Shown in pieces: positions 1 to 64,000 of a stretch of DNA of 64,000 bases. The notes under the pieces are model-generated. The model was not told the DNA's origin. It did no database searches and saw only the letters and a list, made by a program, of their open reading frames with translations. A program made the translations under genes and the position numbers. This DNA comes from Microbacterium hatanonis. Lineage in GTDB: Bacteria; Actinomycetota; Actinomycetes; Actinomycetales; Microbacteriaceae. Numbering within the stretch: position 1 is the stretch's first letter; each line of letters starts with the position of its first letter. The stretch covers positions 248,001-312,000 of the forward strand of contig NZ_VRSV01000002.1 in the NCBI RefSeq assembly GCF_008017415.1, read 5' to 3'.

Positions 1-2190
1 CACGTAGTCGATCCGGTAGATGCCCGAGCTGGCGTTGTCGCCGCCGAAGCCCTGGCCCCAGTCGATGACGTAGAGGGCGCCTTCCGGGCCCCACGTCATG
101 TCCATGGCCCGGTAGAAGCCCTGAGCCGGGTCGAGGATGCCGGGGAGGACGCGGTTCACGTCGACGATCTCGGTGTTGCGCGGCGCATCCGTCGTGTCGG
201 TGTTCAGCTGCATGCTGAAGACCTGACCGGCGTTCCAGTCTCCGAAGATGGCCTTGTTGTCCCAGTAGGCGGGCCACTTCACGTCGGAGTCGAGCTCGGG
301 GTCGAACTGGTAGACGGGTCCGCCCATCGGCGCGCCGCTGTAGCCCGAGCCGTTGCCGATCTCCTTGAAGGGGTTGTCGGCGCCGCTCGAACCCCAGTAC
401 TCGGGCTCGATGACGGGGGGCAGGTTCGTCAGACCGGTGTTGTTCGGGCTGTTGTTGACGAGGTTCTGCGGGTCGAACACGGCGCCGGAGACGCGCGTGC
501 CGAAGTTGTAGTCGTTGTAGCAGGTGACACCGGCGCAGTACGGCCAGCCGTAGTTGCCGGGCTCGTCGACGATGTTCCACTCGGTGGTCGCGGCGGGGCC
601 GCGCGACGGGTTCGCGGAGCCGGCGTCGGGGCCGTAGTCGCCCACGAGGACGTTGCCGGTGTACGGGTCGAGACCGATGCGGAACGGGTTGCGGAAGCCC
701 ATGGCGTAGACCTCGGCGCGCGTCTGGGCGGTGCCCTCGGCGAAGAGGTTGCCCTCGGGGACGGTGTAGGTGCCGTCGTCCTGCGGGGTGATGCGGATGA
801 TCTTGCCGCGCAGGTCGTTCGTGTTGCCCGCGGTGCCCTGAGCGTCGTAGTCGCTGCGCCCGCTGCGCTCGTCGATCGGCGTGTAGCCGTCGGACTCGAA
901 CGGGTTGGTGTTGTCTCCGGTGGCGAGGATCAGGTTGCCGTCGAGATCGAACACCATGTCGCCGCCGGCGTGGCAGCAGGTGTTGCGCTGGGTCTTCACC
1001 TTCAGCAGCGCCTTCTCGGACGCCGCGTCGAAGGTCTGGGTGGCGGGGTCGTACGTGAAGCGCGAGATGCGGTTGTGGGGGCCGTCCTCCGGGGTGACGG
1101 TCGCGGGCGCCCAGTACACGTAGAGCCAGTTGTTCGTGGTGAAGTCGGGATCGAGCACGAGGCCGAGCAGACCGTCTTCGTTGCCGAGGGTGACCGGCAG
1201 GTTCAGTGCGGTGCTCACCTGCTGGGTCTCGGGGTCGATGCGCTGGACGCGGCCGTTGCGCTCGGCGTAGAACACCGTGGTGTCGTCGGCCACTTCGAGT
1301 GCCATCGGGTTGCCGGTGTTCGTGTCGAGGGCGACGAGCTCGAAGCTCTCGCTCTGCGTCGCATTGCAGTCGGCGTCTTCGACGCCCGCCGCGGTGCGGA
1401 TGCCGCCGAGGAGGTGCTCGACGAACGCGGCGTCTTCGAACGACTCGTTCGTGTGCCCGCCGCCGGTGTACCAGGCGCGGCCGCCGTCGTAGGTCTGGCA
1501 CCAGGCCAGCGGGTGGTCCACGCCCATGCCGCCGCCGGTGTAGGTCGACTCGTCGAGCGACATGAGCACGTGCACGTCGTCGCGGGGGTTCGTGCGGAAG
1601 TCGTACCACTCGTCGTAGCGCGGCCAGACCTCGGGGAGGTGCGCGGTCGAGGGGTGCGCGTGGTCTTCGACCTTGACCTCCGCGTTCTGCGGTGCGGGGT
1701 GGCCCTGGAAGTAAGCACCGACCAGCTGGTTGTACCAGGGCCAGTCGTACTCGGTGTCGGAGGCCGCGTGCACGCCGGCGTAGCCGCCGCCGGCCTGGAT
1801 GTAGCGCTCGAACGCCGCCTGCTGGTCGGCGTTGAGCACGTCGCCGGTCGTCGACAGCCAGATGACGACGTCGTAGGCGGCGAGGTTCTCGTCGGTGAAC
1901 GCGGCGGCGTCCTCCGTCGTGTCGACGTCGAAGCCGTTGTCGGCACCGAGCTTCTCGATCGACGCGATCCCCGCGGGGATGGAGTCGTGCCGGAAGCCGG
2001 CGGTCTTGGAGAAGACGAGGGCGCGGAACTCGCCCGCCTCCTCGGCCGCGGCCTGAACGGGGGCGGCGGCCGGGGCCGTGGGAACGGCGGATGCGGCCGG
2101 TGCGCTCATCAGTGCGAGGGGGATCGCGAGAGCGGCGGCCGTGAGGCCCGCCAAGACGCGTGAACGGCGATTTCGTACAGCTGTGTACAA
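1..2190 (-). CDS. Secreted ThuA domain-glucose/sorbosone dehydrogenase fusion (3' end beyond window)
   Basis: The frame is open for 730 codons and runs off the window, so the C-terminus is missing. The start is a TTG preceded by GAGAGGA at good spacing; no ATG or GTG lies nearby in frame. Residues 1-35 are a Sec signal peptide (basic start, Ala/Leu core, PAASA end). A ThuA domain (about 55-265, opening FRALVFSKTAGFRH) is followed by a PQQ-type glucose/sorbosone dehydrogenase beta propeller (about 275 to the end, with TCCHAGGDMVFD near 405 and GFRNPFRIGLDP near 500). Proteins of this build are exported sugar-acting or trehalose-utilisation-like enzymes; the substrate cannot be read from sequence. 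A ROK sugar regulator lies directly upstream on the same strand, which suggests carbohydrate control. PKD or carbohydrate-binding domains often follow in homologues and may lie outside the window. Confidence 0.9.
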   Translation of the reverse strand, partial: MYTAVRNRRSRVLAGLTAAALAIPLALMSAPAASAVPTAPAAAPVQAAAEEAGEFRALVFSKTAGFRHDSIPAGIASIEKLGADNGFDVDTTEDAAAFTDENLAAYDVVIWLSTTGDVLNADQQAAFERYIQAGGGYAGVHAASDTEYDWPWYNQLVGAYFQGHPAPQNAEVKVEDHAHPSTAHLPEVWPRYDEWYDFRTNPRDDVHVLMSLDESTYTGGGMGVDHPLAWCQTYDGGRAWYTGGGHTNESFEDAAFVEHLLGGIRTAAGVEDADCNATQSESFELVALDTNTGNPMALEVADDTTVFYAERNGRVQRIDPETQQVSTALNLPVTLGNEDGLLGLVLDPDFTTNNWLYVYWAPATVTPEDGPHNRISRFTYDPATQTFDAASEKALLKVKTQRNTCCHAGGDMVFDLDGNLILATGDNTNPFESDGYTPIDERSGRSDYDAQGTAGNTNDLRGKIIRITPQDDGTYTVPEGNLFAEGTAQTRAEVYAMGFRNPFRIGLDPYTGNVLVGDYGPDAGSANPSRGPAATTEWNIVDEPGNYGWPYCAGVTCYNDYNFGTRVSGAVFDPQNLVNNSPNNTGLTNLPPVIEPEYWGSSGADNPFKEIGNGSGYSGAPMGGPVYQFDPELDSDVKWPAYWDNKAIFGDWNAGQVFSMQLNTDTTDAPRNTEIVDVNRVLPGILDPAQGFYRAMDMTWGPEGALYVIDWGQGFGGDNASSGIYRIDYV

Positions 2191-2288
2191 GGGGTGTTCC
2201 TCTCGAGCCGAGCCACCGTCGATGTGGTCGCGCTTCCCGCGGCAGGCGGGTCCCGATGGAGCGACGGTGCTTCCGGGGGGTTGCGGCG

Positions 2289-2322
2289 ATCCTATGAGGC
2301 GCATTTGTTGTCTGTCAAGACA
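2289..2322 (-). promoter_or_regulatory. Sigma-70-type promoter and operator for the ThuA-dehydrogenase gene
   Basis: On the minus strand a perfect -35 TTGACA (2318-2313) is followed after 18 bp by TAGGAT (2294-2289). The -35 sits inside the inverted repeat TGTCT-TGAC-AGACA (2322-2309). Transcription would start near 2282, giving a leader of about 90 nt before the TTG start codon. A repressor bound at the repeat would block the -35; the ROK protein encoded just upstream is the obvious candidate, by inference from position. Confidence 0.7.
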
Positions 2323-2360
2323 TACTCACCCGAAGCCGCGGCCTGAGGGCGCGCCGACGG

Positions 2361-2383
2361 CCGCCGCGGGCGACACGCGGCGG
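2361..2383 (-). terminator. Hairpin after the ROK gene
   Basis: A perfect inverted repeat CCGCCGCG-N7-CGCGGCGG lies 29 nt past the ROK stop codon and upstream of the next promoter. It has no T tract, as is usual for actinobacterial terminators. Confidence 0.45.
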
Positions 2384-2411
2384 GTGGAGGACGGATGCCG
2401 CGCCCGGAGCC

Positions 2412-3713
2412 CTATCCGAGATCGGCGAGCGACGCGCGACCGGCGGCGACCGGTACCGCGATCGGATCGCTGAGGAACGGACGGAACGCGAGCTCCGCGG
2501 CGCCGATGAGCAGGCTCATGCGCCCGAGGCGCGCGCCCTGGAGGCGAACCTGCTCGGCGGGGCCCGGAAGAGCGTCGGCGCGCAGCATCCGCTCGAGCCG
2601 CTCACCCCCGATCCGGCCCAGGATTTCAAGGAAACCGCCGAGGACGACCACCTCGGGATTCAGCGTGTTGATGATCGTCCGCAGCGCGACGGCCAGGGAG
2701 GCGAGCTGCGCGTCAAGGAGGGCGCGCACGTCGTCCCGGTCGACATAGGCCTCGGCCAGGAGCGCCTCGAGTTCATGCGAGCGCTCGACCCCGAGGTCGA
2801 CCGCCTCGAGGAGCGCGCGACGGGTGACCTCGGCCTCGAGGCAGCCCTGCGATCCGCACCGGCACGCCGCACCGTCGGTGCGGACGAGAGTATGTCCGAT
2901 CTCCCCGCCGAACCCCCCTCGGCCCTGGATCAGGCGGGCTTCGGCGACGATCCCGCCGCCGATCCCGCTCGCCCCGCCGTTCAGGAACACCACGTTCCCG
3001 CTGCCGGTTCCGGCCCCGAAGAGCACCTCGGCGACGACGCCGCAGCTCGCGTCGTTGGCCGCCCACGCGGGCACGCCGAGCGCGTCGGCGAGCATCGCCG
3101 AGATCGGTTCGTCGACCCAGCCGAGGTGGGGCGCGAGGCGCACGGACCCGTCGACCGCCGACACCAGTCCAGGAACGGCGAGTGCCACCCCGATCACGAC
3201 GTGGCGCTCGCCCAGTTCGGGCTGCATGCCGGCGACGAGCGCCCTCACCGAGTTCACGACCTCACGGGCGGTCGGCGGCCGCTCGTGCTCCATGCGCACC
3301 TCGCGGAGCACTCGGCCGCCCATCGCCACGATGCCGAGCGTCGTCGCGTCGAGCTCGGGGTTCACGGCGATCACCACGTGCCGCACGGATGTCGAGATCT
3401 CGAGGCTCGGGCGACCGATGCGCTTGGTGTCGCGGGCCTCGCCGACCACGATCAGATCGCGCGCCTCGAGGTCGGCCACGATCGTCGCGATCGTCGAGCG
3501 GTTGAGCCCCATGGAGCGTGTCAGGTCGGCCCGCGAGATCGACCCCGCGGCGTGGATCAGCCCGAGCGCGGTCGACAGGTTCGCGCGCCGCAGGTCGTCG
3601 AGGTTCTTGCCGCGCACGGGCGCGTCGAAGAACCCCGTCATGGCGCGCGCCGCATCCATGGATCCCATCCCTACCGCCCCGATTGCCAGAGTAGACCCCT
3701 TGCGCGCGGACAC
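2412..3713 (-). CDS. ROK-family transcriptional regulator
   Basis: A 433-residue ROK protein. An N-terminal MarR-like winged helix (about 48-95, SISRADLTRSMGLNRSTIA) is joined to an ASKHA-fold sugar-kinase-like domain. The ROK zinc motif C-x-C-x4-C appears as CRCGSQGCLE near residue 290, with GEIGHTLV just before it. The length and the DNA-binding domain mark a repressor rather than a free glucokinase. The GTG start has no clear ribosome site; internal ATG codons at 3668, 3659 and 3641 are alternatives, and the first 25 residues look non-conserved. The nearby ThuA-dehydrogenase gene has an inverted repeat over its -35, so local control of that gene is likely. The sugar effector is unknown. 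Confidence 0.9.
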   Translation of the reverse strand: MSARKGSTLAIGAVGMGSMDAARAMTGFFDAPVRGKNLDDLRRANLSTALGLIHAAGSISRADLTRSMGLNRSTIATIVADLEARDLIVVGEARDTKRIGRPSLEISTSVRHVVIAVNPELDATTLGIVAMGGRVLREVRMEHERPPTAREVVNSVRALVAGMQPELGERHVVIGVALAVPGLVSAVDGSVRLAPHLGWVDEPISAMLADALGVPAWAANDASCGVVAEVLFGAGTGSGNVVFLNGGASGIGGGIVAEARLIQGRGGFGGEIGHTLVRTDGAACRCGSQGCLEAEVTRRALLEAVDLGVERSHELEALLAEAYVDRDDVRALLDAQLASLAVALRTIINTLNPEVVVLGGFLEILGRIGGERLERMLRADALPGPAEQVRLQGARLGRMSLLIGAAELAFRPFLSDPIAVPVAAGRASLADLG

Positions 3714-3741
3714 GCACGCGAGGGGTGTGGTCCGGTTCCAA

Positions 3742-4722
3742 TCAGGCGTCGGCGAGCACTCCTTCGAGGCGGGCGTAGCTGGCCTCCATGCCGTCGGTCA
3801 TCCCCGTGGCGAGCACCATGTCGCGGGTCTCCTTGTTCGGGTACTCGATGAGGAGCGTGAGGAGGGTCACGCCGTCCTCCTCATAGAGCGACATGTCGTT
3901 CGTCGTCGACGGGTAGTCGGTGCCGGTCATGTGCTCGGTCGTGACCGATCGCACGGGAGCCTCCGACAGGAGCACGTCGCCGTCGAACCCGAAGGGCTCC
4001 CCCTCGGTGCCCTCCTCCGGCGCCCACGCGTAGCGGTAGCGGCCACCCGCCTCCGCGCTGGGCTCGCAGACGGTCATGCGCCAGCCGTCGGGGCCCAGCA
4101 ACCACTTCTTCATCAGTTCGGGATCGTGGTGAGCACGCCAGACCAGGTCGCGGGGCCCGTCGATCACCCGGGTGATGCGCACGTGGGTGTCGTCGAGCAG
4201 CTCGGTCTGCGTGCCTTTGCCCATCGCGTAGTCGCGGAGGTCGGCCACGACCCGGTCGAGCTGTCCGATCGCCAGCGTGGAGCCCTCGACCATCCCCATC
4301 GAGGTGAGCTGCTCCAGCGCCTCGGCCGAGGGGAAGTACGTGACGCTGGTGACGCGTGCCCCCGTGTCGGTGCCGTCGAAGGCGAAGGTCATGCGCATCG
4401 ACGGCATCCCCTCCGCCGTACGCCCCTCCTCGTCGACGAACGAGTCGATGACCTCGTAGCCGCTCGTCGGGTCGATGCGCAGGAACTCCCAGGCGCCGCG
4501 CGACTTCTCGCCCCGGGGGCTCGTCATGGCGTACTGGGCGCGTCCGCCGACGGTGAAGTCGAACGTCTCGAAGGTGGCGGGCCAGCCGGGAGGGCCCCAG
4601 AAGCGCCCGAGCTGCTCGGGCTCGGTGAAGGCGCGCCAGACGCGCGACGGCGAGGCCTCGACCTCGGCGACGAGCGTCATCGTGAGCGACTCGGGATCGG
4701 TGGTGACGGCGGTGACGGGCAT
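3742..4722 (-). CDS. Tandem SRPBCC (AHSA1-type) domain protein
   Basis: A protein of 326 residues made of two START/AHSA1-like helix-grip domains, about 10-150 and 165-325. Each has the family signatures: SRVWRAFTEPEQLGRFWGP in the first half and DLVWRAHHDPELMKKWLLGP in the second, so it is an internal duplication; single-domain members are about 150 residues. These folds bind hydrophobic ligands, but no enzyme activity can be inferred. The gene follows the ArsR regulator by 10 nt, with AGGAGAAC overlapping the regulator's stop codon, so the two are co-transcribed. ArsR-SRPBCC pairs are common in actinobacteria. Confidence 0.88.
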   Translation of the reverse strand: MPVTAVTTDPESLTMTLVAEVEASPSRVWRAFTEPEQLGRFWGPPGWPATFETFDFTVGGRAQYAMTSPRGEKSRGAWEFLRIDPTSGYEVIDSFVDEEGRTAEGMPSMRMTFAFDGTDTGARVTSVTYFPSAEALEQLTSMGMVEGSTLAIGQLDRVVADLRDYAMGKGTQTELLDDTHVRITRVIDGPRDLVWRAHHDPELMKKWLLGPDGWRMTVCEPSAEAGGRYRYAWAPEEGTEGEPFGFDGDVLLSEAPVRSVTTEHMTGTDYPSTTNDMSLYEEDGVTLLTLLIEYPNKETRDMVLATGMTDGMEASYARLEGVLADA

Positions 4723-4732
4723 GGTGTTCTCC

Positions 4733-5104
4733 TCAGTTCTCTGGGTCTTGCTGCTTCTCGGGCAGTCGTTCGGGCTCTGCGAGGAACGCGTCGAGCCGGT
4801 CGATGCGGGCGCGCCACAGGGCTTCGTAGCGCGTCATGAGCTCGCGGACGCGGGCGATCGTGGCGGGGTTGGCCCGCACGAGGCGCTCGCGCCCGTCGGC
4901 GCGCTTGACGATGAGCTCGGCCGCCTCGAGCACGGCCACGTGCTTCTGCACGGCGGCGAAGCTCATGTCGTAGTCGGCGGCGAGCGCCGACACCGACTGC
5001 TCGCCGCGGATGGTGCGCTGCACGATGTCGCGTCGCGTCGTGTCTGCCAGCGCCCGGAAGATCCGGTCGAGCTGCGCGTTCTGGGTTTCCATTTCTACAA
5101 CCAT
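4733..5104 (-). CDS. ArsR-family winged-helix repressor
   Basis: A winged-helix protein of 123 residues counted from the ATG at 5104. The core RIFRALADTTRRDIVQ, then SVSALAADYDMSFAAVQKHV, is a typical ArsR/SmtB DNA-binding region; no metal-binding cysteines are present, so it belongs to the metal-independent type that accompanies SRPBCC genes. A longer reading frame begins at 5134, but that codon lies upstream of the -10 box. The -10 TAACGT (5118-5113) places transcription start at or next to the ATG at 5104, giving a leaderless message; an ATG at 5092 is the next alternative. The operator overlaps the start, so autorepression of the operon is expected. Confidence 0.88.
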   Translation of the reverse strand: MVVEMETQNAQLDRIFRALADTTRRDIVQRTIRGEQSVSALAADYDMSFAAVQKHVAVLEAAELIVKRADGRERLVRANPATIARVRELMTRYEALWRARIDRLDAFLAEPERLPEKQQDPEN

Positions 5105-5141
5105 TTGGTTGTACGTTAGCCCCGCCTCGTCCACCCGTCAA
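5096..5141 (-). promoter_or_regulatory. arsR-SRPBCC promoter with operator over the start codon
   Basis: Minus-strand -35 TTGACG (5141-5136), a 17-bp spacer, then -10 TAACGT (5118-5113). The inverted repeat TACAACCA-TT-TGGTTGTA (5096-5113) covers the transcription start and the ATG. ArsR proteins of this type bind such ACAACC/GGTTGT repeats; the pairing here is inferred from position. Confidence 0.75.
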
Positions 5142-5223
5142 GAGTCCGGCGCACGAGTCTCGCTGCCCCGACGGACGTGAGGGCATGGATGCTGGGCCCG
5201 CCGCGGCCTGGCAGGCTGTACCG

Positions 5224-6192
5224 ATGAGCGAAGACGACGCCCCGATCGACGTCTCCGTCGAGCACGTGCACAACGGCGACGTGGTCACGCGCGTCACCCG
5301 CATGACCACCGACGGCGGCGACGCCGCCACCGCCTTCGTGCTCGTCGCCGGGATCGGGGTGGCCGCGACCTACTTCGAGTTCCTCGCCCCGCTCCTCGCT
5401 CGCAGGGGCGCGGTCTACGCCCTCGACCTCCCGGGGTTCGCGGGGGTCCGGCGTCCCGACGAGGCCCCCACCGCCGCGTTCTTCGCCGACCAGGTCGAGG
5501 CCGTGCTCGACCGTTTCGACCTGCGCGATCCGGTGCTGATCGGTCACTCGATGGGCACCCAGGTCGTCACCGAGTTGCTTGTACGCCGCGCCGACCTCAG
5601 CCGCAGCGTGCTCGTCAGCCCCGTCGTCAACGAGGCCGAATCGGCCCCCCTCCTCCAGGGCGTGCGGTTCGCCCAGTCGGCCGCACGCGAGTCGTTCCAC
5701 CTCGCCATGACCGCCCTGTCGGCCTACATCCTCTGCGGGATGGTCTACTTCCTCACGGTGCTGCCGCACATGCTCCGCTACCGCATCACCGACCGCGTGC
5801 GTCTCGTGACGGCGCGCACCCTCCTCATCCGCGGGGAGTTCGATCGATCGTCGCCCCGCCGCTTCCACTCCCGACTCGCCGACGCCCTCCCCGACGTCTG
5901 GCGCTGGGAGATGAAGGGGGCGGCCCACTCGATCATCAACGGTCACGCCGTCGGCGTTGCCAAGCTCGTGCTCCGACACCTCGACGACGACCTGCCGCGC
6001 CGGGGACAGATGCCCTCGGACGAGGCCGAAGTGCCTCCCGCCCGGCACGCCGACATCCGCATGTTCGTCGCGGCACTCGCCTCGCGCGTCGCGGAGTGGA
6101 TCAGCGCGCTCCGCGGCGACGAGCGCGGCGTGGGCCGGGCGAAGTCCGAGCACGCCAAGCTGCTCTGGCGCGCGTACTCCCCGCGCGGCTAG
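5224..6192 (+). CDS. Alpha/beta hydrolase fold protein
   Basis: An alpha/beta hydrolase of 322 residues from the ATG at 5224. The nucleophile elbow GHSMG is near residue 107, the acid is probably the Asp of GEFDRSSP near 206, and the base is the His of GAAHSIING near 235, so the catalytic triad is intact. An oxyanion-region glycine stretch VAGIGVAATYFE comes early. The C-terminal tail after about residue 260 is extra and Arg/Ala rich. A CAGGCT hexamer six bases before the ATG suggests a leaderless start; an in-frame ATG at 5185 is less likely. Substrate unknown (esterase, lipase or C-C hydrolase possible). The gene is divergent from the arsR operon and ends about 80 nt before purL. Confidence 0.87.
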   Translation: MSEDDAPIDVSVEHVHNGDVVTRVTRMTTDGGDAATAFVLVAGIGVAATYFEFLAPLLARRGAVYALDLPGFAGVRRPDEAPTAAFFADQVEAVLDRFDLRDPVLIGHSMGTQVVTELLVRRADLSRSVLVSPVVNEAESAPLLQGVRFAQSAARESFHLAMTALSAYILCGMVYFLTVLPHMLRYRITDRVRLVTARTLLIRGEFDRSSPRRFHSRLADALPDVWRWEMKGAAHSIINGHAVGVAKLVLRHLDDDLPRRGQMPSDEAEVPPARHADIRMFVAALASRVAEWISALRGDERGVGRAKSEHAKLLWRAYSPRG

Positions 6193-6222
6193 AGCGCCGA
6201 CCGGGCTGCGTCCACACGCGCC

Positions 6223-6240
6223 GATAGGATGGGCGCTATC
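6223..6240 (+). promoter_or_regulatory. Probable purL -10 region with inverted repeat
   Basis: TAGGAT (6225-6230) lies about 43 nt before the purL GTG and is embedded in GATAG-N8-CTATC. No good -35 was seen. The repeat overlaps the predicted transcription start and could be an operator. Confidence 0.4.
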
Positions 6241-6272
6241 CCCGATCCCCGCGATCTCTGGAGTTCAGCCGC

Positions 6273-8603
6273 GTGACCAGCCCCGCAGCATCCCTCGCCG
6301 ACACCGTGCAGAACGCCGCGTCGACGCCCGAGAAGGAGCAGCCGTACGGCGCGCTCGGCCTCAAGCCCGACGAGTACGCGCAGATCCGCGAGATCCTCGG
6401 CCGCCGCCCCACCAGCGGCGAGCTGGCGATGTACTCCGTGATGTGGTCGGAGCACTGCTCCTACAAGTCGAGCAAGATCTACCTGCGCCAGTTCGGCCAG
6501 AAGGTCTCCGACGAGATGAAGACCCGCCTCATGGTGGGCATGGGGCAGAACGCGGGCGTCGTCGACGTCGGGCAGGGCTGGGCGGTGACCTTCAAGGTCG
6601 AGTCGCACAACCACCCGAGCTACATCGAGCCGTTCCAGGGCGCCGCGACCGGCGTCGGCGGCATCGTGCGCGACATCATCTCGATGGGCGCGCGCCCGGT
6701 CGCCGTCATGGACCAGCTGCGCTTCGGCGCCATCGACCACCCCGATACCGCACGCGTCGTCCACGGCGTCACCAGCGGCATCTCGTTCTACGCGAACTGC
6801 CTGGGGCTGCCGAACATCGGCGGCGAGACCGTCTTCGACGCCGTGTACCAGGGCAACCCCCTGGTCAACGCGCTCGCGGTGGGCGTGCTCCGTCACGAAG
6901 ACCTCAAGCTCGCGAACGCGTCGGGCGTCGGCAACAAGGTCGTGCTGTTCGGTGCCCGCACCGGGGGCGACGGCATCGGCGGAGCATCCATCCTCGCCTC
7001 CGACACCTTCGCCGACGGCGGACCCACCAAGCGCCCCGCGGTGCAGGTCGGCGACCCCTTCGCCGAGAAGGTGCTCATCGAGTGCTGCCTCGAGCTCTAC
7101 AAGGCCGAGCTCGTCGAGGCGATCCAAGACCTCGGCGCCGCCGGCATCTCCTGCGCGACGAGCGAGCTGGCCGCCAACGGCAACAGCGGCATGAAGGTCG
7201 AGCTGTCGAAGGTGCTGCTGCGCGACCCGTCGCTCACGCCCGAGGAGATCCTCATGAGCGAGAGCCAGGAGCGCATGATGGCGATCGTCGCTCCCGAGAA
7301 GCTCGACGCGTTCCTCGCGGTCGTCGCGAAGTGGGACGTCGAGACCAGCGTGCTGGGCGAGGTCACCGGAGACGGCCGCCTCGTCATCGACTGGCACGGC
7401 GAGCGCATCGTCGACGTCGACCCCTCCACCGTCGCGGTCGACGGGCCCGTCTACGAGCGTCCCGTCGCCTATCCGACATGGATCGACGCGCTGCAGGCCG
7501 ACTCGGCGAGCGCCCTCCCCCGCTCGAGCGATCCCGACACGCTGCGCGAGCAGTTCACGCGCCTGCTCGGAAGCCCCAACCTCGCCGACACCTCGTGGAT
7601 CACGAACCAGTACGACTACTTCGTGCTCGGCAACACCGCCCTGTCGTTCCCCGACGACGCCGGCATGATCCGCGTCGACGAGGAGTCGGGTCTCGGCTTC
7701 TCGATCGCCACCGACTGCAACGGCCGCTACTGCCAGCTCGACCCCTACCAGGGAGCGCGTCTCGCCCTGGCAGAGGCCTACCGCAACGTGGCCGTCACCG
7801 GTGCCGCCCCGACGGCGGTCACCGACTGCCTGAACTTCGGCAGCCCCGAGAACCCCGAGGTCATGTGGCAGTTCTCGCAGGCCGTCGAGGGCCTCGCCGA
7901 CGCATGCCTCGAGATCGGCATCCCGGTCACGGGCGGCAACGTGTCGTTCTACAACCAGACGGGTGACGCCCCGATCTTCCCGACCCCGGTCGTCGGTGTG
8001 CTCGGCATCATCGACGACGTCGCCGCGCGCATCCCGAGCGGTTGGCAGGACGCCGGCGAGAACCTCTACCTGCTCGGCATCACGCGCGAGGAGCTCGACG
8101 GCTCGGCCTGGGCCGACACGATCCACGACCACCTCGGCGGACGCCCGCCGCAGGTCGACCTCGCCGGCGAGAAGCGGCTGGGCGAGCTGCTGCGCGCAGC
8201 ATCCGACCAGTCCCTCGTCTCGAGCGCGCACGACCTCTCCGCCGGCGGACTCGGTCAAGCCCTCGCCGAGGGCGTGATGCGCTTCGGCGTCGGCGCCCGC
8301 GTGTGGCTCACCGAGATCATGGAGCGCGACGGGGTGGATGCTGCCACCGCCCTCTTCTCGGAGTCGACCGGCCGCGTCATCGTGTCGGTGCCGCGCGAGG
8401 AGGACGTGAAATTCCGCGGGCTCTGCGCGGGCCGCGACTACCCCGTGCTGCGCATCGGCGTGACGGACCCGGCCGCGGAAGGCGAGGAGGCGGCGCTCGA
8501 GGTGCAGGGCGTCTTCACGCTGCCGATCTCGGAGCTCCGTGCCGTGTCGACCGCGACGCTGCCCGCCGCGTTCGGCGCGACCGTCACCGAGCCCGCCGCT
8601 TAG
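6273..8603 (+). CDS. purL: Phosphoribosylformylglycinamidine synthase subunit PurL
   Basis: Converts FGAR, glutamine-derived ammonia and ATP to FGAM in de novo purine synthesis, acting with PurS and PurQ, which are not in this window. The 776-residue length fits the small (Gram-positive) type rather than the 1300-residue fused enzyme. Recognisable stretches are [16 protein letters not shown] near 50, [20 protein letters not shown] near 110, [14 protein letters not shown] near 230 and, in the second half, [15 protein letters not shown] and [12 protein letters not shown]. The start is GTG, with GGAG about ten bases before it. The downstream micro-gene has its own promoter box over the purL stop codon. 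Confidence 0.97.
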
Positions 8604-8613
8604 GGTTGATGCC

Positions 8614-8751
8614 ATGAGCAACGACGAGGACTACGGCGATCTTGTAGGCATCCGTCAGCGACGCGTGAAGGTGATCGCGTGGGTCGTGATCGCCGCGCTC
8701 ATCATCACCGGCGGCGGTGCCACGGTGTTCGCCCTGCTCGTGCAGCGCTGA
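8614..8751 (+). CDS. Micro membrane protein of 45 residues
   Basis: A 45-residue protein: an acidic N-terminus (SNDEDYGDLVG), then a basic IRQRRVK, then one membrane helix (about residues 21-40), ending LLVQR. TAGGGT (8601-8606) sits seven bases before the ATG and overlaps the purL stop codon, so the gene is probably transcribed leaderless from inside the purL end. Small one-helix proteins of this kind follow purine genes in related genomes, in my recollection, but no function is known to me. The frame extends upstream to 8539 inside purL, which is unlikely to be used. Confidence 0.7.
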   Translation: MSNDEDYGDLVGIRQRRVKVIAWVVIAALIITGGGATVFALLVQR

Positions 8752-8792
8752 GACCCAGGCTCGAGCTCCGGTCGCGGGGCTAGCATGACGAG

Positions 8793-9518
8793 GTGGAACC
8801 GTTCTTCACCTTTCTCAGCCACTACTGGTGGCTGGCGTTCCCGCTGATGGGCGTGGCGGGCGGCGCGGCGCGCGCCTGGGAGAAGAACGCACGCGGTCGC
8901 CACAAGCGCCGCCTCGAGATCCTCCAGGCCAAGAGCGAGCTGAAGGCCGCGAAGACCGGGGCCGCCGCGATCTCCCCGCAGGCGTCGGATGCTACGGCCG
9001 GCTCATCGCCGCTTGCCCGCGTCCTGCAGTCCCACGACGACATCACCGCGCGCTGGCTCGAGTACGAACTCGACGTGGGCAAGATGATCGCTTACCCCGC
9101 CATGAGCGACGGACGTCAACCGCTGACCGCCGCGTTCCTCCGAGCGAAGCGCGCCGCCGACGGCCTGCGGCCCGATTCCTCGACCGCGGTACTCACACCC
9201 GAGCAGCTGCGTGAGTACCGTGAGGCCGTCATCGACTACGAAGCCGCGTTCGATGTCGCCGAGCGCGACGCACGGCGCCTCAAGGATTCCGGTTTCACCG
9301 ACGCGGAGCGCAGGCGCCTCGATACCGCACAGCAGCTGCTTCGAACGGCCGTCGACACCGCGGCAACCCCCGCCGAGCGCCAGCTCGCGTATCGACGGGT
9401 TCGCGAGGAGCTCGACGGACTCCTCTCGATCTCCGACGAGGCCATCGACACACTCGAACGACGCGTGGCGCTGGAGCTTCCCAGCCACGCGACCGAGCGG
9501 CCCGATGCCCGATCCTGA
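8793..9518 (+). CDS. Membrane-anchored protein of unknown function, paralogue A
   Basis: A protein of 241 residues with one N-terminal membrane helix (about 5-28, HYWWLAFPLMGVAGGAARAW), then a basic stretch and a cytoplasmic helical region rich in Ala, Arg and Glu. The centre (about residues 78-125) has QSHDDITARWLEYELD followed by IAYPAMSDGRQPLTAAFLR, closely matching the next gene. The GTG start has TAGCAT ending six bases upstream and no ribosome site, so it is probably leaderless. No enzyme motif was recognised. The AYPAMSD core looks like a conserved domain and the two genes a tandem duplication. Confidence 0.8.
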   Translation: MEPFFTFLSHYWWLAFPLMGVAGGAARAWEKNARGRHKRRLEILQAKSELKAAKTGAAAISPQASDATAGSSPLARVLQSHDDITARWLEYELDVGKMIAYPAMSDGRQPLTAAFLRAKRAADGLRPDSSTAVLTPEQLREYREAVIDYEAAFDVAERDARRLKDSGFTDAERRRLDTAQQLLRTAVDTAATPAERQLAYRRVREELDGLLSISDEAIDTLERRVALELPSHATERPDARS

Positions 9519-9551
9519 ACGTCCCGCCGACGAGCCACGTAGCATGAAGGA

Positions 9552-10532
9552 GTGGATCCGCTCTGGCTGTTCGTGGCCGACTGGTGGTGGATCGGTCCCG
9601 CAGCGGCCGGCACAGCCACTCTCGGCTGGATCGGCGTGCTCACACAACGGGAGCGGGCGAAGCGCCCGGCGGTGGCGGGCGGCCTCGGCCGGAAGACCAT
9701 GAGCAAGGGTGCCGCGCGTCGGCTCGAACTCGACGCCGCCGTGCTCGATCTGCAGTCCTCGCGCGATGCCGTCACGCGCAGCCGCGCCGAGGTGCAGGTG
9801 GCGCAGGCCGAGCTCGCGCGCGTACAGGCCGACAGCGCAGCATCCCGCGTCGCTCCCGGCGCGATCGCCGCCGCCCGGGCGCGCCTGCAGGCCGCACAGC
9901 GGCAGGTGCGCGCCGCGGGCGCCGACCTGCGCGCACGACGCGCCGGCTTGAAGGCCGCCAAGGCCACGTTGCCCGCCATCCGCGCGGGGCGCGCCATGCT
10001 GCCGCTCGACCGGCTCATGGCCCAGCACGACGCCCTCAACGCCCGCTGGCTCGCCTACGAGACCGACATCGACCTGCAGCTCGCCTACCCCGCGATGAGC
10101 GACGCCCGCTCGCCCCTCCTCGCGGTCTTCCTGCGCGAGCAGTCGCAGGCGCAGTGGCTGCGCCCCGCCTCGAGCAGTGTGCGCGTCTCGCCGGCGGAGT
10201 TCCTCGCCTACCGGGACGCGGTGCGTCGGGCGGGGCACGCGTTCGACGACGCCGAGCGCGAGGCGCGTCGGCAGGCCGGCGAGGCGCCCCCTCGACCGAC
10301 GGATGCCGCGTCGGAGATGTGGTCGCAGATGGCCCAGACCCTCGGCGACAACGCGCAGCGCGCCGTCTCCGACTCCGTGCGCGCGATGAGCCGCGCGGCG
10401 AAGGACCGCTTCGACCGCGCCCGATCGTCGCGCGCCTCATCCGACGACGCGCCCCGTCGCCCCACCGACGGAGACGACCCGACGCCCCCGGGCGATCCCG
10501 TGTGGCCCGTCCCGGGCCGCGACCGGCCCTAG
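9552..10532 (+). CDS. Membrane-anchored coiled-coil protein of unknown function, paralogue B
   Basis: A protein of 326 residues. It begins with a membrane helix (PLWLFVADWWWIGPAAAGTA), followed by a long Ala/Arg/Gln-rich coiled coil (about 55-145) that paralogue A lacks. The shared core follows at about 150-200: MAQHDALNARWLAYETD then LAYPAMSDARSPLLAVFLR. The C-terminal 80 residues are Pro/Asp/Arg rich and probably disordered. The start is GTG with TAGCAT six bases upstream, the same arrangement as paralogue A. The coiled coil suggests a structural or membrane-linking role, but this is only an inference. Confidence 0.8.
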   Translation: MDPLWLFVADWWWIGPAAAGTATLGWIGVLTQRERAKRPAVAGGLGRKTMSKGAARRLELDAAVLDLQSSRDAVTRSRAEVQVAQAELARVQADSAASRVAPGAIAAARARLQAAQRQVRAAGADLRARRAGLKAAKATLPAIRAGRAMLPLDRLMAQHDALNARWLAYETDIDLQLAYPAMSDARSPLLAVFLREQSQAQWLRPASSSVRVSPAEFLAYRDAVRRAGHAFDDAEREARRQAGEAPPRPTDAASEMWSQMAQTLGDNAQRAVSDSVRAMSRAAKDRFDRARSSRASSDDAPRRPTDGDDPTPPGDPVWPVPGRDRP

Positions 10533-10539
10533 TGCCGGG

Positions 10540-11271
10540 GTGACCATCGACGACGCCGCCCCGCCGCTCGACGGACGCGCGATCATCGAGCAGCGCTGGA
10601 GCACGGCGCTCTTCCTGCACTGGCGGATCGAGCCCGCGGCGATCGCCGACCGCCTGCCGCCCGGCACGCGCCCCGATCTCTTCGACGGGTCGGCCTGGGT
10701 GGGGCTGATCCCCTTCGTGCTCGGCGACTTCCGCTTCCTGCCGCTGCCACCGGTGCCCGTGGTCGGATCGTTCGTCGAGATCAACGTGCGCACGTACGCC
10801 GTCGACGGGCACGGGCGCCGTGGGGTGGTCTTCCTCACCCTGGAGGCCGAGCACCTGCTCCCCGTGCTCGGCGCGCGGACGCTCTTCGGTCTCCCCTATC
10901 GCTGGGCGAGGGCTGGTCTCCGCGTCGACGAGCGGGCGATCGCGTACCGCTCACGTCGGCATGGACCCGGCCCGAGACCCCGCACGCGCATCCGTGTCGC
11001 TCCCGGCGCGAGCCCCGTCGACACCGATCTGTCACGCTTCCTGACGGCGCGGTGGGGGTTCTATCAGTCCCACCTCGGCCGCACGATCTGGGCCGCGAAC
11101 GAGCACGAGCCATGGCCGCTCGTCGACGGCGAGCTCATCGCACTCGACGACGAGCTGCTCGGCGACAGCGGCTTCCCCGACCTCGCGGCGCGCCCGCCCG
11201 ACTCCGTGCTCGCGATGCCGTCGCAGCATCCGGGATTTCTCACCCGCTTCGGTGCGCCCGTCCGCATCTGA
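10540..11271 (+). CDS. DUF2071 family protein (YqjF-like)
   Basis: A protein of 243 residues matching the DUF2071/YqjF fold: LFLHWRIEPAAIADRLPPG near 25, then DGSAWVGLIPFVLGDFR, FVEINVRTYAVDGHGRRGV, and a C-terminal TARWGFYQSHLGRTIWA with EHEPWPL. The function of this family is not established; it has an acetoacetate decarboxylase-like fold. The GTG starts seven bases after the stop of paralogue B, so translation may be coupled. A hairpin follows after 24 nt. Confidence 0.88.
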   Translation: MTIDDAAPPLDGRAIIEQRWSTALFLHWRIEPAAIADRLPPGTRPDLFDGSAWVGLIPFVLGDFRFLPLPPVPVVGSFVEINVRTYAVDGHGRRGVVFLTLEAEHLLPVLGARTLFGLPYRWARAGLRVDERAIAYRSRRHGPGPRPRTRIRVAPGASPVDTDLSRFLTARWGFYQSHLGRTIWAANEHEPWPLVDGELIALDDELLGDSGFPDLAARPPDSVLAMPSQHPGFLTRFGAPVRI

Positions 11272-11295
11272 CCGCGACCGCCGTCACCGCGGGAG

Positions 11296-11353
11296 GAGAT
11301 CTCACGAGCGGCTGACCGCCGGGCTCCTGATGGTCCTCCGCTCGTGAGGTCTC
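11296..11353. terminator. Long imperfect inverted repeat downstream of the DUF2071 gene
   Basis: Sixteen-base arms (11296-11311 and 11338-11353) match with a single mismatch; the inner eleven bases CTCACGAGCGG/CCGCTCGTGAG are perfect. The 26-nt loop is GC rich. A third copy of CCGCTCGTGA follows at about 11356-11365. It is probably the terminator for the plus-strand genes. Confidence 0.5.
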
Positions 11354-11396
11354 GTCCGCTCGTGACCGCGACCGCGCAAAACCCGCACGGACGAGA

Positions 11397-11432
11397 GAGC
11401 GGGCGGGCTCCCCGGAAGGAACCCGCCCGCTC
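11397..11432. terminator. Terminator hairpin of the betaine ABC operon
   Basis: Eleven-base perfect arms GAGCGGGCGGG and CCCGCCCGCTC enclose a 14-nt loop, 12 nt beyond the stop codon of the binding protein. It lies between convergent genes and could serve both strands. Confidence 0.65.
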
Positions 11433-11444
11433 ATCGAACTCGGA

Positions 11445-12353
11445 TCAGCGCGCCGCGACCGTGGGGATCACGTCGGGGTACTGCTCGAGCCACGCGGTGA
11501 TGGCCTCGGCCTCGCGGCCCTCGCCGTACTCGTTGACGACCATGTCCTCCAGGGCGCCGTACTGCTCGTCGTCGAGCTTGATGCCGGAGATCAGCTCCGC
11601 AGCATCCGGGTACTTCTCGGCGAAGCCCGACGCGCCGAGGAAGTGCAGCGCCTCGGGGTCGCCCATGAGGCCCTGCGGGTCGGCGAGGTCCTTGATGTCG
11701 AACGCGTCGTTGGCCCAGAACGGACGCCACAGCGTCACGACGATGTCGTCCTGCGCGGAGATCGCGTTGTCGAGCTCGGTGAGCATCGCCGCGGTCGACG
11801 AGGTGACGAGCTCGAACTCGCCGTCGAGACCGTAACCGGGGAGCGCGGTCTCCTGGGTCTGCTTGGTCAGGCCCGCGCCGGGCTCGATGCCGTAGATCTT
11901 GCCGTCGAAGCGGTCGGCCTGGCCGGCCAGGTCTTCGATCGAGTCGATGTCGGAGTAGCTCGGCACCGCGAGGGTGAGCTTCGCGTTGTCGTAGTAGGCG
12001 CCGAGGTCGTCGATCGAGTCGCCGTACTGCTCCATGTACGAGGCGTGGGTCAGCTCGGGCCATGCCGAGGGGTAGATGTCGATGTCGCCCTGGGCGAGGG
12101 CGGTGTAGAGCGGGCCCGCCTCGGTGAGCGTCTCCATCTCGACGGTGTAGCCGAGCTCCTCGAGCTGGTTCTGGAGGAGGTAGGCGGTGCTGAGGCCGTC
12201 GGTCCACGAGGGGAGGAAGCCGAGGGTGATGGTGCCCTTGTCTCCTCCTTCGCCCGATCCGCCGTCGGCCGCGTTGCCGCTGGCGCATCCGGCGAGGGTG
12301 AGCGCCGCGACGGCGCCGAGGGCGAGGGCTGTGGTGAGGTGTCGCTTGGTCAT
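11445..12353 (-). CDS. proX: Glycine betaine/proline-type ABC transporter binding lipoprotein
   Basis: A lipoprotein of 302 residues from the ATG at 12353, with AAGGA upstream. It has a lipoprotein signal peptide with lipobox LAGC (Cys23) and an OpuAC-type domain: ITLGFLPSWTDGLSTAYLLQNQLEELGY, YTALAQGDIDIYPSAWPELTH, and VTLWRPFWANDAFDIKDL. Aromatic residues in these stretches usually form the quaternary-amine cage. It is the last gene of an ATPase-permease-binding protein operon, so the captured ligand is passed to the permease upstream. Betaine, choline or carnitine are all possible. Confidence 0.93.
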   Translation of the reverse strand: MTKRHLTTALALGAVAALTLAGCASGNAADGGSGEGGDKGTITLGFLPSWTDGLSTAYLLQNQLEELGYTVEMETLTEAGPLYTALAQGDIDIYPSAWPELTHASYMEQYGDSIDDLGAYYDNAKLTLAVPSYSDIDSIEDLAGQADRFDGKIYGIEPGAGLTKQTQETALPGYGLDGEFELVTSSTAAMLTELDNAISAQDDIVVTLWRPFWANDAFDIKDLADPQGLMGDPEALHFLGASGFAEKYPDAAELISGIKLDDEQYGALEDMVVNEYGEGREAEAITAWLEQYPDVIPTVAAR

Positions 12354-12405
12354 GTGCGGGGTCCTTTTCGTATGTGATCGCAGGTTTCGTATGGGTAGGG
12401 GTGAG

Positions 12406-13338
12406 TCAGACGCGAGCGGGCTCGCGTGCATCCGACGACGAGCCGGATGCGGCGGACCGCGCCGCAGCGGAACGGCGCCGCGCGAGCAGGCCGAGGAGCG
12501 ATGAGGGGTGCTCTCCGGGGGTTCCGAGCGCGGCGGTCATGCGGTCGAGGAAGACGGCGATGATCACGACGCTGAGCCCGGCTTCCACGCCCTTGGCGAG
12601 GTTCACCGTCGACAGCGCCTGCACGACCTCCTTGCCGAGGCCGTCCGCTCCCGCCATTCCGGCGATGACGGCCATCGACAGGGCCAGCATGATGACCTGG
12701 TTGACGCCGGCCATGATGGTGGGCATCGCTAGAGGGAGCTGGATGCCGCGGAGGATCTGGCCGGGGGTCGCACCGAAGGCCTGCCCGGCCTCCACCGTCT
12801 CGGAATCGACGCCGCGGATGCCGAGCTCGGCGAAGCGCACGCCGGGAGGGAGCGCGAAGATCACCGTGGCGACGAGGCCCGGCACGACGCCGATGCTGAA
12901 GAACACGATCGCCGGGATGAGGTACACCAGCGCCGGCATGGTCTGCATGAAGTCGAGCACCGGCTTGACCACGGAGCGCACGCGCGGGTTCCGGGCCGAC
13001 CAGATGCCGACCGGGATGCCGATCGCGACCGCGATGGCCGTCGCGACGAGCACCAGGGCCAGCGTCTGCATGGTCGTGACCCACTGGCCCATCGCGAGCA
13101 CGAAGACGAACGAGACGGCGGTGCCCAGGGCGAGCTGCCACGAGCGCACGAGCCAGCCGAGGAGCGCCGCGACGACGATGACCCCGGCGATCGGGGCGGC
13201 CAGGAGCACGTCGGTCAGCGACTCGACCATCCACCGGGCGAGGAAGGCGATGACGTCGAGGACGCCGCGGAGATTGTCGCGGATCCAATCGATGCCCTCG
13301 GCGACCCAGGTTCCTACGGGGATGCGGAAGCCCTCCAT
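12406..13338 (-). CDS. proW: Glycine betaine/proline-type ABC transporter permease
   Basis: A permease of 310 residues in the ProW/OpuAB family. It has several membrane segments and the cytoplasmic EAA-like loop with ETVEAGQAFGATPGQILRGIQLPLAMPTIMAGVNQ, where the ATPase docks. The N-terminus has the family's periplasmic and membrane preamble (WIRDNLRGVLDVIAFLARWMVESL). Its ATG shares one base with the stop codon of the ATPase gene (TGATG), so translation is coupled. The C-terminal 35 residues are Arg/Ala/Ser rich and look like an extension. Confidence 0.93.
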   Translation of the reverse strand: MEGFRIPVGTWVAEGIDWIRDNLRGVLDVIAFLARWMVESLTDVLLAAPIAGVIVVAALLGWLVRSWQLALGTAVSFVFVLAMGQWVTTMQTLALVLVATAIAVAIGIPVGIWSARNPRVRSVVKPVLDFMQTMPALVYLIPAIVFFSIGVVPGLVATVIFALPPGVRFAELGIRGVDSETVEAGQAFGATPGQILRGIQLPLAMPTIMAGVNQVIMLALSMAVIAGMAGADGLGKEVVQALSTVNLAKGVEAGLSVVIIAVFLDRMTAALGTPGEHPSSLLGLLARRRSAAARSAASGSSSDAREPARV

Positions 13339-14645
13339 CAGCGCACCACCTCCACGTCGTCGGCGCTGACACCGTCGGCATCGGGGCTCGTCTCGAGGAT
13401 CCGGTCGATGACCTCGGCCGAGACCGGCTGCGGCGGCAGCGGGATCTCCGACGTGGCCGAATGAGCGGGCCCGAGGGCGGCGAGGAGAGTCACACGGGGG
13501 ATGACACCGGTCAGACGGCCCTCGGCGTCGACCACCGCGAGCGGCAGCTGCGACTCGACGGCGGGCACGAACAGGTTCATGAGCACCTCGTCCTCGCGCA
13601 CGCTCTGGGGCACGGGCTTGAGCACCGATTCGAGCGAGGTCGTTCCCGCACGCACCAGCTTCACGGCATCGCGGTCGGAGACGATTCCCCGCAGCGTCCG
13701 ATCGCGGCCGGTGACGTACGCGGCCGACATGTAGGCATCCCGCATCTGGCGCAGCGCCGTGCGCGGACCGGCCGACGACGAGACGACCGGGCGCGGCCGC
13801 TCCATGACGTTCGCGGCGGTCAGCACGCGCGCACGATCGACGTCCTGCACGAACTGCTCGACGTAGTCGTTGGCGGGGTCGGTGAGGATGTCTTCCGGTG
13901 TCCCGATCTGCACGATGCGCCCGTCGCGCATCACGGCGATGCGGTCACCCAGGAACATGGCCTCGTTCAGGTCGTGCGTGATGAAGACGATGGTCTTCTG
14001 CAGCTTCTGCTGGAGCGAGAGCAGCTGCTCCTGCATCTCGCGTCGGATGAGCGGATCGAGTGCGCTGAAGGCCTCGTCCATGAGCAGGACGTCGGGGTCG
14101 GCGGCGAGAGCCCGGGCGATGCCGACGCGCTGCTGCATTCCGCCCGACAGGGCCGACGGGGGCTTGTCGCCCCATCCTTCGAGTCCGACCAGTGTGAGGA
14201 TCTCCTCGGCTCTCGCGAGCCTCTCGGCCTTGGCGGTGCCCCGCAGCTCGAGCGGGTACGCGACGTTCTCGGCGACGGTGCGATGCGGAAGCAGCGCGAA
14301 GTGCTGGAACACCATCGACACGCGATCACGACGGAGGCCGCGCAGCTTCGACGCGGTCGTTCCGGTCACCGGCTCGCCGTGGACGAGCACCGACCCCGCG
14401 GTCGCATCGTGCAGACCGTTGAGCATGCGGATGATCGTCGACTTGCCGGAACCCGACAGGCCCATGATGACGAAGATCTCGCCCTCGGCGACGTCGAAGC
14501 TCGCATCGATGACGGCGGCGGTTCCCGCGTCGGCGACGTCGGTGCGGCTCTCACCGGCTTTCAGGCGTTGAACGGCCTTCTGGGGGTTGCGTCCGAAGAC
14601 CTTGAAGAGATTGCGCGCCTCGAGGGCAGGCGGAAGAACGGTCAC
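13338..14645 (-). CDS. proV: Glycine betaine/proline-type ABC transporter ATPase with CBS domains
   Basis: An ATPase of 435 residues from the GTG at 14645. The ABC domain shows Walker A GLSGSGKST, signature LSGGMQQR, and Walker B VLLMDEAFSALDP. A C-terminal region of about 130 residues (from TAANVMERPRP) has two CBS motifs, one with GIVSDRDAVKLV, as in osmosensing OpuA/ProV proteins where CBS domains gate activity by ionic strength. The longer frame starts at 14681, but GAGG stands eight bases before the GTG at 14645, which I prefer. First gene of the operon. Uptake of compatible solutes under osmotic stress is the expected role. Confidence 0.93.
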   Translation of the reverse strand: MTVLPPALEARNLFKVFGRNPQKAVQRLKAGESRTDVADAGTAAVIDASFDVAEGEIFVIMGLSGSGKSTIIRMLNGLHDATAGSVLVHGEPVTGTTASKLRGLRRDRVSMVFQHFALLPHRTVAENVAYPLELRGTAKAERLARAEEILTLVGLEGWGDKPPSALSGGMQQRVGIARALAADPDVLLMDEAFSALDPLIRREMQEQLLSLQQKLQKTIVFITHDLNEAMFLGDRIAVMRDGRIVQIGTPEDILTDPANDYVEQFVQDVDRARVLTAANVMERPRPVVSSSAGPRTALRQMRDAYMSAAYVTGRDRTLRGIVSDRDAVKLVRAGTTSLESVLKPVPQSVREDEVLMNLFVPAVESQLPLAVVDAEGRLTGVIPRVTLLAALGPAHSATSEIPLPPQPVSAEVIDRILETSPDADGVSADDVEVVR

Positions 14646-15187
14646 AGTGTGCACCTCGGCTGCCCCGCACGGGGACGGCATCGGTCACGCCCGGGTGGCG
14701 GTCGCAGACGCGCACCTCGGGTCGAGGCGCGGCCGGGCGGCGGGTGTCGGACCCGCGCGCAAAGACCGCCGACCGTACGATCGCGGTCTGACACCCTCGG
14801 GAGATGTCACCGCGACCGCGGACTGGTCGGGTGGCCCGACAACGGGCACATCTCAACGTTTCACGGCCTCGGGGGCGTTGGCAAATCGCCGCGACCCCGG
14901 CTCCGGCGTCGGGTCGTGCGGCGCCCGCGGCCGCGTGATACCAGGCGTAGCAACCGTCCGCAAGCGGTCTGGCAGGGCGTCCGTCGCCCCATACGACACA
15001 TAGGTTCCCGTACCTGTTCACCGCGATGAGGTCGGGCCGTCGTCGCCTCGCGACTGCGCAGAGCGGACCGCACTCACCGCGGCGCCTTCAGCCCGGGACG
15101 CGGCGAGGATCGTGACCGATCCGTTACGGAATCTGGCCCGCGACCGGCGGCACCATCGCGTTCGTCCGATAGCGCCCGACCCCGACG
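14646..15187. other. Non-coding stretch upstream of the betaine operon
   Basis: About 540 bases without a convincing gene. It holds the leader of the betaine operon and the downstream side of the chorismate mutase gene. The only structures seen are a short repeat GACCGC-N13-GCGGTC near 14764-14788 and some TTG-rich patches on the minus strand without a paired -10. No riboswitch, tRNA or small ORF with a ribosome site was recognised. Open frames here are GC artefacts. Confidence 0.4.
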
Positions 15188-15505
15188 TCAGGACTGCTGG
15201 GCAGCCGCCTCGTTGCGGTGGTGGCGGATCACCTCGGCGACGACGAAGTTGAACCACTTCTCGGCGAACGCGGGGTCGAGGTCGGCGTCTTCGGCGAGTC
15301 GCTTGAGGCGCGCGATCTGCTGCTCCTCGCGGGTCGGATCCGACGCCGGCATGTCGTGCTTGGCTTTGAGTACGCCCACCTGCTTGGTGCAGCGGAAGCG
15401 CTCGGCGAGCAGGAAGATCAGCGCCGCGTCGATGTTGTCGATGCTCCCCCGGAGCCCGGCGAGAACCACGGCGGGGTCGGACTCGGTCGGTGTGGGTTCG
15501 GTCAT
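15188..15505 (-). CDS. Chorismate mutase (AroQ type)
   Basis: A 105-residue all-helical AroQ-type chorismate mutase: LRGSIDNIDAALIFLLAERF (helix 1), TKQVGVLKAKHDMPASDPTREEQQIARL, and a C-terminal helix ending FVVAEVIRHHRN. It would isomerise chorismate to prephenate for Phe/Tyr synthesis. The usual catalytic Arg near the start (LR), Lys in VGVLKAKHD and Arg/Glu in the middle are present. There is no signal peptide, so it is cytoplasmic; actinobacterial forms of this size often need DAHP synthase as an activating partner. GGAGGAAG precedes the ATG. Stands alone on the minus strand. Confidence 0.9.
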   Translation of the reverse strand: MTEPTPTESDPAVVLAGLRGSIDNIDAALIFLLAERFRCTKQVGVLKAKHDMPASDPTREEQQIARLKRLAEDADLDPAFAEKWFNFVVAEVIRHHRNEAAAQQS

Positions 15506-15600
15506 GGCTTCCTCCGGCTCCGACGATACCGGTAGGTCGCGCGCATACCGCAGTGCCGCGTTCCCTGTGGTCGCGCCGCCGCAGCCCTAGAGTGTGACCC

Positions 15601-16746
15601 ATGCGCGTCACCCCCAAGAAGTCCGCCTCAGACGCGGATCCGACCTCCCCCGGCGCCGACGGCGCGCACTCCGAGGGGCGCTCTCCGAACAAGCCGATCT
15701 GGGCGAACCTCGCCAGCCCCTTCGGCGTCGGTTTCTTCATCACGCTTGGCGGTCTCGCCGCCGTGCTGCTCGGTATCGCCATCTCGAACCTCTCGACGGT
15801 CATCATCTACATCGCGTTCGCGCTGTTCGCCGCCCTCGGGCTCGACCCGCTGGTGCGGTTCCTCGGGCGCCGAGGGCTGTCGCGCGCGTGGTCGATCGTC
15901 GTGGTGTCCATCGCCTTCGCGGGGGTTCTCATCGGGGTGCTGCTGCTGATCATCCCGACGGTGGTGCGGCAGATCACGCAGTTCATCAACGACGCACCCG
16001 GGCTCGTGAGCGACTTCATGCGCAGCGACGTCTACCAGTGGCTCGAGGCCAACTTCGGCGACAGCGTCACCGACATCGTCGCCGAGGTGCAGAAGTTCCT
16101 CACCGATCCCGGCAACATCGCCGCGATCGGCGGCGGCGTGCTCCAAGTCGGCATCACGATCGGCACCGGCATCTCCGGCATCATCATCGTGATCGTCCTC
16201 AGCCTGTACTTCCTCGCTTCGCTCCCGAACATGAAGACCTCGTTCGTCCGCCTCGTTCCGGCTCGCAACCGGGCGGGCGTCGCCGACATGACCGAGCAGA
16301 TCACCGACTCCGTCGGCGGCTACCTCATGGGCATGGTGGTGCTGGCGTTCTGCAACGCGGTCGTCGCGTTCTTCCTGCTCCTGTTCCTCGGCTTCCCGTT
16401 CCCCGCCCTCATGGCCGTGGTCGCGTTCTGCATCACGCTCATCCCGCTCGTCGGCTCGGTGCTCTTCTGGGCCATCGGCACCGTGCTCGTCCTGTTCGTC
16501 GATCCGGTCGATGCCCTGATCTTCGCCGGCGTCTACCTCGTGTACATGCAGCTCGAGGCATATGTGCTCACGCCGCGCGTGATGAACCGCACCATCTCGG
16601 TGCCCGGCTCGCTCGTCGTCATCGGCGCGCTGGTCGGCGGAACGCTGCTCGGGCTGCTCGGAGCCCTCGTCGCGATCCCCGTCACCGCATCGATCCTGCT
16701 CATCATCAAGCAGGTCGTCGTGCCGCGCCAGGACGAGAAGAAGTAG
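15601..16746 (+). CDS. AI-2E family membrane transporter
   Basis: A protein of 381 residues in the AI-2E/UPF0118 family. About eight membrane helices: pairs at 45-90 and 105-130, then a soluble stretch with YQWLEANFGDSVTDIVAEVQ, and a cluster from about 190 to the end (GYLMGMVVLAFCNAVVAFFLLLFLGFPFP and VYMQLEAYVLTPRVMNR). The PRVM-containing motif is characteristic. Members export autoinducer-2 or act as Na+/H+ antiporters; the substrate here is unknown. The N-terminal 35 residues are polar and low complexity. TAGAGT ends seven bases before the ATG, so it is probably leaderless. Confidence 0.93.
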   Translation: MRVTPKKSASDADPTSPGADGAHSEGRSPNKPIWANLASPFGVGFFITLGGLAAVLLGIAISNLSTVIIYIAFALFAALGLDPLVRFLGRRGLSRAWSIVVVSIAFAGVLIGVLLLIIPTVVRQITQFINDAPGLVSDFMRSDVYQWLEANFGDSVTDIVAEVQKFLTDPGNIAAIGGGVLQVGITIGTGISGIIIVIVLSLYFLASLPNMKTSFVRLVPARNRAGVADMTEQITDSVGGYLMGMVVLAFCNAVVAFFLLLFLGFPFPALMAVVAFCITLIPLVGSVLFWAIGTVLVLFVDPVDALIFAGVYLVYMQLEAYVLTPRVMNRTISVPGSLVVIGALVGGTLLGLLGALVAIPVTASILLIIKQVVVPRQDEKK

Positions 16747-16768
16747 GCGCTCAGCGCGCCGCCGTCGG

Positions 16769-17977
16769 TCAGCGCGTCGGCAGGAGGCAGGTCGGGGTCG
16801 CAGCCGCGGTGCGGTGACGCACGCGCCCGGGGATGCCGGTGCGCTCGTCGACGAGGAGCGAGACGACCTCGCTCGCGCGCTGGCCGGCGACGAGGATCGT
16901 GTCGCGCACCACGACGTGGTTGCGCGGCCAGTGCGTGCCCGCCTCCACGAACGCGAGCGACGTGAGACCGCTGCCGTCACCGGTGATGCGCACGACACCG
17001 ATCGCGTCGCTCCCGCGCACCCCCGCGTAGAGCATTCCGCGGTCGTGACTCGGGGTGATCTCGGCCGCGGTGTCCGACCCGAGCTGCACGTCGGGCGACA
17101 GCGAGACGCCCGAGACGATGCGCCAGACCCCGTCGACGCCGGCACGCAGCGCGAACACCTCGCAGCTGAGCTCGGTGAGCACGTAGAGATGGCCGCTCGG
17201 ATGCCACACCGTGTGCCGGGGGCCGCTCCCGCGGGGCAGCACGACCTCCTGCACCAGCCGGAGCCCGCCCGTCGCCGCCCGCCAGAAGCGCACGAGGTCG
17301 AGCCCCATGTCGGTCGTGGCGACGAGACCACCGCCGAGGAAGACGCTCTGGTGCGCCCGGGAGGGGCGCGGTTCGGATGCGGCGTCGTCGGATGCTGCGC
17401 CGCCGCGCGCCGGCGGAGGCTGCACAGCATCCGGCTCGTCGTGATCCGGAACGAGATGCGCGAACTCCGCGCCCGCGGCCTCCCGCAGGGCGCGGGTCGC
17501 GGCAGCGAGGTCGCTCGCCGGCGAAGAGGCGACGCTCGCGGGGCCGTCGGGGCCGAACGGATCGCTCGCGGCGGGAGCGATCCACGGCGATGAGGGCCGA
17601 CCGTCGGCGTCCAGCGCCATGCGGACGACCCGCCCGTCGTTCCAGCAGCTCGCGATGAGGAACGCGCCGTCGGGTGAGACACCGACGTGGCAGACCGCCG
17701 AACCCGCCTCGACAGGACGACCGTGGCGGGCGAGCGTCGTCTCACCCGTGAGGCGGTACGCCTGCACCGTGCCGTCGGCCTCGAGGGCGGCGTAGAGCAC
17801 GTCGAGCGAGGGGTGCCGGGCGATCCAGGAGGGCGATCCGGGGGCGATGACCGCGGTCGGACCCAGTCCGAGCGGACCGGAGGCCCAGGGCGAGTCGGCC
17901 TCGCCCGCCTGCAGCAGTCCGATGCCCTCGGCCTCGCCCTTGCCGCTCGCGGAGTACCCGCCGACCCAGAGGCGCAT
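16769..17977 (-). CDS. Lactonase-type seven-bladed beta-propeller protein
   Basis: A protein of 402 residues in the 6-phosphogluconolactonase (YbhE/Pgl-like) beta-propeller family. Blades are visible as repeated IARHPSLDVLYAALEADGTVQAY, CHVGVSPDGAFLIASCWNDGRV, HTVWHPSGHLYVLTELSCEV and ITPSHDRGMLYAGVRGSDAI. A less conserved insert of about 70 residues (Ala/Pro/Asp rich) lies near the middle. The predicted role is lactone hydrolysis in the cytoplasm, although many family members are uncharacterised. Its ATG shares one base with the purA stop codon (TGATG), so translation is coupled to purA, an unusual partner. Confidence 0.88.
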   Translation of the reverse strand: MRLWVGGYSASGKGEAEGIGLLQAGEADSPWASGPLGLGPTAVIAPGSPSWIARHPSLDVLYAALEADGTVQAYRLTGETTLARHGRPVEAGSAVCHVGVSPDGAFLIASCWNDGRVVRMALDADGRPSSPWIAPAASDPFGPDGPASVASSPASDLAAATRALREAAGAEFAHLVPDHDEPDAVQPPPARGGAASDDAASEPRPSRAHQSVFLGGGLVATTDMGLDLVRFWRAATGGLRLVQEVVLPRGSGPRHTVWHPSGHLYVLTELSCEVFALRAGVDGVWRIVSGVSLSPDVQLGSDTAAEITPSHDRGMLYAGVRGSDAIGVVRITGDGSGLTSLAFVEAGTHWPRNHVVVRDTILVAGQRASEVVSLLVDERTGIPGRVRHRTAAATPTCLLPTR

Positions 17978-19263
17978 CAGTCGACCAGAGGCGTGCGCAC
18001 GATCACGGCGTCGCGGGCGGCGCCGACTCCGATGACCGAGATGCGCGTTCCGCTCATGCCCTCCAGTGCGAGCACGTAGTCCTGGGCCTCCCGCGGGAGG
18101 TCCTCGAAGGTGCGGGCGCCCGAGATGTCGCTCTTCCATCCGGGGAAGTACTCCAGGATCGGCTTCGCGTGGTGGAAGTCGGTCTGGCTCACCGGCACCT
18201 CGTCGAAGCGCACCCCGTCGACGTCGTAGGCGACGCATACGGGGATCTGCTCGAGGCCCGAGAGGATGTCGAGCTTCGTCAGCACGAGGTCGGTGATGCC
18301 GTTGATGCGCGTCGCGTAGCGCGTGATCGGGGCGTCGTACCAGCCCACCCGGCGAGGACGACCGGTGGTGGTGCCGAACTCGAAGCCGCGCGAGCGCAGC
18401 CATTCGCCCTGCTCGTCGAAGAGCTCGGTCGGGAACGGGCCCGATCCGACGCGGGTCGTGTAAGCCTTCACGATGCCGACGATGCGGTCGAGTCGGTTGG
18501 GTCCTACGCCGGCACCGGTCGCCGCGCCGCCGGCCGTGGCCGACGACGACGTGACGAACGGGTAGGTGCCGTGGTCGACGTCGAGCATGGTCGCCTGGCC
18601 GCCCTCGAAGACGACGACCTCGCCCGCGTCGAGCGCCTCGTTCAGCAGGAGGGAGGTGTCGGCGACCATCGGACGCAGCCGCTCGGCGTAGGAGAGAAGG
18701 TCTTCGACGATCTCGTCGACGGCGATAGAGCGACGGTTGAAGACCTTCACCAGCAGATGGTTCTTGCCGTCGAGGGCGCCCTCGACCTTCTGGCGCAGGA
18801 TGTTCTCGTCGAAGAGGTCCTGCACGCGGATGCCGACGCGGTTGATCTTGTCGGCGTATGCCGGACCGATGCCGCGGCCGGTCGTACCGATCTGCCGCTT
18901 GCCGAGGAAGCGCTCGGTGACCTTGTCGAGCGTGCGGTGGTACTGGGTGATGACGTGGGCGTTGGCGCTGACGCGCAGACGCGACGTGTCGAGGCCGCGG
19001 GCGTTGAGGGCCTCGAGCTCGTAGAAGAGCACCTCGAGGTCGACCACGACGCCGTTGCCGATGACCGGGATGACCCCGGGCGAGAGGATGCCCGAGGGCA
19101 GCAGGTGCAGGGCGTACTTCTCGTCGCCGATGACGACGGTGTGCCCGGCGTTGTTGCCGCCGTTGAACTTGACGACCCAGTCGGTGCGTTCGCCGAGGAG
19201 GTCGGTCGCCTTCCCCTTGCCTTCGTCGCCCCACTGGACTCCGACGATGACGATTCCAGGCAT
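17977..19263 (-). CDS. purA: Adenylosuccinate synthetase
   Basis: Joins IMP and aspartate using GTP, the first step from IMP to AMP. It has 428 residues from the ATG at 19263, preceded by GAGGAG; an upstream ATG at 19287 lacks a ribosome site. The GTP P-loop GDEGKGK stands at residues 12-18 with the catalytic Asp13, and NNAGHTVV follows near 38 with the catalytic His. [19 protein letters not shown] lies near 125, and the C-terminal R-x-S-VIGVG is present. It is followed by a lactonase-like gene overlapped by one base. Confidence 0.97.
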
Positions 19264-19298
19264 GGGCGCTCCTCGCGTCGATGGCACAGATCGTGCTC

Positions 19299-19304
19299 AT
19301 TCTA
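19299..19304 (-). promoter_or_regulatory. purA: Probable purA -10 box
   Basis: Minus-strand TAGAAT lies 36 nt before the purA ATG, leaving a leader of about 29 nt that contains the GAGGAG ribosome site. No clear -35 was seen. Confidence 0.4.
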
Positions 19305-19351
19305 CCGAGGGGGCGTCGAACGCCGTCGCCCCCTCGCCCACGGACGGGCCG

Positions 19352-20563
19352 TCAGGACACGGCAGCGAGGTACCGTACCGCTCCCTGGCGCCAGTTGAGC
19401 GTGACGTGGTGCGAGATCATCTCCACGTCTCGCTTCGCCCGGGACACCGGGTGCGACGCGTTGCCCGCCTTCGCTCCGACGAGGGAGAAGATCTGCTGAA
19501 CGCTGCGGAGCGCGGTGCGGGTGGAGAGGGCGTTGTCGCGCAGATCTCGTGCCACCTCCGCCTCGGTGGACTCGACGCGGGCCCGCGCTCGCTCCGAGGC
19601 CTGCAGACTGCGCTTCTCGATGAGGAGGCGTGCCATCTCGGCGTCCCCCTGCGCCTGGGCGAACTCGGAGGCGACGTAGTCCGATTCGCTCAGACGCACG
19701 GCCCCGCCGAGGGCGTTCGCGACACGGGTGCTGGTACCGACCGTCTCGGCGAAGTGCTCGGCCGCCCCCCAGGCCGCCCCGACCGCGCACGAGGCGAACG
19801 GGAAACGTCCGTTCGAGGGCCATGTCGCCCACATCGTGTCGAAGGTCGGGTGGAGCGCACGCCGCTCCTTGAGCTTGTGGACCGTGTCCTTCGCCAGCTG
19901 CACCCGGTGCTCGGGGACGAACACGTCGCTCACCGACATGGTGCGGCTTCCCGTGCCGCGCATCCCGGTGGGGTACCAGTCGTCGACGGTCTCCGCGTCG
20001 GAGTGCGGGAGCACGAACATGTGCCCCTCGCCGTCGTCGCCCGCGGGCGCGTTGAAGATCAGCCACTCCGAGAAGTCCGAGCCGCTGCAGAACCCCCACT
20101 GCCCGGTGAGACGGTACCCGCCGCGCACCTTCTCGGCGACGGCCTTCGGGTTCATGTTGGTGTTGCCAGCCAGGGTCGCGAACGTGTCGGGGCCCCAGAT
20201 CTCGTCCTGGACCTCTTCGGGGAAGGCCAGGATGGCGGTGTTGTCGGAGCTCAGGATGCTGAAGACCCACGCCGTCGAGGTGCAGCCGCGCGCGAGGTTC
20301 ATGGCCACCCGGGCGTGCTCGTGCTCGCTCAATTCGAGGCCGCCGTACTTCTTCGGCTTCAGCATGTGGAAGAACCCGGCGTCCCCCAGACGACGATAGG
20401 TGTCGGCGGAGATGCGGCGATCCGCATCGACGTCGGCCGCCCGTTCCCGCAGCAGGGGGATCATCGCCTGGGCGGCGGCGACCATGTCGTCGGCCGTGAG
20501 GTCGGGAGAGGGGGCGGGCCGCGCTGCGGCGACCCTGCTGGCTTCGGATGTCATGGCGTTCAT
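19352..20563 (-). CDS. Acyl-CoA dehydrogenase-fold flavin monooxygenase (group D, oxygenase component)
   Basis: A protein of 403 residues from the ATG at 20563, which has AGGAGAGG before it. The fold is acyl-CoA dehydrogenase-like with the FMN/FADH2-dependent group D pattern (DszC, HsaA, HpaB relatives): LGDAGFFHMLKPKKYGGLEL, GCTSTAWVFSILSS, GGYRLTGQWGFCSGSDFSEW, GTGSRTMSVSDVFVPEHR and a C-terminal HPVSRAKRDVEMISHH. The catalytic acid of true dehydrogenases is not evident. These oxygenases take reduced flavin from a separate reductase; a flavin reductase gene lies in the divergent operon at 23131, so the two probably work together. Substrate unknown. Confidence 0.9.
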   Translation of the reverse strand: MNAMTSEASRVAAARPAPSPDLTADDMVAAAQAMIPLLRERAADVDADRRISADTYRRLGDAGFFHMLKPKKYGGLELSEHEHARVAMNLARGCTSTAWVFSILSSDNTAILAFPEEVQDEIWGPDTFATLAGNTNMNPKAVAEKVRGGYRLTGQWGFCSGSDFSEWLIFNAPAGDDGEGHMFVLPHSDAETVDDWYPTGMRGTGSRTMSVSDVFVPEHRVQLAKDTVHKLKERRALHPTFDTMWATWPSNGRFPFASCAVGAAWGAAEHFAETVGTSTRVANALGGAVRLSESDYVASEFAQAQGDAEMARLLIEKRSLQASERARARVESTEAEVARDLRDNALSTRTALRSVQQIFSLVGAKAGNASHPVSRAKRDVEMISHHVTLNWRQGAVRYLAAVS

Positions 20564-20674
20564 GGTGGGCCTCTCCTGCGGCGTCGTCGCCGCAGTCGCT
20601 CGGAAGGGATCTCCCTCCATGGTGTGAGCGGCTTCATCACCGGTCAAACAGAACATTCCGCGCAATATGCACGC

Positions 20675-21634
20675 TCAGAGCGTGGAAGCCGCCCGCGGGT
20701 ACTGGGCGCGCATGAGCTCGGCGAGAGCCAGGGTGCGCTGCGACGGCGACGTCCCGCGGGCCCAGGCGAACACCACGGAGACCGGCGGCGGAGTGGGCTC
20801 GATCTCCTTCTCCACGATGGGCAGGCCCTCGTAGCTGCTCTTGTTGGAGGGGCGTTGGACGAGGATCGCGTACGCCGAGTCGGACCGCGCCACGATCGAG
20901 CGCGTGAGCTCGAACACGTGCGTGCGGTGCCGCACGCGCGGCACGACGCCGTGCCCGTCGAACAGCGACATCGCGTAGCGCGTGCTGGGCGTCTGATCGA
21001 ACAGCACCAGGGGCGCCTCCGCGAGCTGCTGGACGGTGACCGTGTCCTGCCGCGCCAACGGGTTCGACTCCCCGAAGAGCGCATAGCCGCGCGCCTCGTA
21101 GAGGACGAACGACTCGAGGTCGTCCATGTCGCCCATCGCGTACATGATGGCGGCGTCGATCGAGCCGGCCAACAGCGCGGCGCGCAGCTCGTCCTGCGCA
21201 TCGACGGTGAAGTCGATCGAGACGCGGGGGTGCAGGTCTTCGAACTCCTCGAGCACCCGTGGGAGGATCGCGGGCGCCAGGGTCACGAAGCATCCGACCA
21301 CCAACGGACCCACGAGCTGCTCGCCATCCCCGCGGACGGCGAAACCGAGCTCGGCGACCTCCGACAGCAGTCGCCGCGCTCTCGGCAGCACGAGCGAACC
21401 GGTCGAGGTGAGGGTGATGCCCTGCGCGCGCCGTCGGATGCAGAGCTCCGCCCCGAGGACACGTTCCAGTTCGGTGATCGACGCGGCGATCGCCGACGCC
21501 GAGAACTGCAGCCGTCGGGCCGCCCCGCTGATGGTCCCCTCCTCCGCAGCCGCCACGAAGTGCGCCAGCTGCCGGAAGGTCAGTTCCGCCCGGAAGAGCC
21601 CGGCGTCGATCATCTCGTCACTGAGATTGTCCAT
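20675..21634 (-). CDS. LysR-family regulator of the flavin monooxygenase locus
   Basis: A LysR protein of 319 residues: an N-terminal winged helix (about 18-78, LTFRQLAHFVAAAEEGTISGAARRLQFSASAI) and a C-terminal periplasmic-binding-fold effector domain. It sits directly upstream of the monooxygenase on the same strand and diverges from the binding-protein gene, the standard position of a local activator. A perfect palindrome CGGTC-A-GACCG (21650-21660) lies 16 bp before its ATG and may be its site. The ATG is preceded by AATCAT and six bases, so the message may be leaderless. Confidence 0.92.
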   Translation of the reverse strand: MDNLSDEMIDAGLFRAELTFRQLAHFVAAAEEGTISGAARRLQFSASAIAASITELERVLGAELCIRRRAQGITLTSTGSLVLPRARRLLSEVAELGFAVRGDGEQLVGPLVVGCFVTLAPAILPRVLEEFEDLHPRVSIDFTVDAQDELRAALLAGSIDAAIMYAMGDMDDLESFVLYEARGYALFGESNPLARQDTVTVQQLAEAPLVLFDQTPSTRYAMSLFDGHGVVPRVRHRTHVFELTRSIVARSDSAYAILVQRPSNKSSYEGLPIVEKEIEPTPPPVSVVFAWARGTSPSQRTLALAELMRAQYPRAASTL

Positions 21635-21649
21635 GGCGGGATGATTGCA

Positions 21650-21713
21650 CGGTCAGACCGCTTTTCTTCCGCGATTAGTTGAGTTTGACCGACGAAGAGC
21701 CCGCGCCCAGGCT
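21650..21713 (+). promoter_or_regulatory. Promoter of the binding lipoprotein gene with an upstream palindrome
   Basis: Plus-strand TTGACC (21685-21690), a 17-bp spacer, and CAGGCT (21708-21713). The palindrome CGGTC-A-GACCG (21650-21660) stands about 25 bp upstream of the -35, where a LysR activator usually binds, and just upstream of the divergent LysR start. The leader before the ATG at 21843 is about 120 nt. Confidence 0.5.
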
Positions 21714-21842
21714 GGGGGCGAACCCACCCACCCCGTGATCCGACAACCGGAACCGGGCGAGACGGACCGGAGTTCCCGCGGCCTCAGCGACGAGGCGGCG
21801 ATGGCTTCCTGCGTCTCGCAGCTACCTGGAGGCAGACGATCG

Positions 21843-23096
21843 ATGAAGATTTCCGCACACACCCGCCGCGCCGGGGCCGCGATCGCGGCCGCGGCCCTGT
21901 TGGCCGGATCCTTGGCCGCCTGCGCGCGAGGAGGCGACAGCCCGTCGGACGCGAGCGCCTCGTCGCCGGGGATCACCGACACCACCATCACCTTCGGGTC
22001 GACCGCACCCTTGACGGGGCCTGCGGCGGGCGTGGGCAACTGCGCCATCGACGGTGCGACGGCGTACTTCGAGATGCGCAACGCCGAGGGCGGAATCGCC
22101 TTCGGCGACGGCAAGACGCGCACCGTCGAGTTCCGCGCATACGACGACGGATACGACCCGCAGCGGGCTGCGGCGAACTTCCAGCAGATGGTCTCGGACG
22201 GCGTCGTCGGCGCCGCGCTGAGTCTCGGTACGCCGACGAACCGCGCCTGGCGGGAGGCCGCCATCGCCGAGGAGGTGCCCCAGGTGCTGCTGCAGACGGG
22301 TGACCCCATCTTCAGCGACCGGGCGGAGAGCCCCTGGCAGCTCGGACTCCTGCCGATCTACCAGCTCGAGGGCGAGGCCTTCGGCAGGATGCTGGTCGAC
22401 AGCGGGGAGACGCACGAAGTGGCGGTCCTCTTCCAGAACGACGACTTCGGCGAGGGCTACGTCGAGGGGCTCAAGCGGGCCATCGAAGGCTCGGAGAACG
22501 TGACGATCGTGAAGGAGGTCGGCTACGAGGCGACCGCGACCGACGTCTCGGCACAGGTGACCGATCTCGCATCCACGGGCGCCGACGTCTTCTACAACGC
22601 CATGTCGTCGCTCGCGCCGCTGGTGATCGGTTCGCTGCAGCAGGCAGCCTCGCTGAACTGGACCCCGAGCGTGTTCCTCCCGTCCACCTCGTCGAGCCCG
22701 GCGGCGCTGCTGACGCCCTCCGGCGTGGCCGACCGCTTCCCCGCGATCTACACGACGGCGTCGTCGGCGTCGGCCAGCGCCCCCGACTTCGCGACGAGCG
22801 AGGACGGCACGGAGTTCCTCGACGCCCTCGCGGAGTACACGAACCAGGATGCCGCCCCCGGATTCCCGCAGTGCCTGTGGGGATGGATCGGTGCGTCGAT
22901 CCTCGAGGAGGCGTTCACCCACATGCAGGAGCCCACGCGGGAGTCGTTCATGACGGCACTGCGCGACATCTCCGACTTCGAAGCACCGTTCCTCCTGCCC
23001 GGCGCGACGATCAGCACGACCGAGGACGGCCTGCCCGCGATGAGCGACGTGCAGGTGATGGGTTACAACGGCGCCGGATTCTCTCCGGCCGGATGA
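21843..23096 (+). CDS. Branched-chain amino acid-type ABC transporter binding lipoprotein
   Basis: A lipoprotein of 417 residues from the ATG at 21843 (TGGAGG about ten bases before). It has a lipobox LAAC (Cys27) and a Leu/Ile/Val-binding (PBP type 1) domain: TTITFGSTAPLTGPAAGVGN, AVLFQNDDFGEGYVEGLKRAI and DVSAQVTDLASTGADVFYNA. Such proteins also bind amides and aromatic acids. No permease or ATPase gene is near, so it either serves a transporter elsewhere or acts as a sensor partner. It is followed 34 nt later by the flavin reductase fusion and probably belongs to that operon. Ligand unknown; by position it may be the monooxygenase substrate. Confidence 0.9.
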   Translation: MKISAHTRRAGAAIAAAALLAGSLAACARGGDSPSDASASSPGITDTTITFGSTAPLTGPAAGVGNCAIDGATAYFEMRNAEGGIAFGDGKTRTVEFRAYDDGYDPQRAAANFQQMVSDGVVGAALSLGTPTNRAWREAAIAEEVPQVLLQTGDPIFSDRAESPWQLGLLPIYQLEGEAFGRMLVDSGETHEVAVLFQNDDFGEGYVEGLKRAIEGSENVTIVKEVGYEATATDVSAQVTDLASTGADVFYNAMSSLAPLVIGSLQQAASLNWTPSVFLPSTSSSPAALLTPSGVADRFPAIYTTASSASASAPDFATSEDGTEFLDALAEYTNQDAAPGFPQCLWGWIGASILEEAFTHMQEPTRESFMTALRDISDFEAPFLLPGATISTTEDGLPAMSDVQVMGYNGAGFSPAG

Positions 23097-23130
23097 GACG
23101 GCCGTGGTCACCACCGTCGAAGGAGATGTC

Positions 23131-24324
23131 ATGACGACCGATGCGATCGCCTCCGCCCAGCGCGCTAACGAGAAGTCCGTCTGGTGGCGGGCCGTGCTCG
23201 GCGAGTATCCGACCGGCGTCTGCCTCGTCGCCTCGCGCGGCGACGATGACGAGCCGATAGGGATGGTGGTCGGGAGCTTCGTCGCCGTCAGCGAAGAGCC
23301 CCCTCTCATCGGCTTCTTCGCGGGGCGGGACTCGCGCACGTTGCCCGAGCTGGTCTCGAGCGGACGCTTCAGCGCCAGCGTGCTGAGCGACGACGACGAG
23401 ACCTTCTGCCGGGCGTTCGCGAGCAAGGCGCCGGACAGGTGGGACCGCAGGCCGTTCGTCGACACACCGAACGGCGCGCCGCGGCTCGCCGACGCCGTCG
23501 CCTGGTTCGACGCCTCCATCGAATCCACCCGGACATACGGCGACCACACCTTCGTCGTGGGACGGGTGCACGATTTCGGAGCGGGCGCCGGCGGGGCGGA
23601 GATGCCTCTGCTGTTCCGGCGCGCGGGCTACGGGTCGTTCTCGGCCCCCGGCGAGACCTACGACGCGAGAGCGTTCATCGAGCGGCTGCGCTGGGCGTCG
23701 ATGGCGGAGCGCGAGATCGAATCCCTCTCGGCCGAGCTCGGGGTCGAGGTCGCCGTCAACACCCAGCTCGGCGATTCCGTCGTCACGCTCGCCTCCGTCG
23801 CCCCCGACTCGACGCTGAGCACGTTCGACAACGTCGGCGCGGCACACCCGTGGGCGGCGCCCATCTCACCGGTGTTCGCGGCGTGGGCGCCGACGGCACG
23901 ACGGCATGCGTGGGAGGAGGCCTCCCGCCACCTGACGGGGTCGGTCGACCGCGCGCTCATCGAAGACCAGCTGCGCGGCGTGCGCGAACGCGGCTACGCG
24001 ATCGCGGGAGATCAGGCCCTCACCGACCGCTTCCTCCGGCTGGTCCGCGGCAACCGCACCGACCGTGTCGCGTACGCCCGGGTCTGGGCCGAGATCGCCG
24101 CCAGTCGCCGACGGCTGGAGGACGACCACGGAGTGCACTGGGGCGAGGTCGCCGTCGTGCAGGTGCCGATCTTCGACGAGGGGGGCGACGTGGTGCTGAG
24201 CATCTACGCGATCGGGTGGCAGCACTCGATGTCGCAGCGGACCTCCGAGCTCCTGGTGGAGCGGATGCGTACGGCAGCCGATCGCATATCGACGAGGATC
24301 GCCGCATCGCGCACAAGGGGCTGA
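23131..24324 (+). CDS. Flavin reductase fused to an IclR-type ligand-binding domain
   Basis: A protein of 397 residues from the ATG at 23131 (AAGGAG six bases before). Residues 1-165 are a flavin reductase-like (FMN-binding split barrel) domain: LGEYPTGVCLVASRGDDDEPIGMVVGSF, EEPPLIGFFAGRDSRTLPEL, RFSASVLSDDDE, and THTFVVGRV-like YGDHTFVVGRVHDF. Residues about 175-395 resemble the effector-binding half of IclR regulators: LSAELGVEVAVNTQLGDSVV, HPWAAPISPVFAAWAP, then RERGYAIAGDQA and a C-terminal GDVVLSIYAIGW. The IclR DNA-binding helix is absent. It would supply reduced flavin to the divergent oxygenase, with ligand control of the reductase as an attractive inference. Confidence 0.88.
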   Translation: MTTDAIASAQRANEKSVWWRAVLGEYPTGVCLVASRGDDDEPIGMVVGSFVAVSEEPPLIGFFAGRDSRTLPELVSSGRFSASVLSDDDETFCRAFASKAPDRWDRRPFVDTPNGAPRLADAVAWFDASIESTRTYGDHTFVVGRVHDFGAGAGGAEMPLLFRRAGYGSFSAPGETYDARAFIERLRWASMAEREIESLSAELGVEVAVNTQLGDSVVTLASVAPDSTLSTFDNVGAAHPWAAPISPVFAAWAPTARRHAWEEASRHLTGSVDRALIEDQLRGVRERGYAIAGDQALTDRFLRLVRGNRTDRVAYARVWAEIAASRRRLEDDHGVHWGEVAVVQVPIFDEGGDVVLSIYAIGWQHSMSQRTSELLVERMRTAADRISTRIAASRTRG

Positions 24325-24484
24325 CACGGCGGCGTCGCCCGGTACGGCGGCGTCGTCGAGCGCGGGACGGGGTCGGCTCCCCGGCGGCCCGTGCATGCGG
24401 GGGAATACATCACGGTCGACGTGCATTGCTCTTCGTGACGGTCGATTCGTCCGTCGCCTCCCCCCGATCGAGAATGTTCGAACC

Positions 24485-25186
24485 ATGCCCGCATCCGACG
24501 ACCACGCCCGCTGGCGCGCCGCCCGAGAGCGCTCCGTCGCCTCGCCGACCGGCAACCTCTCCCTCGTGGAGACCCGCTGGACCGGCGAGCGCCCCGACAT
24601 CGACGCCGCCCGATCCGCAGCATCCGACACCGTCGAGGTCACGCCGATACAGCGCACCGCGATCGACGGCAGCGGGGCGATCGAGCATGGTCTGCGGTTC
24701 TGGGACGCCGACGCCTCTGCGATCCGCGCGTTCGACCGCATCGACGCCTACCCCTACGACCCGGCGTGGGTGCTCGAGGGCACCTTCACCCCGGTGGCGG
24801 AGGGCCGCACCGTGCCGTTCGAGCACATCCGCGACAACGGCGGCACGCGCGACCTGGTCGTTCCCGGCGACATCGCTCTGACCCTCGACGGCCACGACTA
24901 CACGCTCGCCGCCTTCGACGACGGCGGAAAGCTCCTGCTCGTCTTCGGCGATCCGACGAACGGCGATGAGACGTACGGCGCCGGCCGCTTCCTCTTCGTA
25001 CAGCACGACGAGAACGATCCGCAGCGGGTGGTGCTCGACTTCAACCGTGCGTTCGTGCCGCCGTGCGGCTTCTCGGCCCAGTACAACTGCCCCCTGCCTC
25101 CCGCCTCGAACCGGTTCCCCGTTCCGGTCCGCGCCGGGGAGAAGTCCGTCGTCTTCCGCGACGGCTTCGACATCTACGCGGCCTGA
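24485..25186 (+). CDS. DUF1684 family protein
   Basis: A protein of 233 residues from the ATG at 24485. The DUF1684 core is clear: LVVPGDIALTLDGHDYTLAAF, LLLVFGDPTNGDETYGAGRFLF, VVLDFNRAFVPPCGFSAQYNCPLPP and a final G-E-K. Function is not established; the GRFLF and NPPCAF-like (VPPCGFSAQY) motifs are family hallmarks. There is no signal peptide. A GAATGT hexamer seven bases before the ATG is a weak leaderless candidate. The 160 nt before it hold nothing else I recognise. The next gene begins 44 nt later and may be co-transcribed. Confidence 0.88.
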   Translation: MPASDDHARWRAARERSVASPTGNLSLVETRWTGERPDIDAARSAASDTVEVTPIQRTAIDGSGAIEHGLRFWDADASAIRAFDRIDAYPYDPAWVLEGTFTPVAEGRTVPFEHIRDNGGTRDLVVPGDIALTLDGHDYTLAAFDDGGKLLLVFGDPTNGDETYGAGRFLFVQHDENDPQRVVLDFNRAFVPPCGFSAQYNCPLPPASNRFPVPVRAGEKSVVFRDGFDIYAA

Positions 25187-25230
25187 GCCGCGCGCATCCA
25201 CAGCACCCGAAGCACCCTGGAGTACCCCCC

Positions 25231-26727
25231 ATGAGAAGACCCCTCATCGCCGTGTCCGCGGCCCTCGCCGCAGCGCTCGTCCTCACCGGCTGCTCGACCG
25301 GCGGCGGCACCACCGCCGAGAGCTCCGACGACGCGACCATCGCGATCGGCTCGCTGTACGAACCGCAGAACCTGAGCAACACCCAGGGCGGCGGCCAGGG
25401 CGTCACCGAGGCGTTCAACGGCAACGTCTACGAGGGCCTCTACAAGCTCACGGACGACGGCCAGGTCGAACCCCTCCTCGCCGAGGGCGAAGAAGTCAGC
25501 GACGACGGCCTCACCTACACGATCACCCTCCGCGAAGGCGTCACCTTCCACTCCGGCAAGGCGCTCACGTCGGCCGACGTGAAGGCGAGCGTCGAGGCGG
25601 TCACCGCCGAGGACTCGCAGTCGGCCCGCAAGTCGAGCTTCGCCACCATCGCCGACATCGCGACCCCCGACGACCAGACCGTGGTCTTCACGCTCTCGCA
25701 GCGCTCGATCTCGTTCCTCTACAACCTCAGCTACGTCTGGATCGTCAACGCGGAGGCGGGCGACCTGACGCAGGACGAGGACGGCACCGGTCCCTACACG
25801 CTCGACGAGTGGCGCCAGGGCAGTACCCTCACGCTCACCCGTTGGGACGAGTACTGGGGCGAGCCCGCGAAGAACGCCGAGGTCGTCTTCACCTACTTCA
25901 CCGACGCCACCGCCGAGAACAACGCGCTGCTGACCGGCGAGATCGACCTCATCACCAGCGTGCAGAGCCCCGATTCGCTCACCCAGTTCGAGGGCAACGC
26001 CGACTACGTCGTGAGCGAGGGCACCTCGACCACGAAGGAGCTGCTCGCGTTCAACGACCGCGTCGCCCCCTTCGACGACGCGCTGGTGCGCAAGGCCGTC
26101 TACTCCGCGATCGACACGCAGAAGCTCCTCACCTCGATCTGGGGCGACTACGGCACCCTCATCGGCTCCATGGTGCCGCCGACCGACCCCTGGTACGTCG
26201 ATCTCACCCAGGTGAACCCCTACGACCCCGACCTCTCGAAGCAGCTGCTGACCCAGGCCGGCTACGCCGACGGGTTCACCTTCACGCTCGACACCCCCAG
26301 CTACGACCCGCACCCGGCGGTCGCCGAGTTCCTGCAGTCGCAGCTGGCCGAGGTCGGCATCACGGTCGAGATCAACACGATCAGCGCCGACGAGTGGTAC
26401 TCGAAGGTCTTCAAGGAGCGCGACTTCACCGCCACGCTCCAAGAGCACGTGAACGACCGCGACGTCGTCTGGTACGGCAACCCCGACTTCTACTGGGGCT
26501 ACGACAACGCCGACGTGCAGCAGTGGGTGTCCGAGGCCGAGCAGGCCCAGACCACCGACGAGCAGACCGAGCTCCTGAAGAAGGTCAACGAGCAGATCGC
26601 GGAGGATGCGGCTAGCGTGTGGCTGTACCTGTACCCGCAGATCGTGGTCGCCTCCAGCGACCTCAGCGGCTACCCCGTCAACGGCCTGAACTCCCAGTTC
26701 TTCGCCTACGACATCGTGAAGTCCTGA
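25231..26727 (+). CDS. Peptide/nickel-type ABC transporter binding lipoprotein
   Basis: A lipoprotein of 498 residues (SBP family 5). Lipobox LTGC with Cys21. Signature stretches are TIAIGSLYEPQNLSNTQGG, the cluster-C pattern YEGLYKLTDDGQVEPLLAEGE, SDDGLTYTITLREGVTFHSGK and ADVKASVEAV. The ligand could be a short peptide, nickel complex, sugar or siderophore; the sequence does not decide. It is the first gene of a complete five-gene operon (binding protein, two permeases, two ATPases). CTGGAG precedes the ATG. A hairpin between it and the first permease gene probably limits read-through. Confidence 0.93.
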   Translation: MRRPLIAVSAALAAALVLTGCSTGGGTTAESSDDATIAIGSLYEPQNLSNTQGGGQGVTEAFNGNVYEGLYKLTDDGQVEPLLAEGEEVSDDGLTYTITLREGVTFHSGKALTSADVKASVEAVTAEDSQSARKSSFATIADIATPDDQTVVFTLSQRSISFLYNLSYVWIVNAEAGDLTQDEDGTGPYTLDEWRQGSTLTLTRWDEYWGEPAKNAEVVFTYFTDATAENNALLTGEIDLITSVQSPDSLTQFEGNADYVVSEGTSTTKELLAFNDRVAPFDDALVRKAVYSAIDTQKLLTSIWGDYGTLIGSMVPPTDPWYVDLTQVNPYDPDLSKQLLTQAGYADGFTFTLDTPSYDPHPAVAEFLQSQLAEVGITVEINTISADEWYSKVFKERDFTATLQEHVNDRDVVWYGNPDFYWGYDNADVQQWVSEAEQAQTTDEQTELLKKVNEQIAEDAASVWLYLYPQIVVASSDLSGYPVNGLNSQFFAYDIVKS

Positions 26728-26745
26728 TCGTCTAGCTCATCCGTC

Positions 26746-26784
26746 GGGGGATGCTGCGGTCCGCACGGGCTCGCCGCATCCCCC
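26746..26784 (+). terminator. Intercistronic hairpin after the binding-protein gene
   Basis: GGGGGAT pairs with ATCCCCC and GCGG with CCGC, with a three-base bulge on the left side. It contains a GGATGCTGC word. Its place between the binding-protein and permease genes suggests partial termination or 3'-end protection, giving more binding protein than membrane parts. Confidence 0.5.
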
Positions 26785-26807
26785 CGCCCGTTCCCTGTCG
26801 AGATCCG

Positions 26808-27770
26808 ATGCTCACCTACGTGCTCCGCCGCTCCGGGTTCCTCCTGGTGTCGCTGGCGGTCGCCCTCATCGTGATCTTCGTGCTGCTGCGGCTCCTGCCG
26901 GGCGATCCCGCCAACGCGCTGCTGTCGATCGACGCGACGCCCGAGCAGATCGCCGCGGCCCGGGCGCAGGTGGGCTCCGACCAGCCGCTGCTGACGCAGT
27001 TCGCGACCTGGGCGGGGCAGCTCGTGCGCTTCGACCTCGGCGAGTCGTACATCAGCTCGCGGCCCGTCGGGCCCGAGATCGCCTCGCGCCTGGCGATCAC
27101 GCTGCCCCTGACGCTGCTCGCCTTCGGTCTCGCGCTCGTCCTGTCGCTCGTCATCGGCATCACCGCCGCGGTGAAGGCCGACCGCTGGTACGGAGTGGTG
27201 CTGAGCGGTTTCTCGCAGCTCGGGGTCGCCGTCCCCGTCTTCTGGGTCGGTGTGATCCTCGTGTGGATCTTCGCCCTCCAGCTCGGACTCCTCCCTTCGG
27301 GAGGTTTCCCCCGCAGCGACTGGGAAGACCCGGCCGCCGCGCTTCGCGCCCTCACGCTCCCCGTCATCGCGATCGCGATCGTGATGAGCGCCTCGCTCAG
27401 CCGCTACGTGCGCTCGGCGACGCTCGACGTGCTCGGCAGCGACTACCTGCGCACCGCCCGCGCGGGCGGCGCCGGGATGACCGAGGCGCTGCTGCGTCAC
27501 GGTCTGCGCAACGGCGCCGTGCCCGTCGTCGCGGTGCTCGGCGTGGAGCTGTCGACGACGCTCCTCGGCGCGGTCGTGGTGGAGAGCGTCTTCACGCTCC
27601 CCGGTCTCGGCAGCCTGCTGCTCACCGGCATCCAGCAGCACGATTACGCGAACATCCAGGGCGTGCTCGTGGTGAGCACCCTGTTCGTGCTGCTCGTCGG
27701 GTTCGCCGCCGACATCGCGCAGCGCCTCATCGATCCGCGCCTGCGCACGAGCGTCTCGGGCAACCGGTGA
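26808..27770 (+). CDS. Peptide/nickel-type ABC transporter permease (DppB-like)
   Basis: A permease of 320 residues or so from the ATG at 26808 with six membrane segments. N-terminal signature YVLRRSGFLLVSLAVALIVIFVLLRLLPGDP; the ATPase-docking loop reads YLRTARAGGAGMTEALLRHGLRNG; the C-terminus has GVVVVSTLFVLL-like VLVVSTLFVLLVGFAADIAQRLIDPR. It forms the membrane channel with the next gene product. The following GTG start overlaps its stop codon (GTGA). Confidence 0.93.
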   Translation: MLTYVLRRSGFLLVSLAVALIVIFVLLRLLPGDPANALLSIDATPEQIAAARAQVGSDQPLLTQFATWAGQLVRFDLGESYISSRPVGPEIASRLAITLPLTLLAFGLALVLSLVIGITAAVKADRWYGVVLSGFSQLGVAVPVFWVGVILVWIFALQLGLLPSGGFPRSDWEDPAAALRALTLPVIAIAIVMSASLSRYVRSATLDVLGSDYLRTARAGGAGMTEALLRHGLRNGAVPVVAVLGVELSTTLLGAVVVESVFTLPGLGSLLLTGIQQHDYANIQGVLVVSTLFVLLVGFAADIAQRLIDPRLRTSVSGNR

Positions 27771-28630
27771 GCGCGGTCATCGAGCAGAACATCGCGGATG
27801 CTGCGCCCGCAGCATCCCGGCGACGCTCGATCACCCTGGTGGTCGGGATCGTGCTCACCGCCCTGGTCGTCCTCGTCGCGCTGGTGTCGCTGTTCTGGCT
27901 GCCCTACCCGCTCGACGACATCAGCGGCGGCCGTCTGGACGGCCCGAGCTCGGCACACCTGCTCGGCACCGACCGCCTCGGCCGCGACCTCCTGTCGCAG
28001 CTGATGGTCGGCGCGCGCATCGCACTGCTGGTGGGTGCCGGCGCGGTGCTCCTCGCCGGCGTGCTCGGGACGCTCATCGGGCTGGTGACGGCGTTCTCGC
28101 GCCCCTGGCTCGACGACACGCTCTCCTCCGCCCTCGACGTCGTGATCGCGTTCCCCGTGCTGCTGCTGGCGATGCTCGTCGTCGCCGTGCAGGGCGCGTC
28201 GCTGTGGTCGGCGACCCTCGCGATCGGGTTGGCGATGTCGGCCGTGGTCGCCCGACTGACCCGTATCCTCGCCCGGCGCGTGCTGCAGGAGCAGTACGTC
28301 ACGGCCGCCCGCACGAGCGGCACCCGTCTGCTCGGGATCGTGTGGCACCACGTGCTGCCGAACATCGCCCCCACCCTCGCGGTGAGCCTCGCCCTGCAGT
28401 TTGGCGTGGCCGTGCTCGCCGAGGCGAGCCTGTCGTACCTCGGCCTCGGCGCCCCGCCGCCGAACGCCTCGTGGGGCCGGATGCTGCAGGAGGCCCAGGG
28501 CACCGTGCTCAACGCACCCGTCGGGGCGATCGCGCCCGGACTCGCGATCGTCGCCCTCGTGCTGGGTGTCAACTTCCTCGCCGACGGCCTGCGCGACGTC
28601 GCCGATCCGACGAGACGGAGAGCGCGATGA
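27767..28630 (+). CDS. Peptide/nickel-type ABC transporter permease (DppC-like)
   Basis: A permease of 287 residues starting at a GTG that overlaps the previous stop (GTGA). The N-terminal pattern SSAHLLGTDRLGRDLLSQLMVGARIALLVG is typical of DppC, and the docking loop is YVTAARTSGTRLLGIVWHHVLPN. LSYLGLGAPPPNASWGRML is another family mark. Partner of the preceding permease. It overlaps the next gene by ATGA. Confidence 0.94.
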   Translation: MSAVIEQNIADAAPAASRRRSITLVVGIVLTALVVLVALVSLFWLPYPLDDISGGRLDGPSSAHLLGTDRLGRDLLSQLMVGARIALLVGAGAVLLAGVLGTLIGLVTAFSRPWLDDTLSSALDVVIAFPVLLLAMLVVAVQGASLWSATLAIGLAMSAVVARLTRILARRVLQEQYVTAARTSGTRLLGIVWHHVLPNIAPTLAVSLALQFGVAVLAEASLSYLGLGAPPPNASWGRMLQEAQGTVLNAPVGAIAPGLAIVALVLGVNFLADGLRDVADPTRRRAR

Positions 28631-29427
28631 CTCTTCTCGATGTGAGCGGGCTCTCGGTGCGGGCGGATGCTGCGCCCCTCGTCGACGCCGTCTCCTTCAC
28701 CCTCGACGCCGGAGACCGCGTGGGGCTGATCGGGGAATCGGGGTCGGGCAAGTCGCTGACCTCGCTCGCCGCGGTCGGACTGCTGCCCTCTGCTCTGCGC
28801 GTCTCCGGCTCGGTGCGCCTCGCCGGGCACGAGATCGTCGGCACCCCCGACGCGCGGCTGCGTGCGCTCCGAGGTCCCGTCGCGCAGGTCGTCTTCCAGG
28901 AGCCGCTGACGGCGCTGGATCCGCTCATGCGCGTCGGGAAGCAGCTCGCCGAGCCGCTGCGACGCCACCTGAACCTCCGGGGCGGCGCGCTCGGCGACGC
29001 CGTCTCGACGGCGCTGTCGGAGGTCGCACTGACCGACCCCCGCATCGCGCGCGCCTACCCGCACGAGCTCTCGGGCGGTCAGCGTCAGCGCGTCGCGATC
29101 GCGATCGCCCTCGCAGCACGCCCGCAGCTGCTCATCGCCGACGAGCCGACCACCGCGCTCGACGTCACCGTGCAGGACGCCGTGCTGACGCTGCTCGAAA
29201 GGCTCATCGCCGAGCGGGACATGGCGCTGCTCTTCGTCAGCCACGACCTCGCCGTCGTCTCGCGGATGGTCGAGCGCATCGTCGTGCTGCAGCGCGGCGT
29301 CGCGGTCGAGGAGGGGCCGGTCGACCGCGTGCTGCGCGATCCGCAGCATCCGTACACCCGCGCCCTCGTCGCCAGCGCCCGCTCGCTCGACGCCGCGCTC
29401 GACGCCTCCGAGGGAGGTGTCGAATGA
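28627..29427 (+). CDS. Peptide/nickel-type ABC transporter ATPase (DppD-like)
   Basis: A 266-residue ABC ATPase. Walker A GESGSGKS near residue 38, Q-loop VVFQEPLTALDPLMRVG, signature LSGGQRQRVAIA, Walker B LLIADEPTTALDVTVQ, switch His VSHDLAVV. It is shorter than most DppD proteins (about 320 residues) because it lacks the usual C-terminal oligopeptide domain with its iron-sulphur cysteines. Starts in the ATGA overlap with the permease stop and overlaps the next gene the same way. Confidence 0.94.
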   Translation: MTLLDVSGLSVRADAAPLVDAVSFTLDAGDRVGLIGESGSGKSLTSLAAVGLLPSALRVSGSVRLAGHEIVGTPDARLRALRGPVAQVVFQEPLTALDPLMRVGKQLAEPLRRHLNLRGGALGDAVSTALSEVALTDPRIARAYPHELSGGQRQRVAIAIALAARPQLLIADEPTTALDVTVQDAVLTLLERLIAERDMALLFVSHDLAVVSRMVERIVVLQRGVAVEEGPVDRVLRDPQHPYTRALVASARSLDAALDASEGGVE

Positions 29428-30179
29428 GCGTGCTGGAACTTCGCGACGCCGGCTTCTCCTACGGATCGCGCAGCGTGCTCGACGACGTCTCGCTCAGCGT
29501 CGCCGAGGGGGAGTCGGTCGGGCTCGTCGGCGAGTCGGGTGCGGGAAAGTCGACGATCCTGCGCCTCCTGCTGGGCCTCGCCGCCCCACGCGACGGGTCG
29601 GTGCTGTTCGACGGCCGGCCGCTCGACCTTCGCGACCGGTCGCTGATGCGGCGGTTCCGCGCGAGCGTGCAGCCGGTCTTCCAGGATCCTTACTCCTCCC
29701 TCGATCCGCGCCAGCGCATCGACCGGATCGTCGGTGAGCCGCTGCGCTCCCTCGGTCTCGCGCGCGGTGCCGACGCCGCATCGCGCGTGGAGGAGGCCGT
29801 CGCCGCCGTCGGCCTCGACGCCGGCACCCTCACCCGGTACCCGCACGAGTTCTCCGGCGGGCAGCGCCAGCGCATCGCGATCGCCCGCGCCCTCGTGTCC
29901 CGTCCGCGCGTGCTGCTGGCGGACGAGCCGGTGAGCGCCCTCGACGTCACCACGCGAGTGCAGGTCATCGACCTGCTCGCTCGCCTCCGCCGCGAGAACG
30001 GCCTCACGCTGGTGATGGTCTCGCACGACCTCAGCGCGGTGGCCTCGGTCTGCGAACGCACCGTGGTGCTGCAGCACGGGCGCATCGTCGAGGCGGGCGC
30101 GACGCGCAGCATCCTCTCCTCCCCCTCGACGGCGTACGCCCGCCAGCTCGTCGCCGCGGTGCCCCGCCTGCCGCGCTGA
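29424..30179 (+). CDS. Peptide/nickel-type ABC transporter ATPase (DppF-like)
   Basis: A 251-residue ABC ATPase and the second engine of the transporter. Walker A GESGAGKST near residue 38, Q-loop PVFQDPYSSLDPRQRI, signature FSGGQRQRIAIA, Walker B VLLADEPVSALDVTTR, and switch His VSHDLSAV. Also truncated at the C-terminus relative to typical DppF. Last gene of the five-gene operon; 39 nt later a cyclophilin gene starts from its own promoter box. Confidence 0.94.
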   Translation: MSVLELRDAGFSYGSRSVLDDVSLSVAEGESVGLVGESGAGKSTILRLLLGLAAPRDGSVLFDGRPLDLRDRSLMRRFRASVQPVFQDPYSSLDPRQRIDRIVGEPLRSLGLARGADAASRVEEAVAAVGLDAGTLTRYPHEFSGGQRQRIAIARALVSRPRVLLADEPVSALDVTTRVQVIDLLARLRRENGLTLVMVSHDLSAVASVCERTVVLQHGRIVEAGATRSILSSPSTAYARQLVAAVPRLPR

Positions 30180-30218
30180 CGGCGATGACCGCCCGGGCGG
30201 CGGCTCTAATCTGGAAGC

Positions 30219-30866
30219 ATGCGCACCCGCTTCGCCACCGTCTCTCTGGCCGCCCTCTCGCTGTTGGTCCTGGCGGGATGCGCGAGCCCCACGTCACCTG
30301 CCGCGGAGCCGACCGCCGACGGCGGGTGCTCCTACGTCGAGAGCGGCCAGGCAGCGGCCGGTGACGTCACCGCTCCCCCGGCCGATCCCGTCGGCGCGCA
30401 GAACGTGACCCTCGAGACGTCGGCCGGCGCGATCCCGATGACGTTCGACGCCGAGCGCACCCCCTGCACCGTCAACAGCTTCGTCTCGCTCGCCCAGCAG
30501 GGCTACTTCGACGACAGCGAGTGCCACCGCCTCACGACCTCGGGCATCTACGTGCTGCAGTGCGGCGATCCCTCGGCCACCGGCATGGGCGGCCCCGGCT
30601 ACAGCTTCGGCGACGAGCTCGACGGCAGCGAGACCTACCCCGCCGGCACCGTCGCCATGGCCAATGCCGGCCCCGACACCAACGGTTCGCAGTTCTTCCT
30701 CGTGTACGAGGACTCGCAGCTCCCCCCGTCGTACACGGTCTTCGGACAGATGGATGCTGAGGGCCTCGCGGTCGTGCGCGAGATCGCCGCCGCAGGCGCC
30801 GAGGGCGGTTCCGGCGACGGCGCTCCCGTGACGCCCGTCGTGATCTCGGGCGTCACCATCGACTGA
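30219..30866 (+). CDS. Cyclophilin-type peptidyl-prolyl isomerase lipoprotein
   Basis: A lipoprotein of 215 residues, lipobox LAGC with Cys21, exported and anchored outside the membrane. The cyclophilin domain occupies about 60-215: VTLETSAGAIPMTFDAERTPCTVNSFVSLA, FDDSECHRLTTSGIYVLQCGDPSATGMGGPGYSFGDE, and ANAGPDTNGSQFFLVYED. The usual catalytic Arg in FHR appears as CHR, and the QFF of the active site is kept. It catalyses proline isomerisation in extracytoplasmic protein folding. TAATCT ends six bases before the ATG, so it is probably leaderless. Confidence 0.93.
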   Translation: MRTRFATVSLAALSLLVLAGCASPTSPAAEPTADGGCSYVESGQAAAGDVTAPPADPVGAQNVTLETSAGAIPMTFDAERTPCTVNSFVSLAQQGYFDDSECHRLTTSGIYVLQCGDPSATGMGGPGYSFGDELDGSETYPAGTVAMANAGPDTNGSQFFLVYEDSQLPPSYTVFGQMDAEGLAVVREIAAAGAEGGSGDGAPVTPVVISGVTID

Positions 30867-30883
30867 TCCGCGACCCGGCGGGA

Positions 30884-30923
30884 ACGACGAAGGGGACGGC
30901 CGCTCGGCCGTCCCCTTCGTCGT
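30884..30923. terminator. Strong bidirectional terminator hairpin
   Basis: Eighteen-base perfect arms with a 4-nt GCTC turn at the tip, between the convergent cyclophilin gene (stop at 30866) and the sugar ABC permease (stop at 30933). The stem starts ACGACGAAGGGGACGG. No T tract is present. Confidence 0.85.
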
Positions 30924-30932
30924 CGCTGCCGG

Positions 30933-32138
30933 TCAGCGCCCGGAGCGCCGCTTGCTCATCACGTCGAACGCGACGGCGAGCAGCAGCACGAGTCCCTTGA
31001 TGACCTGCTGCCACGCAGCATCCACCGACAGGATCGACAGGCCCTGGTTGAGCACGCCCATGACCAGACCACCGATGACCGCGCCGACGACCGTGCCGAC
31101 GCCGCCCTGCACCGCCGCGCCGCCGATGAAGACCGCGGCGATGGCGTCGAGCTCGAAGCTGGTGCCCGCCGATGCGACCGCGCTTCCGGCCCGGGCGGTG
31201 CTGACCACGCCGGCGAGTCCGGCGAGGAACCCCATGTTGACGAAGATGAAGAACGTGACCCACTTCGTCTTCACTCCCGACATCTGCGCCGCGAAGAGGT
31301 TGCCGCCCATCGCGTAGACGTGGCGGCCGAACACGGTGCGGCTGAGCACGAACGAGTAGATGAGGATCAGCGCGGCCAGGATGATGAGGATGATCGGCGT
31401 GCCGCGGTTGTAGGCCAGCAGGTACGCCACATAGAGGATCGCGGCGACGGCGATCCCGACCTTGATCCAGGCCGACACCGCGCGCTCGCGCGGCAGTCCG
31501 AGGCGCCGCAGCGTCGCCCGCGTCCGCACCTGCTGGAAGATCAGGGCCACGGCGGCGAGCGCCGCGATCGCGAAGGTGATGAGGTCGGGCGTTCCCGTGG
31601 TCGGGAGGGTCCCCGAGCCGATCGCGTTGAACTCCGGCGGGAGCCCGCTGATCGTGCCGCCGGTGAGCAGCACCAGCGCGAGACCGCGGAAGACGAGCAT
31701 GCCGGCAAGGGTCACGATGAAGGCGGGTATGCCGACGAAGGCGACCCAGAAGCCCTGCCAGGCCCCGATCAGCGCCCCGGTGATGAGGGCGATCACGACC
31801 GCGGCCCACCACGGCAGCCCCCACGACTGCATGGACAGCGCCGCGACCGCGCCGACGACCGCGACGATCGAGCCGACGGAGAGGTCGATGTGGCCCGCGA
31901 TGATCACGATCACCATGCCGATCGCGAGGATCAGCACGTATGCGTTCTGCTGGATGAGGTTGCTGACGTTGCCGGGGTAAAGGAGTCGTCCTCCGGTCAG
32001 CACCTGGAACAGCAGGATGATGATCGCGAGCGCGGCGAGGATCCCGTACTGCCGCATGTCGATGCGCAGCCGTCGGCGCGGCTTGCTCGGCCCGATCGGA
32101 CCGGTCGGGGTGGCCTGCTCGGGTGCGGTGAGGGTCAC
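30933..32138 (-). CDS. Sugar ABC transporter permease (MmsB/XylH type)
   Basis: A permease of 401 residues in the ribose/xylose/multiple-sugar family with about ten membrane helices. Marks: [67 protein letters not shown] written here in overlapping pieces, [19 protein letters not shown], and a C-terminal [19 protein letters not shown]. It receives sugar from the binding protein and is powered by the ATPase of the upstream gene, whose stop codon it overlaps by four bases. Last gene of the operon. Confidence 0.93.
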
Positions 32139-33679
32139 GGCTTTACTCCTTCGGGTCGACCTGCGGTCATGTGCCGCATGAGTTCCTCCTGCGTGGCGTC
32201 GGCGCGGGCGATCTCGCCCGTGAGGCGCCCCTCGGCGATCGTGTAGATCCGATCGGCGAGACCGATCAGCTCGGGCAGCTCGGACGAGATGACGATCACG
32301 GCCTTGCCCTGGGCGGCGAGCTCGTTGATGATCCCGTAGATCTCGAACTTGGCGCCCACGTCGATCCCGCGGGTGGGTTCGTCGAGGATCAGCACGTCAG
32401 GACCCGAGTAGATCCACTTGCTGAGCACGACCTTCTGCTGGTTGCCTCCGGAGAGGAACCCCGTGAGCGTGGAGACGGACGGGGTCTTGATGTTCATCTG
32501 CTTGCGGTAGTCCTCGGCCACCGCGTATTCGCGGTTGCGATCGATCACGCCGAGACGGGCGAGCTTTCCCAGAGCGGCGGCCGAGACGTTCACCGTGATG
32601 CTGCCGATGAGGTTGAGGCCGTACCGCTTGCGGTCCTCCGTGGCGTAGGCGATCCCGTGACGGATGGCCTCGTCGACGGTCTTCGTCGAGATCTCGACGC
32701 CGTCCTTGAACACCTTCCCGGAGATGTCGGTGCCGTAGGAACGACCGAAGATGCTCATCGCCAGCTCGGTGCGCCCGGCGCCCATGAGCCCGGCGAACCC
32801 GACGATCTCCCCCGCGCGCACCGAGAACGACACGTCGTCGACGACCTTCCGGGCGGGGTCGACCGGGTGGTAGGCGTTCCAGTGCTCCACCCGGAACTTC
32901 TCCTCGCCCAGATGCGGTTCGCGATGCGGGAACTGGCTGTCGAGCGAGCGTCCGACCATGTCACGGATGATGCGCGTCTCGATCTCCTCGCTGTCGTCGA
33001 CGGGGAACGCCTCGATGGTCGAACCGTCGCGGATGACGGTGACCGTGTCGGCGATCGCGCGGATCTCCTTGAGCTTGTGGGAGATGATGATCGACGTGAT
33101 GCCCTGCCCGCGCAGGTGCTTGATCAGATCGAGCAGATGCGCGGAGTCGTCGTCGTTCAGCGCCGCGGTCGGTTCGTCGAGGATGAGGAGCTTGACACGC
33201 TTGGACAGGGCCTTCGCGATCTCGACGAGCTGCTGCTTGCCGACGCCGAGCTCGAGCACTTTCGTCGCCGGGTTCTCCTGCAGACCGACGCGCGCGATCA
33301 GCTTGGCCGCCTCGGCGTTCGTCTGGTTCCAGTCGATGACGCCGGCGCGCGCATTCTCGTTGCCGAGGAAGATGTTCTCGGCGATCGACAGGTAGGGGCT
33401 GAGGGCGAGCTCCTGGTGGATGATCACGATCCCGTCGCGCTCGCTGTCGTTGATCGACCGGTAGGCCACCTCCTTGCCCTCGAAGGTGATCGTGCCGTCG
33501 AACGACCCGTGCGGGTAGACCCCGCTCAGCACCTTCATCAGAGTGGACTTCCCCGCGCCGTTCTCGCCGCAGACGGCGTGCACCTCGCCGCGCTTCACCT
33601 CGAGGTCGACGCCGTTGAGCGCCTTCACGCCGCTGAAGTCCTTCACGATGCCCTGCATCGTGAGTATGGCGTTGTCCAT
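32135..33679 (-). CDS. Sugar ABC transporter ATPase, tandem cassette (MmsA/XylG type)
   Basis: A 514-residue protein with two ABC domains. First half: Walker [10 protein letters not shown] (38-46), signature [15 protein letters not shown] and Walker [14 protein letters not shown]. Second half: a degenerate Walker [10 protein letters not shown], signature [14 protein letters not shown], and [14 protein letters not shown]. This division is standard for sugar transporters of the ribose/xylose class. Its ligand is set by the binding protein 70 nt upstream. ATGA overlap with the permease gene. Confidence 0.95.
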
Positions 33680-33700
33680 GCTTGCCCTTCGCTCGACGGA

Positions 33701-33740
33701 CCCCGATCGGCGCCGGCCGCGAAGCCGACGCCGATCGGGG
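33701..33740 (-). terminator. Intercistronic hairpin between sugar-binding protein and ATPase genes
   Basis: Twelve-base perfect arms CCCCGATCGGCG/CGCCGATCGGGG, with an inner CGGC/GCCG extension across a one-base mismatch. It starts 8 nt after the binding-protein stop and would lower expression of the downstream genes relative to the binding protein. Confidence 0.6.
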
Positions 33741-33748
33741 TGTGGTGA

Positions 33749-34870
33749 TCAGAGTCCGACGTCGGACGCCTTGAGGAAGCCCGAGTCGATCAGCACCGAC
33801 TGCACGTCGTCCTTCACGACGACCTGGGGGTCGAGCAGGTAGGACGGAACGACCTTCACGCCGTTGTCGTACGTCGTGTCGTCGTTCGTCTCCGGGACCT
33901 CGCCGGCGACGATCGACTGCACCATCGACTGCACACGGTCGCCGAGGGCTCGCGTGTCCTTCCAGACGGTCATCGACTGCTGGTCGGCGAGGATCGCCTG
34001 CACGTTGGCCTTGTCAGCGTCCTGTCCGGTGATGATGGGCCAGTCGGCGCCCGGGGCGTATCCCGCCGACAGCAGCGACTGCTCGATGCCCAGCGCGAGG
34101 CTGTCGTTCGGCGAGAGCACGACCTGGACCTTCTGGCCGCCGGTGTAGAACGACTGCAGGCGGTTGTCCATCTCGGCCTGGGCGTCGTCGGATCCCCAGC
34201 CGAGGATTCCGATGGACTTCCAGTCGTCGTTGGTCGCCGAGAGCTTGCCCGACGGGATGACGAGCTGGCCGCTCTCGACGTAGGGCTGGAGCACGTCCCA
34301 CGCACCCTGGAAGAAGAAGCCCGCGTTGTTGTCGTCGGGGCTTCCGGCGAACGGCTCGAAGTTGAACGGGCCGGCGCCGTCGGCGAGGCCGAGCTGGTCT
34401 TCGATGAACTGTCCCTGCAGCGTCCCGACCTTGTAGTTGTCGAACGTCGCGTAGTAGTCGACCGCCTCGGTGCCGTTGATCAGGCGGTCATAGGCGATGA
34501 CCGTCACACCCTGACTCGTGGCGTCCTCGAGCACCGGTCCGAGCGTCTCACCGTCGATCGCGGCCACCACGAGGATCTTCGCGCCGCCGGCCACCTGGTT
34601 CTGGATCTGGCTGATCTGCTGGTCGGTCTTGTTGTCGGCGTACTGCAGGTCGACCGTGCAGCCGTCGCCCTCGAGCTTCGTCTTCAACCCTTCACCGTCG
34701 TTGATCCAGCGCTCGAGGCTGCGGGTCGGCATCGCGATGCCCACGTTGCAGTCCGTGCCGCCGGCGTCGCCGCCCGTGCCGCCCGAGGTTCCGGCCGGTG
34801 CGCACGCGGCGAGGGAGGCGAGAAGGCCGCCCGTGACGACCAGGGTGATGAGTGTTCTGCCTTTGAACAT
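33749..34870 (-). CDS. Sugar-binding lipoprotein (ChvE/multiple-sugar type)
   Basis: A lipoprotein of 373 residues from the ATG at 34870 (GGAAGGA before it). Lipobox LAAC with Cys23. The PBP type 1 sugar-binding domain has NVGIAMPTRSLERWINDGEG, VVAAIDGETLGPVLEDA, VIAYDRLINGTEAVDYYATFDN and ITGQDADKANVQAILADQQS, all typical of ChvE/XylF proteins that bind xylose, glucose, galactose or arabinose. First gene of the three-gene operon. A far longer frame extends upstream but has no ribosome site. Confidence 0.94.
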   Translation of the reverse strand: MFKGRTLITLVVTGGLLASLAACAPAGTSGGTGGDAGGTDCNVGIAMPTRSLERWINDGEGLKTKLEGDGCTVDLQYADNKTDQQISQIQNQVAGGAKILVVAAIDGETLGPVLEDATSQGVTVIAYDRLINGTEAVDYYATFDNYKVGTLQGQFIEDQLGLADGAGPFNFEPFAGSPDDNNAGFFFQGAWDVLQPYVESGQLVIPSGKLSATNDDWKSIGILGWGSDDAQAEMDNRLQSFYTGGQKVQVVLSPNDSLALGIEQSLLSAGYAPGADWPIITGQDADKANVQAILADQQSMTVWKDTRALGDRVQSMVQSIVAGEVPETNDDTTYDNGVKVVPSYLLDPQVVVKDDVQSVLIDSGFLKASDVGL

Positions 34871-35158
34871 GAGAATCCTTCCAAGGAATACGAGTCGGCG
34901 TCGACCCGCATCGCTCATCCCGCTCGTGTCACCGAGTGGAGTGGGAGACGCCGGTGTCCGGTTCCGTAGACGACGCTGGCTTCCGGGTTGCTGCTTGTGG
35001 CGCACCGCCGATCCCGATTGCAGGACATACGTTGCGTGGGTCAACTTACTCGCGGTGTGGAGGGCACGTCACGCATTTTCTGCGTCGAATCTCGTCACAA
35101 CTTGGTATCGGCCGCGACCGGGCTCGCGGTGTCCGGGAGCGCTCCCGGCCCCGGGCAG
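34871..35158. other. Upstream region of the sugar ABC operon
   Basis: This and the adjoining hairpin make about 340 bases without a gene. It should carry the operon promoter on the minus strand. I see TTGACC (35044-35039) without a good paired -10, and an inverted repeat ACGCA-N5-TGCGT (35071-35085) that could be a regulator site. No regulator gene is linked to the operon. Confidence 0.35.
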
Positions 35159-35208
35159 GAGCGGATGCTGCGTCACCGCCGCACGCGCGGCCGCCGCAGC
35201 ATCCGCTC
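35159..35208 (-). terminator. Hairpin after the VOC gene
   Basis: Fourteen-base perfect arms, GAGCGGATGCTGCG (35159-35172) and CGCAGCATCCGCTC (35195-35208), enclose a 22-nt GC-rich loop. It begins 5 nt after the VOC stop codon on the minus strand. Both arms contain the recurring GGATGCTGC/GCAGCATCC word. Confidence 0.65.
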
Positions 35209-35213
35209 GCCCC

Positions 35214-35678
35214 TCAGGCCGCGGGGTGGACGGCGGCCACGTCGACGATCCAGGTGACGCCGAACCGGTCGGTCAGCATGCCGAAGCCCGGCGACCATGC
35301 CGACGCGGCGAGGGGCTCGACGACGATCGCCCCGACCGCCAGCTGCCGCCAGTAGCCCTGCGCGTCGTCGAGCGAGTCGCAGCGCACCGAGACGAAGAAC
35401 GATTGATCGGTGAGCGTGACGCCGTTCTCACGTCGCGTCGAACCGGTCTCCCGCGCGCCTCCCGTCTGCCCCGGGATGTCGTAGGCCATGACGCGGAACC
35501 CCTCGGGCGTCACGACCTGCCCGAACACGACGCCGTCGGCCCCGGGTGCGTCGGCGGGCATGCCGAGATCGCCGTACGTCGCGATCGTCACGTCGCCGCC
35601 GAAGACCGACTGGTAGAACTCGAGCGCCTGGCGCGCGTCGCCGCGGAAGTTGAGGTGGGTGGTGGTCGTGATGCTCAT
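35214..35678 (-). CDS. VOC-family protein (PhnB-like)
   Basis: A protein of 154 residues of the glyoxalase/bleomycin-resistance superfamily, PhnB/3-demethylubiquinone-methyltransferase-like branch: HLNFRGDARQALEFYQSVFGGDVTIATY at the start, FRVMAYDIPGQ in the middle and a C-terminal GFGMLTDRFGVTWIVDV. The usual metal-binding His/Glu pattern is incomplete, so a catalytic role is unsure; many such proteins have unknown function. GAGGAG precedes the ATG. It is divergent from the WYL regulator, which probably controls it. Confidence 0.87.
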   Translation of the reverse strand: MSITTTTHLNFRGDARQALEFYQSVFGGDVTIATYGDLGMPADAPGADGVVFGQVVTPEGFRVMAYDIPGQTGGARETGSTRRENGVTLTDQSFFVSVRCDSLDDAQGYWRQLAVGAIVVEPLAASAWSPGFGMLTDRFGVTWIVDVAAVHPAA

Positions 35679-35736
35679 GCTCTGCTCCTCTGTGTGCCGT
35701 CGGGCTTCCCGACGACATCCACCCTCGTCGCCGTCT

Positions 35737-35753
35737 AGGACAGATTCGGTCCT
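35737..35753. promoter_or_regulatory. Inverted repeat between the VOC gene and the WYL regulator
   Basis: AGGAC-N7-GTCCT lies 23 bp upstream of the regulator start and 59 bp upstream of the VOC start, overlapping the -35 region of the regulator (its -10 is TACTGT, 35764-35769). It is the likely binding site of the regulator for both genes. Confidence 0.5.
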
Positions 35754-35775
35754 GCACTCGAACTACTGTCGAGTC

Positions 35776-36768
35776 ATGTCAACGCCCGCCGCCCGCCTCC
35801 TCGCGCTGCTGTCGCTGCTGCAGACGCGGCGCGACTGGCCGGGCGCGCTGCTCGCCGAACGTCTCGAGATCAGCGACCGCACCGTGCGGCGCGACGTCGA
35901 CCGACTCCGCGAGATGGGATACACGATCCGCGCGACGATGGGACCCGACGGCGGATACCGTCTCGATGCCGGCAGCGAGCTGCCGCCGCTGCTCTTCGAC
36001 GACGACCAGGCGATCGCCCTCGCCGTGGCACTGCAGACCGCGGCGGTCACCGGCGCCGGCATCGAGGAGGCGGCGCTGCGCGCGCTCACCACGGTGAGGC
36101 AGGTGATGCCGTCGCGTCTGCGCCACCGCCTCGGCGCCCTGGAGTTCGTCTCGATCCCCGGGTCGCCCGGCGACCCCGTCGTCGAGCCGGTCGCACCCGA
36201 CGTGCTCGTCTCGCTGTCGAGCGCGGTCCGCGCGAGAGAGACCCTCCGCTTCGACTACGCCGGAGACTCCCGAGCGGGCGAGAGCGAACCCCGACCGCCG
36301 CGCCGCGTCGAGCCGCACCACCTCGTGAGCGCGAACCGCCGCTGGTACCTGGTGGCGTGGGACCCGTCGGCCGACGACTGGCGCCTCTTCCGGGCCGACC
36401 GCATCTCACCCCGCACACCGAACGGACCGCGTTTCGCGCCCCGCGAGGTGCCGGGTGGCGATGTGGCCGCCTTCGTGTCGGGCCGCTTCCGAGGAGCGAC
36501 CGGCGCCGACCGGTGGCCCTGCACGGGCACGGTCGTGCTGTCCCTCCCCGCTCGCGACGTCGTGCCCTACATCGGGGACGGCGTGGTCGAGGAGCTCGAC
36601 GGCGCGCGCTGCCGCGTCGAGGTGGGCGCGTGGTCGTGGGTCGCGCTGGCGGCCTCGCTGAACCGCTTCGACACGGATGTCGAGGTGGTGGGCCCGCCCG
36701 AGCTGGCCGACGCCTTCGCGACGCTCGCCACGCGCAACGCGGCGACGGCGACAGGTTTTGCGAACTGA
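35776..36768 (+). CDS. YafY-type HTH/WYL-domain transcriptional regulator
   Basis: A protein of 330 residues from the ATG at 35776. N-terminal DeoR-like HTH (RLLALLSLLQTRRDWPGALLAERLEISDRTVRRD in pieces up to residue 45), then GPDGGYRL, and a WYL domain (about 140-320) with RRWYLVAWDPSADDWRLFRADRI, the site thought to bind small ligands or nucleic acid. TACTGT ends six bases before the ATG: a leaderless start. Divergent from the VOC gene with an inverted repeat between. The longer frame from 35650 would begin inside the VOC gene and is not credible. Confidence 0.9.
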   Translation: MSTPAARLLALLSLLQTRRDWPGALLAERLEISDRTVRRDVDRLREMGYTIRATMGPDGGYRLDAGSELPPLLFDDDQAIALAVALQTAAVTGAGIEEAALRALTTVRQVMPSRLRHRLGALEFVSIPGSPGDPVVEPVAPDVLVSLSSAVRARETLRFDYAGDSRAGESEPRPPRRVEPHHLVSANRRWYLVAWDPSADDWRLFRADRISPRTPNGPRFAPREVPGGDVAAFVSGRFRGATGADRWPCTGTVVLSLPARDVVPYIGDGVVEELDGARCRVEVGAWSWVALAASLNRFDTDVEVVGPPELADAFATLATRNAATATGFAN

Positions 36769-36795
36769 CGGCACGAATCGGCGTGGTCAATGTCA

Positions 36796-38400
<1,605 letters not shown>

Positions 38401-38417
38401 CCCGAGGGTGGGAAATT

Positions 38418-38441
38418 AAACTGCACACACGTGTGCAGTTT
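38418..38441. promoter_or_regulatory. Operator of the TetR gene
   Basis: A perfect repeat with 11-base arms AAACTGCACAC and GTGTGCAGTTT around an AC centre, 17 bp upstream of the TetR start and overlapping the expected -35 region (its -10-like box CAGAAT is 38447-38452). Being followed by TTTCGT and 18 bp after argG, it could also act as an argG terminator. Confidence 0.7.
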
Positions 38442-38458
38442 CGTGTCAGAATAGCGGC

Positions 38459-39076
38459 ATGACTTCTTCTGCCGTGCGCCGACCGCGCCGCGACGCCCAG
38501 GCCAACCGGGCGGGCATCGTGTCGGCCGCCGCCGTCGAGATCGCACGCGACCCCCACGCCTCGCTCGATGCGATCGCGAGATCGGCGGGCCTGTCTCGGC
38601 GTGCACTCTACGGACACTTCGACGACCGCGATGCCCTCGTCACCGAGGTGATCGTCACCGGTGCCGCCCGGTTCAACGCGATCGCCGCCCGCATCGACGA
38701 TCCCGATCCGCGTCGAGCGCTCGCACTCCTCGCCGCCGCGCTGTGGCACGAGGCGTCGCACGTGCGCGCGGCTGCCGCGATCGCCCTCGACGAGACCCAC
38801 GTCTCCCACACCGCCGCGGCCCTCGCGCCGCTGCGGGCGAAGATCGCGGAGATCGTCGCACGAGGCCGAGCCGACGGATCCCTGCGCACCGACATCCCCG
38901 CCGACGTGCTCACCGACCTCATCGAGGGCACCGGCCGCGCCGTGGTCTCGCACCTGCACGTCGATGCGGGCGACGGGGGCGAGCTCGCGGTGAAAGCGGT
39001 GCTGGGCATCGCGGGCCTCTCGTGGCGCGAGAGCATCGAACTGCTGGCCGACGACGCCGAGGAGGCGGGCGAATGA
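38459..39076 (+). CDS. TetR-family repressor
   Basis: A protein of 205 residues. N-terminal TetR HTH (about 15-60): GIVSAAAVEIARDPHASLDAIARSAGLSRRALYGHF in pieces, followed by an all-helical ligand domain. It starts leaderless, CAGAAT then six bases then ATG, right after the inverted repeat at 38418-38441, so it is autoregulated and likely controls the two downstream genes, which it overlaps by ATGA. Ligand unknown; TetR regulators next to YhgE proteins often sense membrane-active or lipophilic compounds (general knowledge). Confidence 0.92.
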   Translation: MTSSAVRRPRRDAQANRAGIVSAAAVEIARDPHASLDAIARSAGLSRRALYGHFDDRDALVTEVIVTGAARFNAIAARIDDPDPRRALALLAAALWHEASHVRAAAAIALDETHVSHTAAALAPLRAKIAEIVARGRADGSLRTDIPADVLTDLIEGTGRAVVSHLHVDAGDGGELAVKAVLGIAGLSWRESIELLADDAEEAGE

Positions 39077-39894
39077 GGATCGAGCTGCGCGGCGTGAGCA
39101 AGGGGCGCGCCGAGCGGGCGCTGCCGGAGACGTCGCTCACCTTCGAGACGGGGCGGGTGACCCTCGCGGTCGCCGAGACCGAGCAGCGCCCCACCGTCCT
39201 GGGGCTGCTGGCGTCCGGGCGCATGCGGGCGGACACCGGCGAGGTGCTGCTCGACGGACGCAAGGATGCGGCGGGCATCCGTCGCCGGGTCGCGCTCGTC
39301 GACGCGCTCGAGGTGTCCGAGCCCGCGCCCGCGGTGACCGTGGCCGGCGTCGTCGCCGAGGAGCTGATGTTCGCCGGGGCGTCGCCGAACCCGTTCGCCG
39401 CCCGGCGCTGGCTCGACGACCTGGGCCTGGGCGAGTTGGCCGGCACGCCGATCGGCAACATCGAGCCGGCCGCGCGCATCCGCATCCTGCTCGAGCTCGC
39501 AGCGCTCCGGAAGGGCGTCGAGGGCATCGTGCTCACCTCCCCCGACCGCCACGGCGGCGAACCGCAGAACTGGTGGCGCGTCGCGACGGAGTTCGCCGAG
39601 CGCGGCTACGCGGTACTCGCGATCGCCGGGCGCGCATCGCAGTCGGTGCTCTCGGTCGAGATCGACGCATCGCTCCCCGCCGACGCGACCGAAGTCGTTC
39701 CCGCCGCTTCCGAGGGGGAGGACGAGACACCCCCGCCGACCGGCGAGACGGCACCCGAACAGGTCTCCCCCGACACCGGGGCCGACGCCCCGACCGCCGA
39801 CGACACGGTGGCCGCCGACACCGACCCCGCACCCGGCATCGGCGCCGATGCGCCCGACACCGAAGCATCCGCACCGACGGAGGACGAACGATGA
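39073..39894 (+). CDS. Degenerate ABC-ATPase-like protein beside YhgE/Pip
   Basis: A protein of 273 residues. It opens like an ABC ATPase (MRIELRGVSKGRAERALPETSLTFETGRVTLAVAE in pieces) and has RRVALVDALEV, but there is no Walker A (the place reads TEQRPTVLGLLASG), no LSGGQ signature and no Walker B Asp-Glu pair near IVLTSPDRHGG. The last 70 residues are an Asp/Glu/Pro/Thr-rich disordered tail. I infer an ATPase-derived protein that has lost catalysis and may work as a structural partner of the membrane protein encoded four bases later (ATGA overlap). Confidence 0.75.
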   Translation: MRIELRGVSKGRAERALPETSLTFETGRVTLAVAETEQRPTVLGLLASGRMRADTGEVLLDGRKDAAGIRRRVALVDALEVSEPAPAVTVAGVVAEELMFAGASPNPFAARRWLDDLGLGELAGTPIGNIEPAARIRILLELAALRKGVEGIVLTSPDRHGGEPQNWWRVATEFAERGYAVLAIAGRASQSVLSVEIDASLPADATEVVPAASEGEDETPPPTGETAPEQVSPDTGADAPTADDTVAADTDPAPGIGADAPDTEASAPTEDER

Positions 39895-41744
39895 AGGTCC
39901 CGCAGATGATCGCCGCCGAACTGCGGCGGCTCACCTCATCGCGCATGTCGCTGATCGCGCTCGTCGCGCTGCTGCTCGTGCCGATCCTCTACGGCGGCCT
40001 CTACCTGTGGGCGAACCAGGACCCGTACGGCAGCCTCTCCCGGGTGCCCGTCGCCCTCGTCGTCGACGATACGGGGGCCACGGTGAACGGCCAGCAGCGA
40101 AACTTCGGTGACGAGGTCGCCGACGAGCTGCTCGGCGGCGACACGTTCGAGTGGCACCAGGTCTCGACCGATGCCGCAACGGCCGGGCTCGAGAACGGCG
40201 ACTTCGACTTCATCGTGGAGGTGCCCGCCGACTTCTCTGCCTCCATCGCCTCGATCTCGACCGACGCGCCCCGTCAGGCCGACATCGTGCTGCGGACGAA
40301 CGACGCGAACAACTACCTCGCCTCGACGATCGGCACGCAGGCCGTCGCCCGCATCCAGTCGACCGTGGCGCAGAAGGTCGTCGACCAGGGCGGCCTCACA
40401 CTGCTGAACGCGCTCTCCACGATCCGGGTCAAGCTGACGGATGCGGCGTCGGGGGCCCAGCAGCTCGTCGACGGCCTCGGCACCGCCCGCGACGGATCCA
40501 CGCGACTCGCCGACGGCGCCGGGGCGCTCGCCTCCGGCACGGCCCAGCTGCGCGACGGTGCCACGACGCTCCGCGACGGCGCCGCACAGGTGAGCTCGGG
40601 CGCCCAGCAGGTCGCCGCCGGCACGCAGCAGGTGGCGACCGTCGCGGACCGCGTCGCCTCAGCATCCGCCGACGCCGCCTCGCTGCTGCCGACCGCCCGC
40701 GCCGACATCGCGCAGAGGCTCGCCGACGCCGGTGTCGACCCGGCCCGTATCGCGGAGGTGCTGGCGGCCCTCGACCCGGTGGGGCAGCGCCTGACGGACG
40801 CCAATACGCGCGTGCAGACCGCCGTCGGGCAGATCGATCAGCTCTCCGCCGGCGCGCAGCAGGTGTCGACCGGCGCGCAGCAGCTCGCCTCGGGTTCCGC
40901 GGCCCTCGCCGACGGCGCAGCATCCGCCGCGGACGGCGCCGCGCAACTGAGCGACGGCGCGAGCAGCCTCGACGGCGGCATCGCCCAGCTCGCCGACGGC
41001 GCCGCGCAACTGCAGACCGGGCTCGCCGACGGGGTGAACCAGATCCCCGACACCGACGATGCGACCCGTGCCAGCCAGGCGTCGACGCTATCCGACCCGG
41101 TGGCGGTCTCGACCAGCGCCCTCACCCAGGCGCAGAACTACGGCGCGGGACTGGCGCCGTTCTTCGCCGCCCTGGCGGCCTGGATCGGCATCTACGCCCT
41201 GTTCCTCATCGTGAAGCCGGTGTCGCGTCGCGCGGTCACGGCCCTTCACTCGCCCCTGCGGGTCACGCTCGCCGGGTGGCTGACGCCCGCCCTCCTCGGC
41301 GGCCTGCAGATGCTGGGGCTGTTCGGCGTCCTCGCCCTCGCCCTCGGCTTCTCGTTCGCGAATCCGCTCGCGACCCTCGGCATCCTGCTGCTGGCGACGG
41401 CCACGTACGCGGCGATCGTGCTCGCGCTGAACGTGTGGCTCGGATCGGTCGGACAGTTCCTCGGGCTCGTGCTGATGGTGCTCCAGCTCGTCACCGCGGG
41501 CGGCACGTTCCCGTGGCAGACGTTGCCCGCGCCTCTCGCGGCGCTCCATCACGTGCTGCCGATGGGTTACGTCGTCGACGCGATGCGCCAGGTCATGTAC
41601 GGCGGAGACCTCGACCGGGTGTGGCTCGACCTCGCCGTCCTCGGCACGTGGCTCGTCGGCGCCGGCATCTTCGCGGCCATCGGCGTCGGGCGCATGACCC
41701 GCTTCCGCACCCTGCGCGACCTTCAGCCGAGCGTGATCGGCTGA
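39891..41744 (+). CDS. YhgE/Pip-family membrane protein
   Basis: A protein of 617 residues with YhgE/Pip and ABC-2-like domains. One membrane helix near 20-42 is followed by an extracytoplasmic region with LSRVPVALVVDDTGATVNGQ and then long repeats of the form L-x-x-G-A-x-x-L-x-x-G (about 185-400, for example ADGAGALASGTAQLRDGA), predicted coiled coil or beta-like. Five or six C-terminal helices run from about 425 to 605. The family includes phage-infection proteins and probable exporters. Under TetR control and paired with a degenerate ABC protein, it may export a toxic or lipophilic compound. The tail is followed by a hairpin. Confidence 0.9.
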   Translation: MKVPQMIAAELRRLTSSRMSLIALVALLLVPILYGGLYLWANQDPYGSLSRVPVALVVDDTGATVNGQQRNFGDEVADELLGGDTFEWHQVSTDAATAGLENGDFDFIVEVPADFSASIASISTDAPRQADIVLRTNDANNYLASTIGTQAVARIQSTVAQKVVDQGGLTLLNALSTIRVKLTDAASGAQQLVDGLGTARDGSTRLADGAGALASGTAQLRDGATTLRDGAAQVSSGAQQVAAGTQQVATVADRVASASADAASLLPTARADIAQRLADAGVDPARIAEVLAALDPVGQRLTDANTRVQTAVGQIDQLSAGAQQVSTGAQQLASGSAALADGAASAADGAAQLSDGASSLDGGIAQLADGAAQLQTGLADGVNQIPDTDDATRASQASTLSDPVAVSTSALTQAQNYGAGLAPFFAALAAWIGIYALFLIVKPVSRRAVTALHSPLRVTLAGWLTPALLGGLQMLGLFGVLALALGFSFANPLATLGILLLATATYAAIVLALNVWLGSVGQFLGLVLMVLQLVTAGGTFPWQTLPAPLAALHHVLPMGYVVDAMRQVMYGGDLDRVWLDLAVLGTWLVGAGIFAAIGVGRMTRFRTLRDLQPSVIG

Positions 41745-41760
41745 GCCGGCCGCACCGGAG

Positions 41761-41825
41761 GTAGGAGATGGGCCGGAGGCAGGCCGATTCTGCGGGAATC
41801 GTCCTACGCCCGCGTCATCTCCTAC
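41761..41825. terminator. Inverted repeat between convergent YhgE and mnhG
   Basis: Ten-base arms GTAGGAGATG (41761-41770) and CATCTCCTAC (41816-41825) enclose a smaller hairpin CGATTC-N5-GAATCG. It lies 16 nt beyond the YhgE stop and 7 nt beyond the mnhG stop, and could end both transcripts. Confidence 0.5.
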
Positions 41826-41832
41826 GGTCGGG

Positions 41833-42231
41833 TCAGCCGCCCGCCGCGGGCGGGGTCTCCTTCGAGGCGCGCAGCTCGTCGGTGTACAGCGCGGCGCGGT
41901 CGAGCGTGCCGTTGCGGTAGGCCTGTCGGCCGACCATGTGCGCCGAGAGCGGCGCGGTCGCGAGCTGGATCAGCACGATCGGGATGATGAAGGCGAGCAC
42001 CGCCCACGAGCGCAGCGACAGCGCGATCGCGATGCAGATCACGATGAGGCCGAGCACCTGCGGCTTGGTGGCGGCGTGCAGCCGGGTGGGCACGTCGCGG
42101 AAGCGCAGCAGGCCGATGGCGGCGGTGAGGCACAGCAGTGCGCCGACGAGGATCAGCACGAGGGCGACGGTATCGAGCACCGCGTCGAGCGGAGAAGCCG
42201 TGACTTCGATGGGGGCGGTCGCGAGGATCAT
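41833..42231 (-). CDS. mnhG: Cation/proton antiporter subunit G
   Basis: A protein of 131 residues, three membrane helices, with the MnhG/PhaG pattern LILVGALLCLTAAIGLLRFRDVPTRLHAATKPQVLG. Subunit of the multisubunit Mrp/Mnh antiporter, which uses the proton gradient to expel sodium (or potassium). Its ATG overlaps the mnhF stop by four bases; ends the operon. The longer frame upstream is inside mnhF. Confidence 0.93.
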   Translation of the reverse strand: MILATAPIEVTASPLDAVLDTVALVLILVGALLCLTAAIGLLRFRDVPTRLHAATKPQVLGLIVICIAIALSLRSWAVLAFIIPIVLIQLATAPLSAHMVGRQAYRNGTLDRAALYTDELRASKETPPAAGG

Positions 42232-42497
42232 TGGTCTGCGTTGTCCTTCCTCGCGACGAACCGAGCGATCGAGATCGACCCGAAGACCCCCACCGCGGCG
42301 ATGATGAGCAGCACCGGCAGGGTGCGGGTGTGCTGGTTGATCGCCATCTCGGCGCCCAGCACGCACATGACCTCGGTCAGCAGGACGTCGGAGGCGACCG
42401 CACGGTCGAGGATCGACGGGCCGGTCACGATGCGCCAGAGCGTCAGGAGCGCCGCGACCGCGAAGACGACGAAGATCACCAGCAGCAGGATGTTCAT
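42228..42497 (-). CDS. mnhF: Cation/proton antiporter subunit F
   Basis: A protein of 89 residues, three helices, with the MnhF core TLWRIVTGPSILDRAVASDVLLTEVMCVLGAEMA in pieces. The GPS-DRAVA motif is diagnostic. It starts at the ATG at 42497, which overlaps the mnhE stop. A small structural subunit of the Mnh complex. Confidence 0.93.
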   Translation of the reverse strand: MNILLLVIFVVFAVAALLTLWRIVTGPSILDRAVASDVLLTEVMCVLGAEMAINQHTRTLPVLLIIAAVGVFGSISIARFVARKDNADQ

Positions 42498-43078
42498 ACG
42501 GGCGTTCCTCCCTGGCGCGGCGTGTCGACGGAGGCCTTGCGGATCATCTCGAGCTGGCTGCGAGAGCCGGCCGCGCGCACGATGCGCGCCTCCCAGCCGA
42601 GGATCGACTTCCGGAGCGCCTCGACGTCGTCGTCGCTGTCGACGCCGATGACGTGGAGATACAGGATGCGTCGATCCCGGTCGGCCTCGACGATGAGCGA
42701 GCCGGGGATCAGCGAGGCCGTCACCGCGGTGTGGGTCATGATCAGGTCGTCGTCCGTGCGCAGCTGCACCGCGATCACCGCGCTGCTGGGCTGCCGACGG
42801 ATGTCGATGACCTGCCAGGCCACCAGGAGCGAACCGCGCACGAGGGCCGCGAAGAAGGTCACGACGAAGACGAGCCCGTACCAGAGGTTCAACCGGCCCG
42901 ACAGCTGCACGGGCGGGAGGCGGAACACGCGCGTGACGATCACCGCTGCGACCACGCCCGTCAGGAAGGCCACGACCGTGAACTGCCCCCACAGCAGCAT
43001 CCACAGGGCGACGAGCCACACGAAGAACGGCAGCTGCCGCCACAGCTGGTGCAGCGCGTCTTTCTTCTCTCGCATCAT
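42494..43078 (-). CDS. mnhE: Cation/proton antiporter subunit E
   Basis: A protein of 194 residues with two N-terminal helices and a soluble C-terminal part. MnhE marks are LPPVQLSGRLNLWYGLVF, SLLVAWQVI and TASLIPGSLIVEADRDRRILYLHVIG. The start codon pair ATG-ATG lies inside a tandem duplication; the upstream copy forms a mini-ORF. The last 25 residues are an extension. Its 3' end overlaps mnhF by four bases. Confidence 0.93.
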   Translation of the reverse strand: MMREKKDALHQLWRQLPFFVWLVALWMLLWGQFTVVAFLTGVVAAVIVTRVFRLPPVQLSGRLNLWYGLVFVVTFFAALVRGSLLVAWQVIDIRRQPSSAVIAVQLRTDDDLIMTHTAVTASLIPGSLIVEADRDRRILYLHVIGVDSDDDVEALRKSILGWEARIVRAAGSRSQLEMIRKASVDTPRQGGTPV

Positions 43079-43117
43079 GAGGCGACCTCTTCGTCCCGCA
43101 TCATGAGCCGGCCTCTT
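43072..43117. repeat. Tandem duplication at the mnhD/mnhE junction
   Basis: Two 20-base copies, 43072-43091 and 43098-43117, start GCATCATGAG and end CCTCTT, with two mismatches between. Six bases separate them. The event duplicated the mnhE start region. Confidence 0.75.
43075..43104 (-). CDS. Nine-residue mini-ORF coupling mnhD and mnhE
   Basis: Reads MMRDEEVAS and a stop. Its ATG overlaps the mnhD stop (ATGA), and its TGA overlaps the mnhE ATG (ATGA). Its first codons mirror mnhE (MMREKK), because a 20-base block is tandemly duplicated with a 26-bp period. Ribosomes could pass from mnhD to mnhE through it. Whether a peptide is made is unknown. Confidence 0.4.
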   Translation of the reverse strand: MMRDEEVAS

Positions 43118-44657
43118 GTTCGAGCTGCACGACGGTGACCGGCTGCAGGAGCGATTCGCCGATGCGCGTGCAGACCTCGTACAGCGGCCCGGCGAAGATC
43201 GTCAGCGCGACGGTGACGGCGACCATCCCCGCCGTCGAGGCGGTCATGATCTTCGGGATCGCGCGACGCTCGGTCTTCGTGCCCGCCTCGGGCGAGTCAC
43301 CCAGGTACGAGATGCGCTCGTCCGACTCCGCCGAGTCCTCGTCCTCGCGCCAGAAGGCGAGGTTCCAGGCGCGCATGAGGGCGTACAGGGTGAGGAGCGA
43401 GGTGACGATACCGCCCACGATCAGCACGATCATGATCGGAGTGCCGATCTCGGCGGCGGCGTCGAACAGGGCGTACTTGCCGATGAAGCCCGAGAACGGC
43501 GGCAGGCCGCCGAGGTTCACCGCGGGGATGAAGTAGAGCACCGCGATGACGGGCGCGGCACGCATGAGTCCGCGTACGCGCAGCACCGACGTGCTGCCCG
43601 CCCGGCGCTCGACGAGTCCGATCGCGAGGAACAGGGTCGTCTGCACCACGATGTGGTGGACGATGTAGTAGATCGTCGCCCCGATGGCGGCCGGCGTCGC
43701 AATGGCCAGGCCGAAGATCATGTAGCCGATGTGGCTGACGAGGGTGAACGACAGGATCCGTTTGAGCTCCGCCTGGGCCACGGCGCCGAGCACACCGACG
43801 ATCATCGTCGCCAGCGCCACGATCAGCAGCAGCAGGTTGATGTCGTTGTCGCGGAAGATCTCGGTCTCGGTGCGGATCAGCGCGTAGACGCCGACCTTCG
43901 TCAGAAGGCCCGCGAACACCGCCGTCACCGGAGCCGGCGCGGTGGGGTAGGAGTCGGGCAGCCAGAACGACAGCGGGAAGACGGCCGCCTTGATGCCGAA
44001 GGCGACGACCAGCATGAGGTGCAGCACGAGCTGCGTCTCTTGCGGGAGCTCGACCATGCGCTCCGACAGCTGCACCAGGTTGACCGTGCCGAGCGCTCCG
44101 TAGATCGCGCCGATCGCCGCGAGGAAGAGGATCGACGACACGAGCGAGACGACGATGTAGACCACGCCCGTGCGGATGCGGTTCTCGGTGCCGCCGAGCG
44201 TGATGAGCACGTACGACGCCACGAGCAGGATCTCGAACCCAACGTAGAGGTTGAACAGGTCGCCCGCGATGAAGGCGGTGAAGATGCCCGCCGCCAGGAT
44301 CAGATACGACGGGTGGAAGATCGACACCGGGGTGTCTTCGTCGCCGTCCTCGGCGCCCTGTCCGACCGAGAAGAGGAGGACGGAGAGCAGCACGACGCTC
44401 GAGACCAGCACGAGCAGCGCGGCGAGCCTGTCGACGTAGAGCACGATGCCGAAGGGCACGGGCCACCCGCCGACAGACACGGCGATCGGCACGTTGGACG
44501 CATCGACGTAGACCAGCAGCACGGCGGCGATGACCATCGTCAGCGTCAGCGTCGCGATCGACACGGTGATCTGGGTGCGGCGGTGGCGCCCCGCGATGAG
44601 GGCGATCGCCGCGCCGAGCAGCGGCAGGGTGACGAGGAGGGGGACGAGAGAACTCAT
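43101..44657 (-). CDS. mnhD: Cation/proton antiporter subunit D
   Basis: A 518-residue membrane protein of the NADH-dehydrogenase/Mrp D family, about fourteen helices. Conserved stretches include GDLFNLYVGFEILLVASYVLI, IKAAVFPLSFWLPDSYPTAPAPVTAVFAG, GALAQAELKRILSF-like VAQAELKRILSFTLVSHIGYM, and NLGGLPPFSGFIGKYALF. The lysines and glutamate of the proton channel are kept. Its ATG overlaps the mnhC stop by ATGA. A 50-residue acidic loop (REDEDSAESDE) interrupts the C-terminal helices. Confidence 0.95.
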   Translation of the reverse strand: MSSLVPLLVTLPLLGAAIALIAGRHRRTQITVSIATLTLTMVIAAVLLVYVDASNVPIAVSVGGWPVPFGIVLYVDRLAALLVLVSSVVLLSVLLFSVGQGAEDGDEDTPVSIFHPSYLILAAGIFTAFIAGDLFNLYVGFEILLVASYVLITLGGTENRIRTGVVYIVVSLVSSILFLAAIGAIYGALGTVNLVQLSERMVELPQETQLVLHLMLVVAFGIKAAVFPLSFWLPDSYPTAPAPVTAVFAGLLTKVGVYALIRTETEIFRDNDINLLLLIVALATMIVGVLGAVAQAELKRILSFTLVSHIGYMIFGLAIATPAAIGATIYYIVHHIVVQTTLFLAIGLVERRAGSTSVLRVRGLMRAAPVIAVLYFIPAVNLGGLPPFSGFIGKYALFDAAAEIGTPIMIVLIVGGIVTSLLTLYALMRAWNLAFWREDEDSAESDERISYLGDSPEAGTKTERRAIPKIMTASTAGMVAVTVALTIFAGPLYEVCTRIGESLLQPVTVVQLEQEAGS

Positions 44658-45232
44658 CGGTCTTCCTCGCTCTCGTCGTCTCGGCTGTCGGGTCTGTCGG
44701 TTCGAACCGGCTGTTCGGATGCGGCGGGGCGGTCGGACGGCGCATCGTCGCGCAGATTCGTGTAGTCGCGGTTGCCGAGGAGCCGCAGCGGCGAGCTCTC
44801 GACCCCGACGAAGTCGGTCGTCGCGTCGTCGTCCTCCTCGTCGACCTCGACGTCCATTGCCTCCTCGTCCTGCGAGGTGCGCGCGCGCATGGCCACGTCT
44901 TCGGCGTCGTCCTCCACCGTGTCGGCCTGACCGAGCTGCCACGACCGGTAGATGAGGGCGAGCAGGAAGGCGGAGACGGCGAACGTGATGACGATCGCCG
45001 TCAGCGTCAGCGCCTGCGGCAGGGGGTCGGAGTACCCCTCGGGGGTCGACGAGTCGGGGTAGAACGGAGCCACTCCTGGCTCGCCCATCACGATGAGCAG
45101 CATGAGGTTCGCCGAGTTGCCGAGCAGGAGGAACCCGATGAGCACGCGGGTGAGGCTGCGCTCGAGCATCGCGTAGACACCGCAGGCGAAGAGCACCGCC
45201 ATGATGATGATGAGGACGAGCGAGACGTTCAT
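44654..45232 (-). CDS. mnhC: Cation/proton antiporter subunit C with acidic tail
   Basis: A protein of 192 residues. The first 110 are a normal MnhC/NuoK-like three-helix subunit: LERSLTRVLIGFLLLGNSANLMLLI and DPLPQALTLTAIVITFAVSAFLLAL. The remaining 80 are Asp/Glu/Arg-rich (VDEEDDDATTDFVGVE and so on), not part of typical MnhC, which is about 110-125 residues. The tail should be cytoplasmic and disordered. Overlaps both neighbours by four bases. Confidence 0.94.
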   Translation of the reverse strand: MNVSLVLIIIMAVLFACGVYAMLERSLTRVLIGFLLLGNSANLMLLIVMGEPGVAPFYPDSSTPEGYSDPLPQALTLTAIVITFAVSAFLLALIYRSWQLGQADTVEDDAEDVAMRARTSQDEEAMDVEVDEEDDDATTDFVGVESSPLRLLGNRDYTNLRDDAPSDRPAASEQPVRTDRPDSRDDESEEDR

Positions 45233-48168
45233 CGGGCACTCGCCCCCTGCGCGCGCAGCTCCTGCGTCTGTCGGTCGACCTCGGCACCGAGGCTGCGCAG
45301 CACGTCGAGCACGAGCCCGATGACCACGAGATAGACACCGACGTCGAAGATCGTCGAGGTGACGAACTCCACGTGGCCGAGGACGGGGATCTCGAACTCC
45401 CAGAACGTGCTGGTGAGGGGCGCCGCACCGAACAGCAGCGGCACGATCGCACAGCCGACCGCGAGCGCCATCCCGACGCCGAGCAGGCGGCCAGGGTCCG
45501 CGGGAGCCGCGGCTCCCAGCTCGTAGCGACCGCCCGCGACGTAGCGCATGACGAGGGCCATGCCGGCGACGAGGCCGCCCGCGAAGCCGCCGCCGGGAAG
45601 GTTGTGACCGGCGAAGAGGAGGTACAGCGACACGACGATGATCGTGTGGAAGAGCACCCGCACCACGACCTCGAGGATGATCGAGCGGTTCTCGGGCCGC
45701 ACCCGCTGCCCGGCGAACAGCCAGGCCTGCGGACGGTTGCTCGTGTCGTCGGTGCGCGCGCGCACGCCCTCGGCGGTCTCGACGAGGGCACCGCGTCCGC
45801 GCTTGGTGAGACGCGGCAGACGCGTGGTCAGCTTCGACAGCGTGTCGGAGCGGTGCGTGACGAACACCAGGGAGGCGACGCCGGTGGCAGCGAGCACGAG
45901 CACCGACAGCTCGCCCATCGTGTCCCACCCGCGGAGGTCGACGAGGGCGACGTTCACGACGTTGCGACCGTGGCCGATCTCGTAGGCGAGCATCGGGAAG
46001 CTGTCGGAGATGGGCCGCACCTGTCGGGCACCGGTCGCCACGATCGCGACGAGCGCCATGGTCGCGCCGGCGCCGATCGCGAGCACGGCGCGGGCGAGCG
46101 GCCAGACCGACGCGTTGTGGTCGCCCATCCGCGCGGGGATGCGGCGCAGCACGAGGGCGAACGCGATCAGCGTGACCGTCTCGACGAGGATCTGCGTGAG
46201 GGCGAGGTCGGGGGCGCCGCTCGTGGCGAAGAGCACGACCATGCCGAGGCCGGTGACGGAGACGAGCACGACGCCGCTGTAGCGCTTGCGGGCGTTCACC
46301 GCGAGCACGCCGGCGGCGATCATGACCGGGGCCACGGCCAGCTGCGCGGGCGTGTGCCACGCGTCGAGCTGCGCCTGCCAGACGGGGCTCGACAGGAGCA
46401 CGGTGCCCTCGGCGACGACGAAGACGAGGAAGATCATGCCGACGTAGACGGGCAGCGAGCCTCGCTGGGTGAGGCTCGTGGTGAAAACCGACGCGCGGGC
46501 GATGAAGCGCAGAACCGCGTTGTAGACGTCGACCGCGGTGAACGGCAGCACCCGGCGGGCGGTTGCGGGCGTGGCGCGACGGGTGATCCAGAAGACGAAC
46601 ACGCCCACGACGAGCGTGCCGAGGGAGATGAAGAGCGCGGGCTCGAGGCCGTGCCAGAGCGCCAGATAGGGGGTGCTCTCGGGCTCGGGCAGTCCGGGGC
46701 TCGCGGGAGCGGCCGTCTGCGCGTACGGCTGGAGCACGCGGTCGAGGAGCGGAGCCCCGAATCCGCCCGCGAGCGTGAGGAGGGACAGCACGACCGGCGA
46801 CGCGAGGAAGCCGATCGGCGGATCGGGCCACTCGGTGCGATCGATCGCGCGGCCCTCGTCGTCCTTCTTCGTGCCGAACGCGCCCCACAGGAACCGGGCT
46901 CCGTAGGCGGCGGTGAGCACCGAGCCGAGCGATACGCCGATCAGGGCGACGAGCCCCCACGTCTCACCGTGGAGAGCCTCTTCGACGAACGCCGTGAGCG
47001 CGCTCTCCTTGGCCACGAAGCCGAGCGTGGGAATGATGCCGGCCATCGAGGCGATGGCGATCGTGGAGACCACCGTGAGCACGGGTGCCTGTCGCGCGAC
47101 GCCGCTGAGCTCGCGGATGTCTCGGGTGGAGAGCTGGCGGTCGATGACGCCGACGACGAGGAACAGGCACGACTTGAACAGGGCGTGACCGAGCAGCAGC
47201 GCGAGGCCGGCCAGGGCGGCCTCCTGCGTTCCGTAGCCGAGCACGACGGTGAGGAAACCGAGCTGCGAGACGGTGCCGAACGCGAGGATGCGCTTCAGGT
47301 CGGTCTCGCGCAGCGCCTGGAGCCCGCCGAGCAGCATCGTGAAGATGCCCAGCGCGAGCACGATCGGGCGCCAGCTGGGGGCGAACGCGAAGACGGGCGC
47401 CAGCCGGGCGATCAGGTAGATGCCCGCCTTCACCATCGCGGCCGCGTGCAGATAGGCGCTGACCGGAGTCGGCGCGGCCATGGCACCGGGGAGCCAGAAG
47501 TGGAAGGGGAAGATGGCCGACTTGCTGAGCGCCCCGACCAGCAGCATCACGAGTGCCGCGTCGACGATCGGCCCGGTCGGCGCGAGGGCGAGGATCGCGG
47601 AGATGCTCGACGTGCCGGTATCGACGACCAGAAGCACCACGCCGATGAGCATCACGAGACCGCCGAGGGTGGTCACGAGCAGCGCCTGCAGCGCGGCACG
47701 ACGGCTCGCACCGCGGCGGTGGTAGTACCCGATGAGCAGGTACGACAGGATGCTGGTGACTTCCCAGAACATCACGAGCACCACGAGGTCGTCGGTCAGC
47801 ACGAGGCCGTACATCGCCCCCGCGAAGGCGAGCAGGACGGCGGAGAACTGTCCGAGCCCCTCGTCCTTGCCGCGGAAGTACCAGCGGCAGTAGATCATCA
47901 CGAGCGCCCCGACGCCGCTGACGACGAGCGCCATCAGCCACCCGAGGGTGTCCATCCGCATCGATAGCGAGATGCCGAGCGAGGGGATCCAGTCGTATGC
48001 CTCGAAAGGAATGTCGCCGTCGAGGACGACCGGGGTCGCGATGGCCGCCTGCACGAACGCGGCTGCCGGGAGGAGGGCGGCGACGTAGAAGGCCCGTGCT
48101 CCCAGCCTCTTCACGAGGAACGGGAGCAGGAGCGGCACGACCGCGAACGCGGCAAGGAGTACCAACAT
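45229..48168 (-). CDS. mnhA: Cation/proton antiporter subunit A fused with B
   Basis: A 979-residue protein. The N-terminal half is NuoL/MnhA-like (FLTVVLGYGTQEAALAGLALLLGHALFKSCLF in pieces; PTPVSAYLHAAAMVKAGIYLIAR). Residues near 600-760 carry the MbhD/E-like part, and about 830-965 the MnhB domain: SIILEVVVRVLFHTIIVVSLYLLFAGHNLPGGGFAGGLVAGMALVMRYVAGG in pieces. No separate mnhB exists, so A-B is one polypeptide, the usual actinobacterial and Gram-negative arrangement. First gene of A(B)-C-D-E-F-G. AGGAGG precedes the ATG. The complex gives sodium and alkali tolerance. Confidence 0.96.
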   Translation of the reverse strand: MLVLLAAFAVVPLLLPFLVKRLGARAFYVAALLPAAAFVQAAIATPVVLDGDIPFEAYDWIPSLGISLSMRMDTLGWLMALVVSGVGALVMIYCRWYFRGKDEGLGQFSAVLLAFAGAMYGLVLTDDLVVLVMFWEVTSILSYLLIGYYHRRGASRRAALQALLVTTLGGLVMLIGVVLLVVDTGTSSISAILALAPTGPIVDAALVMLLVGALSKSAIFPFHFWLPGAMAAPTPVSAYLHAAAMVKAGIYLIARLAPVFAFAPSWRPIVLALGIFTMLLGGLQALRETDLKRILAFGTVSQLGFLTVVLGYGTQEAALAGLALLLGHALFKSCLFLVVGVIDRQLSTRDIRELSGVARQAPVLTVVSTIAIASMAGIIPTLGFVAKESALTAFVEEALHGETWGLVALIGVSLGSVLTAAYGARFLWGAFGTKKDDEGRAIDRTEWPDPPIGFLASPVVLSLLTLAGGFGAPLLDRVLQPYAQTAAPASPGLPEPESTPYLALWHGLEPALFISLGTLVVGVFVFWITRRATPATARRVLPFTAVDVYNAVLRFIARASVFTTSLTQRGSLPVYVGMIFLVFVVAEGTVLLSSPVWQAQLDAWHTPAQLAVAPVMIAAGVLAVNARKRYSGVVLVSVTGLGMVVLFATSGAPDLALTQILVETVTLIAFALVLRRIPARMGDHNASVWPLARAVLAIGAGATMALVAIVATGARQVRPISDSFPMLAYEIGHGRNVVNVALVDLRGWDTMGELSVLVLAATGVASLVFVTHRSDTLSKLTTRLPRLTKRGRGALVETAEGVRARTDDTSNRPQAWLFAGQRVRPENRSIILEVVVRVLFHTIIVVSLYLLFAGHNLPGGGFAGGLVAGMALVMRYVAGGRYELGAAAPADPGRLLGVGMALAVGCAIVPLLFGAAPLTSTFWEFEIPVLGHVEFVTSTIFDVGVYLVVIGLVLDVLRSLGAEVDRQTQELRAQGASAR

Positions 48169-48223
48169 GCGGCCTCCTCGGGGGTCGACGGGCGGTTGCC
48201 CGGGCGCTCGGGGTGTCTGACCT

Positions 48224-48229
48224 ATTCTA
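48224..48229 (-). promoter_or_regulatory. mnhA: Probable -10 box of the mnh operon
   Basis: Minus-strand TAGAAT lies 55 nt before the mnhA ATG, giving a leader of about 48 nt with AGGAGG at its end. The -35 is not clear. Confidence 0.45.
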
Positions 48230-48268
48230 CCCGGCGCATCAGCGCCCGGCGTCCAGCCACCGGACCGA

Positions 48269-49336
48269 TCAGGCCTCGCGCGCGACGGGTGCGGTCGTAT
48301 TGCCCTCGCGGAACACGCAGGTGAACAGCAGCGACGCGGCGTCCCGCCCCTCGAGCATCGCCGCGACGGCGTCGCCCGCGGCCCGACCCTTCTCCGTCGA
48401 CGGCTGGATCAGGGTCGTCAGGGCGTAAGGCGCCAGCCCGTCGACGATCACGCCGTCGAATCCCGTCACGCTCACGTCGTCGGGAACACGGAGCCCCGCT
48501 TCCTCGGCGGCGCGGATCACACCCGCCGCGAGCAGATCGCTCTGCGCGATGACCGCCGTCGGGTGCGGTCGTGCGGCGAAGATCGCCCGACCCGCCGCGA
48601 AGCCCTCGTCGATCGAGCTCGCCGCGGCGGCGAACGCCGGGGCATCGGGGTAGACGTCGCGGGCGCCCGACAGTCGATCGCGGGTGACGTCGACGCTGAT
48701 CCTCGACTCCTCGGCGTGCTCCATCCACCGCCCGGGGCTGTCGAGGCCGCTCGGCAGTGTCACGATCGCCACCCGGCGGTGTCCGAGCGACGCGAGGTGG
48801 CTGGCCGCCTGCCGCTGCGCCTCGCGGTTGTCGAGACGGATCTGGGGCACGCCCTCGCCGGCATCGCCCTCGATCACGACCACGGGGATGTTGCGCGCGC
48901 GCATGACGTCGAGCGACTCGCGCATGACCGTGCTGCATCCGATGAGCACGGCGGCATCGATCGGCGCCGTCATGAGGGTCGGCTGCGCGTCGGCGAGATC
49001 GGGATCCTTCGAGTTGTCGCGGAGGAGGAGCACACCCGCGCCCAGCTCGGCGACCCCTTCGGTGAGTCCGTCCATGACCTGCGTCGTCACAGGATCGAGG
49101 AAGGCGGAACTGAGAGGAGAGTCGAAGACCACGCCGACGATGCCCGACCGGCCGCGTCGCAGAGACGCGGCCCGCGGGTCGGGCCCCGTGTACCCGAGTT
49201 CGGCGGCGGCGGCGAGCACCCGCTGGCGGGTGGCGTCCGACACCGGCGTCCGCCCGCTGAAGACCACCGACGCCGTCGACGGCGAGACACCCGCGGCACG
49301 GGCGACGTCGGCGATGGTGGCTCGGCGCGCGCGCAT
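48269..49336 (-). CDS. LacI-family transcriptional regulator
   Basis: A protein of 355 residues from the ATG at 49336. LacI HTH at residues 5-50: ATIADVARAAGVSPSTASVVFSGRTPVSDATRQRV in pieces, with a hinge helix near 50-60 and a PBP-type sugar-binding core (GIVGVVFDSPLSSAFL; VIAQSDLLAAGVIRAAEEAGLRVPDDVSVTGFDG). Divergent from an MFS gene across a 57-bp gap with a LacI-type palindrome. TACGAT ends six bases before the ATG, so leaderless. It probably represses itself and the transporter; effector unknown, likely a sugar or related compound. Confidence 0.93.
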   Translation of the reverse strand: MRARRATIADVARAAGVSPSTASVVFSGRTPVSDATRQRVLAAAAELGYTGPDPRAASLRRGRSGIVGVVFDSPLSSAFLDPVTTQVMDGLTEGVAELGAGVLLLRDNSKDPDLADAQPTLMTAPIDAAVLIGCSTVMRESLDVMRARNIPVVVIEGDAGEGVPQIRLDNREAQRQAASHLASLGHRRVAIVTLPSGLDSPGRWMEHAEESRISVDVTRDRLSGARDVYPDAPAFAAAASSIDEGFAAGRAIFAARPHPTAVIAQSDLLAAGVIRAAEEAGLRVPDDVSVTGFDGVIVDGLAPYALTTLIQPSTEKGRAAGDAVAAMLEGRDAASLLFTCVFREGNTTAPVAREA

Positions 49337-49342
49337 CCCTCG

Positions 49343-49387
49343 ATCGTACCCGCGAGTGTGACAATCATCGAATCGATTCGGTACGCT
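49343..49387. promoter_or_regulatory. Divergent lacI/MFS control region
   Basis: The perfect palindrome CGAATCGATTCG (49369-49380) has the central CG expected of LacI-family operators. On the plus strand it directly precedes the MFS -10 TACGCT (49382-49387, six bases before the ATG); on the minus strand the lacI -10 TACGAT is 49348-49343, six bases before its ATG. Binding would occlude the MFS promoter and probably the lacI one. Confidence 0.7.
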
Positions 49388-49393
49388 CCTCGA

Positions 49394-50623
49394 ATGGACA
49401 CCGACCTCTCGCCGTCGCAGATCGTGCGCTGGCGCACGGCGATCTTCGCGATCTTCCTCGCGAGCGGGCTCAGCATCGCCACGTGGGCGTCCCGCGTTCC
49501 GGCGATCAAGCAGTCGCTCGGCGTCGACAACATCCAGATCGGTCTGCTGCTGCTGGGGATGGGCGTCGCCTCGATCCTCGGGCTCTCGGTCGCGCCCATC
49601 GTGCTGGCGCGACTGGGTGCGAAGAGGGGGATGCTGGGCGGACTGCTGCTCGTCGCGGTCGGCGTCACGGTCATCGGCGTCGGCACCGACCTCGTGCACT
49701 CCTATCCGGTCGTGCTCATCGGTCTCGCCCTGTTCGGATTCGGCAACGGCTCGGTCGACGTGATGATGAACGTCGAGGGTGCGGCCATCGAGAAGCAGAC
49801 CGGGAAGACGATCCTCCCCCTCTTCCACGCGTTCTTCAGTTTCGGCACCGTGATCGGTGCCGGCCTCGGCGTCGCCGCCGTGGCGATGGACCTCGCGGTC
49901 GTCGCCCACGCGAGCATCATCGCCGTTCTCATCGTCGTCATCGCCGTCGTCAGCGTCGCGAACGTCCCGGCACGCGAGATCACCGGCGACGAGCAGGCGA
50001 CGAGCGCCCCGCGGGGCTGGCGCGAGCGCCTCCACACCGCGATGTCGGCGTGGCGCGAGCCGCGCACGTACGCGCTGGGCGTGGTGATGCTCGGCATGGC
50101 CTTCGCCGAGGGCGGCGCGAACGACTGGCTGCCCCTCGCCCTCGTCGACGGGCACGACGCCGACCAGGCGCTCGGCGCTGCCGGCCTCGCCGTCTTCTCG
50201 ATCGCGATGACCGTGTTCCGCGTCTTCGGCGGACCGCTCGTCGATCGCTTCGGCAGGGTGATGGTGCTCCGCGTCCTCGCTCTCACCGCCGCGGCGGGCC
50301 TGCTGCTGTTCATCCTCGCCCCGACTCTGCCGCTGGTCTTCGTCGGCGCGGCGCTGTGGGGCGCCGGGGCATCGCTCGGCTTCCCGCTCGGCATGTCGGC
50401 CGCCGCCGACGACCCCGCCCACGCCGCCACTCGCGTGAGCGCTGCCGCCACCATCGGCTACGTCGCGTTCCTCTGCGGTCCGCCGATCCTCGGATTCATC
50501 AGCGAGCACATCGGTCTGCTCGAGACGCTGTTCATCGTCGTCGGGCTGATCGTGGCATCCGGGCTCTTCTCGGGCGCCGCACGCCCGCTCGTCCCGGCCG
50601 CTCGCGAGCGCGTGGAGAGCTGA
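49394..50623 (+). CDS. Major facilitator superfamily transporter (YbjJ-like)
   Basis: A protein of 409 residues with twelve membrane helices. N-terminal SGLSIATWASRVPAIKQSLGVDNIQIGLLLLGMG and the loop ARLGAKRGMLGG are typical of YbjJ/Mdf-like carriers; GSVDVMMNVEGAAIEK matches the fucose/YbjJ clan. Substrate unknown; the LacI neighbour hints at a sugar or a related metabolite. Leaderless start after TACGCT. Converges with the response-regulator gene. Confidence 0.92.
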   Translation: MDTDLSPSQIVRWRTAIFAIFLASGLSIATWASRVPAIKQSLGVDNIQIGLLLLGMGVASILGLSVAPIVLARLGAKRGMLGGLLLVAVGVTVIGVGTDLVHSYPVVLIGLALFGFGNGSVDVMMNVEGAAIEKQTGKTILPLFHAFFSFGTVIGAGLGVAAVAMDLAVVAHASIIAVLIVVIAVVSVANVPAREITGDEQATSAPRGWRERLHTAMSAWREPRTYALGVVMLGMAFAEGGANDWLPLALVDGHDADQALGAAGLAVFSIAMTVFRVFGGPLVDRFGRVMVLRVLALTAAAGLLLFILAPTLPLVFVGAALWGAGASLGFPLGMSAAADDPAHAATRVSAAATIGYVAFLCGPPILGFISEHIGLLETLFIVVGLIVASGLFSGAARPLVPAARERVES

Positions 50624-50632
50624 CCGCCGCGC

Positions 50633-51280
50633 TCAGCCATGGCCGCGGGCGATCGCGACCGCGTGCGAGCGGCTGCGCGCCCCCAGCTTCGCCAGCACGC
50701 TCGAGACATGGCTCTTGACGGTCGGCACGGTGATCCTCAGCTGCTCCGCGATCTGGGCATTCGAGAACCCGTCGCGCATCGCGTCGAGCACTTCCGCCTC
50801 GCGAACGGTGAGGCCCGGCACCGGCGGGGCCACGACCGGATCGGCGCCGCGCCCGATCAGCCCGAGGGCGCGCCGCGTCACGCGGGGGTCGAGGACCCCC
50901 TCGCCGCGCGCGACACGTCCCACGGCGTCGACGAGCGTGGCAGCATCGGCCGTCTTGAGCAGGAAGCCGACCGCCCCCGCCTCGAGGGCGCCGGTCACCA
51001 GCTCGTCCTCGTCGAAGCTCGTGAGCACCAGCACGTCGCTCGAGCCGTCCGCGACGATGCGGGCCGTCGCCACGACACCGTCGGTGCGCGGCATCCTCAG
51101 ATCCATCAGCACGACGTCGGGTCGGAGGGCGGCGGCGTTGCGCACCGCCACCTCGCCGTCGGCGGCCTCACCCACGACCTCGAACCCGTTCGCCTCGAGG
51201 ATGATCCGAAGCCCCTCGCGGATGGCTCCGTGGTCGTCGGCGACGAGCACCGTGGCACGCCGGCGGTCGCCGCCCGTCAT
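50633..51280 (-). CDS. NarL/LuxR-type response regulator
   Basis: A 215-residue protein from the ATG at 51280, in ATGA overlap with the kinase stop; a frame extending to 51319 lies inside the kinase. Receiver domain with acidic pocket DD (15-16), phospho-acceptor Asp60 in LMDLRMP, and LLKTADA near 108. Output HTH (about 150-210): LTVREAEVLDAMRDGFSNAQIAEQL then VPTVKSHVSSVLAKLGARSR. Activated by the upstream kinase. Targets unknown; no operator seen here. Confidence 0.95.
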   Translation of the reverse strand: MTGGDRRRATVLVADDHGAIREGLRIILEANGFEVVGEAADGEVAVRNAAALRPDVVLMDLRMPRTDGVVATARIVADGSSDVLVLTSFDEDELVTGALEAGAVGFLLKTADAATLVDAVGRVARGEGVLDPRVTRRALGLIGRGADPVVAPPVPGLTVREAEVLDAMRDGFSNAQIAEQLRITVPTVKSHVSSVLAKLGARSRSHAVAIARGHG

Positions 51281-52491
51281 ACCGACGCCGTCTTGGGCAG
51301 GCGCGCTCGCACCGTCCATCCCTCACCGTCCTCCCCCGCTGTGAGATCGCCGCCGAGGGCACGGGCCCTCTCGCGGATGAGCTCGAGCCCCCATCCGCTC
51401 CCTTCGAGACCCGGGTGACCGAGTGTGGTGCCACCGCGCGAGTCGACGCGGACCTTCACCTCCGCGTCGTCCTCGGTGAGGTGCAGGTCGACGACGGCGC
51501 CGGCGGCGTGACGGAGGCAGTTCGCCAACGCTTCCTGCACGATCCTCGCGGTGGCCTGGTCCACCGGGCCGGGCAAAGGCCCGCGGATCTCGTCGTGCAC
51601 GGTGATGCGCAGCCCCGACGACCGGGCCGCCTCGACGAGACCCGCCACATCCTCGCGCCGCCGCGGGGCGGCGATATCGGTTCCGGGCGCGCGCAGCACG
51701 GAGATCATCGTGCGAAGCGCCTCGTGGGCGTCGAGTCCGGAATCGCGCACCGCCCGGAGGGCCGCTCGATCGCGGCCGGGGTCGGCGGTCGAGGCCAGCG
51801 ACGCCTCGGCTCGGATCGCCATGGCCGAGACGTGGCCGGCGACCAGATCGTGCAGTTCGCGCGCCATCGCCTCGCGTTCGCTCTGCACCGCAGCCTGGCG
51901 CGCCCCGGCGGCGAGGGCCTCGGCATCCTCCGCGCGCTGACGGTGCAGCGTCACGAGCTCACGCGACTGCGCGACGGCGGTGCCGTACCAGTAGGTGGTG
52001 CCGAGGAGCGCCCCCATCTGCAGAGCCATGACGGCGGCGATCCGCACCTCGCCCGTCGCAGCGAGCGCGGCGCCGGCGACGACGACGACCGCCAGGGCGA
52101 CGGCGACGAGGATGATGCGGCGCCGTCGGGCGGAGGCGTCCCGGGTCGCCGCGTAGAGGGTGTCGAGCACGACCAGGAGCGGCACGAGCCCGCCCACCGT
52201 GAGCAGATCAACGAGGAGGATCACCACCGCCGCCAGCAGCGCGGCGAGAGGGAACCGATCGCGGAAGAGGACGACCACGCACGCGGGGAGGGCAGTCGCC
52301 AGCGTCCACCAGGCAGAGACGGGCACGGCGAGCAGCGAGAAGAACTCCCACAGCCCCGCGAGCTGAAGAACCGCGGCGGCCACGGCGACCAGCACGTAGA
52401 CCGTCGCGTCGACCGGTCGGCGGTGGCTCGTGATCCACGACAGCGCGTGGCGGCGAGCGCCGACGATTCCGGACGTCATCGCTTCATGCAA
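51277..52491 (-). CDS. NarL-type sensor histidine kinase
   Basis: A 404-residue sensor. About six N-terminal membrane helices (30-170) without an obvious extracellular domain, then a coiled stretch and a HisKA_3 dimerisation domain with His214 in ARELHDLVAGHV. The ATPase domain has the N box IVQEALANCLRHA and G box GSGWGLELIRERA. The N box reads QEALANCLRHA rather than the more usual QEAxTNxxKHA. Signal unknown. ATG at 52479 is an alternative start. Paired with the response regulator by ATGA overlap. Confidence 0.94.
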   Translation of the reverse strand: MHEAMTSGIVGARRHALSWITSHRRPVDATVYVLVAVAAAVLQLAGLWEFFSLLAVPVSAWWTLATALPACVVVLFRDRFPLAALLAAVVILLVDLLTVGGLVPLLVVLDTLYAATRDASARRRRIILVAVALAVVVVAGAALAATGEVRIAAVMALQMGALLGTTYWYGTAVAQSRELVTLHRQRAEDAEALAAGARQAAVQSEREAMARELHDLVAGHVSAMAIRAEASLASTADPGRDRAALRAVRDSGLDAHEALRTMISVLRAPGTDIAAPRRREDVAGLVEAARSSGLRITVHDEIRGPLPGPVDQATARIVQEALANCLRHAAGAVVDLHLTEDDAEVKVRVDSRGGTTLGHPGLEGSGWGLELIRERARALGGDLTAGEDGEGWTVRARLPKTASV

Positions 52492-52517
52492 TCACAGGGC
52501 CGCGGGCCGCACCTCGT

Positions 52518-52558
52518 CCGAAAGGCGGAGACCCCGGGGCGATCGCCTCCGCCTTCGG
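52518..52558. other. Hairpin between the kinase and GAP-family genes
   Basis: CCGAAAGGCGGAG and CTCCGCCTTCGG form a 12-bp stem with a single bulged A. The flanking genes diverge, so it is not a terminator for either; it may be in a 5' leader or act as a binding site. Confidence 0.35.
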
Positions 52559-52597
52559 CCCGATGCTGTGGAGACGGGCGGGTCCGATGCTGGCGGG

Positions 52598-53386
52598 ATG
52601 GACATCCTTCCCGGCGTACCGCTGCCCCTCGCGCTGGTGCTGCTCGCCCTCCTCGACGGCCTGAGCATCGGCACGCTCCTCATCCCGCTGTTCTTCCTCC
52701 TGGTTCCGGGACGGGTGCGCGGCGGCCGGATGCTGCTGTACCTCGGCACCATCGCGGTCTTCTACCTGATCGTCGGACTGCTCTTCCTGACGGGCCTCGT
52801 CAACGTCGTGGACGCCGCGGGCGACTTCCTCTCCTCGACCCCGGGACGCGTGACGCGGCTCATCATCGGCGGCGCCCTCCTCGCCACGGCGATCGTCATG
52901 CCCACCGGCTCACGGGCGAAGAGCAAGGTCGCCGCCGCCCCCGGCGGTGCGGCCGAGGAGGTCGGGAGGGAGGACGAGGCGCCCGGCAGGCTCAGCCGCT
53001 GGCGCGAGCGCCTGCTCTCCGAGAGCGCACCGCGCACCGCGATCATGGGGGTGGCCGTCGCCGCGGGTGTGGTCGAGGTGGCGACGATGGTCCCCTACAT
53101 CCTCGGGATGACGATGCTCGCCGAAGCGGCGCTGCCCCTCCCCGCGCAGGTCGGCGCTCTCGCGGGCTACTGCGCGGTGATGATCGCCCCCGCGCTGCTC
53201 CTGCTCCTCCTGCGGCTCGTCGCGGCGCGGATCGTGGACGCTCCGCTGCGCAGACTCGCCGCATGGCTGCAGCGCACGGCGGCGGAGAACACCGCGTGGA
53301 TCCTGGGGATCGTGGGGTTCCTCGTGCTCCGGGCGGCCGCCACCGAGCTCGGGCTGTTCGACGCGATGTCGTCGGTCGCGGGCTGA
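52598..53386 (+). CDS. GAP/Sap-family membrane protein
   Basis: A 262-residue protein with about six membrane helices, resembling the GAP (Sap, sulfolipid-addressing-like) family: LPLALVLLALLDGLSIGTLLIPLFFLLVPGRVRGGRMLLYL in pieces near the start, a central charged loop (about 105-150), and the second-half pattern AAGVVEVATMVPYILGMTMLAEAALPLP. Relatives move glycolipids or related molecules across the membrane in mycobacteria; the role here is unproven. GATGCT ends six bases before the ATG, a possible leaderless start. Confidence 0.8.
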   Translation: MDILPGVPLPLALVLLALLDGLSIGTLLIPLFFLLVPGRVRGGRMLLYLGTIAVFYLIVGLLFLTGLVNVVDAAGDFLSSTPGRVTRLIIGGALLATAIVMPTGSRAKSKVAAAPGGAAEEVGREDEAPGRLSRWRERLLSESAPRTAIMGVAVAAGVVEVATMVPYILGMTMLAEAALPLPAQVGALAGYCAVMIAPALLLLLLRLVAARIVDAPLRRLAAWLQRTAAENTAWILGIVGFLVLRAAATELGLFDAMSSVAG

Positions 53387-53455
53387 GCCGCCGAAATATC
53401 CTCGGGTGCCGCACGCCCGCCCGCCCCGGCCGCTCCCCAGCCTCTTCCCGAGCAC

Positions 53456-53512
53456 GGAATGTGACACATTCCGGCGAATGACCGTATCGATTCGTGGAGG
53501 CATTCGCCGGAA
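53456..53512. repeat. Dispersed palindromic repeat upstream of nucS
   Basis: A perfect palindrome GGAATGTG-A-CACATTCC (53456-53472) runs into a larger repeat: TTCCGGCGAATG (53469-53480), 20 bases, CATTCGCCGGAA (53501-53512). The loop begins ACCGTAYCRATYCG, as in the argG-upstream copy. REP-like element, about 50 bp before the nucS -10 box. Confidence 0.6.
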
Positions 53513-53578
53513 AGTATGGCGAACACCCCCGCACCTCGCCCGCCCGGAGGCGTCTCGGCGGCGGGCTAGGCTCGTCGG

Positions 53579-54274
53579 GTGCGTCTCGTCATCGCCCGCT
53601 GCTCGGTCGACTACTCCGGCCGCCTCAACGCGCATCTCCCCCTCGCCACCCGTCTGCTCGTCCACAAGGGCGACGGGAGCCTCCTGGTGCACTCCGACGG
53701 CGGCTCGTACAAGCCGCTGAACTGGATGAGCCCGCCGTGCACCCTCACGCTGGAGGTGCCGGATGCGGAGGCCGCCGAAGACGGCGTCGTGCAGCAGTGG
53801 CGGGTGACCCACGCGAAGTCGGGCGACGCGCTCGTCGTGCGCATCCACGAGGTGCTCCACGACTCGAACCACGAGCTCGGCATCGATCCGGGACTCATCA
53901 AGGACGGCGTCGAGGCCGATCTGCAGCGCCTGCTGTCGGAGCAGGTCTCGATCATGGGCGACGGCCTGACCCTGGTGCGCCGCGAGTACCCGACCGCGAT
54001 CGGGCCGGTCGACCTGCTCCTGCGAGATGCGGCCGGAGGCACCATCGCGGTCGAGGTCAAGCGACGCGGCGACATCGACGGCGTCGAGCAGCTGACGCGC
54101 TACCTCGAACTCCTCGGCCGCGACCCCGGGCTCGCGCCGGTGACCGGTGTCTTCGCCGCCCAGGAGATCAAGCCCCAGGCCCGCGTGCTCGCCGCCGACC
54201 GCGGCATCCGCTGCGTCACGCTCGACTACGACGAGATGAAGGGCATCGACTCCGGAGCCCCTCGCCTCTTCTGA
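53579..54274 (+). CDS. nucS: Mismatch-specific endonuclease NucS
   Basis: A protein of 231 residues. NucS (EndoMS) cuts both strands at mismatches and replaces MutS/MutL in actinobacteria, so its presence supports the taxonomic call. N-terminal DNA-binding half starts [16 protein letters not shown]; the RecB-like nuclease half has Asp145 in GPVDLLL, Glu159-Val-Lys161 in [16 protein letters not shown]. The C-terminal tail ends APRLF, of the kind thought to bind the sliding clamp. GTG start, TAGGCT six bases upstream, no ribosome site: leaderless. Confidence 0.97.
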
Positions 54275-54301
54275 CCTCCCGCGGCCGGTAGCGTGGGAGT
54301 C

Positions 54302-54985
54302 ATGCCCGAACGCTCCCCCTTCTCGTGCGTCCTCTGGGATGTCGACGGCACCATCGTGGATGCGTCCGAGGGCATCCTCCGACGGTTGACCGCCACCCTG
54401 ACCCACTTCGACCGGCGTCCGCCCACCCGCGACGAACTGTCGCACTGGATCGGCCCGCCGATGTTCGAGTCGTTCCAGGTGAACGTGGGCATGACACCCG
54501 ACCAGTCCACCGAGGCCGTCGCCTACTACCGCTCGCTCAACAAGGCCGAGGGGTACACCTCCAGCGCGATGCTCTTCCCGGGCGTCGGAGAGCTCATCCA
54601 CGACATCGCCGCGGCGGGCATCCCCCAGGCGACGGCGAGCTCCAAGCCCGAGGTGCAGGTGACGGCCCTCATGGAGCACTTCGAGCTCTCGCCCGCGTTC
54701 ACCGCGATGGTGGGCGCGAGCCTCGACGAGCGCACGCTGAGCGCCAAGTCCGACATCGTCGCCGAGGCCCTTCGTCGCCTCGAGGTCGCCGGCGTCGACA
54801 CCGATCGCCCCGTGCTCATCGGTGATCGGCACCACGACGTCGAGGGCGGCCTCGAGAACGGCGTGCCCGTGATCTTCGTTCGCTGGGGATTCAGCTGGCC
54901 CCACGAGTCGGAGGGCGCGCAGGCAGCCGTCGAGACGGTCGACGAGCTGCGCGCCCTGCTGCTGGTTCCGAACGGCGGGCGCTGA
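54302..54985 (+). CDS. HAD-family phosphatase (Gph-like)
   Basis: A 227-residue HAD hydrolase. Motif I WDVDGTIVDAS (Asp13, Asp15), helical cap domain, motif II TASSKP near 115, motif III Lys in AKSDIV, motif IV GDRHHDVEGG. Sequence is close to phosphoglycolate phosphatase-like proteins, but the substrate is not determined. TAGCGT ends seven bases before the ATG, leaderless. Converges on the catabolic operon with a 9-nt gap. Confidence 0.92.
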   Translation: MPERSPFSCVLWDVDGTIVDASEGILRRLTATLTHFDRRPPTRDELSHWIGPPMFESFQVNVGMTPDQSTEAVAYYRSLNKAEGYTSSAMLFPGVGELIHDIAAAGIPQATASSKPEVQVTALMEHFELSPAFTAMVGASLDERTLSAKSDIVAEALRRLEVAGVDTDRPVLIGDRHHDVEGGLENGVPVIFVRWGFSWPHESEGAQAAVETVDELRALLLVPNGGR

Positions 54986-54994
54986 GCCGACGAC

Positions 54995-55966
54995 TCAGCG
55001 CCGACGCGCCCGCGAGCGCTTACGCGCCGGCGGGAGGGACGGTGCCGCAACCGACTGCCCCACGCGCCCGGTGATCTCGCCGATGCCCTCGACGACCATC
55101 CGCACCTCGTCTCCGGCGCGGAGCGGTGGCGGCGTCACCTCCTGGTTGCGGCCCCAGAGCTCGCCGAGGCAACCGCCGTTGCCGACCGTGCCCGACCCGA
55201 GGACGTCGCCGGGCACGACGCGGGAGTTGCGCGAGGCGTAGGCCACGAACTCGGGGAAGGTCCACCCCGCGTTCGAGACCAGGTCTTCCCCGACGAGCGA
55301 TCCGTTGACGTAGACCTCGGCGCGCACGGCGAGGAAGCCATCGGGGTCGACGAAGCCCGCCAGCTCATCTGCCGTGACGATCCACGGACCGAGGGTCGTG
55401 CCGAAGTCCTTTCCCTTGCAGGGCCCCAACCGCACCCTCATCTCGCGGGCCTGCAGGTCGCGCGCCGACCAGTCGTTCATGATCGTGTATCCGAAGATGT
55501 GCCGGGATGCGGCGTCCGCCGTCAGATTCGCGCCGTCGGCCGAATCCGCAGCCCCCACGACCACGGCGACCTCGAGCTCGAAATCGAGCCGTTCCGTCAC
55601 CGGCGGCGACACCTCGTCCGCAGGACCGAGGATCGTGTGCGGGTTCGTGAAGTAGAACGTCGGCGCCTCGTACCATTCGTCGGCGACGTGGCTCTTTCCC
55701 TCCACCCCCGCGCTGACCCCCTCCACGTGCTCCTCGAACGCGACGAAGTCCCGCACCGACGCCGGTGCCAGGGGCGCACGCAGACGCACCTCGCGCAGCG
55801 GGGTGCCCGCAGCATCCGCCACCGCCTCGAAGAGCTCGCCGGTCGCGGCGAGGCCCCGGGCGAGCACGTCGGCCACGGTGAGCGCGTCGGGGAAGTCCAC
55901 CACGCGATCGCCGATGACGAAGCCCTCTCCGTCGGTGCCGGCGTGTGTCCAGCGGGCGATCCTCAT
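54995..55966 (-). CDS. FAH-family hydrolase 1 of the catabolic operon
   Basis: A protein of 323 residues with a fumarylacetoacetate hydrolase fold. Metal-binding pattern: DFELEVAVVVG (Glu-x-Glu) and, later, IMNDWSARDLQ (Asp). Other marks are SVRDFVAFEEHVEG, ILGPADEVSPP, CKGKDFGTTLGPW and LLGSGTVGNGG-like VLGSGTVGNGGCLGELW. Members hydrolyse, decarboxylate or isomerise beta-diketo acids formed after ring opening. Last gene of the operon; its ATG overlaps the stop of the amidohydrolase gene. C-terminal 20 residues are Arg/Lys-rich. Confidence 0.92.
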   Translation of the reverse strand: MRIARWTHAGTDGEGFVIGDRVVDFPDALTVADVLARGLAATGELFEAVADAAGTPLREVRLRAPLAPASVRDFVAFEEHVEGVSAGVEGKSHVADEWYEAPTFYFTNPHTILGPADEVSPPVTERLDFELEVAVVVGAADSADGANLTADAASRHIFGYTIMNDWSARDLQAREMRVRLGPCKGKDFGTTLGPWIVTADELAGFVDPDGFLAVRAEVYVNGSLVGEDLVSNAGWTFPEFVAYASRNSRVVPGDVLGSGTVGNGGCLGELWGRNQEVTPPPLRAGDEVRMVVEGIGEITGRVGQSVAAPSLPPARKRSRARRR

Positions 55967-56976
55967 ACCCGGACTCCGCTCGTGAGGAGCGCCTGCGCGT
56001 TGCCGGCGAGCACACGCTCGACGACGTCGTCGGCAAGCGCGGACGAACGGACGAACCCGACAGGATCGTCCAGACCCATGTCGAACGGGAAGTCGCTGCC
56101 GAGCACGACCTGCGATGGGCCGGCGGCCTCGACGAGGTGGCGGAGCGCCACCGGGTCGTGCACGACCGTGTCGAACCAGAGCTTCTTCAGGTAGCTCGAC
56201 GGCTCGTGGGCGCAGCGTCGCGCGTCGGGACGCACGCGCCAGGCGTGGTCGCTGCGCCCCATCGCCGTGGGCAGGTAGCCGCCCCCGTGCGCGGCCACGA
56301 GCCGCAGCCCGGGATGCCGGTCGAGCACGCCCGCGAAGATCAGGTGCGACAGCGCCACGGCGTTCTCGGTCGGCTGGCCCACCGTATTGGCGAGGTAGAA
56401 GCGGTCGAGCCGCTCGTCGAGCGAGCAGCCGAACGGGTGCAGGAACACGACACAGCCGAGCTCGGCCGCCCGCGCCCAGAAGGGTTCGAGCCGCTCGTCG
56501 GAGAGTTCGACGTCTCCGGCGAACGACGAGATCTCCACGCCGGCCAGGCCGCGGCCGAGCACCGCGTCGTCGAGGTACTCCACGATGCGCGACGGATGCT
56601 GCAGCGGGATGAGGCCGAGTCCGACGAGCCGATCCGGAGCCTGCGCGACGTGCTCGGCGATGAGACGGTTCGCCTCCATCGCCGCCCAGACCGCCAATCC
56701 CTCGGGCGCCCACGGGTAGAAGTGGTTCGGTGAGGCGCTGACCCACTGCACGTCGACGCCCTGGGCGTCCATCGCCGCCAGTCGCACCGCGACGTCGGTG
56801 AGCTTCGGGATGCGCGCGCCGACCATCGGCCCCGAGACGGCCTGGCTCTCGGCGCCGTTGCGCCGGAAGTCGAGGGCTGCCGCTTCGGCGACGAGCTCGG
56901 GGGCGCGGCGCTCCACCTCGGCGTGCAGGCCCGGCATGAGCAGGTGGGCGTGGACGTCGGTGATCGGCGCGCTCAT
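55963..56976 (-). CDS. ACMSD-like amidohydrolase (metal-dependent decarboxylase)
   Basis: A protein of 337 residues, amidohydrolase_2 family like aminocarboxymuconate-semialdehyde decarboxylase. Metal ligands: His9 and His11 in TDVHAHLL, a His in VVFLHPFG near 178, a His in AAHGGGYLP near 228 and an Asp in VLGSDFPFDMG near 295. The KLTDVAVRLAAMDAQGVDVQWVSAS stretch is typical. Decarboxylation or hydrolysis of a ring-cleavage product is the likely job. ATGA overlap with the FAD monooxygenase gene and with FAH 1. Confidence 0.9.
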   Translation of the reverse strand: MSAPITDVHAHLLMPGLHAEVERRAPELVAEAAALDFRRNGAESQAVSGPMVGARIPKLTDVAVRLAAMDAQGVDVQWVSASPNHFYPWAPEGLAVWAAMEANRLIAEHVAQAPDRLVGLGLIPLQHPSRIVEYLDDAVLGRGLAGVEISSFAGDVELSDERLEPFWARAAELGCVVFLHPFGCSLDERLDRFYLANTVGQPTENAVALSHLIFAGVLDRHPGLRLVAAHGGGYLPTAMGRSDHAWRVRPDARRCAHEPSSYLKKLWFDTVVHDPVALRHLVEAAGPSQVVLGSDFPFDMGLDDPVGFVRSSALADDVVERVLAGNAQALLTSGVRV

Positions 56977-58106
56977 GCGGGCTGCGCCATCTTCTGCGCG
57001 ATGCCGAAGATGAGTCCGCCCGCGTCCGCGTCGCGGTCGCCGTCGATCTGCCACTGGGCGAGTTGCCGGGATGCCTCGACCACGGCCGTCGCCCGCGGGA
57101 TGCGGCGGTCGTGGAACTCGTCCCAGAGATCCTCGTCGACCGCGGCGCGCCCGGTGAGCAGCTCGGTGAGCACGAACGCGTCCTCGAGCCCCTGAGCCGC
57201 GCCCTGCGCGATCGTCGGAGGGCAGCTGTGGGCGGCGTCGCCGATGATGACGACGCGACCGCGGTTCCAGCGACCGGGCACGATGTGGGAGGTGAACCAG
57301 GTGTAGTTCGCGGGAGCTCCGGCCTCGAGGTCGGCGCGGATCGCGTCCCACGGTCCGCCGTAGGCGCGCGACTCCTCGAGCATGATCCGGGTCGCCTCCT
57401 CGGCCCCGAGTCCGGCGCGGTCCTGCGCCTTCTCGACGAGGAAGGCGTACATCGAGTCCTCCCCCGTGGGCGTATAGCCCGCGATGTAGACGGGACCGCC
57501 GTAGTACAGCTCGCTCTTCTCGACCTCGGCGGGCCGCGACACGAACGTGCGCCAGATGCCCATGCCGTTCTTCACCGGTTTGGTGTCGATGCCGATGAGC
57601 TCGCGCACGGTCGAGTTGAGTCCGTCCGCGCCGATCAGGAGGTCGTACGTACCGGCCGATTCATGGTCGATGAAGACCTCTACGGCGTCTGCGCTCTGCT
57701 CGACCGCCGTGACGTGGGCGCCGAACCGCGTGCGCACGCCCGCCATCTCGGCGTGCGCGAAGAGGATCCGCGCCAGATCAGCCCGAGGCATTCCCATGGC
57801 GGCGGGGTAGTCGGGCCCGCCCGTCTTGACGTCGGGGAGCGCGGCGACGATCGGCGCGCCCGGGCCGGGTGCACGGAGGTTCAGTCCATCGAACGCGTAC
57901 CCGGCCGCGCGGATGTCGTACCACGCGCCGAGCGCGTCGAACACCCGCAGGGCGTTGCCCTGCAACGAGATGCCCGACCCGCCGATCCCGAGCTCGGGCT
58001 TCGCCTCGAAGAGATCGACCGCGACCCCCGCCTTGGCCAGTTGGATGCCGGCGGCGAGGCCCGCGACACCCGATCCGGCGATCGCCACCTTCTTCACTGC
58101 GGTCAT
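56973..58106 (-). CDS. FAD-dependent aromatic hydroxylase (class A flavin monooxygenase)
   Basis: A 377-residue protein. FAD dinucleotide motif AIAGSGVAGLAAGIQLAKAG near 8-27, YDLLIGADGLNSTVRE (DG motif) near 150, and VVIIGDAAHSCPPTIAQGAAQGLEDA (GD motif) near 285. Typical p-hydroxybenzoate hydroxylase-type architecture; it uses NAD(P)H to place a hydroxyl group on an aromatic ring, giving a catechol-like diol for the dioxygenase. 38 nt after the cyclase gene. In the fde-type flavonoid pathway the hydroxylase (FdeE) is of this class. Confidence 0.93.
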   Translation of the reverse strand: MTAVKKVAIAGSGVAGLAAGIQLAKAGVAVDLFEAKPELGIGGSGISLQGNALRVFDALGAWYDIRAAGYAFDGLNLRAPGPGAPIVAALPDVKTGGPDYPAAMGMPRADLARILFAHAEMAGVRTRFGAHVTAVEQSADAVEVFIDHESAGTYDLLIGADGLNSTVRELIGIDTKPVKNGMGIWRTFVSRPAEVEKSELYYGGPVYIAGYTPTGEDSMYAFLVEKAQDRAGLGAEEATRIMLEESRAYGGPWDAIRADLEAGAPANYTWFTSHIVPGRWNRGRVVIIGDAAHSCPPTIAQGAAQGLEDAFVLTELLTGRAAVDEDLWDEFHDRRIPRATAVVEASRQLAQWQIDGDRDADAGGLIFGIAQKMAQPA

Positions 58107-58144
58107 TTCAGAACCTCTCTGTTCCCTGTCATGTCGTGCGTCGT

Positions 58145-59143
58145 TCAGAAGATCGCGACCGGGTTGATCGGCGATCCGACCGCCCCGGTGATCGGCAACG
58201 GCGGAGCCGACAGCAGCACGTCCCAGCGCCCGCGTGCGGCGCACGCCTCGGCGAGCTCGTCGAAGTCCCACATCTCGCCGATCGTCAGCCCCATGTTCGG
58301 GATCGCGATCTGGTGCAGCGGCTGGAACGCGGGCACGTCGAACTCGTTCGGACGCACCTCGAAGCCCCAGGTGTCGGTCGCGATGGCTGCGATCTCGGAC
58401 CGGTGCAGCCATCCCGCCGCCGTGATCGAGATGCCCGCCGCGTTCCCACCCGCGTAGTCGTTCCACCCCTCGCGGCGAGCGCGGGCGAGCCTGCCGGTGC
58501 GCACGAGCAGGATGTCGCCGCGTCCGACGCGACTCGACTCCCCCTGCGCCCGGATGCACGCGTCGAGGTCGGCGGCGGTGATGCCGTACCCGTCGGGGAG
58601 CTCGCCCGTCTCGGGGCTGAGGTGCCGGGCGACGTCGAGCAGCACTCCGCGCGAGACGATGACGGATGCTGCGTGCTCGACGCCCGTGACGAGGTCGCCG
58701 TCGCTGGTGACCACGTCACCGGCACGCCGTCCGTTCCACGCCGTGCCGTGATCGAAGATGTGCCCGAGGCCGTCCCACTGGGTGGAGCACTGCAGCGGCA
58801 TCGTGATGTAGTCGTCGGCGCCGCCGATGCCATGGGGGAAGGGCTGGTTGCCCCGTTCGGCGTCGGTGCCGGTGTCGGTCATGGTGTGCACCGGGTTGAT
58901 CCGGCGACGCCAGCCCTTCTGCGGGCCGTCGGTGTCGAACGACTGCGAGAGCGACACGACGCGCCCCTCGGAGACGAGGCCCGCCGCCTCGACGCGCTTG
59001 GCCTCGTCGATGAAGTTGAGGGTGCCGAGCGCATCGTCCTCACCCCAGCGGCCCCAGTTGCGGTAGGCCTCCGCGCGCACCGCGATCTCGGCCTCGGGGT
59101 TCTGGCGGTCGAGGCCCGCGGGGTCTTCCGTGAGCGAGCTCAT
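58145..59143 (-). CDS. Cyclase-family hydrolase
   Basis: A protein of 332 residues of the cyclase (kynurenine formamidase-like) family. The metal/active-site motif of the family, HxGTHxDxPxH, appears as STQWDGLGHIFDHG, a divergent form with Gln in place of the first His and DGLGH. Other marks: NRWGRWGxxDxLGTLN-like YRNWGRWGEDDALGTLNFID at the start, VARHLSPETGELPDGYGITAADL, and NEFDVPAFQPLHQIAI. Probably hydrolyses an amide or lactone after ring opening, but activity is uncertain. It overlaps FAH 2 by four bases. Confidence 0.9.
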   Translation of the reverse strand: MSSLTEDPAGLDRQNPEAEIAVRAEAYRNWGRWGEDDALGTLNFIDEAKRVEAAGLVSEGRVVSLSQSFDTDGPQKGWRRRINPVHTMTDTGTDAERGNQPFPHGIGGADDYITMPLQCSTQWDGLGHIFDHGTAWNGRRAGDVVTSDGDLVTGVEHAASVIVSRGVLLDVARHLSPETGELPDGYGITAADLDACIRAQGESSRVGRGDILLVRTGRLARARREGWNDYAGGNAAGISITAAGWLHRSEIAAIATDTWGFEVRPNEFDVPAFQPLHQIAIPNMGLTIGEMWDFDELAEACAARGRWDVLLSAPPLPITGAVGSPINPVAIF

Positions 59144-60105
59144 GCCGACTCCTCCGCGACGCAGCGCACGACCTGCGTGCCGAGCCCCTCGATCGTCCCC
59201 GTCATGACATCGCCGTCGCGCAGGAAGCGCTTCCAGTGCTGCCCGTTCCCTGCCGGGCTGCCCGTGAGGAGGAGGTCGCCGGGCAGGAGCGGGAGGGTCT
59301 GGGAGGCGGTGGAGACGAGCGCCGCGACGTCGAAGAGCAGCTCGGCGGTCGTCGCATCCTGCATCACCTCGCCGTTGAGCTCGAGACGCACCGCCAGGTC
59401 GGACGGGTCGACGAACGTCGCGGGGACGAGGAAGGGACCCGTCGGAAGGAACCCGGGCGCGTTCTTCGACCGGAACCAGTCGGCGCCGATGTCGCCGACA
59501 TCGGGCGGGAAGACGAGATCGCGCGTGGTGACGTCGTTCGTGATCGTGTAGCCGGCGACATGGTCGAGGGCGTCTGCCCTGTCGACCCGGAACGCCTCGC
59601 GCCCGATCACGACGGCGAGCTCCAGTTCCCAGTCGTGCACCTCGCTGTACGACGGGAGCGAGAGGGCGACGTCGTCACCCACCACGCATTGCGCGAGCCC
59701 CAGGAAGATGAACGGGCGGCCGCTCGCGGCGCGCACGTCCATGATCTTCTCCGCGCGGGCGCGGATCTCGTCGGGGGTGCCGTCGGGGTCGCCCTTGGTG
59801 AGACCTCCCATGATGAGCTGCACGACATGGGTGCGGTAGTTGGCCCCGGCCTGGAGCACCTGACGCGGCTCGACCGGGGCGACCAGGGTGGCGTCGTCGA
59901 GCGACGACCACGGGCCCTCGGTCTGAGCGAGACCGGCGAGGCGGTCCCAGTCGGGTGCGGCGAGGAAGGCGTTGAGGTCGGCGGCGCCGAGATCGGCCGC
60001 CTCGAGCGGGCGGATCCGCTCGCCGGCGACGAGGCCCAGAACGACGTCGTCGCCCTGCCGGTAGCGGGCGAGGGCGAAGGGTGCGGTGGTGCGGGCGTTC
60101 GTCAT
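59140..60105 (-). CDS. FAH-family hydrolase 2 of the catabolic operon
   Basis: A protein of 321 residues. Diagnostic stretches: VLQAGANYRTHVVQL, WELELAVVIGREA (Glu-x-Glu), GYTITNDVTTRDL (Asp), KNAPGFLPTGPFLV and LLTGSPAGNG. It is distinct from FAH 1 (perhaps 25-30% identical by eye) and so probably handles another step. Second gene of the operon, after a hairpin that follows the dioxygenase gene. Confidence 0.92.
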   Translation of the reverse strand: MTNARTTAPFALARYRQGDDVVLGLVAGERIRPLEAADLGAADLNAFLAAPDWDRLAGLAQTEGPWSSLDDATLVAPVEPRQVLQAGANYRTHVVQLIMGGLTKGDPDGTPDEIRARAEKIMDVRAASGRPFIFLGLAQCVVGDDVALSLPSYSEVHDWELELAVVIGREAFRVDRADALDHVAGYTITNDVTTRDLVFPPDVGDIGADWFRSKNAPGFLPTGPFLVPATFVDPSDLAVRLELNGEVMQDATTAELLFDVAALVSTASQTLPLLPGDLLLTGSPAGNGQHWKRFLRDGDVMTGTIEGLGTQVVRCVAEESA

Positions 60106-60133
60106 GAATCCTCCTCGAGTCTTGACGGTGGTG

Positions 60134-60163
60134 TCCCGGGGCGGCGGGCTCGCCGCCCCGGGA
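60134..60163 (-). terminator. Strong intercistronic hairpin
   Basis: A perfect 13-bp stem TCCCGGGGCGGCG/CGCCGCCCCGGGA with a GGCT loop sits between the dioxygenase and FAH 2 genes, 11 nt after the dioxygenase stop. It may stabilise the upstream message or reduce read-through. Confidence 0.7.
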
Positions 60164-60174
60164 AGTGTCTCGGC

Positions 60175-61185
60175 TCAGCCGTGCTGCGTGTACGGGTTGA
60201 GCAGCGCGTCCTTGATCTCGTCGGGCACGCCCTCCTCGGTCGCGCTGGGGCCGTCGGCCGCGGGGAAGGACTCCGTCATCGACATCGGCATCGCACCGTT
60301 GCGGTAGAGGTTGCTCGACCCCAACGACGGCTTCCACGTCTGGGGCTCCCAGTCGGGGACGTAGTTGCGGTAGCCGCCGGTGTTCAGTTCGATGCGCATG
60401 CTCGAGGGCTCGCGGTAGTAGAGGAAGCTCTGCTCGCCGATGCCGTGGATCGACGGCCCGTACTCCATGCCCGTGCCGCGCTCCATCAGGACGTCGGCGG
60501 CGATGAGCAGCTCTTCGCGGGTATCGACCCAGAAGGCGTAGTGGTTCACGCGGCCCGCGCGGCTCGAGCCGTCGAGCACCACGCCGAGGTCGTGCGACTT
60601 CTCGTTCGTCGTGAGAACCGAGAAGACCGAGATCGGCGCCTCGTCCAGCTCGGTGCGGGCCATGATCCGGAAGCCGAGCACGTCGCGGTACCACTGTGCG
60701 AACCCGTCGACGTCGCTGGCGGCGACCGTCACGTGATCGAGCTGACGGGGAGCACCCGCGACGTGGCTGCGCTTCTCGGGACGGTCGGGATAGATCGAGG
60801 CGACCGCGGGCTCGGCGCGGTGGCGCGTGACATCCCAGTGCAGGGTCATGTCGTGTCCGTACGGACCGACGAACCGGTAGGCGCGACCGATCTTGTGCGC
60901 GTCGATCCACTCGCCGGTCACCCCGGCGGCCTCGATCTGCTGCACGGCCTTGTCGAGCGCCTCGGCGCTGGAGGTGCGCCACGCCATGGTGGCCAGCGTC
61001 GCCTCGTCTCCGGGCAGCACCACGAGCGAGTAGGAGTAGTAGTCGCCCCAGCAGCGCAGATAGACGGCGCCGTCGACGCGGTCCACCTCGGTGAGACCGA
61101 CCTGCGTCTTGTAGAACTCCACCGACGCCTCGACGTCGGGGGAGGTGATGGCGACGTACGACAGGTGGGAGAGCAGCTTGATCAT
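60175..61185 (-). CDS. Extradiol ring-cleavage dioxygenase (type I, VOC fold)
   Basis: A 336-residue two-domain protein from the ATG at 61185 (AAAGG before it). The 2-His-1-carboxylate iron site is visible: His151 in QLDHVTVA, His215 in RVNHYAFWVD and Glu266 in MRIELNTGGY. It opens a catechol-like ring next to the hydroxyls using oxygen. The C-terminal 60 residues (from YVPDWEPQTWKPSLG) are typical of longer members. First gene of the operon and divergent from the LysR gene. Confidence 0.93.
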   Translation of the reverse strand: MIKLLSHLSYVAITSPDVEASVEFYKTQVGLTEVDRVDGAVYLRCWGDYYSYSLVVLPGDEATLATMAWRTSSAEALDKAVQQIEAAGVTGEWIDAHKIGRAYRFVGPYGHDMTLHWDVTRHRAEPAVASIYPDRPEKRSHVAGAPRQLDHVTVAASDVDGFAQWYRDVLGFRIMARTELDEAPISVFSVLTTNEKSHDLGVVLDGSSRAGRVNHYAFWVDTREELLIAADVLMERGTGMEYGPSIHGIGEQSFLYYREPSSMRIELNTGGYRNYVPDWEPQTWKPSLGSSNLYRNGAMPMSMTESFPAADGPSATEEGVPDEIKDALLNPYTQHG

Positions 61186-61271
61186 CTTCGACCTTTCAGG
61201 AACACCGGCCCGTCGGCGGGCCTGTCTCCAGCATCGGCCGCGGTTGCACATCGGGGAATCCCGGGTTCGCT

Positions 61272-61298
61272 ATGCGCCGCATCCGTCTGACTTATAGT
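61272..61298. promoter_or_regulatory. Regulatory region between the dioxygenase and LysR genes
   Basis: A perfect repeat ATGCG-C-CGCAT (61272-61282) and TATAGT (61293-61298), the latter a possible -10 for the LysR gene, with a leader of about 40 nt. The same half-sites stand upstream of the MFS gene (63575-63592), hinting at a shared regulator, probably the LysR protein. Confidence 0.4.
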
Positions 61299-61343
61299 CG
61301 TCTCGTCCACGCCGTCGTCGACGAACTCGCTGAAGAGGACCCC

Positions 61344-62258
61344 ATGCCCGCGGAACCGCCGCTGTCCCGGCTCGATCTCAACCTGCTCATCGCGCTCGAC
61401 GCGCTCCTGGCCGAACGCAGCGTCACGAGGGCCGCACAGCGCCTTCAGCTGAGCCAGCCCGCCCTGTCGGCCTCGCTCGCGCGGTTGCGCACGCACTTCG
61501 GCGACCCGATCCTCGCGCGCCGCGGCAACGAGTACGACCTCACGCCGCTCGCCGTCCGCCTCTCGGAGCAGACGTCGACCGCCCTGGAGATGGCCCGGCG
61601 CATCTTCGACAGCCAGACCGAATGGGACCCGCAGACCTCGACGAGGGAGTTCTCGGTCTACGGCTCCGACTACGGATTCGCGACGATCGGGCGGCGCGTC
61701 TCCCGGCTGGCGAGCGAACGGGCGCCGTCGGTCAAGTTCAGATTCCTTCTCCACTCGCCGCAGATCATCGAATCGGCCGACGAGAGACTGCGCTCGACCG
61801 ATGCGCTCCTCATCCCCCACGGCTTCGTCTCCGATCTGCCGCACATGACCCTGGCGAAGGACCACTGGGTCGTCATCGCCGCCACCTCCAACGACGCCAT
61901 CGGCGACGAGCTCACGATGGACGACATCATCCATTCGCCCTGGGTGTTCACCTACCAGTCGCGCACCGCGTACACCTCGGCGAGCCGGCAGCTGCAGGAG
62001 CTGGGGGTGGAACCGCACGTCGAGGCGGTCGTCGAGAGCTTCCTGTCGCTCGGCCCGTTCGTCGCCGGCACCAGGCGTCTCGCCATGGTGCAGGCCGGTC
62101 TCAGCGACCTCGTCGTCGGGATGGGCGGCGTCCGCGTGCTCGAGCCCCCGTTCGAGGCCACCCCTCTCACGAACGCCCTGTGGTGGCATCCCGTGCACAC
62201 GCACGATCCCGAGCACGTCTGGATGCGCGAGCTGTTCGCCGAAGCCGCCGCGTCATGA
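61344..62258 (+). CDS. LysR-family regulator of the catabolic operon
   Basis: A protein of 304 residues from the ATG at 61344 (AAGAGGA before it). N-terminal HTH: SRLDLNLLIALDALLAERSVTRAAQRLQLSQPALSASLARLR in pieces, the pattern of the NodD/LinR/PcpR clan that responds to phenolic or flavonoid-like aromatics. Effector domain 95-300. The fde system's activator FdeR is also LysR and senses naringenin. A longer frame from 61272 lacks a ribosome site. Divergent from the operon and convergent with the MFS gene. Confidence 0.93.
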   Translation: MPAEPPLSRLDLNLLIALDALLAERSVTRAAQRLQLSQPALSASLARLRTHFGDPILARRGNEYDLTPLAVRLSEQTSTALEMARRIFDSQTEWDPQTSTREFSVYGSDYGFATIGRRVSRLASERAPSVKFRFLLHSPQIIESADERLRSTDALLIPHGFVSDLPHMTLAKDHWVVIAATSNDAIGDELTMDDIIHSPWVFTYQSRTAYTSASRQLQELGVEPHVEAVVESFLSLGPFVAGTRRLAMVQAGLSDLVVGMGGVRVLEPPFEATPLTNALWWHPVHTHDPEHVWMRELFAEAAAS

Positions 62259-62286
62259 CGACACGGCGGCCTCGACGCATCCGTTC

Positions 62287-63516
62287 TCAGCGCGCGACGG
62301 TCTCTCCCGCGCGCGCCCGGAGCACCAGCATCGTGATCCCCGCGACGACCGCGGCGGCCACGCCCACCACTCCGACCGCGATGTTCAGCGCGCCCAGGAT
62401 CCCGACGAGCACCCCCACGATGATCGGCGTCACGAACTGACCGAGGTAGAACGACGCCGTCCACCAGCCGGTGACGCGTCCGCGCTCCTCGTAACGAGTG
62501 GACGCGACCACCCACGTCAGCAGTGAGGGAAGCAGCAGACCCGATCCGAACGAGGCGATGACCGCACCGGCGATCACACCGCCGAGCGCCGGAACCACCC
62601 AGATCACGATCATGCCCACGGCCTGCAGGGCGAAGGCGAGCGGCAGAAGGGAACCCGGTCGCACCCGCGCCAGACGCGAGAAGGTGAAGCCCGCGATCGC
62701 CGTCGCGAGCGACGCGACGGCCGAGACCAGGCCGATGACCCGCGTGTCCTCGGCGTCCACCCCGGTGCCGACCACGAGGTAGCTGACCTCGATGATGAGC
62801 ACGTAGAAGGCGAAGCCGCCGAAGAGCGTGATCACGAGAGGCGCGGCGATCCGGCGCCAGGGGATGCGCACCTTCTCGCCCGGGGCGGCGTGACGGTCGC
62901 CCTCCGCACCGCCGCGCGGCTCCCACAGCGCGAAGATCATCGGCACGGCGACCACGATGCTGATGGCGTAGACCCAGAACGGCGTGTGCCAGCCTCCGAC
63001 GCCGAGAGCGCCGCCGAGGATGATGAAGACGGTCGCGGCGAGCGTCGTGGTGACCGTCTGAAGGCCCAGGTACTTGTTACGGCGCCTCTCCTCGAAGAAG
63101 TAGTCGACGATGAGCGTCGTGCAGACGGTCATGATCGCCGCCTCGCACACACCGACCAGCACGCGGCTGAAGAGGATCTCGGGGAGACCCTCCAACCACG
63201 CCGGCGCGGTGCCGACCAGCGCGTAGGCGATCATCGCGCCGATGAGCAGGTTCTTCCGCCCCAGCCGGTCGACGATCTGGCCGGCGAACGGCGCGAAGAT
63301 GGCGATCATCAGCGCCGGGATCGCGACGATCATCGGCACGAGGATCTCCGACCCGGCGACGTCGGCGAAATGCGCCGAGAGCTGGGGAAGCACCGGGGTG
63401 ATGAGCACGGAGCCGAGGACGGGCATGCAGCTGCCGGCGAGAAGCAGGATGCCCTGCAGTGCGCCGGCTCTGCGGGTGGTGTCGGCGACGGGACCGACGG
63501 ACGTCGAATTCGACAT
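62287..63516 (-). CDS. Major facilitator transporter linked to the catabolic operon
   Basis: A 409-residue protein with twelve helices from the ATG at 63516 (AAAGGAG six bases before). LITPVLPQLSAHFADVAG and FAGQIVDRLGRKNLLIGAM are MFS motif-A regions; the loop FFEERRRNKYLGLQ precedes helix 5. Close in style to multidrug and aromatic acid carriers. It may import the aromatic substrate. Convergent with LysR, and its upstream region shares half-sites with the operon promoter. Confidence 0.92.
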   Translation of the reverse strand: MSNSTSVGPVADTTRRAGALQGILLLAGSCMPVLGSVLITPVLPQLSAHFADVAGSEILVPMIVAIPALMIAIFAPFAGQIVDRLGRKNLLIGAMIAYALVGTAPAWLEGLPEILFSRVLVGVCEAAIMTVCTTLIVDYFFEERRRNKYLGLQTVTTTLAATVFIILGGALGVGGWHTPFWVYAISIVVAVPMIFALWEPRGGAEGDRHAAPGEKVRIPWRRIAAPLVITLFGGFAFYVLIIEVSYLVVGTGVDAEDTRVIGLVSAVASLATAIAGFTFSRLARVRPGSLLPLAFALQAVGMIVIWVVPALGGVIAGAVIASFGSGLLLPSLLTWVVASTRYEERGRVTGWWTASFYLGQFVTPIIVGVLVGILGALNIAVGVVGVAAAVVAGITMLVLRARAGETVAR

Positions 63517-63574
63517 GGGAACTCCTTTGTTCCCGCTCATTCGACCGCGCGCATTCACGCCTGTGAAGGTGGAG

Positions 63575-63592
63575 ATGCGTTATAGCTCGCAT
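63575..63592 (-). promoter_or_regulatory. Inverted repeat upstream of the MFS gene
   Basis: ATGCG-N8-CGCAT, with TTATAG in the spacer. It lies about 60 bp before the MFS ATG and matches half-sites of the repeat between the dioxygenase and LysR genes. Confidence 0.4.
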
Positions 63593-63637
63593 AGACCCCA
63601 GTGATGAGGCGTTCATGACGCGAATTCCCACGCATGG

Positions 63638-63679
63638 CGATCCGCATCGCCGCCGGAGATCTCGCGGCGATGCGGATCG
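63638..63679 (-). terminator. Terminator of the cold-shock gene
   Basis: A perfect 16-bp stem CGATCCGCATCGCCGC/GCGGCGATGCGGATCG with a 10-nt loop starts 28 nt after the cold-shock stop codon on the minus strand. Confidence 0.75.
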
Positions 63680-63707
63680 TGACGTACCCGCCGGGGCGGG
63701 CGGTGAT

Positions 63708-63914
63708 TCAGATGGGGTTGATGTTCTCCGCCTGCAGGCCCTTCGGCCCCTGCGCGACATCGAACTCGACCCGCTGGTTCTCTTCCAGGGAGCGGTAACC
63801 CGAGGCCTGGATCGCCGTGTAGTGCGCGAAGACGTCCGCGCTGCCGTCATCGGGAGCGATGAATCCGAAACCCTTCTCCGAGTTGAACCACTTGACCGTG
63901 CCCTGCGTGCTCAT
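63708..63914 (-). CDS. Cold-shock-domain protein
   Basis: A 68-residue CspA-family RNA/DNA-binding protein. RNP1 KGFGFIAPD and RNP2 VFAHYTAI are intact, and the N-terminal [13 protein letters not shown] is canonical. It acts as an RNA chaperone. RNP2 has Ala-His-Tyr in place of the more common Val-His-Phe. The ATG lacks a strong ribosome site. A minus-strand TAGCGT (63968-63963) about 49 nt before it may be the -10, leaving a leader of about 42 nt. Confidence 0.96.
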
Positions 63915-64000
63915 TGCGTGCCGTTCTGCTGCTGCCGACGCCTTCTGCGCCGGTCCATTGACACGCTAACGGTCGACATGTCGTCGCCGAAAGGATGGTG

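Follow-up and report, generated by a model that had tools for sequence, protein, structure and literature searches.

A conserved ABC cassette without catalytic motifs accompanies a YhgE/Pip membrane protein in Microbacterium hatanonis

Introduction

What can an ABC cassette do for a membrane protein once the residues that bind and hydrolyse ATP have been lost, and where would the energy of such a system come from? The question is raised by a locus of Microbacterium hatanonis, studied here within a stretch of 64,000 nucleotides of contig NZ_VRSV01000002.1 (positions 248,001 to 312,000, hereafter the window). A preliminary description had read one ORF of this locus as the start of an ABC ATPase lacking Walker A, signature and Walker B, coupled to a YhgE/Pip protein under TetR control, and had offered a structural role, a sensory role or energy from elsewhere as explanations.

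The YhgE/Pip proteins include Lactococcus Pip, Enterococcus PIP-EF and B. subtilis YueB / S. aureus EsaA, with which the protein of the window shares the termini described by TIGR03061 and TIGR03062 and a large central region. To our knowledge, Firmicute pip/yhgE genes have no cassette partner. PIP-EF is reported to carry a large predicted extracellular domain between membrane helices 1 and 2, and certain members of the family serve as entry factors for phages in Firmicutes (PMC4999554); in T7SSb, YueB/EsaA is reported to be accompanied by a pseudokinase and by another ATPase (PMC9600267). Within the portion of the open-licence literature available to us, no paper was found that describes MMPL-ABC fusions or a cassette associated with YhgE in actinobacteria, nor any naming the cargo or the power source of YhgE/Pip proteins.

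Results

The three genes of the locus are joined by ATGA-type overlaps (Table 1), and the coordinates originally proposed for the ABC-like ORF and the 617-residue YhgE gene were correct. Neither Rfam matches nor tRNAs were found within the window. The palindrome preceding tetR has perfect 11-bp arms and a 2-bp spacer, with 0.01 matches expected in the window, and in a whole-genome scan it was the sole perfect site, one further site having two mismatches. Its core, TGCAC-N6-GTGCA, precedes tetR in 112/120 homologue loci, and a P0003-like tetR was present in 78 of the 80 named homologue loci. The palindrome is a probable TetR operator.

Table 1. Coordinates of the genes and sequence features of the locus (window numbering).
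Feature	Position	Strand	Evidence or remark
24-bp palindrome AAACTGCACAC-AC-GTGTGCAGTTT, probable TetR operator	38418-38441		upstream of tetR
tetR, TetR-family regulator	38459-39076	+	opens the operon; PF00440, 1.2e-8
Degenerate ABC cassette ORF, 273 aa	39073-39894	+	AF2 model, Foldseek and VIA matches, homologues
Former Walker A, AETEQRPT, residues 34-41	39172-39195	+	without Gly-Lys; alignments
Q-loop/X-loop region, residues 75-87	39295-39333	+	strong conservation, rank 0.93 among same-length windows
Site of the lost LSGGQ signature, residues 126-138, PIGNIEPAARIRI	39448-39486	+	profile alignment; LSGGQ in 0/110 distinct homologues
SPDRHGGE, residues 156-163	39538-39561	+	conserved substitute for Walker B end and D-loop; rank 0.99
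YhgE/Pip membrane protein, 617 aa, ABC-2-type transmembrane domain	39891-41744	+	TIGR03061, TIGR03062, PF12698
Predicted long helical hairpin, residues ~138-384, heptad repeats	40302-41042	+	DSSP of model; TIGR03057 repeats, 3.9e-22
YhgE C-terminal membrane domain, residues 398-602	41082-41696	+	TIGR03062; weak Foldseek matches

A Pfam search with the window cassette (P0001) returned zero families even at E<=10, the PF00005 cut-off thus being missed. The AF2 model (pLDDT 89.0, pTM 0.86) nevertheless has the ABC cassette fold, a RecA-like core with a helical subdomain, as in LptB, EcfA and HrtA: Foldseek gave 915 matches at E<=1e-3 (top 4hlu_C, 5e-10), and VIA superposed the model on LptB with a Z of 16.2 and 4.8 A over 199 aligned residues. 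Remote homology was also detected in sequence, the best phmmer matches in the PDB being ABC ATPases (top 1.1e-3) and a profile search of the PDB retrieving 51 ABC protein sequences with E<=0.01 (best 5.6e-8). The comparison of the predicted structure with ABC cassettes, proposed in the preliminary description, therefore gave an ABC fold. The likeness to an ABC protein stands, and the restriction to its "start" does not: the domain spans residues 1 to ~195 and structural matches extend over residues 1-205, so that, as modelled, the product is a full-length cassette, followed by an acidic, Pro-rich tail that varies among homologues. PF00005 was matched at E<=0.01 by 0/56 close and 2/20 diverse homologues; among eight more distant proteins, L079, L100, L127, L146, L093 and the MMPL fusion P0005 scored above the cut-off, L115 and P0004 below it.

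As already claimed, Walker A, signature and Walker B are absent, and the alignments indicate that each has been replaced. Where the consensus GxxGxGK[ST] is expected the protein reads AETEQRPT, the signature region is PIGNIEPAAR, and the end of Walker B (hhhhDE) is IVLTSPDRHGG, with the Asp and the catalytic Glu both missing. Eight reference cassettes of the same genome all carry DEP at Walker B (8/8), which is the free test, since they had been selected for Walker A and SGG. Homologues with intact Walker motifs at this locus would have spoken against the loss; neither Walker A nor LSGGQ was found in any of the 110 distinct homologues, and LSGGQ was likewise missing from the 76 surveyed relatives described below. 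The tally of 110 leaves out the cassettes of loci L158, L171, L183 and L199 and adds those of L003, L019 and L025. Motif counts were taken on whole domains. A DE-type expression matched in 16/186 sequences, on inspection always outside Walker B; strings of the type LVLDEP (L179, L194, L184, L213) sit in the variable C-terminal tail and were judged to be chance. The replacement motif PDRxG is kept in 109/110 distinct homologues, and SPDRHGGE has the highest conservation of the ten segments scored. The former nucleotide face is thus conserved as well (rank 0.82 for residues 34-41, 0.99 for residues 156-163), so that a new ligand could be bound there.

The pairing with YhgE recurs in other actinobacteria, as had been suggested for checking. 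Of the 127 homologue loci, 126 encode the N-terminal domain of YhgE, the exception being L183, whose sequence stops ~177 bases past the cassette match, and the cassette adjoined the YhgE gene in all 120 loci at which adjacency could be scored (120/127), which makes the pairing more than chance. The 127 loci are partly redundant, some genomes being represented by two copies and the window being included as L001; the number of distinct cassettes among them is about 110. Before counting, L048-L077 were removed as copies of survey matches with short flanks, and L144 as a contig end lacking the YhgE N terminus. dN/dS was 0.034 for the closest pair (L001/L002) and had a median of 0.18 (range 0.03-0.44) in the 103 of 1081 pairs with >70% identity. 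Over all 1081 pairs the uncorrected pN/pS had a median of 0.61 and a maximum of 1.17, with synonymous sites saturated, so that purifying selection is measured among close relatives only. Invariant residues are present among the cassette homologues, and 35 of the 37 cassette matches above 200 bits are free of in-frame stops. A strong P0001 homologue was present in 39/59 same-genus genomes (matches of E 1e-5 to 1e-3 being left out); its absence from the other 20 indicates that the cassette-YhgE pair is dispensable.

The YhgE ORF exceeds the cut-offs of TIGR03061 (3.8e-53, 179.5 bits; cut-off 96.15), TIGR03062 (7e-57, 192.4 bits; cut-off 102.2) and PF12698, ABC2_membrane_3 (9.5e-24, 84.6 bits; cut-off 31.6), and stays below that of the Type VII EsaA profile TIGR03929 (65.6 bits; cut-off 122). 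The ABC-2-type membrane domain is thus recognised by PF12698, structural support being weak: the AF2 model has pLDDT 76.9 and pTM 0.48, and Foldseek gave a best E of 2e-3, with no match at 1e-3 and weak ones to ABCG/ABCH, KpsM and Wzm. In the model, the hairpin separates the N-terminal part from the C-terminal membrane part. Among the actinobacteria searched, genes of the YhgE type are frequent; in plasmids, no match to the C terminus of YhgE was obtained.

For a class-wide survey, 80 regions were picked for family spread, 73 loci lying over the TIGR03062 cut-off and seven below (L129, L147, L151-L155). An ABC-like cassette lies directly upstream of 76/83 surveyed YhgE genes. None of these 76 cassettes has the Walker B Asp-Glu; strict Walker A is kept in 7/76, and a strict Lys-to-Arg P-loop, GxxGxGR[ST], occurs in 26/76 distinct cassettes. 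At 16/83 YhgE genes the cassette forms the C-terminal domain of an MMPL (RND) transporter, the Pfam check of these fusions having been run on P0004 and P0005; a second YhgE system of the window genome is among them, and 6/16 come from the seven loci below the cut-off. In the window lineage the cassette is free-standing and an MMPL gene was found in 0/120 scored homologue loci, so that a proton-driven partner for the window pair is no more than hypothetical. In two same-genus genomes (L142, L143), two YhgE genes without a cassette lie beside argG, where a P0003-like tetR and the operator motif of the window locus are also present; one single-sequence query with P0001 found no match in these genomes (G350, G276). 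A regex scan of 237 loci, which recovered 3/4 of the ordinary cassette ORFs known in the window, found no ordinary cassette within YhgE operons, its 8 ORFs all lying in upstream flanks. Across the window genome, PF00005 matched 116 times at E<=0.001.

Discussion

We read the product of 39073-39894 as a catalytically dead ABC subunit (pseudo-ABC) of an exporter-like YhgE, which would dock and gate without ATP while any drive comes from elsewhere, and give this reading a probability of roughly 55%. Sequence or model shows that the product has an ABC fold, that all three motifs are lost, that selection among close relatives is purifying and that the cassette co-occurs with YhgE; it also shows the shared TetR operator motif and, in sister systems, cassettes of this kind fused to MMPL transporters. 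The gene order, cassette followed by ABC-2-type membrane protein, is that of ABC systems. The pseudo-cassette may dock from the cytoplasm onto a YhgE dimer via its conserved Q-loop side, much as an ABC cassette sits on an ABC-2 domain, and would hold or gate YhgE, ATP being neither bound nor burned; the former active face, with its new PDRHGG motif, may have become a dimer or partner interface. TetR would detect a ligand and thereby derepress the pair. Type V (ABC-2) exporters (ABCG, Wzm-Wzt, KpsMT), which have working cassettes, resemble the YhgE protein in PF12698 and in the weak matches of its model; YhgE differs from them by its long heptad-repeat hairpin.

Since the working parts are lost and the design is common to relatives in many actinobacteria, the YhgE transporter is probably powered by a source other than its cassette; the conduit may be passive or driven by another partner, and in sister systems the MMPL fusions point to the proton motive force. 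Sequence cannot separate the structural, sensory and energetic options initially offered; the fused cassettes and the cassette-free argG loci with two YhgE genes favour a structural role with energy from elsewhere. A bolder version, which we hold only tentatively and think rather unlikely, makes the dead cassette a mechanical adaptor linking two transporter superfamilies: through it, an MMPL (RND) pump powered by protons would drive an ABC-2-fold YhgE conduit, or hand cargo to it, and the long hairpin of that conduit would extend into the cell wall. The link would be covalent in the fusions, and the free-standing cassette of the window lineage would act alone or with a separate partner.

That the cassette is instead a sensor, binding a nucleotide or small ligand without hydrolysis and so gating YhgE, is unlikely: many relatives retain most of the P-loop (GxxGxGR[ST] in 26/76) and the former active face is conserved in the window lineage, but the P-loop glycines and Lys are lost there (AETEQRPT), making ordinary P-loop phosphate binding improbable. 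Asymmetric ABC exporters with one degenerate site exist, and any of the many PF00005 proteins of the genome might supply an intact cassette to which this one would be the silent half. Known degenerate partners, however, usually retain Walker A, whereas here the ATP site has lost both its faces (Walker A/B and signature); the YhgE operons lack an ordinary cassette, within the limited sensitivity of the regex scan, and at the same locus in L142 and L143 the YhgE genes have no cassette beside them. We accordingly rate a silent half as quite improbable.

A noncanonical ATPase, with PDRHGG and its neighbouring residues as a new catalytic site, would fit the top conservation of this motif at the old Walker B/D-loop position, but the phosphate-binding loop is gone and we know of no ATPase that uses such a motif; we regard it as very improbable. 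Still less credible is a relic carried along by its operon. Lost motifs, a variable tail and the 20/59 same-genus genomes without a strong match would suit decay, but purifying selection among close relatives (dN/dS 0.03-0.44 across 103 pairs), invariant residues and the scarcity of in-frame stops led us to reject it.

With the pseudo-cassette of the preferred reading conserved here, absent at one locus variant and RND-fused at others, the question of YhgE energy becomes directly testable. The locus also offers a case of an ABC cassette apparently retained for a role other than ATP hydrolysis; if the mechanical-adaptor version were true, YhgE exporters would have changed their energy source in evolution, from ATP to the proton motive force.

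Fold and lost motifs of the ABC-like protein

The product of the ABC-like gene, P0001, had no match in Pfam and, when used as a single sequence against the PDB, retrieved no more than weak ABC matches. A 20-sequence profile retrieved 51 PDB sequences at E ≤ 0.01 (best 5.6e-8), all ABC proteins by name. The AF2 model of residues 1–205, based on 56 aligned sequences, reached pLDDT 89.0 and pTM 0.86, and Foldseek returned 915 matches with it at E ≤ 0.001 (top 4hlu_C, E 5e-10), the best 50 being, judging by their titles, ABC cassettes or ABC transporters. With LptB, a structural aligner gave Z 16.2 over 199 aligned residues at 4.8 A. By the model, the Foldseek and LptB matches and the profile search, P0001 is a whole ABC cassette, C-terminally followed by a variable acidic tail. 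The predicted structure thus bears out the ABC kinship proposed in the preliminary description, but not its view of P0001 as merely the start of an ABC ATPase.

Table. Coordinates of the features considered, counted within the window (G000:C2:248001-312000) except for L154.
Feature	Position	Strand	Remark
tetR	38459-39076	+	overlaps ABC-like gene
ABC-like gene (P0001)	39073-39894	+	overlaps tetR and yhgE
yhgE (P0002)	39891-41744	+	overlaps ABC-like gene
Genes 3' of the operon	~41840-45800	-	convergent; by eye resembling an Mrp/Mnh-type cation/proton antiporter operon
ABC ATPase ORF	13341-14684	-	ordinary, all motifs
ABC ATPase ORF	27676-29424	+	ordinary, all motifs
ABC ATPase ORF	28386-30176	+	ordinary, all motifs
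Second YhgE system, L154	G000:C1:154445-162535, ORF 3926-7156	-	MMPL transporter immediately 5' of a YhgE gene; its last ~180 residues form a degenerate ABC cassette

The reported absence of Walker A, signature and Walker B was confirmed, their places being taken in P0001 by AETEQRPT, PIGNIEPAAR and VLTSPDRHGG (end of Walker B), respectively. Homologues with intact Walker motifs were not found at this locus: among 110 distinct homologues, window included, none has Walker A and none LSGGQ, while 109 keep the PDRxG motif. DE-type strings occur in seven of the 110, always inside the C-terminal tail. The alignment is able to detect Walker B, since eight cassettes of the same genome, selected for having Walker A and SGG, all read DEP there. 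The variable tails at loci L015, L018, L179, L194, L184 and L213 carry strings resembling Walker B (such as PLVLDEP), probably by chance.

By a simple method, dN/dS was 0.034 between P0001 and its nearest homologue; for the 103 of 1081 homologue pairs exceeding 70% identity the median was 0.18 (range 0.03–0.44). Uncorrected pN/pS, calculated for all 1081 pairs with their saturated synonymous sites, had a median of 0.61 and a maximum of 1.17. Judging from these sequence comparisons, the cassette is not decaying. Among the segments scored, SPDRHGGE was the most conserved (rank 0.99 compared with windows of equal length), followed by the Q-loop region (0.93) and the P-loop helix (0.90); the former P-loop itself had rank 0.82. 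This indicates that the old active face is still selected, with new residues.

Pairing with YhgE and regulation

Strong P0001 homologues (E ≤ 3e-19) were detected in 47 of 98 genomes (39/59 of the same genus, 8/39 others of the same order). As for the occurrence of the pair in other actinobacteria, cassette and YhgE were adjacent in all 120 scored homologue loci. The YhgE N-terminal domain was present in 126 of 127 loci, which overlap in that they partly share genomes; the exception ends about 177 bases past the cassette match. One locus, L199, comes from a record labelled Stenotrophomonas maltophilia, which probably reflects contamination or a wrong label; the C terminus of its YhgE was not found. 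Upstream of the operon lies argG, which 67 of the 80 named homologue loci also contain.

A perfect 24-bp palindrome lies 5' of tetR. Its core, TGCAC-N6-GTGCA, occurs upstream of tetR in 112 of the 120 loci having enough upstream sequence (112 matches spread over 112 of all 127) and belongs to the window's lineage, as just 8/80 class-wide survey loci carry it. As the genome contains a single perfect site, plus another carrying 2 mismatches, the operon looks like a locally regulated unit.

Class-wide distribution and natural variants

Of 296 genomes of the class, 85 gave TIGR03062 matches above the cut-off. Our survey comprised 80 regions picked for spread (73 loci above this threshold, 7 under it) with 83 scorable YhgE genes, directly upstream of which we found a free-standing ABC-like cassette in 60 cases, a cassette C-terminal on an MMPL transporter in 16 (6 from the 7 loci under the cut-off) and neither in 7. 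None of the 76 cassettes has LSGGQ; nine contain a DE-type string, which inspection placed outside Walker B; at Walker B itself, many read D-D or D-N. Strict Walker A was retained by seven (five being MMPL fusions), Lys at the aligned position by nine, and the strict Lys-to-Arg form by 26. The fusions of L117, L119, L120, L121 and L105 have a strict P-loop (e.g. GPSGSGKT) yet no LSGGQ; that of L119 (P0005) matches PF03176 and PF00005 within one frame.

Profile comparison linked the window family to three groups: free-standing relatives (E 2.4e-18), several of them scoring above the Pfam cut-off for ABC; MMPL fusions bearing a P-loop (E 1.5e-11); and MMPL fusions that are degenerate (E 7.8e-8, probability 94.5). 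On a quick YhgE tree with long branches and unknown root, MMPL fusion required one change against free-standing cassettes and two against all other rows, and the Walker A Lys four.

Both other arrangements occur in the window's own genome or genus. In its genome, a second YhgE gene has as upstream neighbour the gene of an MMPL protein (P0004; PF03176, 1.1e-85) whose C terminus forms a degenerate cassette. In two same-genus genomes, the argG-linked locus (L142, L143) has a tetR like that of the window (P0003) and two tandem divergent YhgE genes with no cassette, and one single-sequence query found no P0001 match in either genome. In L142 the operator motif sits directly 5' of the first YhgE gene, with tetR beyond the YhgE pair; in L143 it sits directly 5' of tetR. 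From gene content, YhgE is evidently deployable without the cassette under this regulator; these YhgE proteins are distant from P0002 (24–27% identity) and may have another job.

Possible mechanism and meaning

The membrane part of P0002 is akin to ABC-2 domains in sequence (PF12698, 9.5e-24) and, weakly, in structure, and its model has a long predicted helical hairpin (pTM only 0.48). We infer that the dead cassette would dock on YhgE as a live one would, holding or gating the YhgE dimer and presenting the former ATP face to a partner. It is very unlikely that P0001 provides ATP drive; the YhgE conduit may be passive, draw on pmf via an MMPL partner, or depend on another ATPase for power. A precedent is T7SSb, in which the YhgE-type protein YueB works with a separate ATPase, YukB, and the pseudokinase YukC (PMC9600267). 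Enterococcus faecalis phage infection requires PIP-EF, a YhgE/Pip protein (PMC4999554); for actinobacterial YhgE genes, searches of open-licence papers gave passing mentions only, in a cholesterol-response table of Saccharopolyspora (PMC9782250) and a recombination hotspot of M. avium (PMC12584985).

The preliminary finding is real and somewhat larger than claimed: a pseudo-ABC family dedicated to YhgE, with a putative function and a putative energy source, is present across many lineages of the class.
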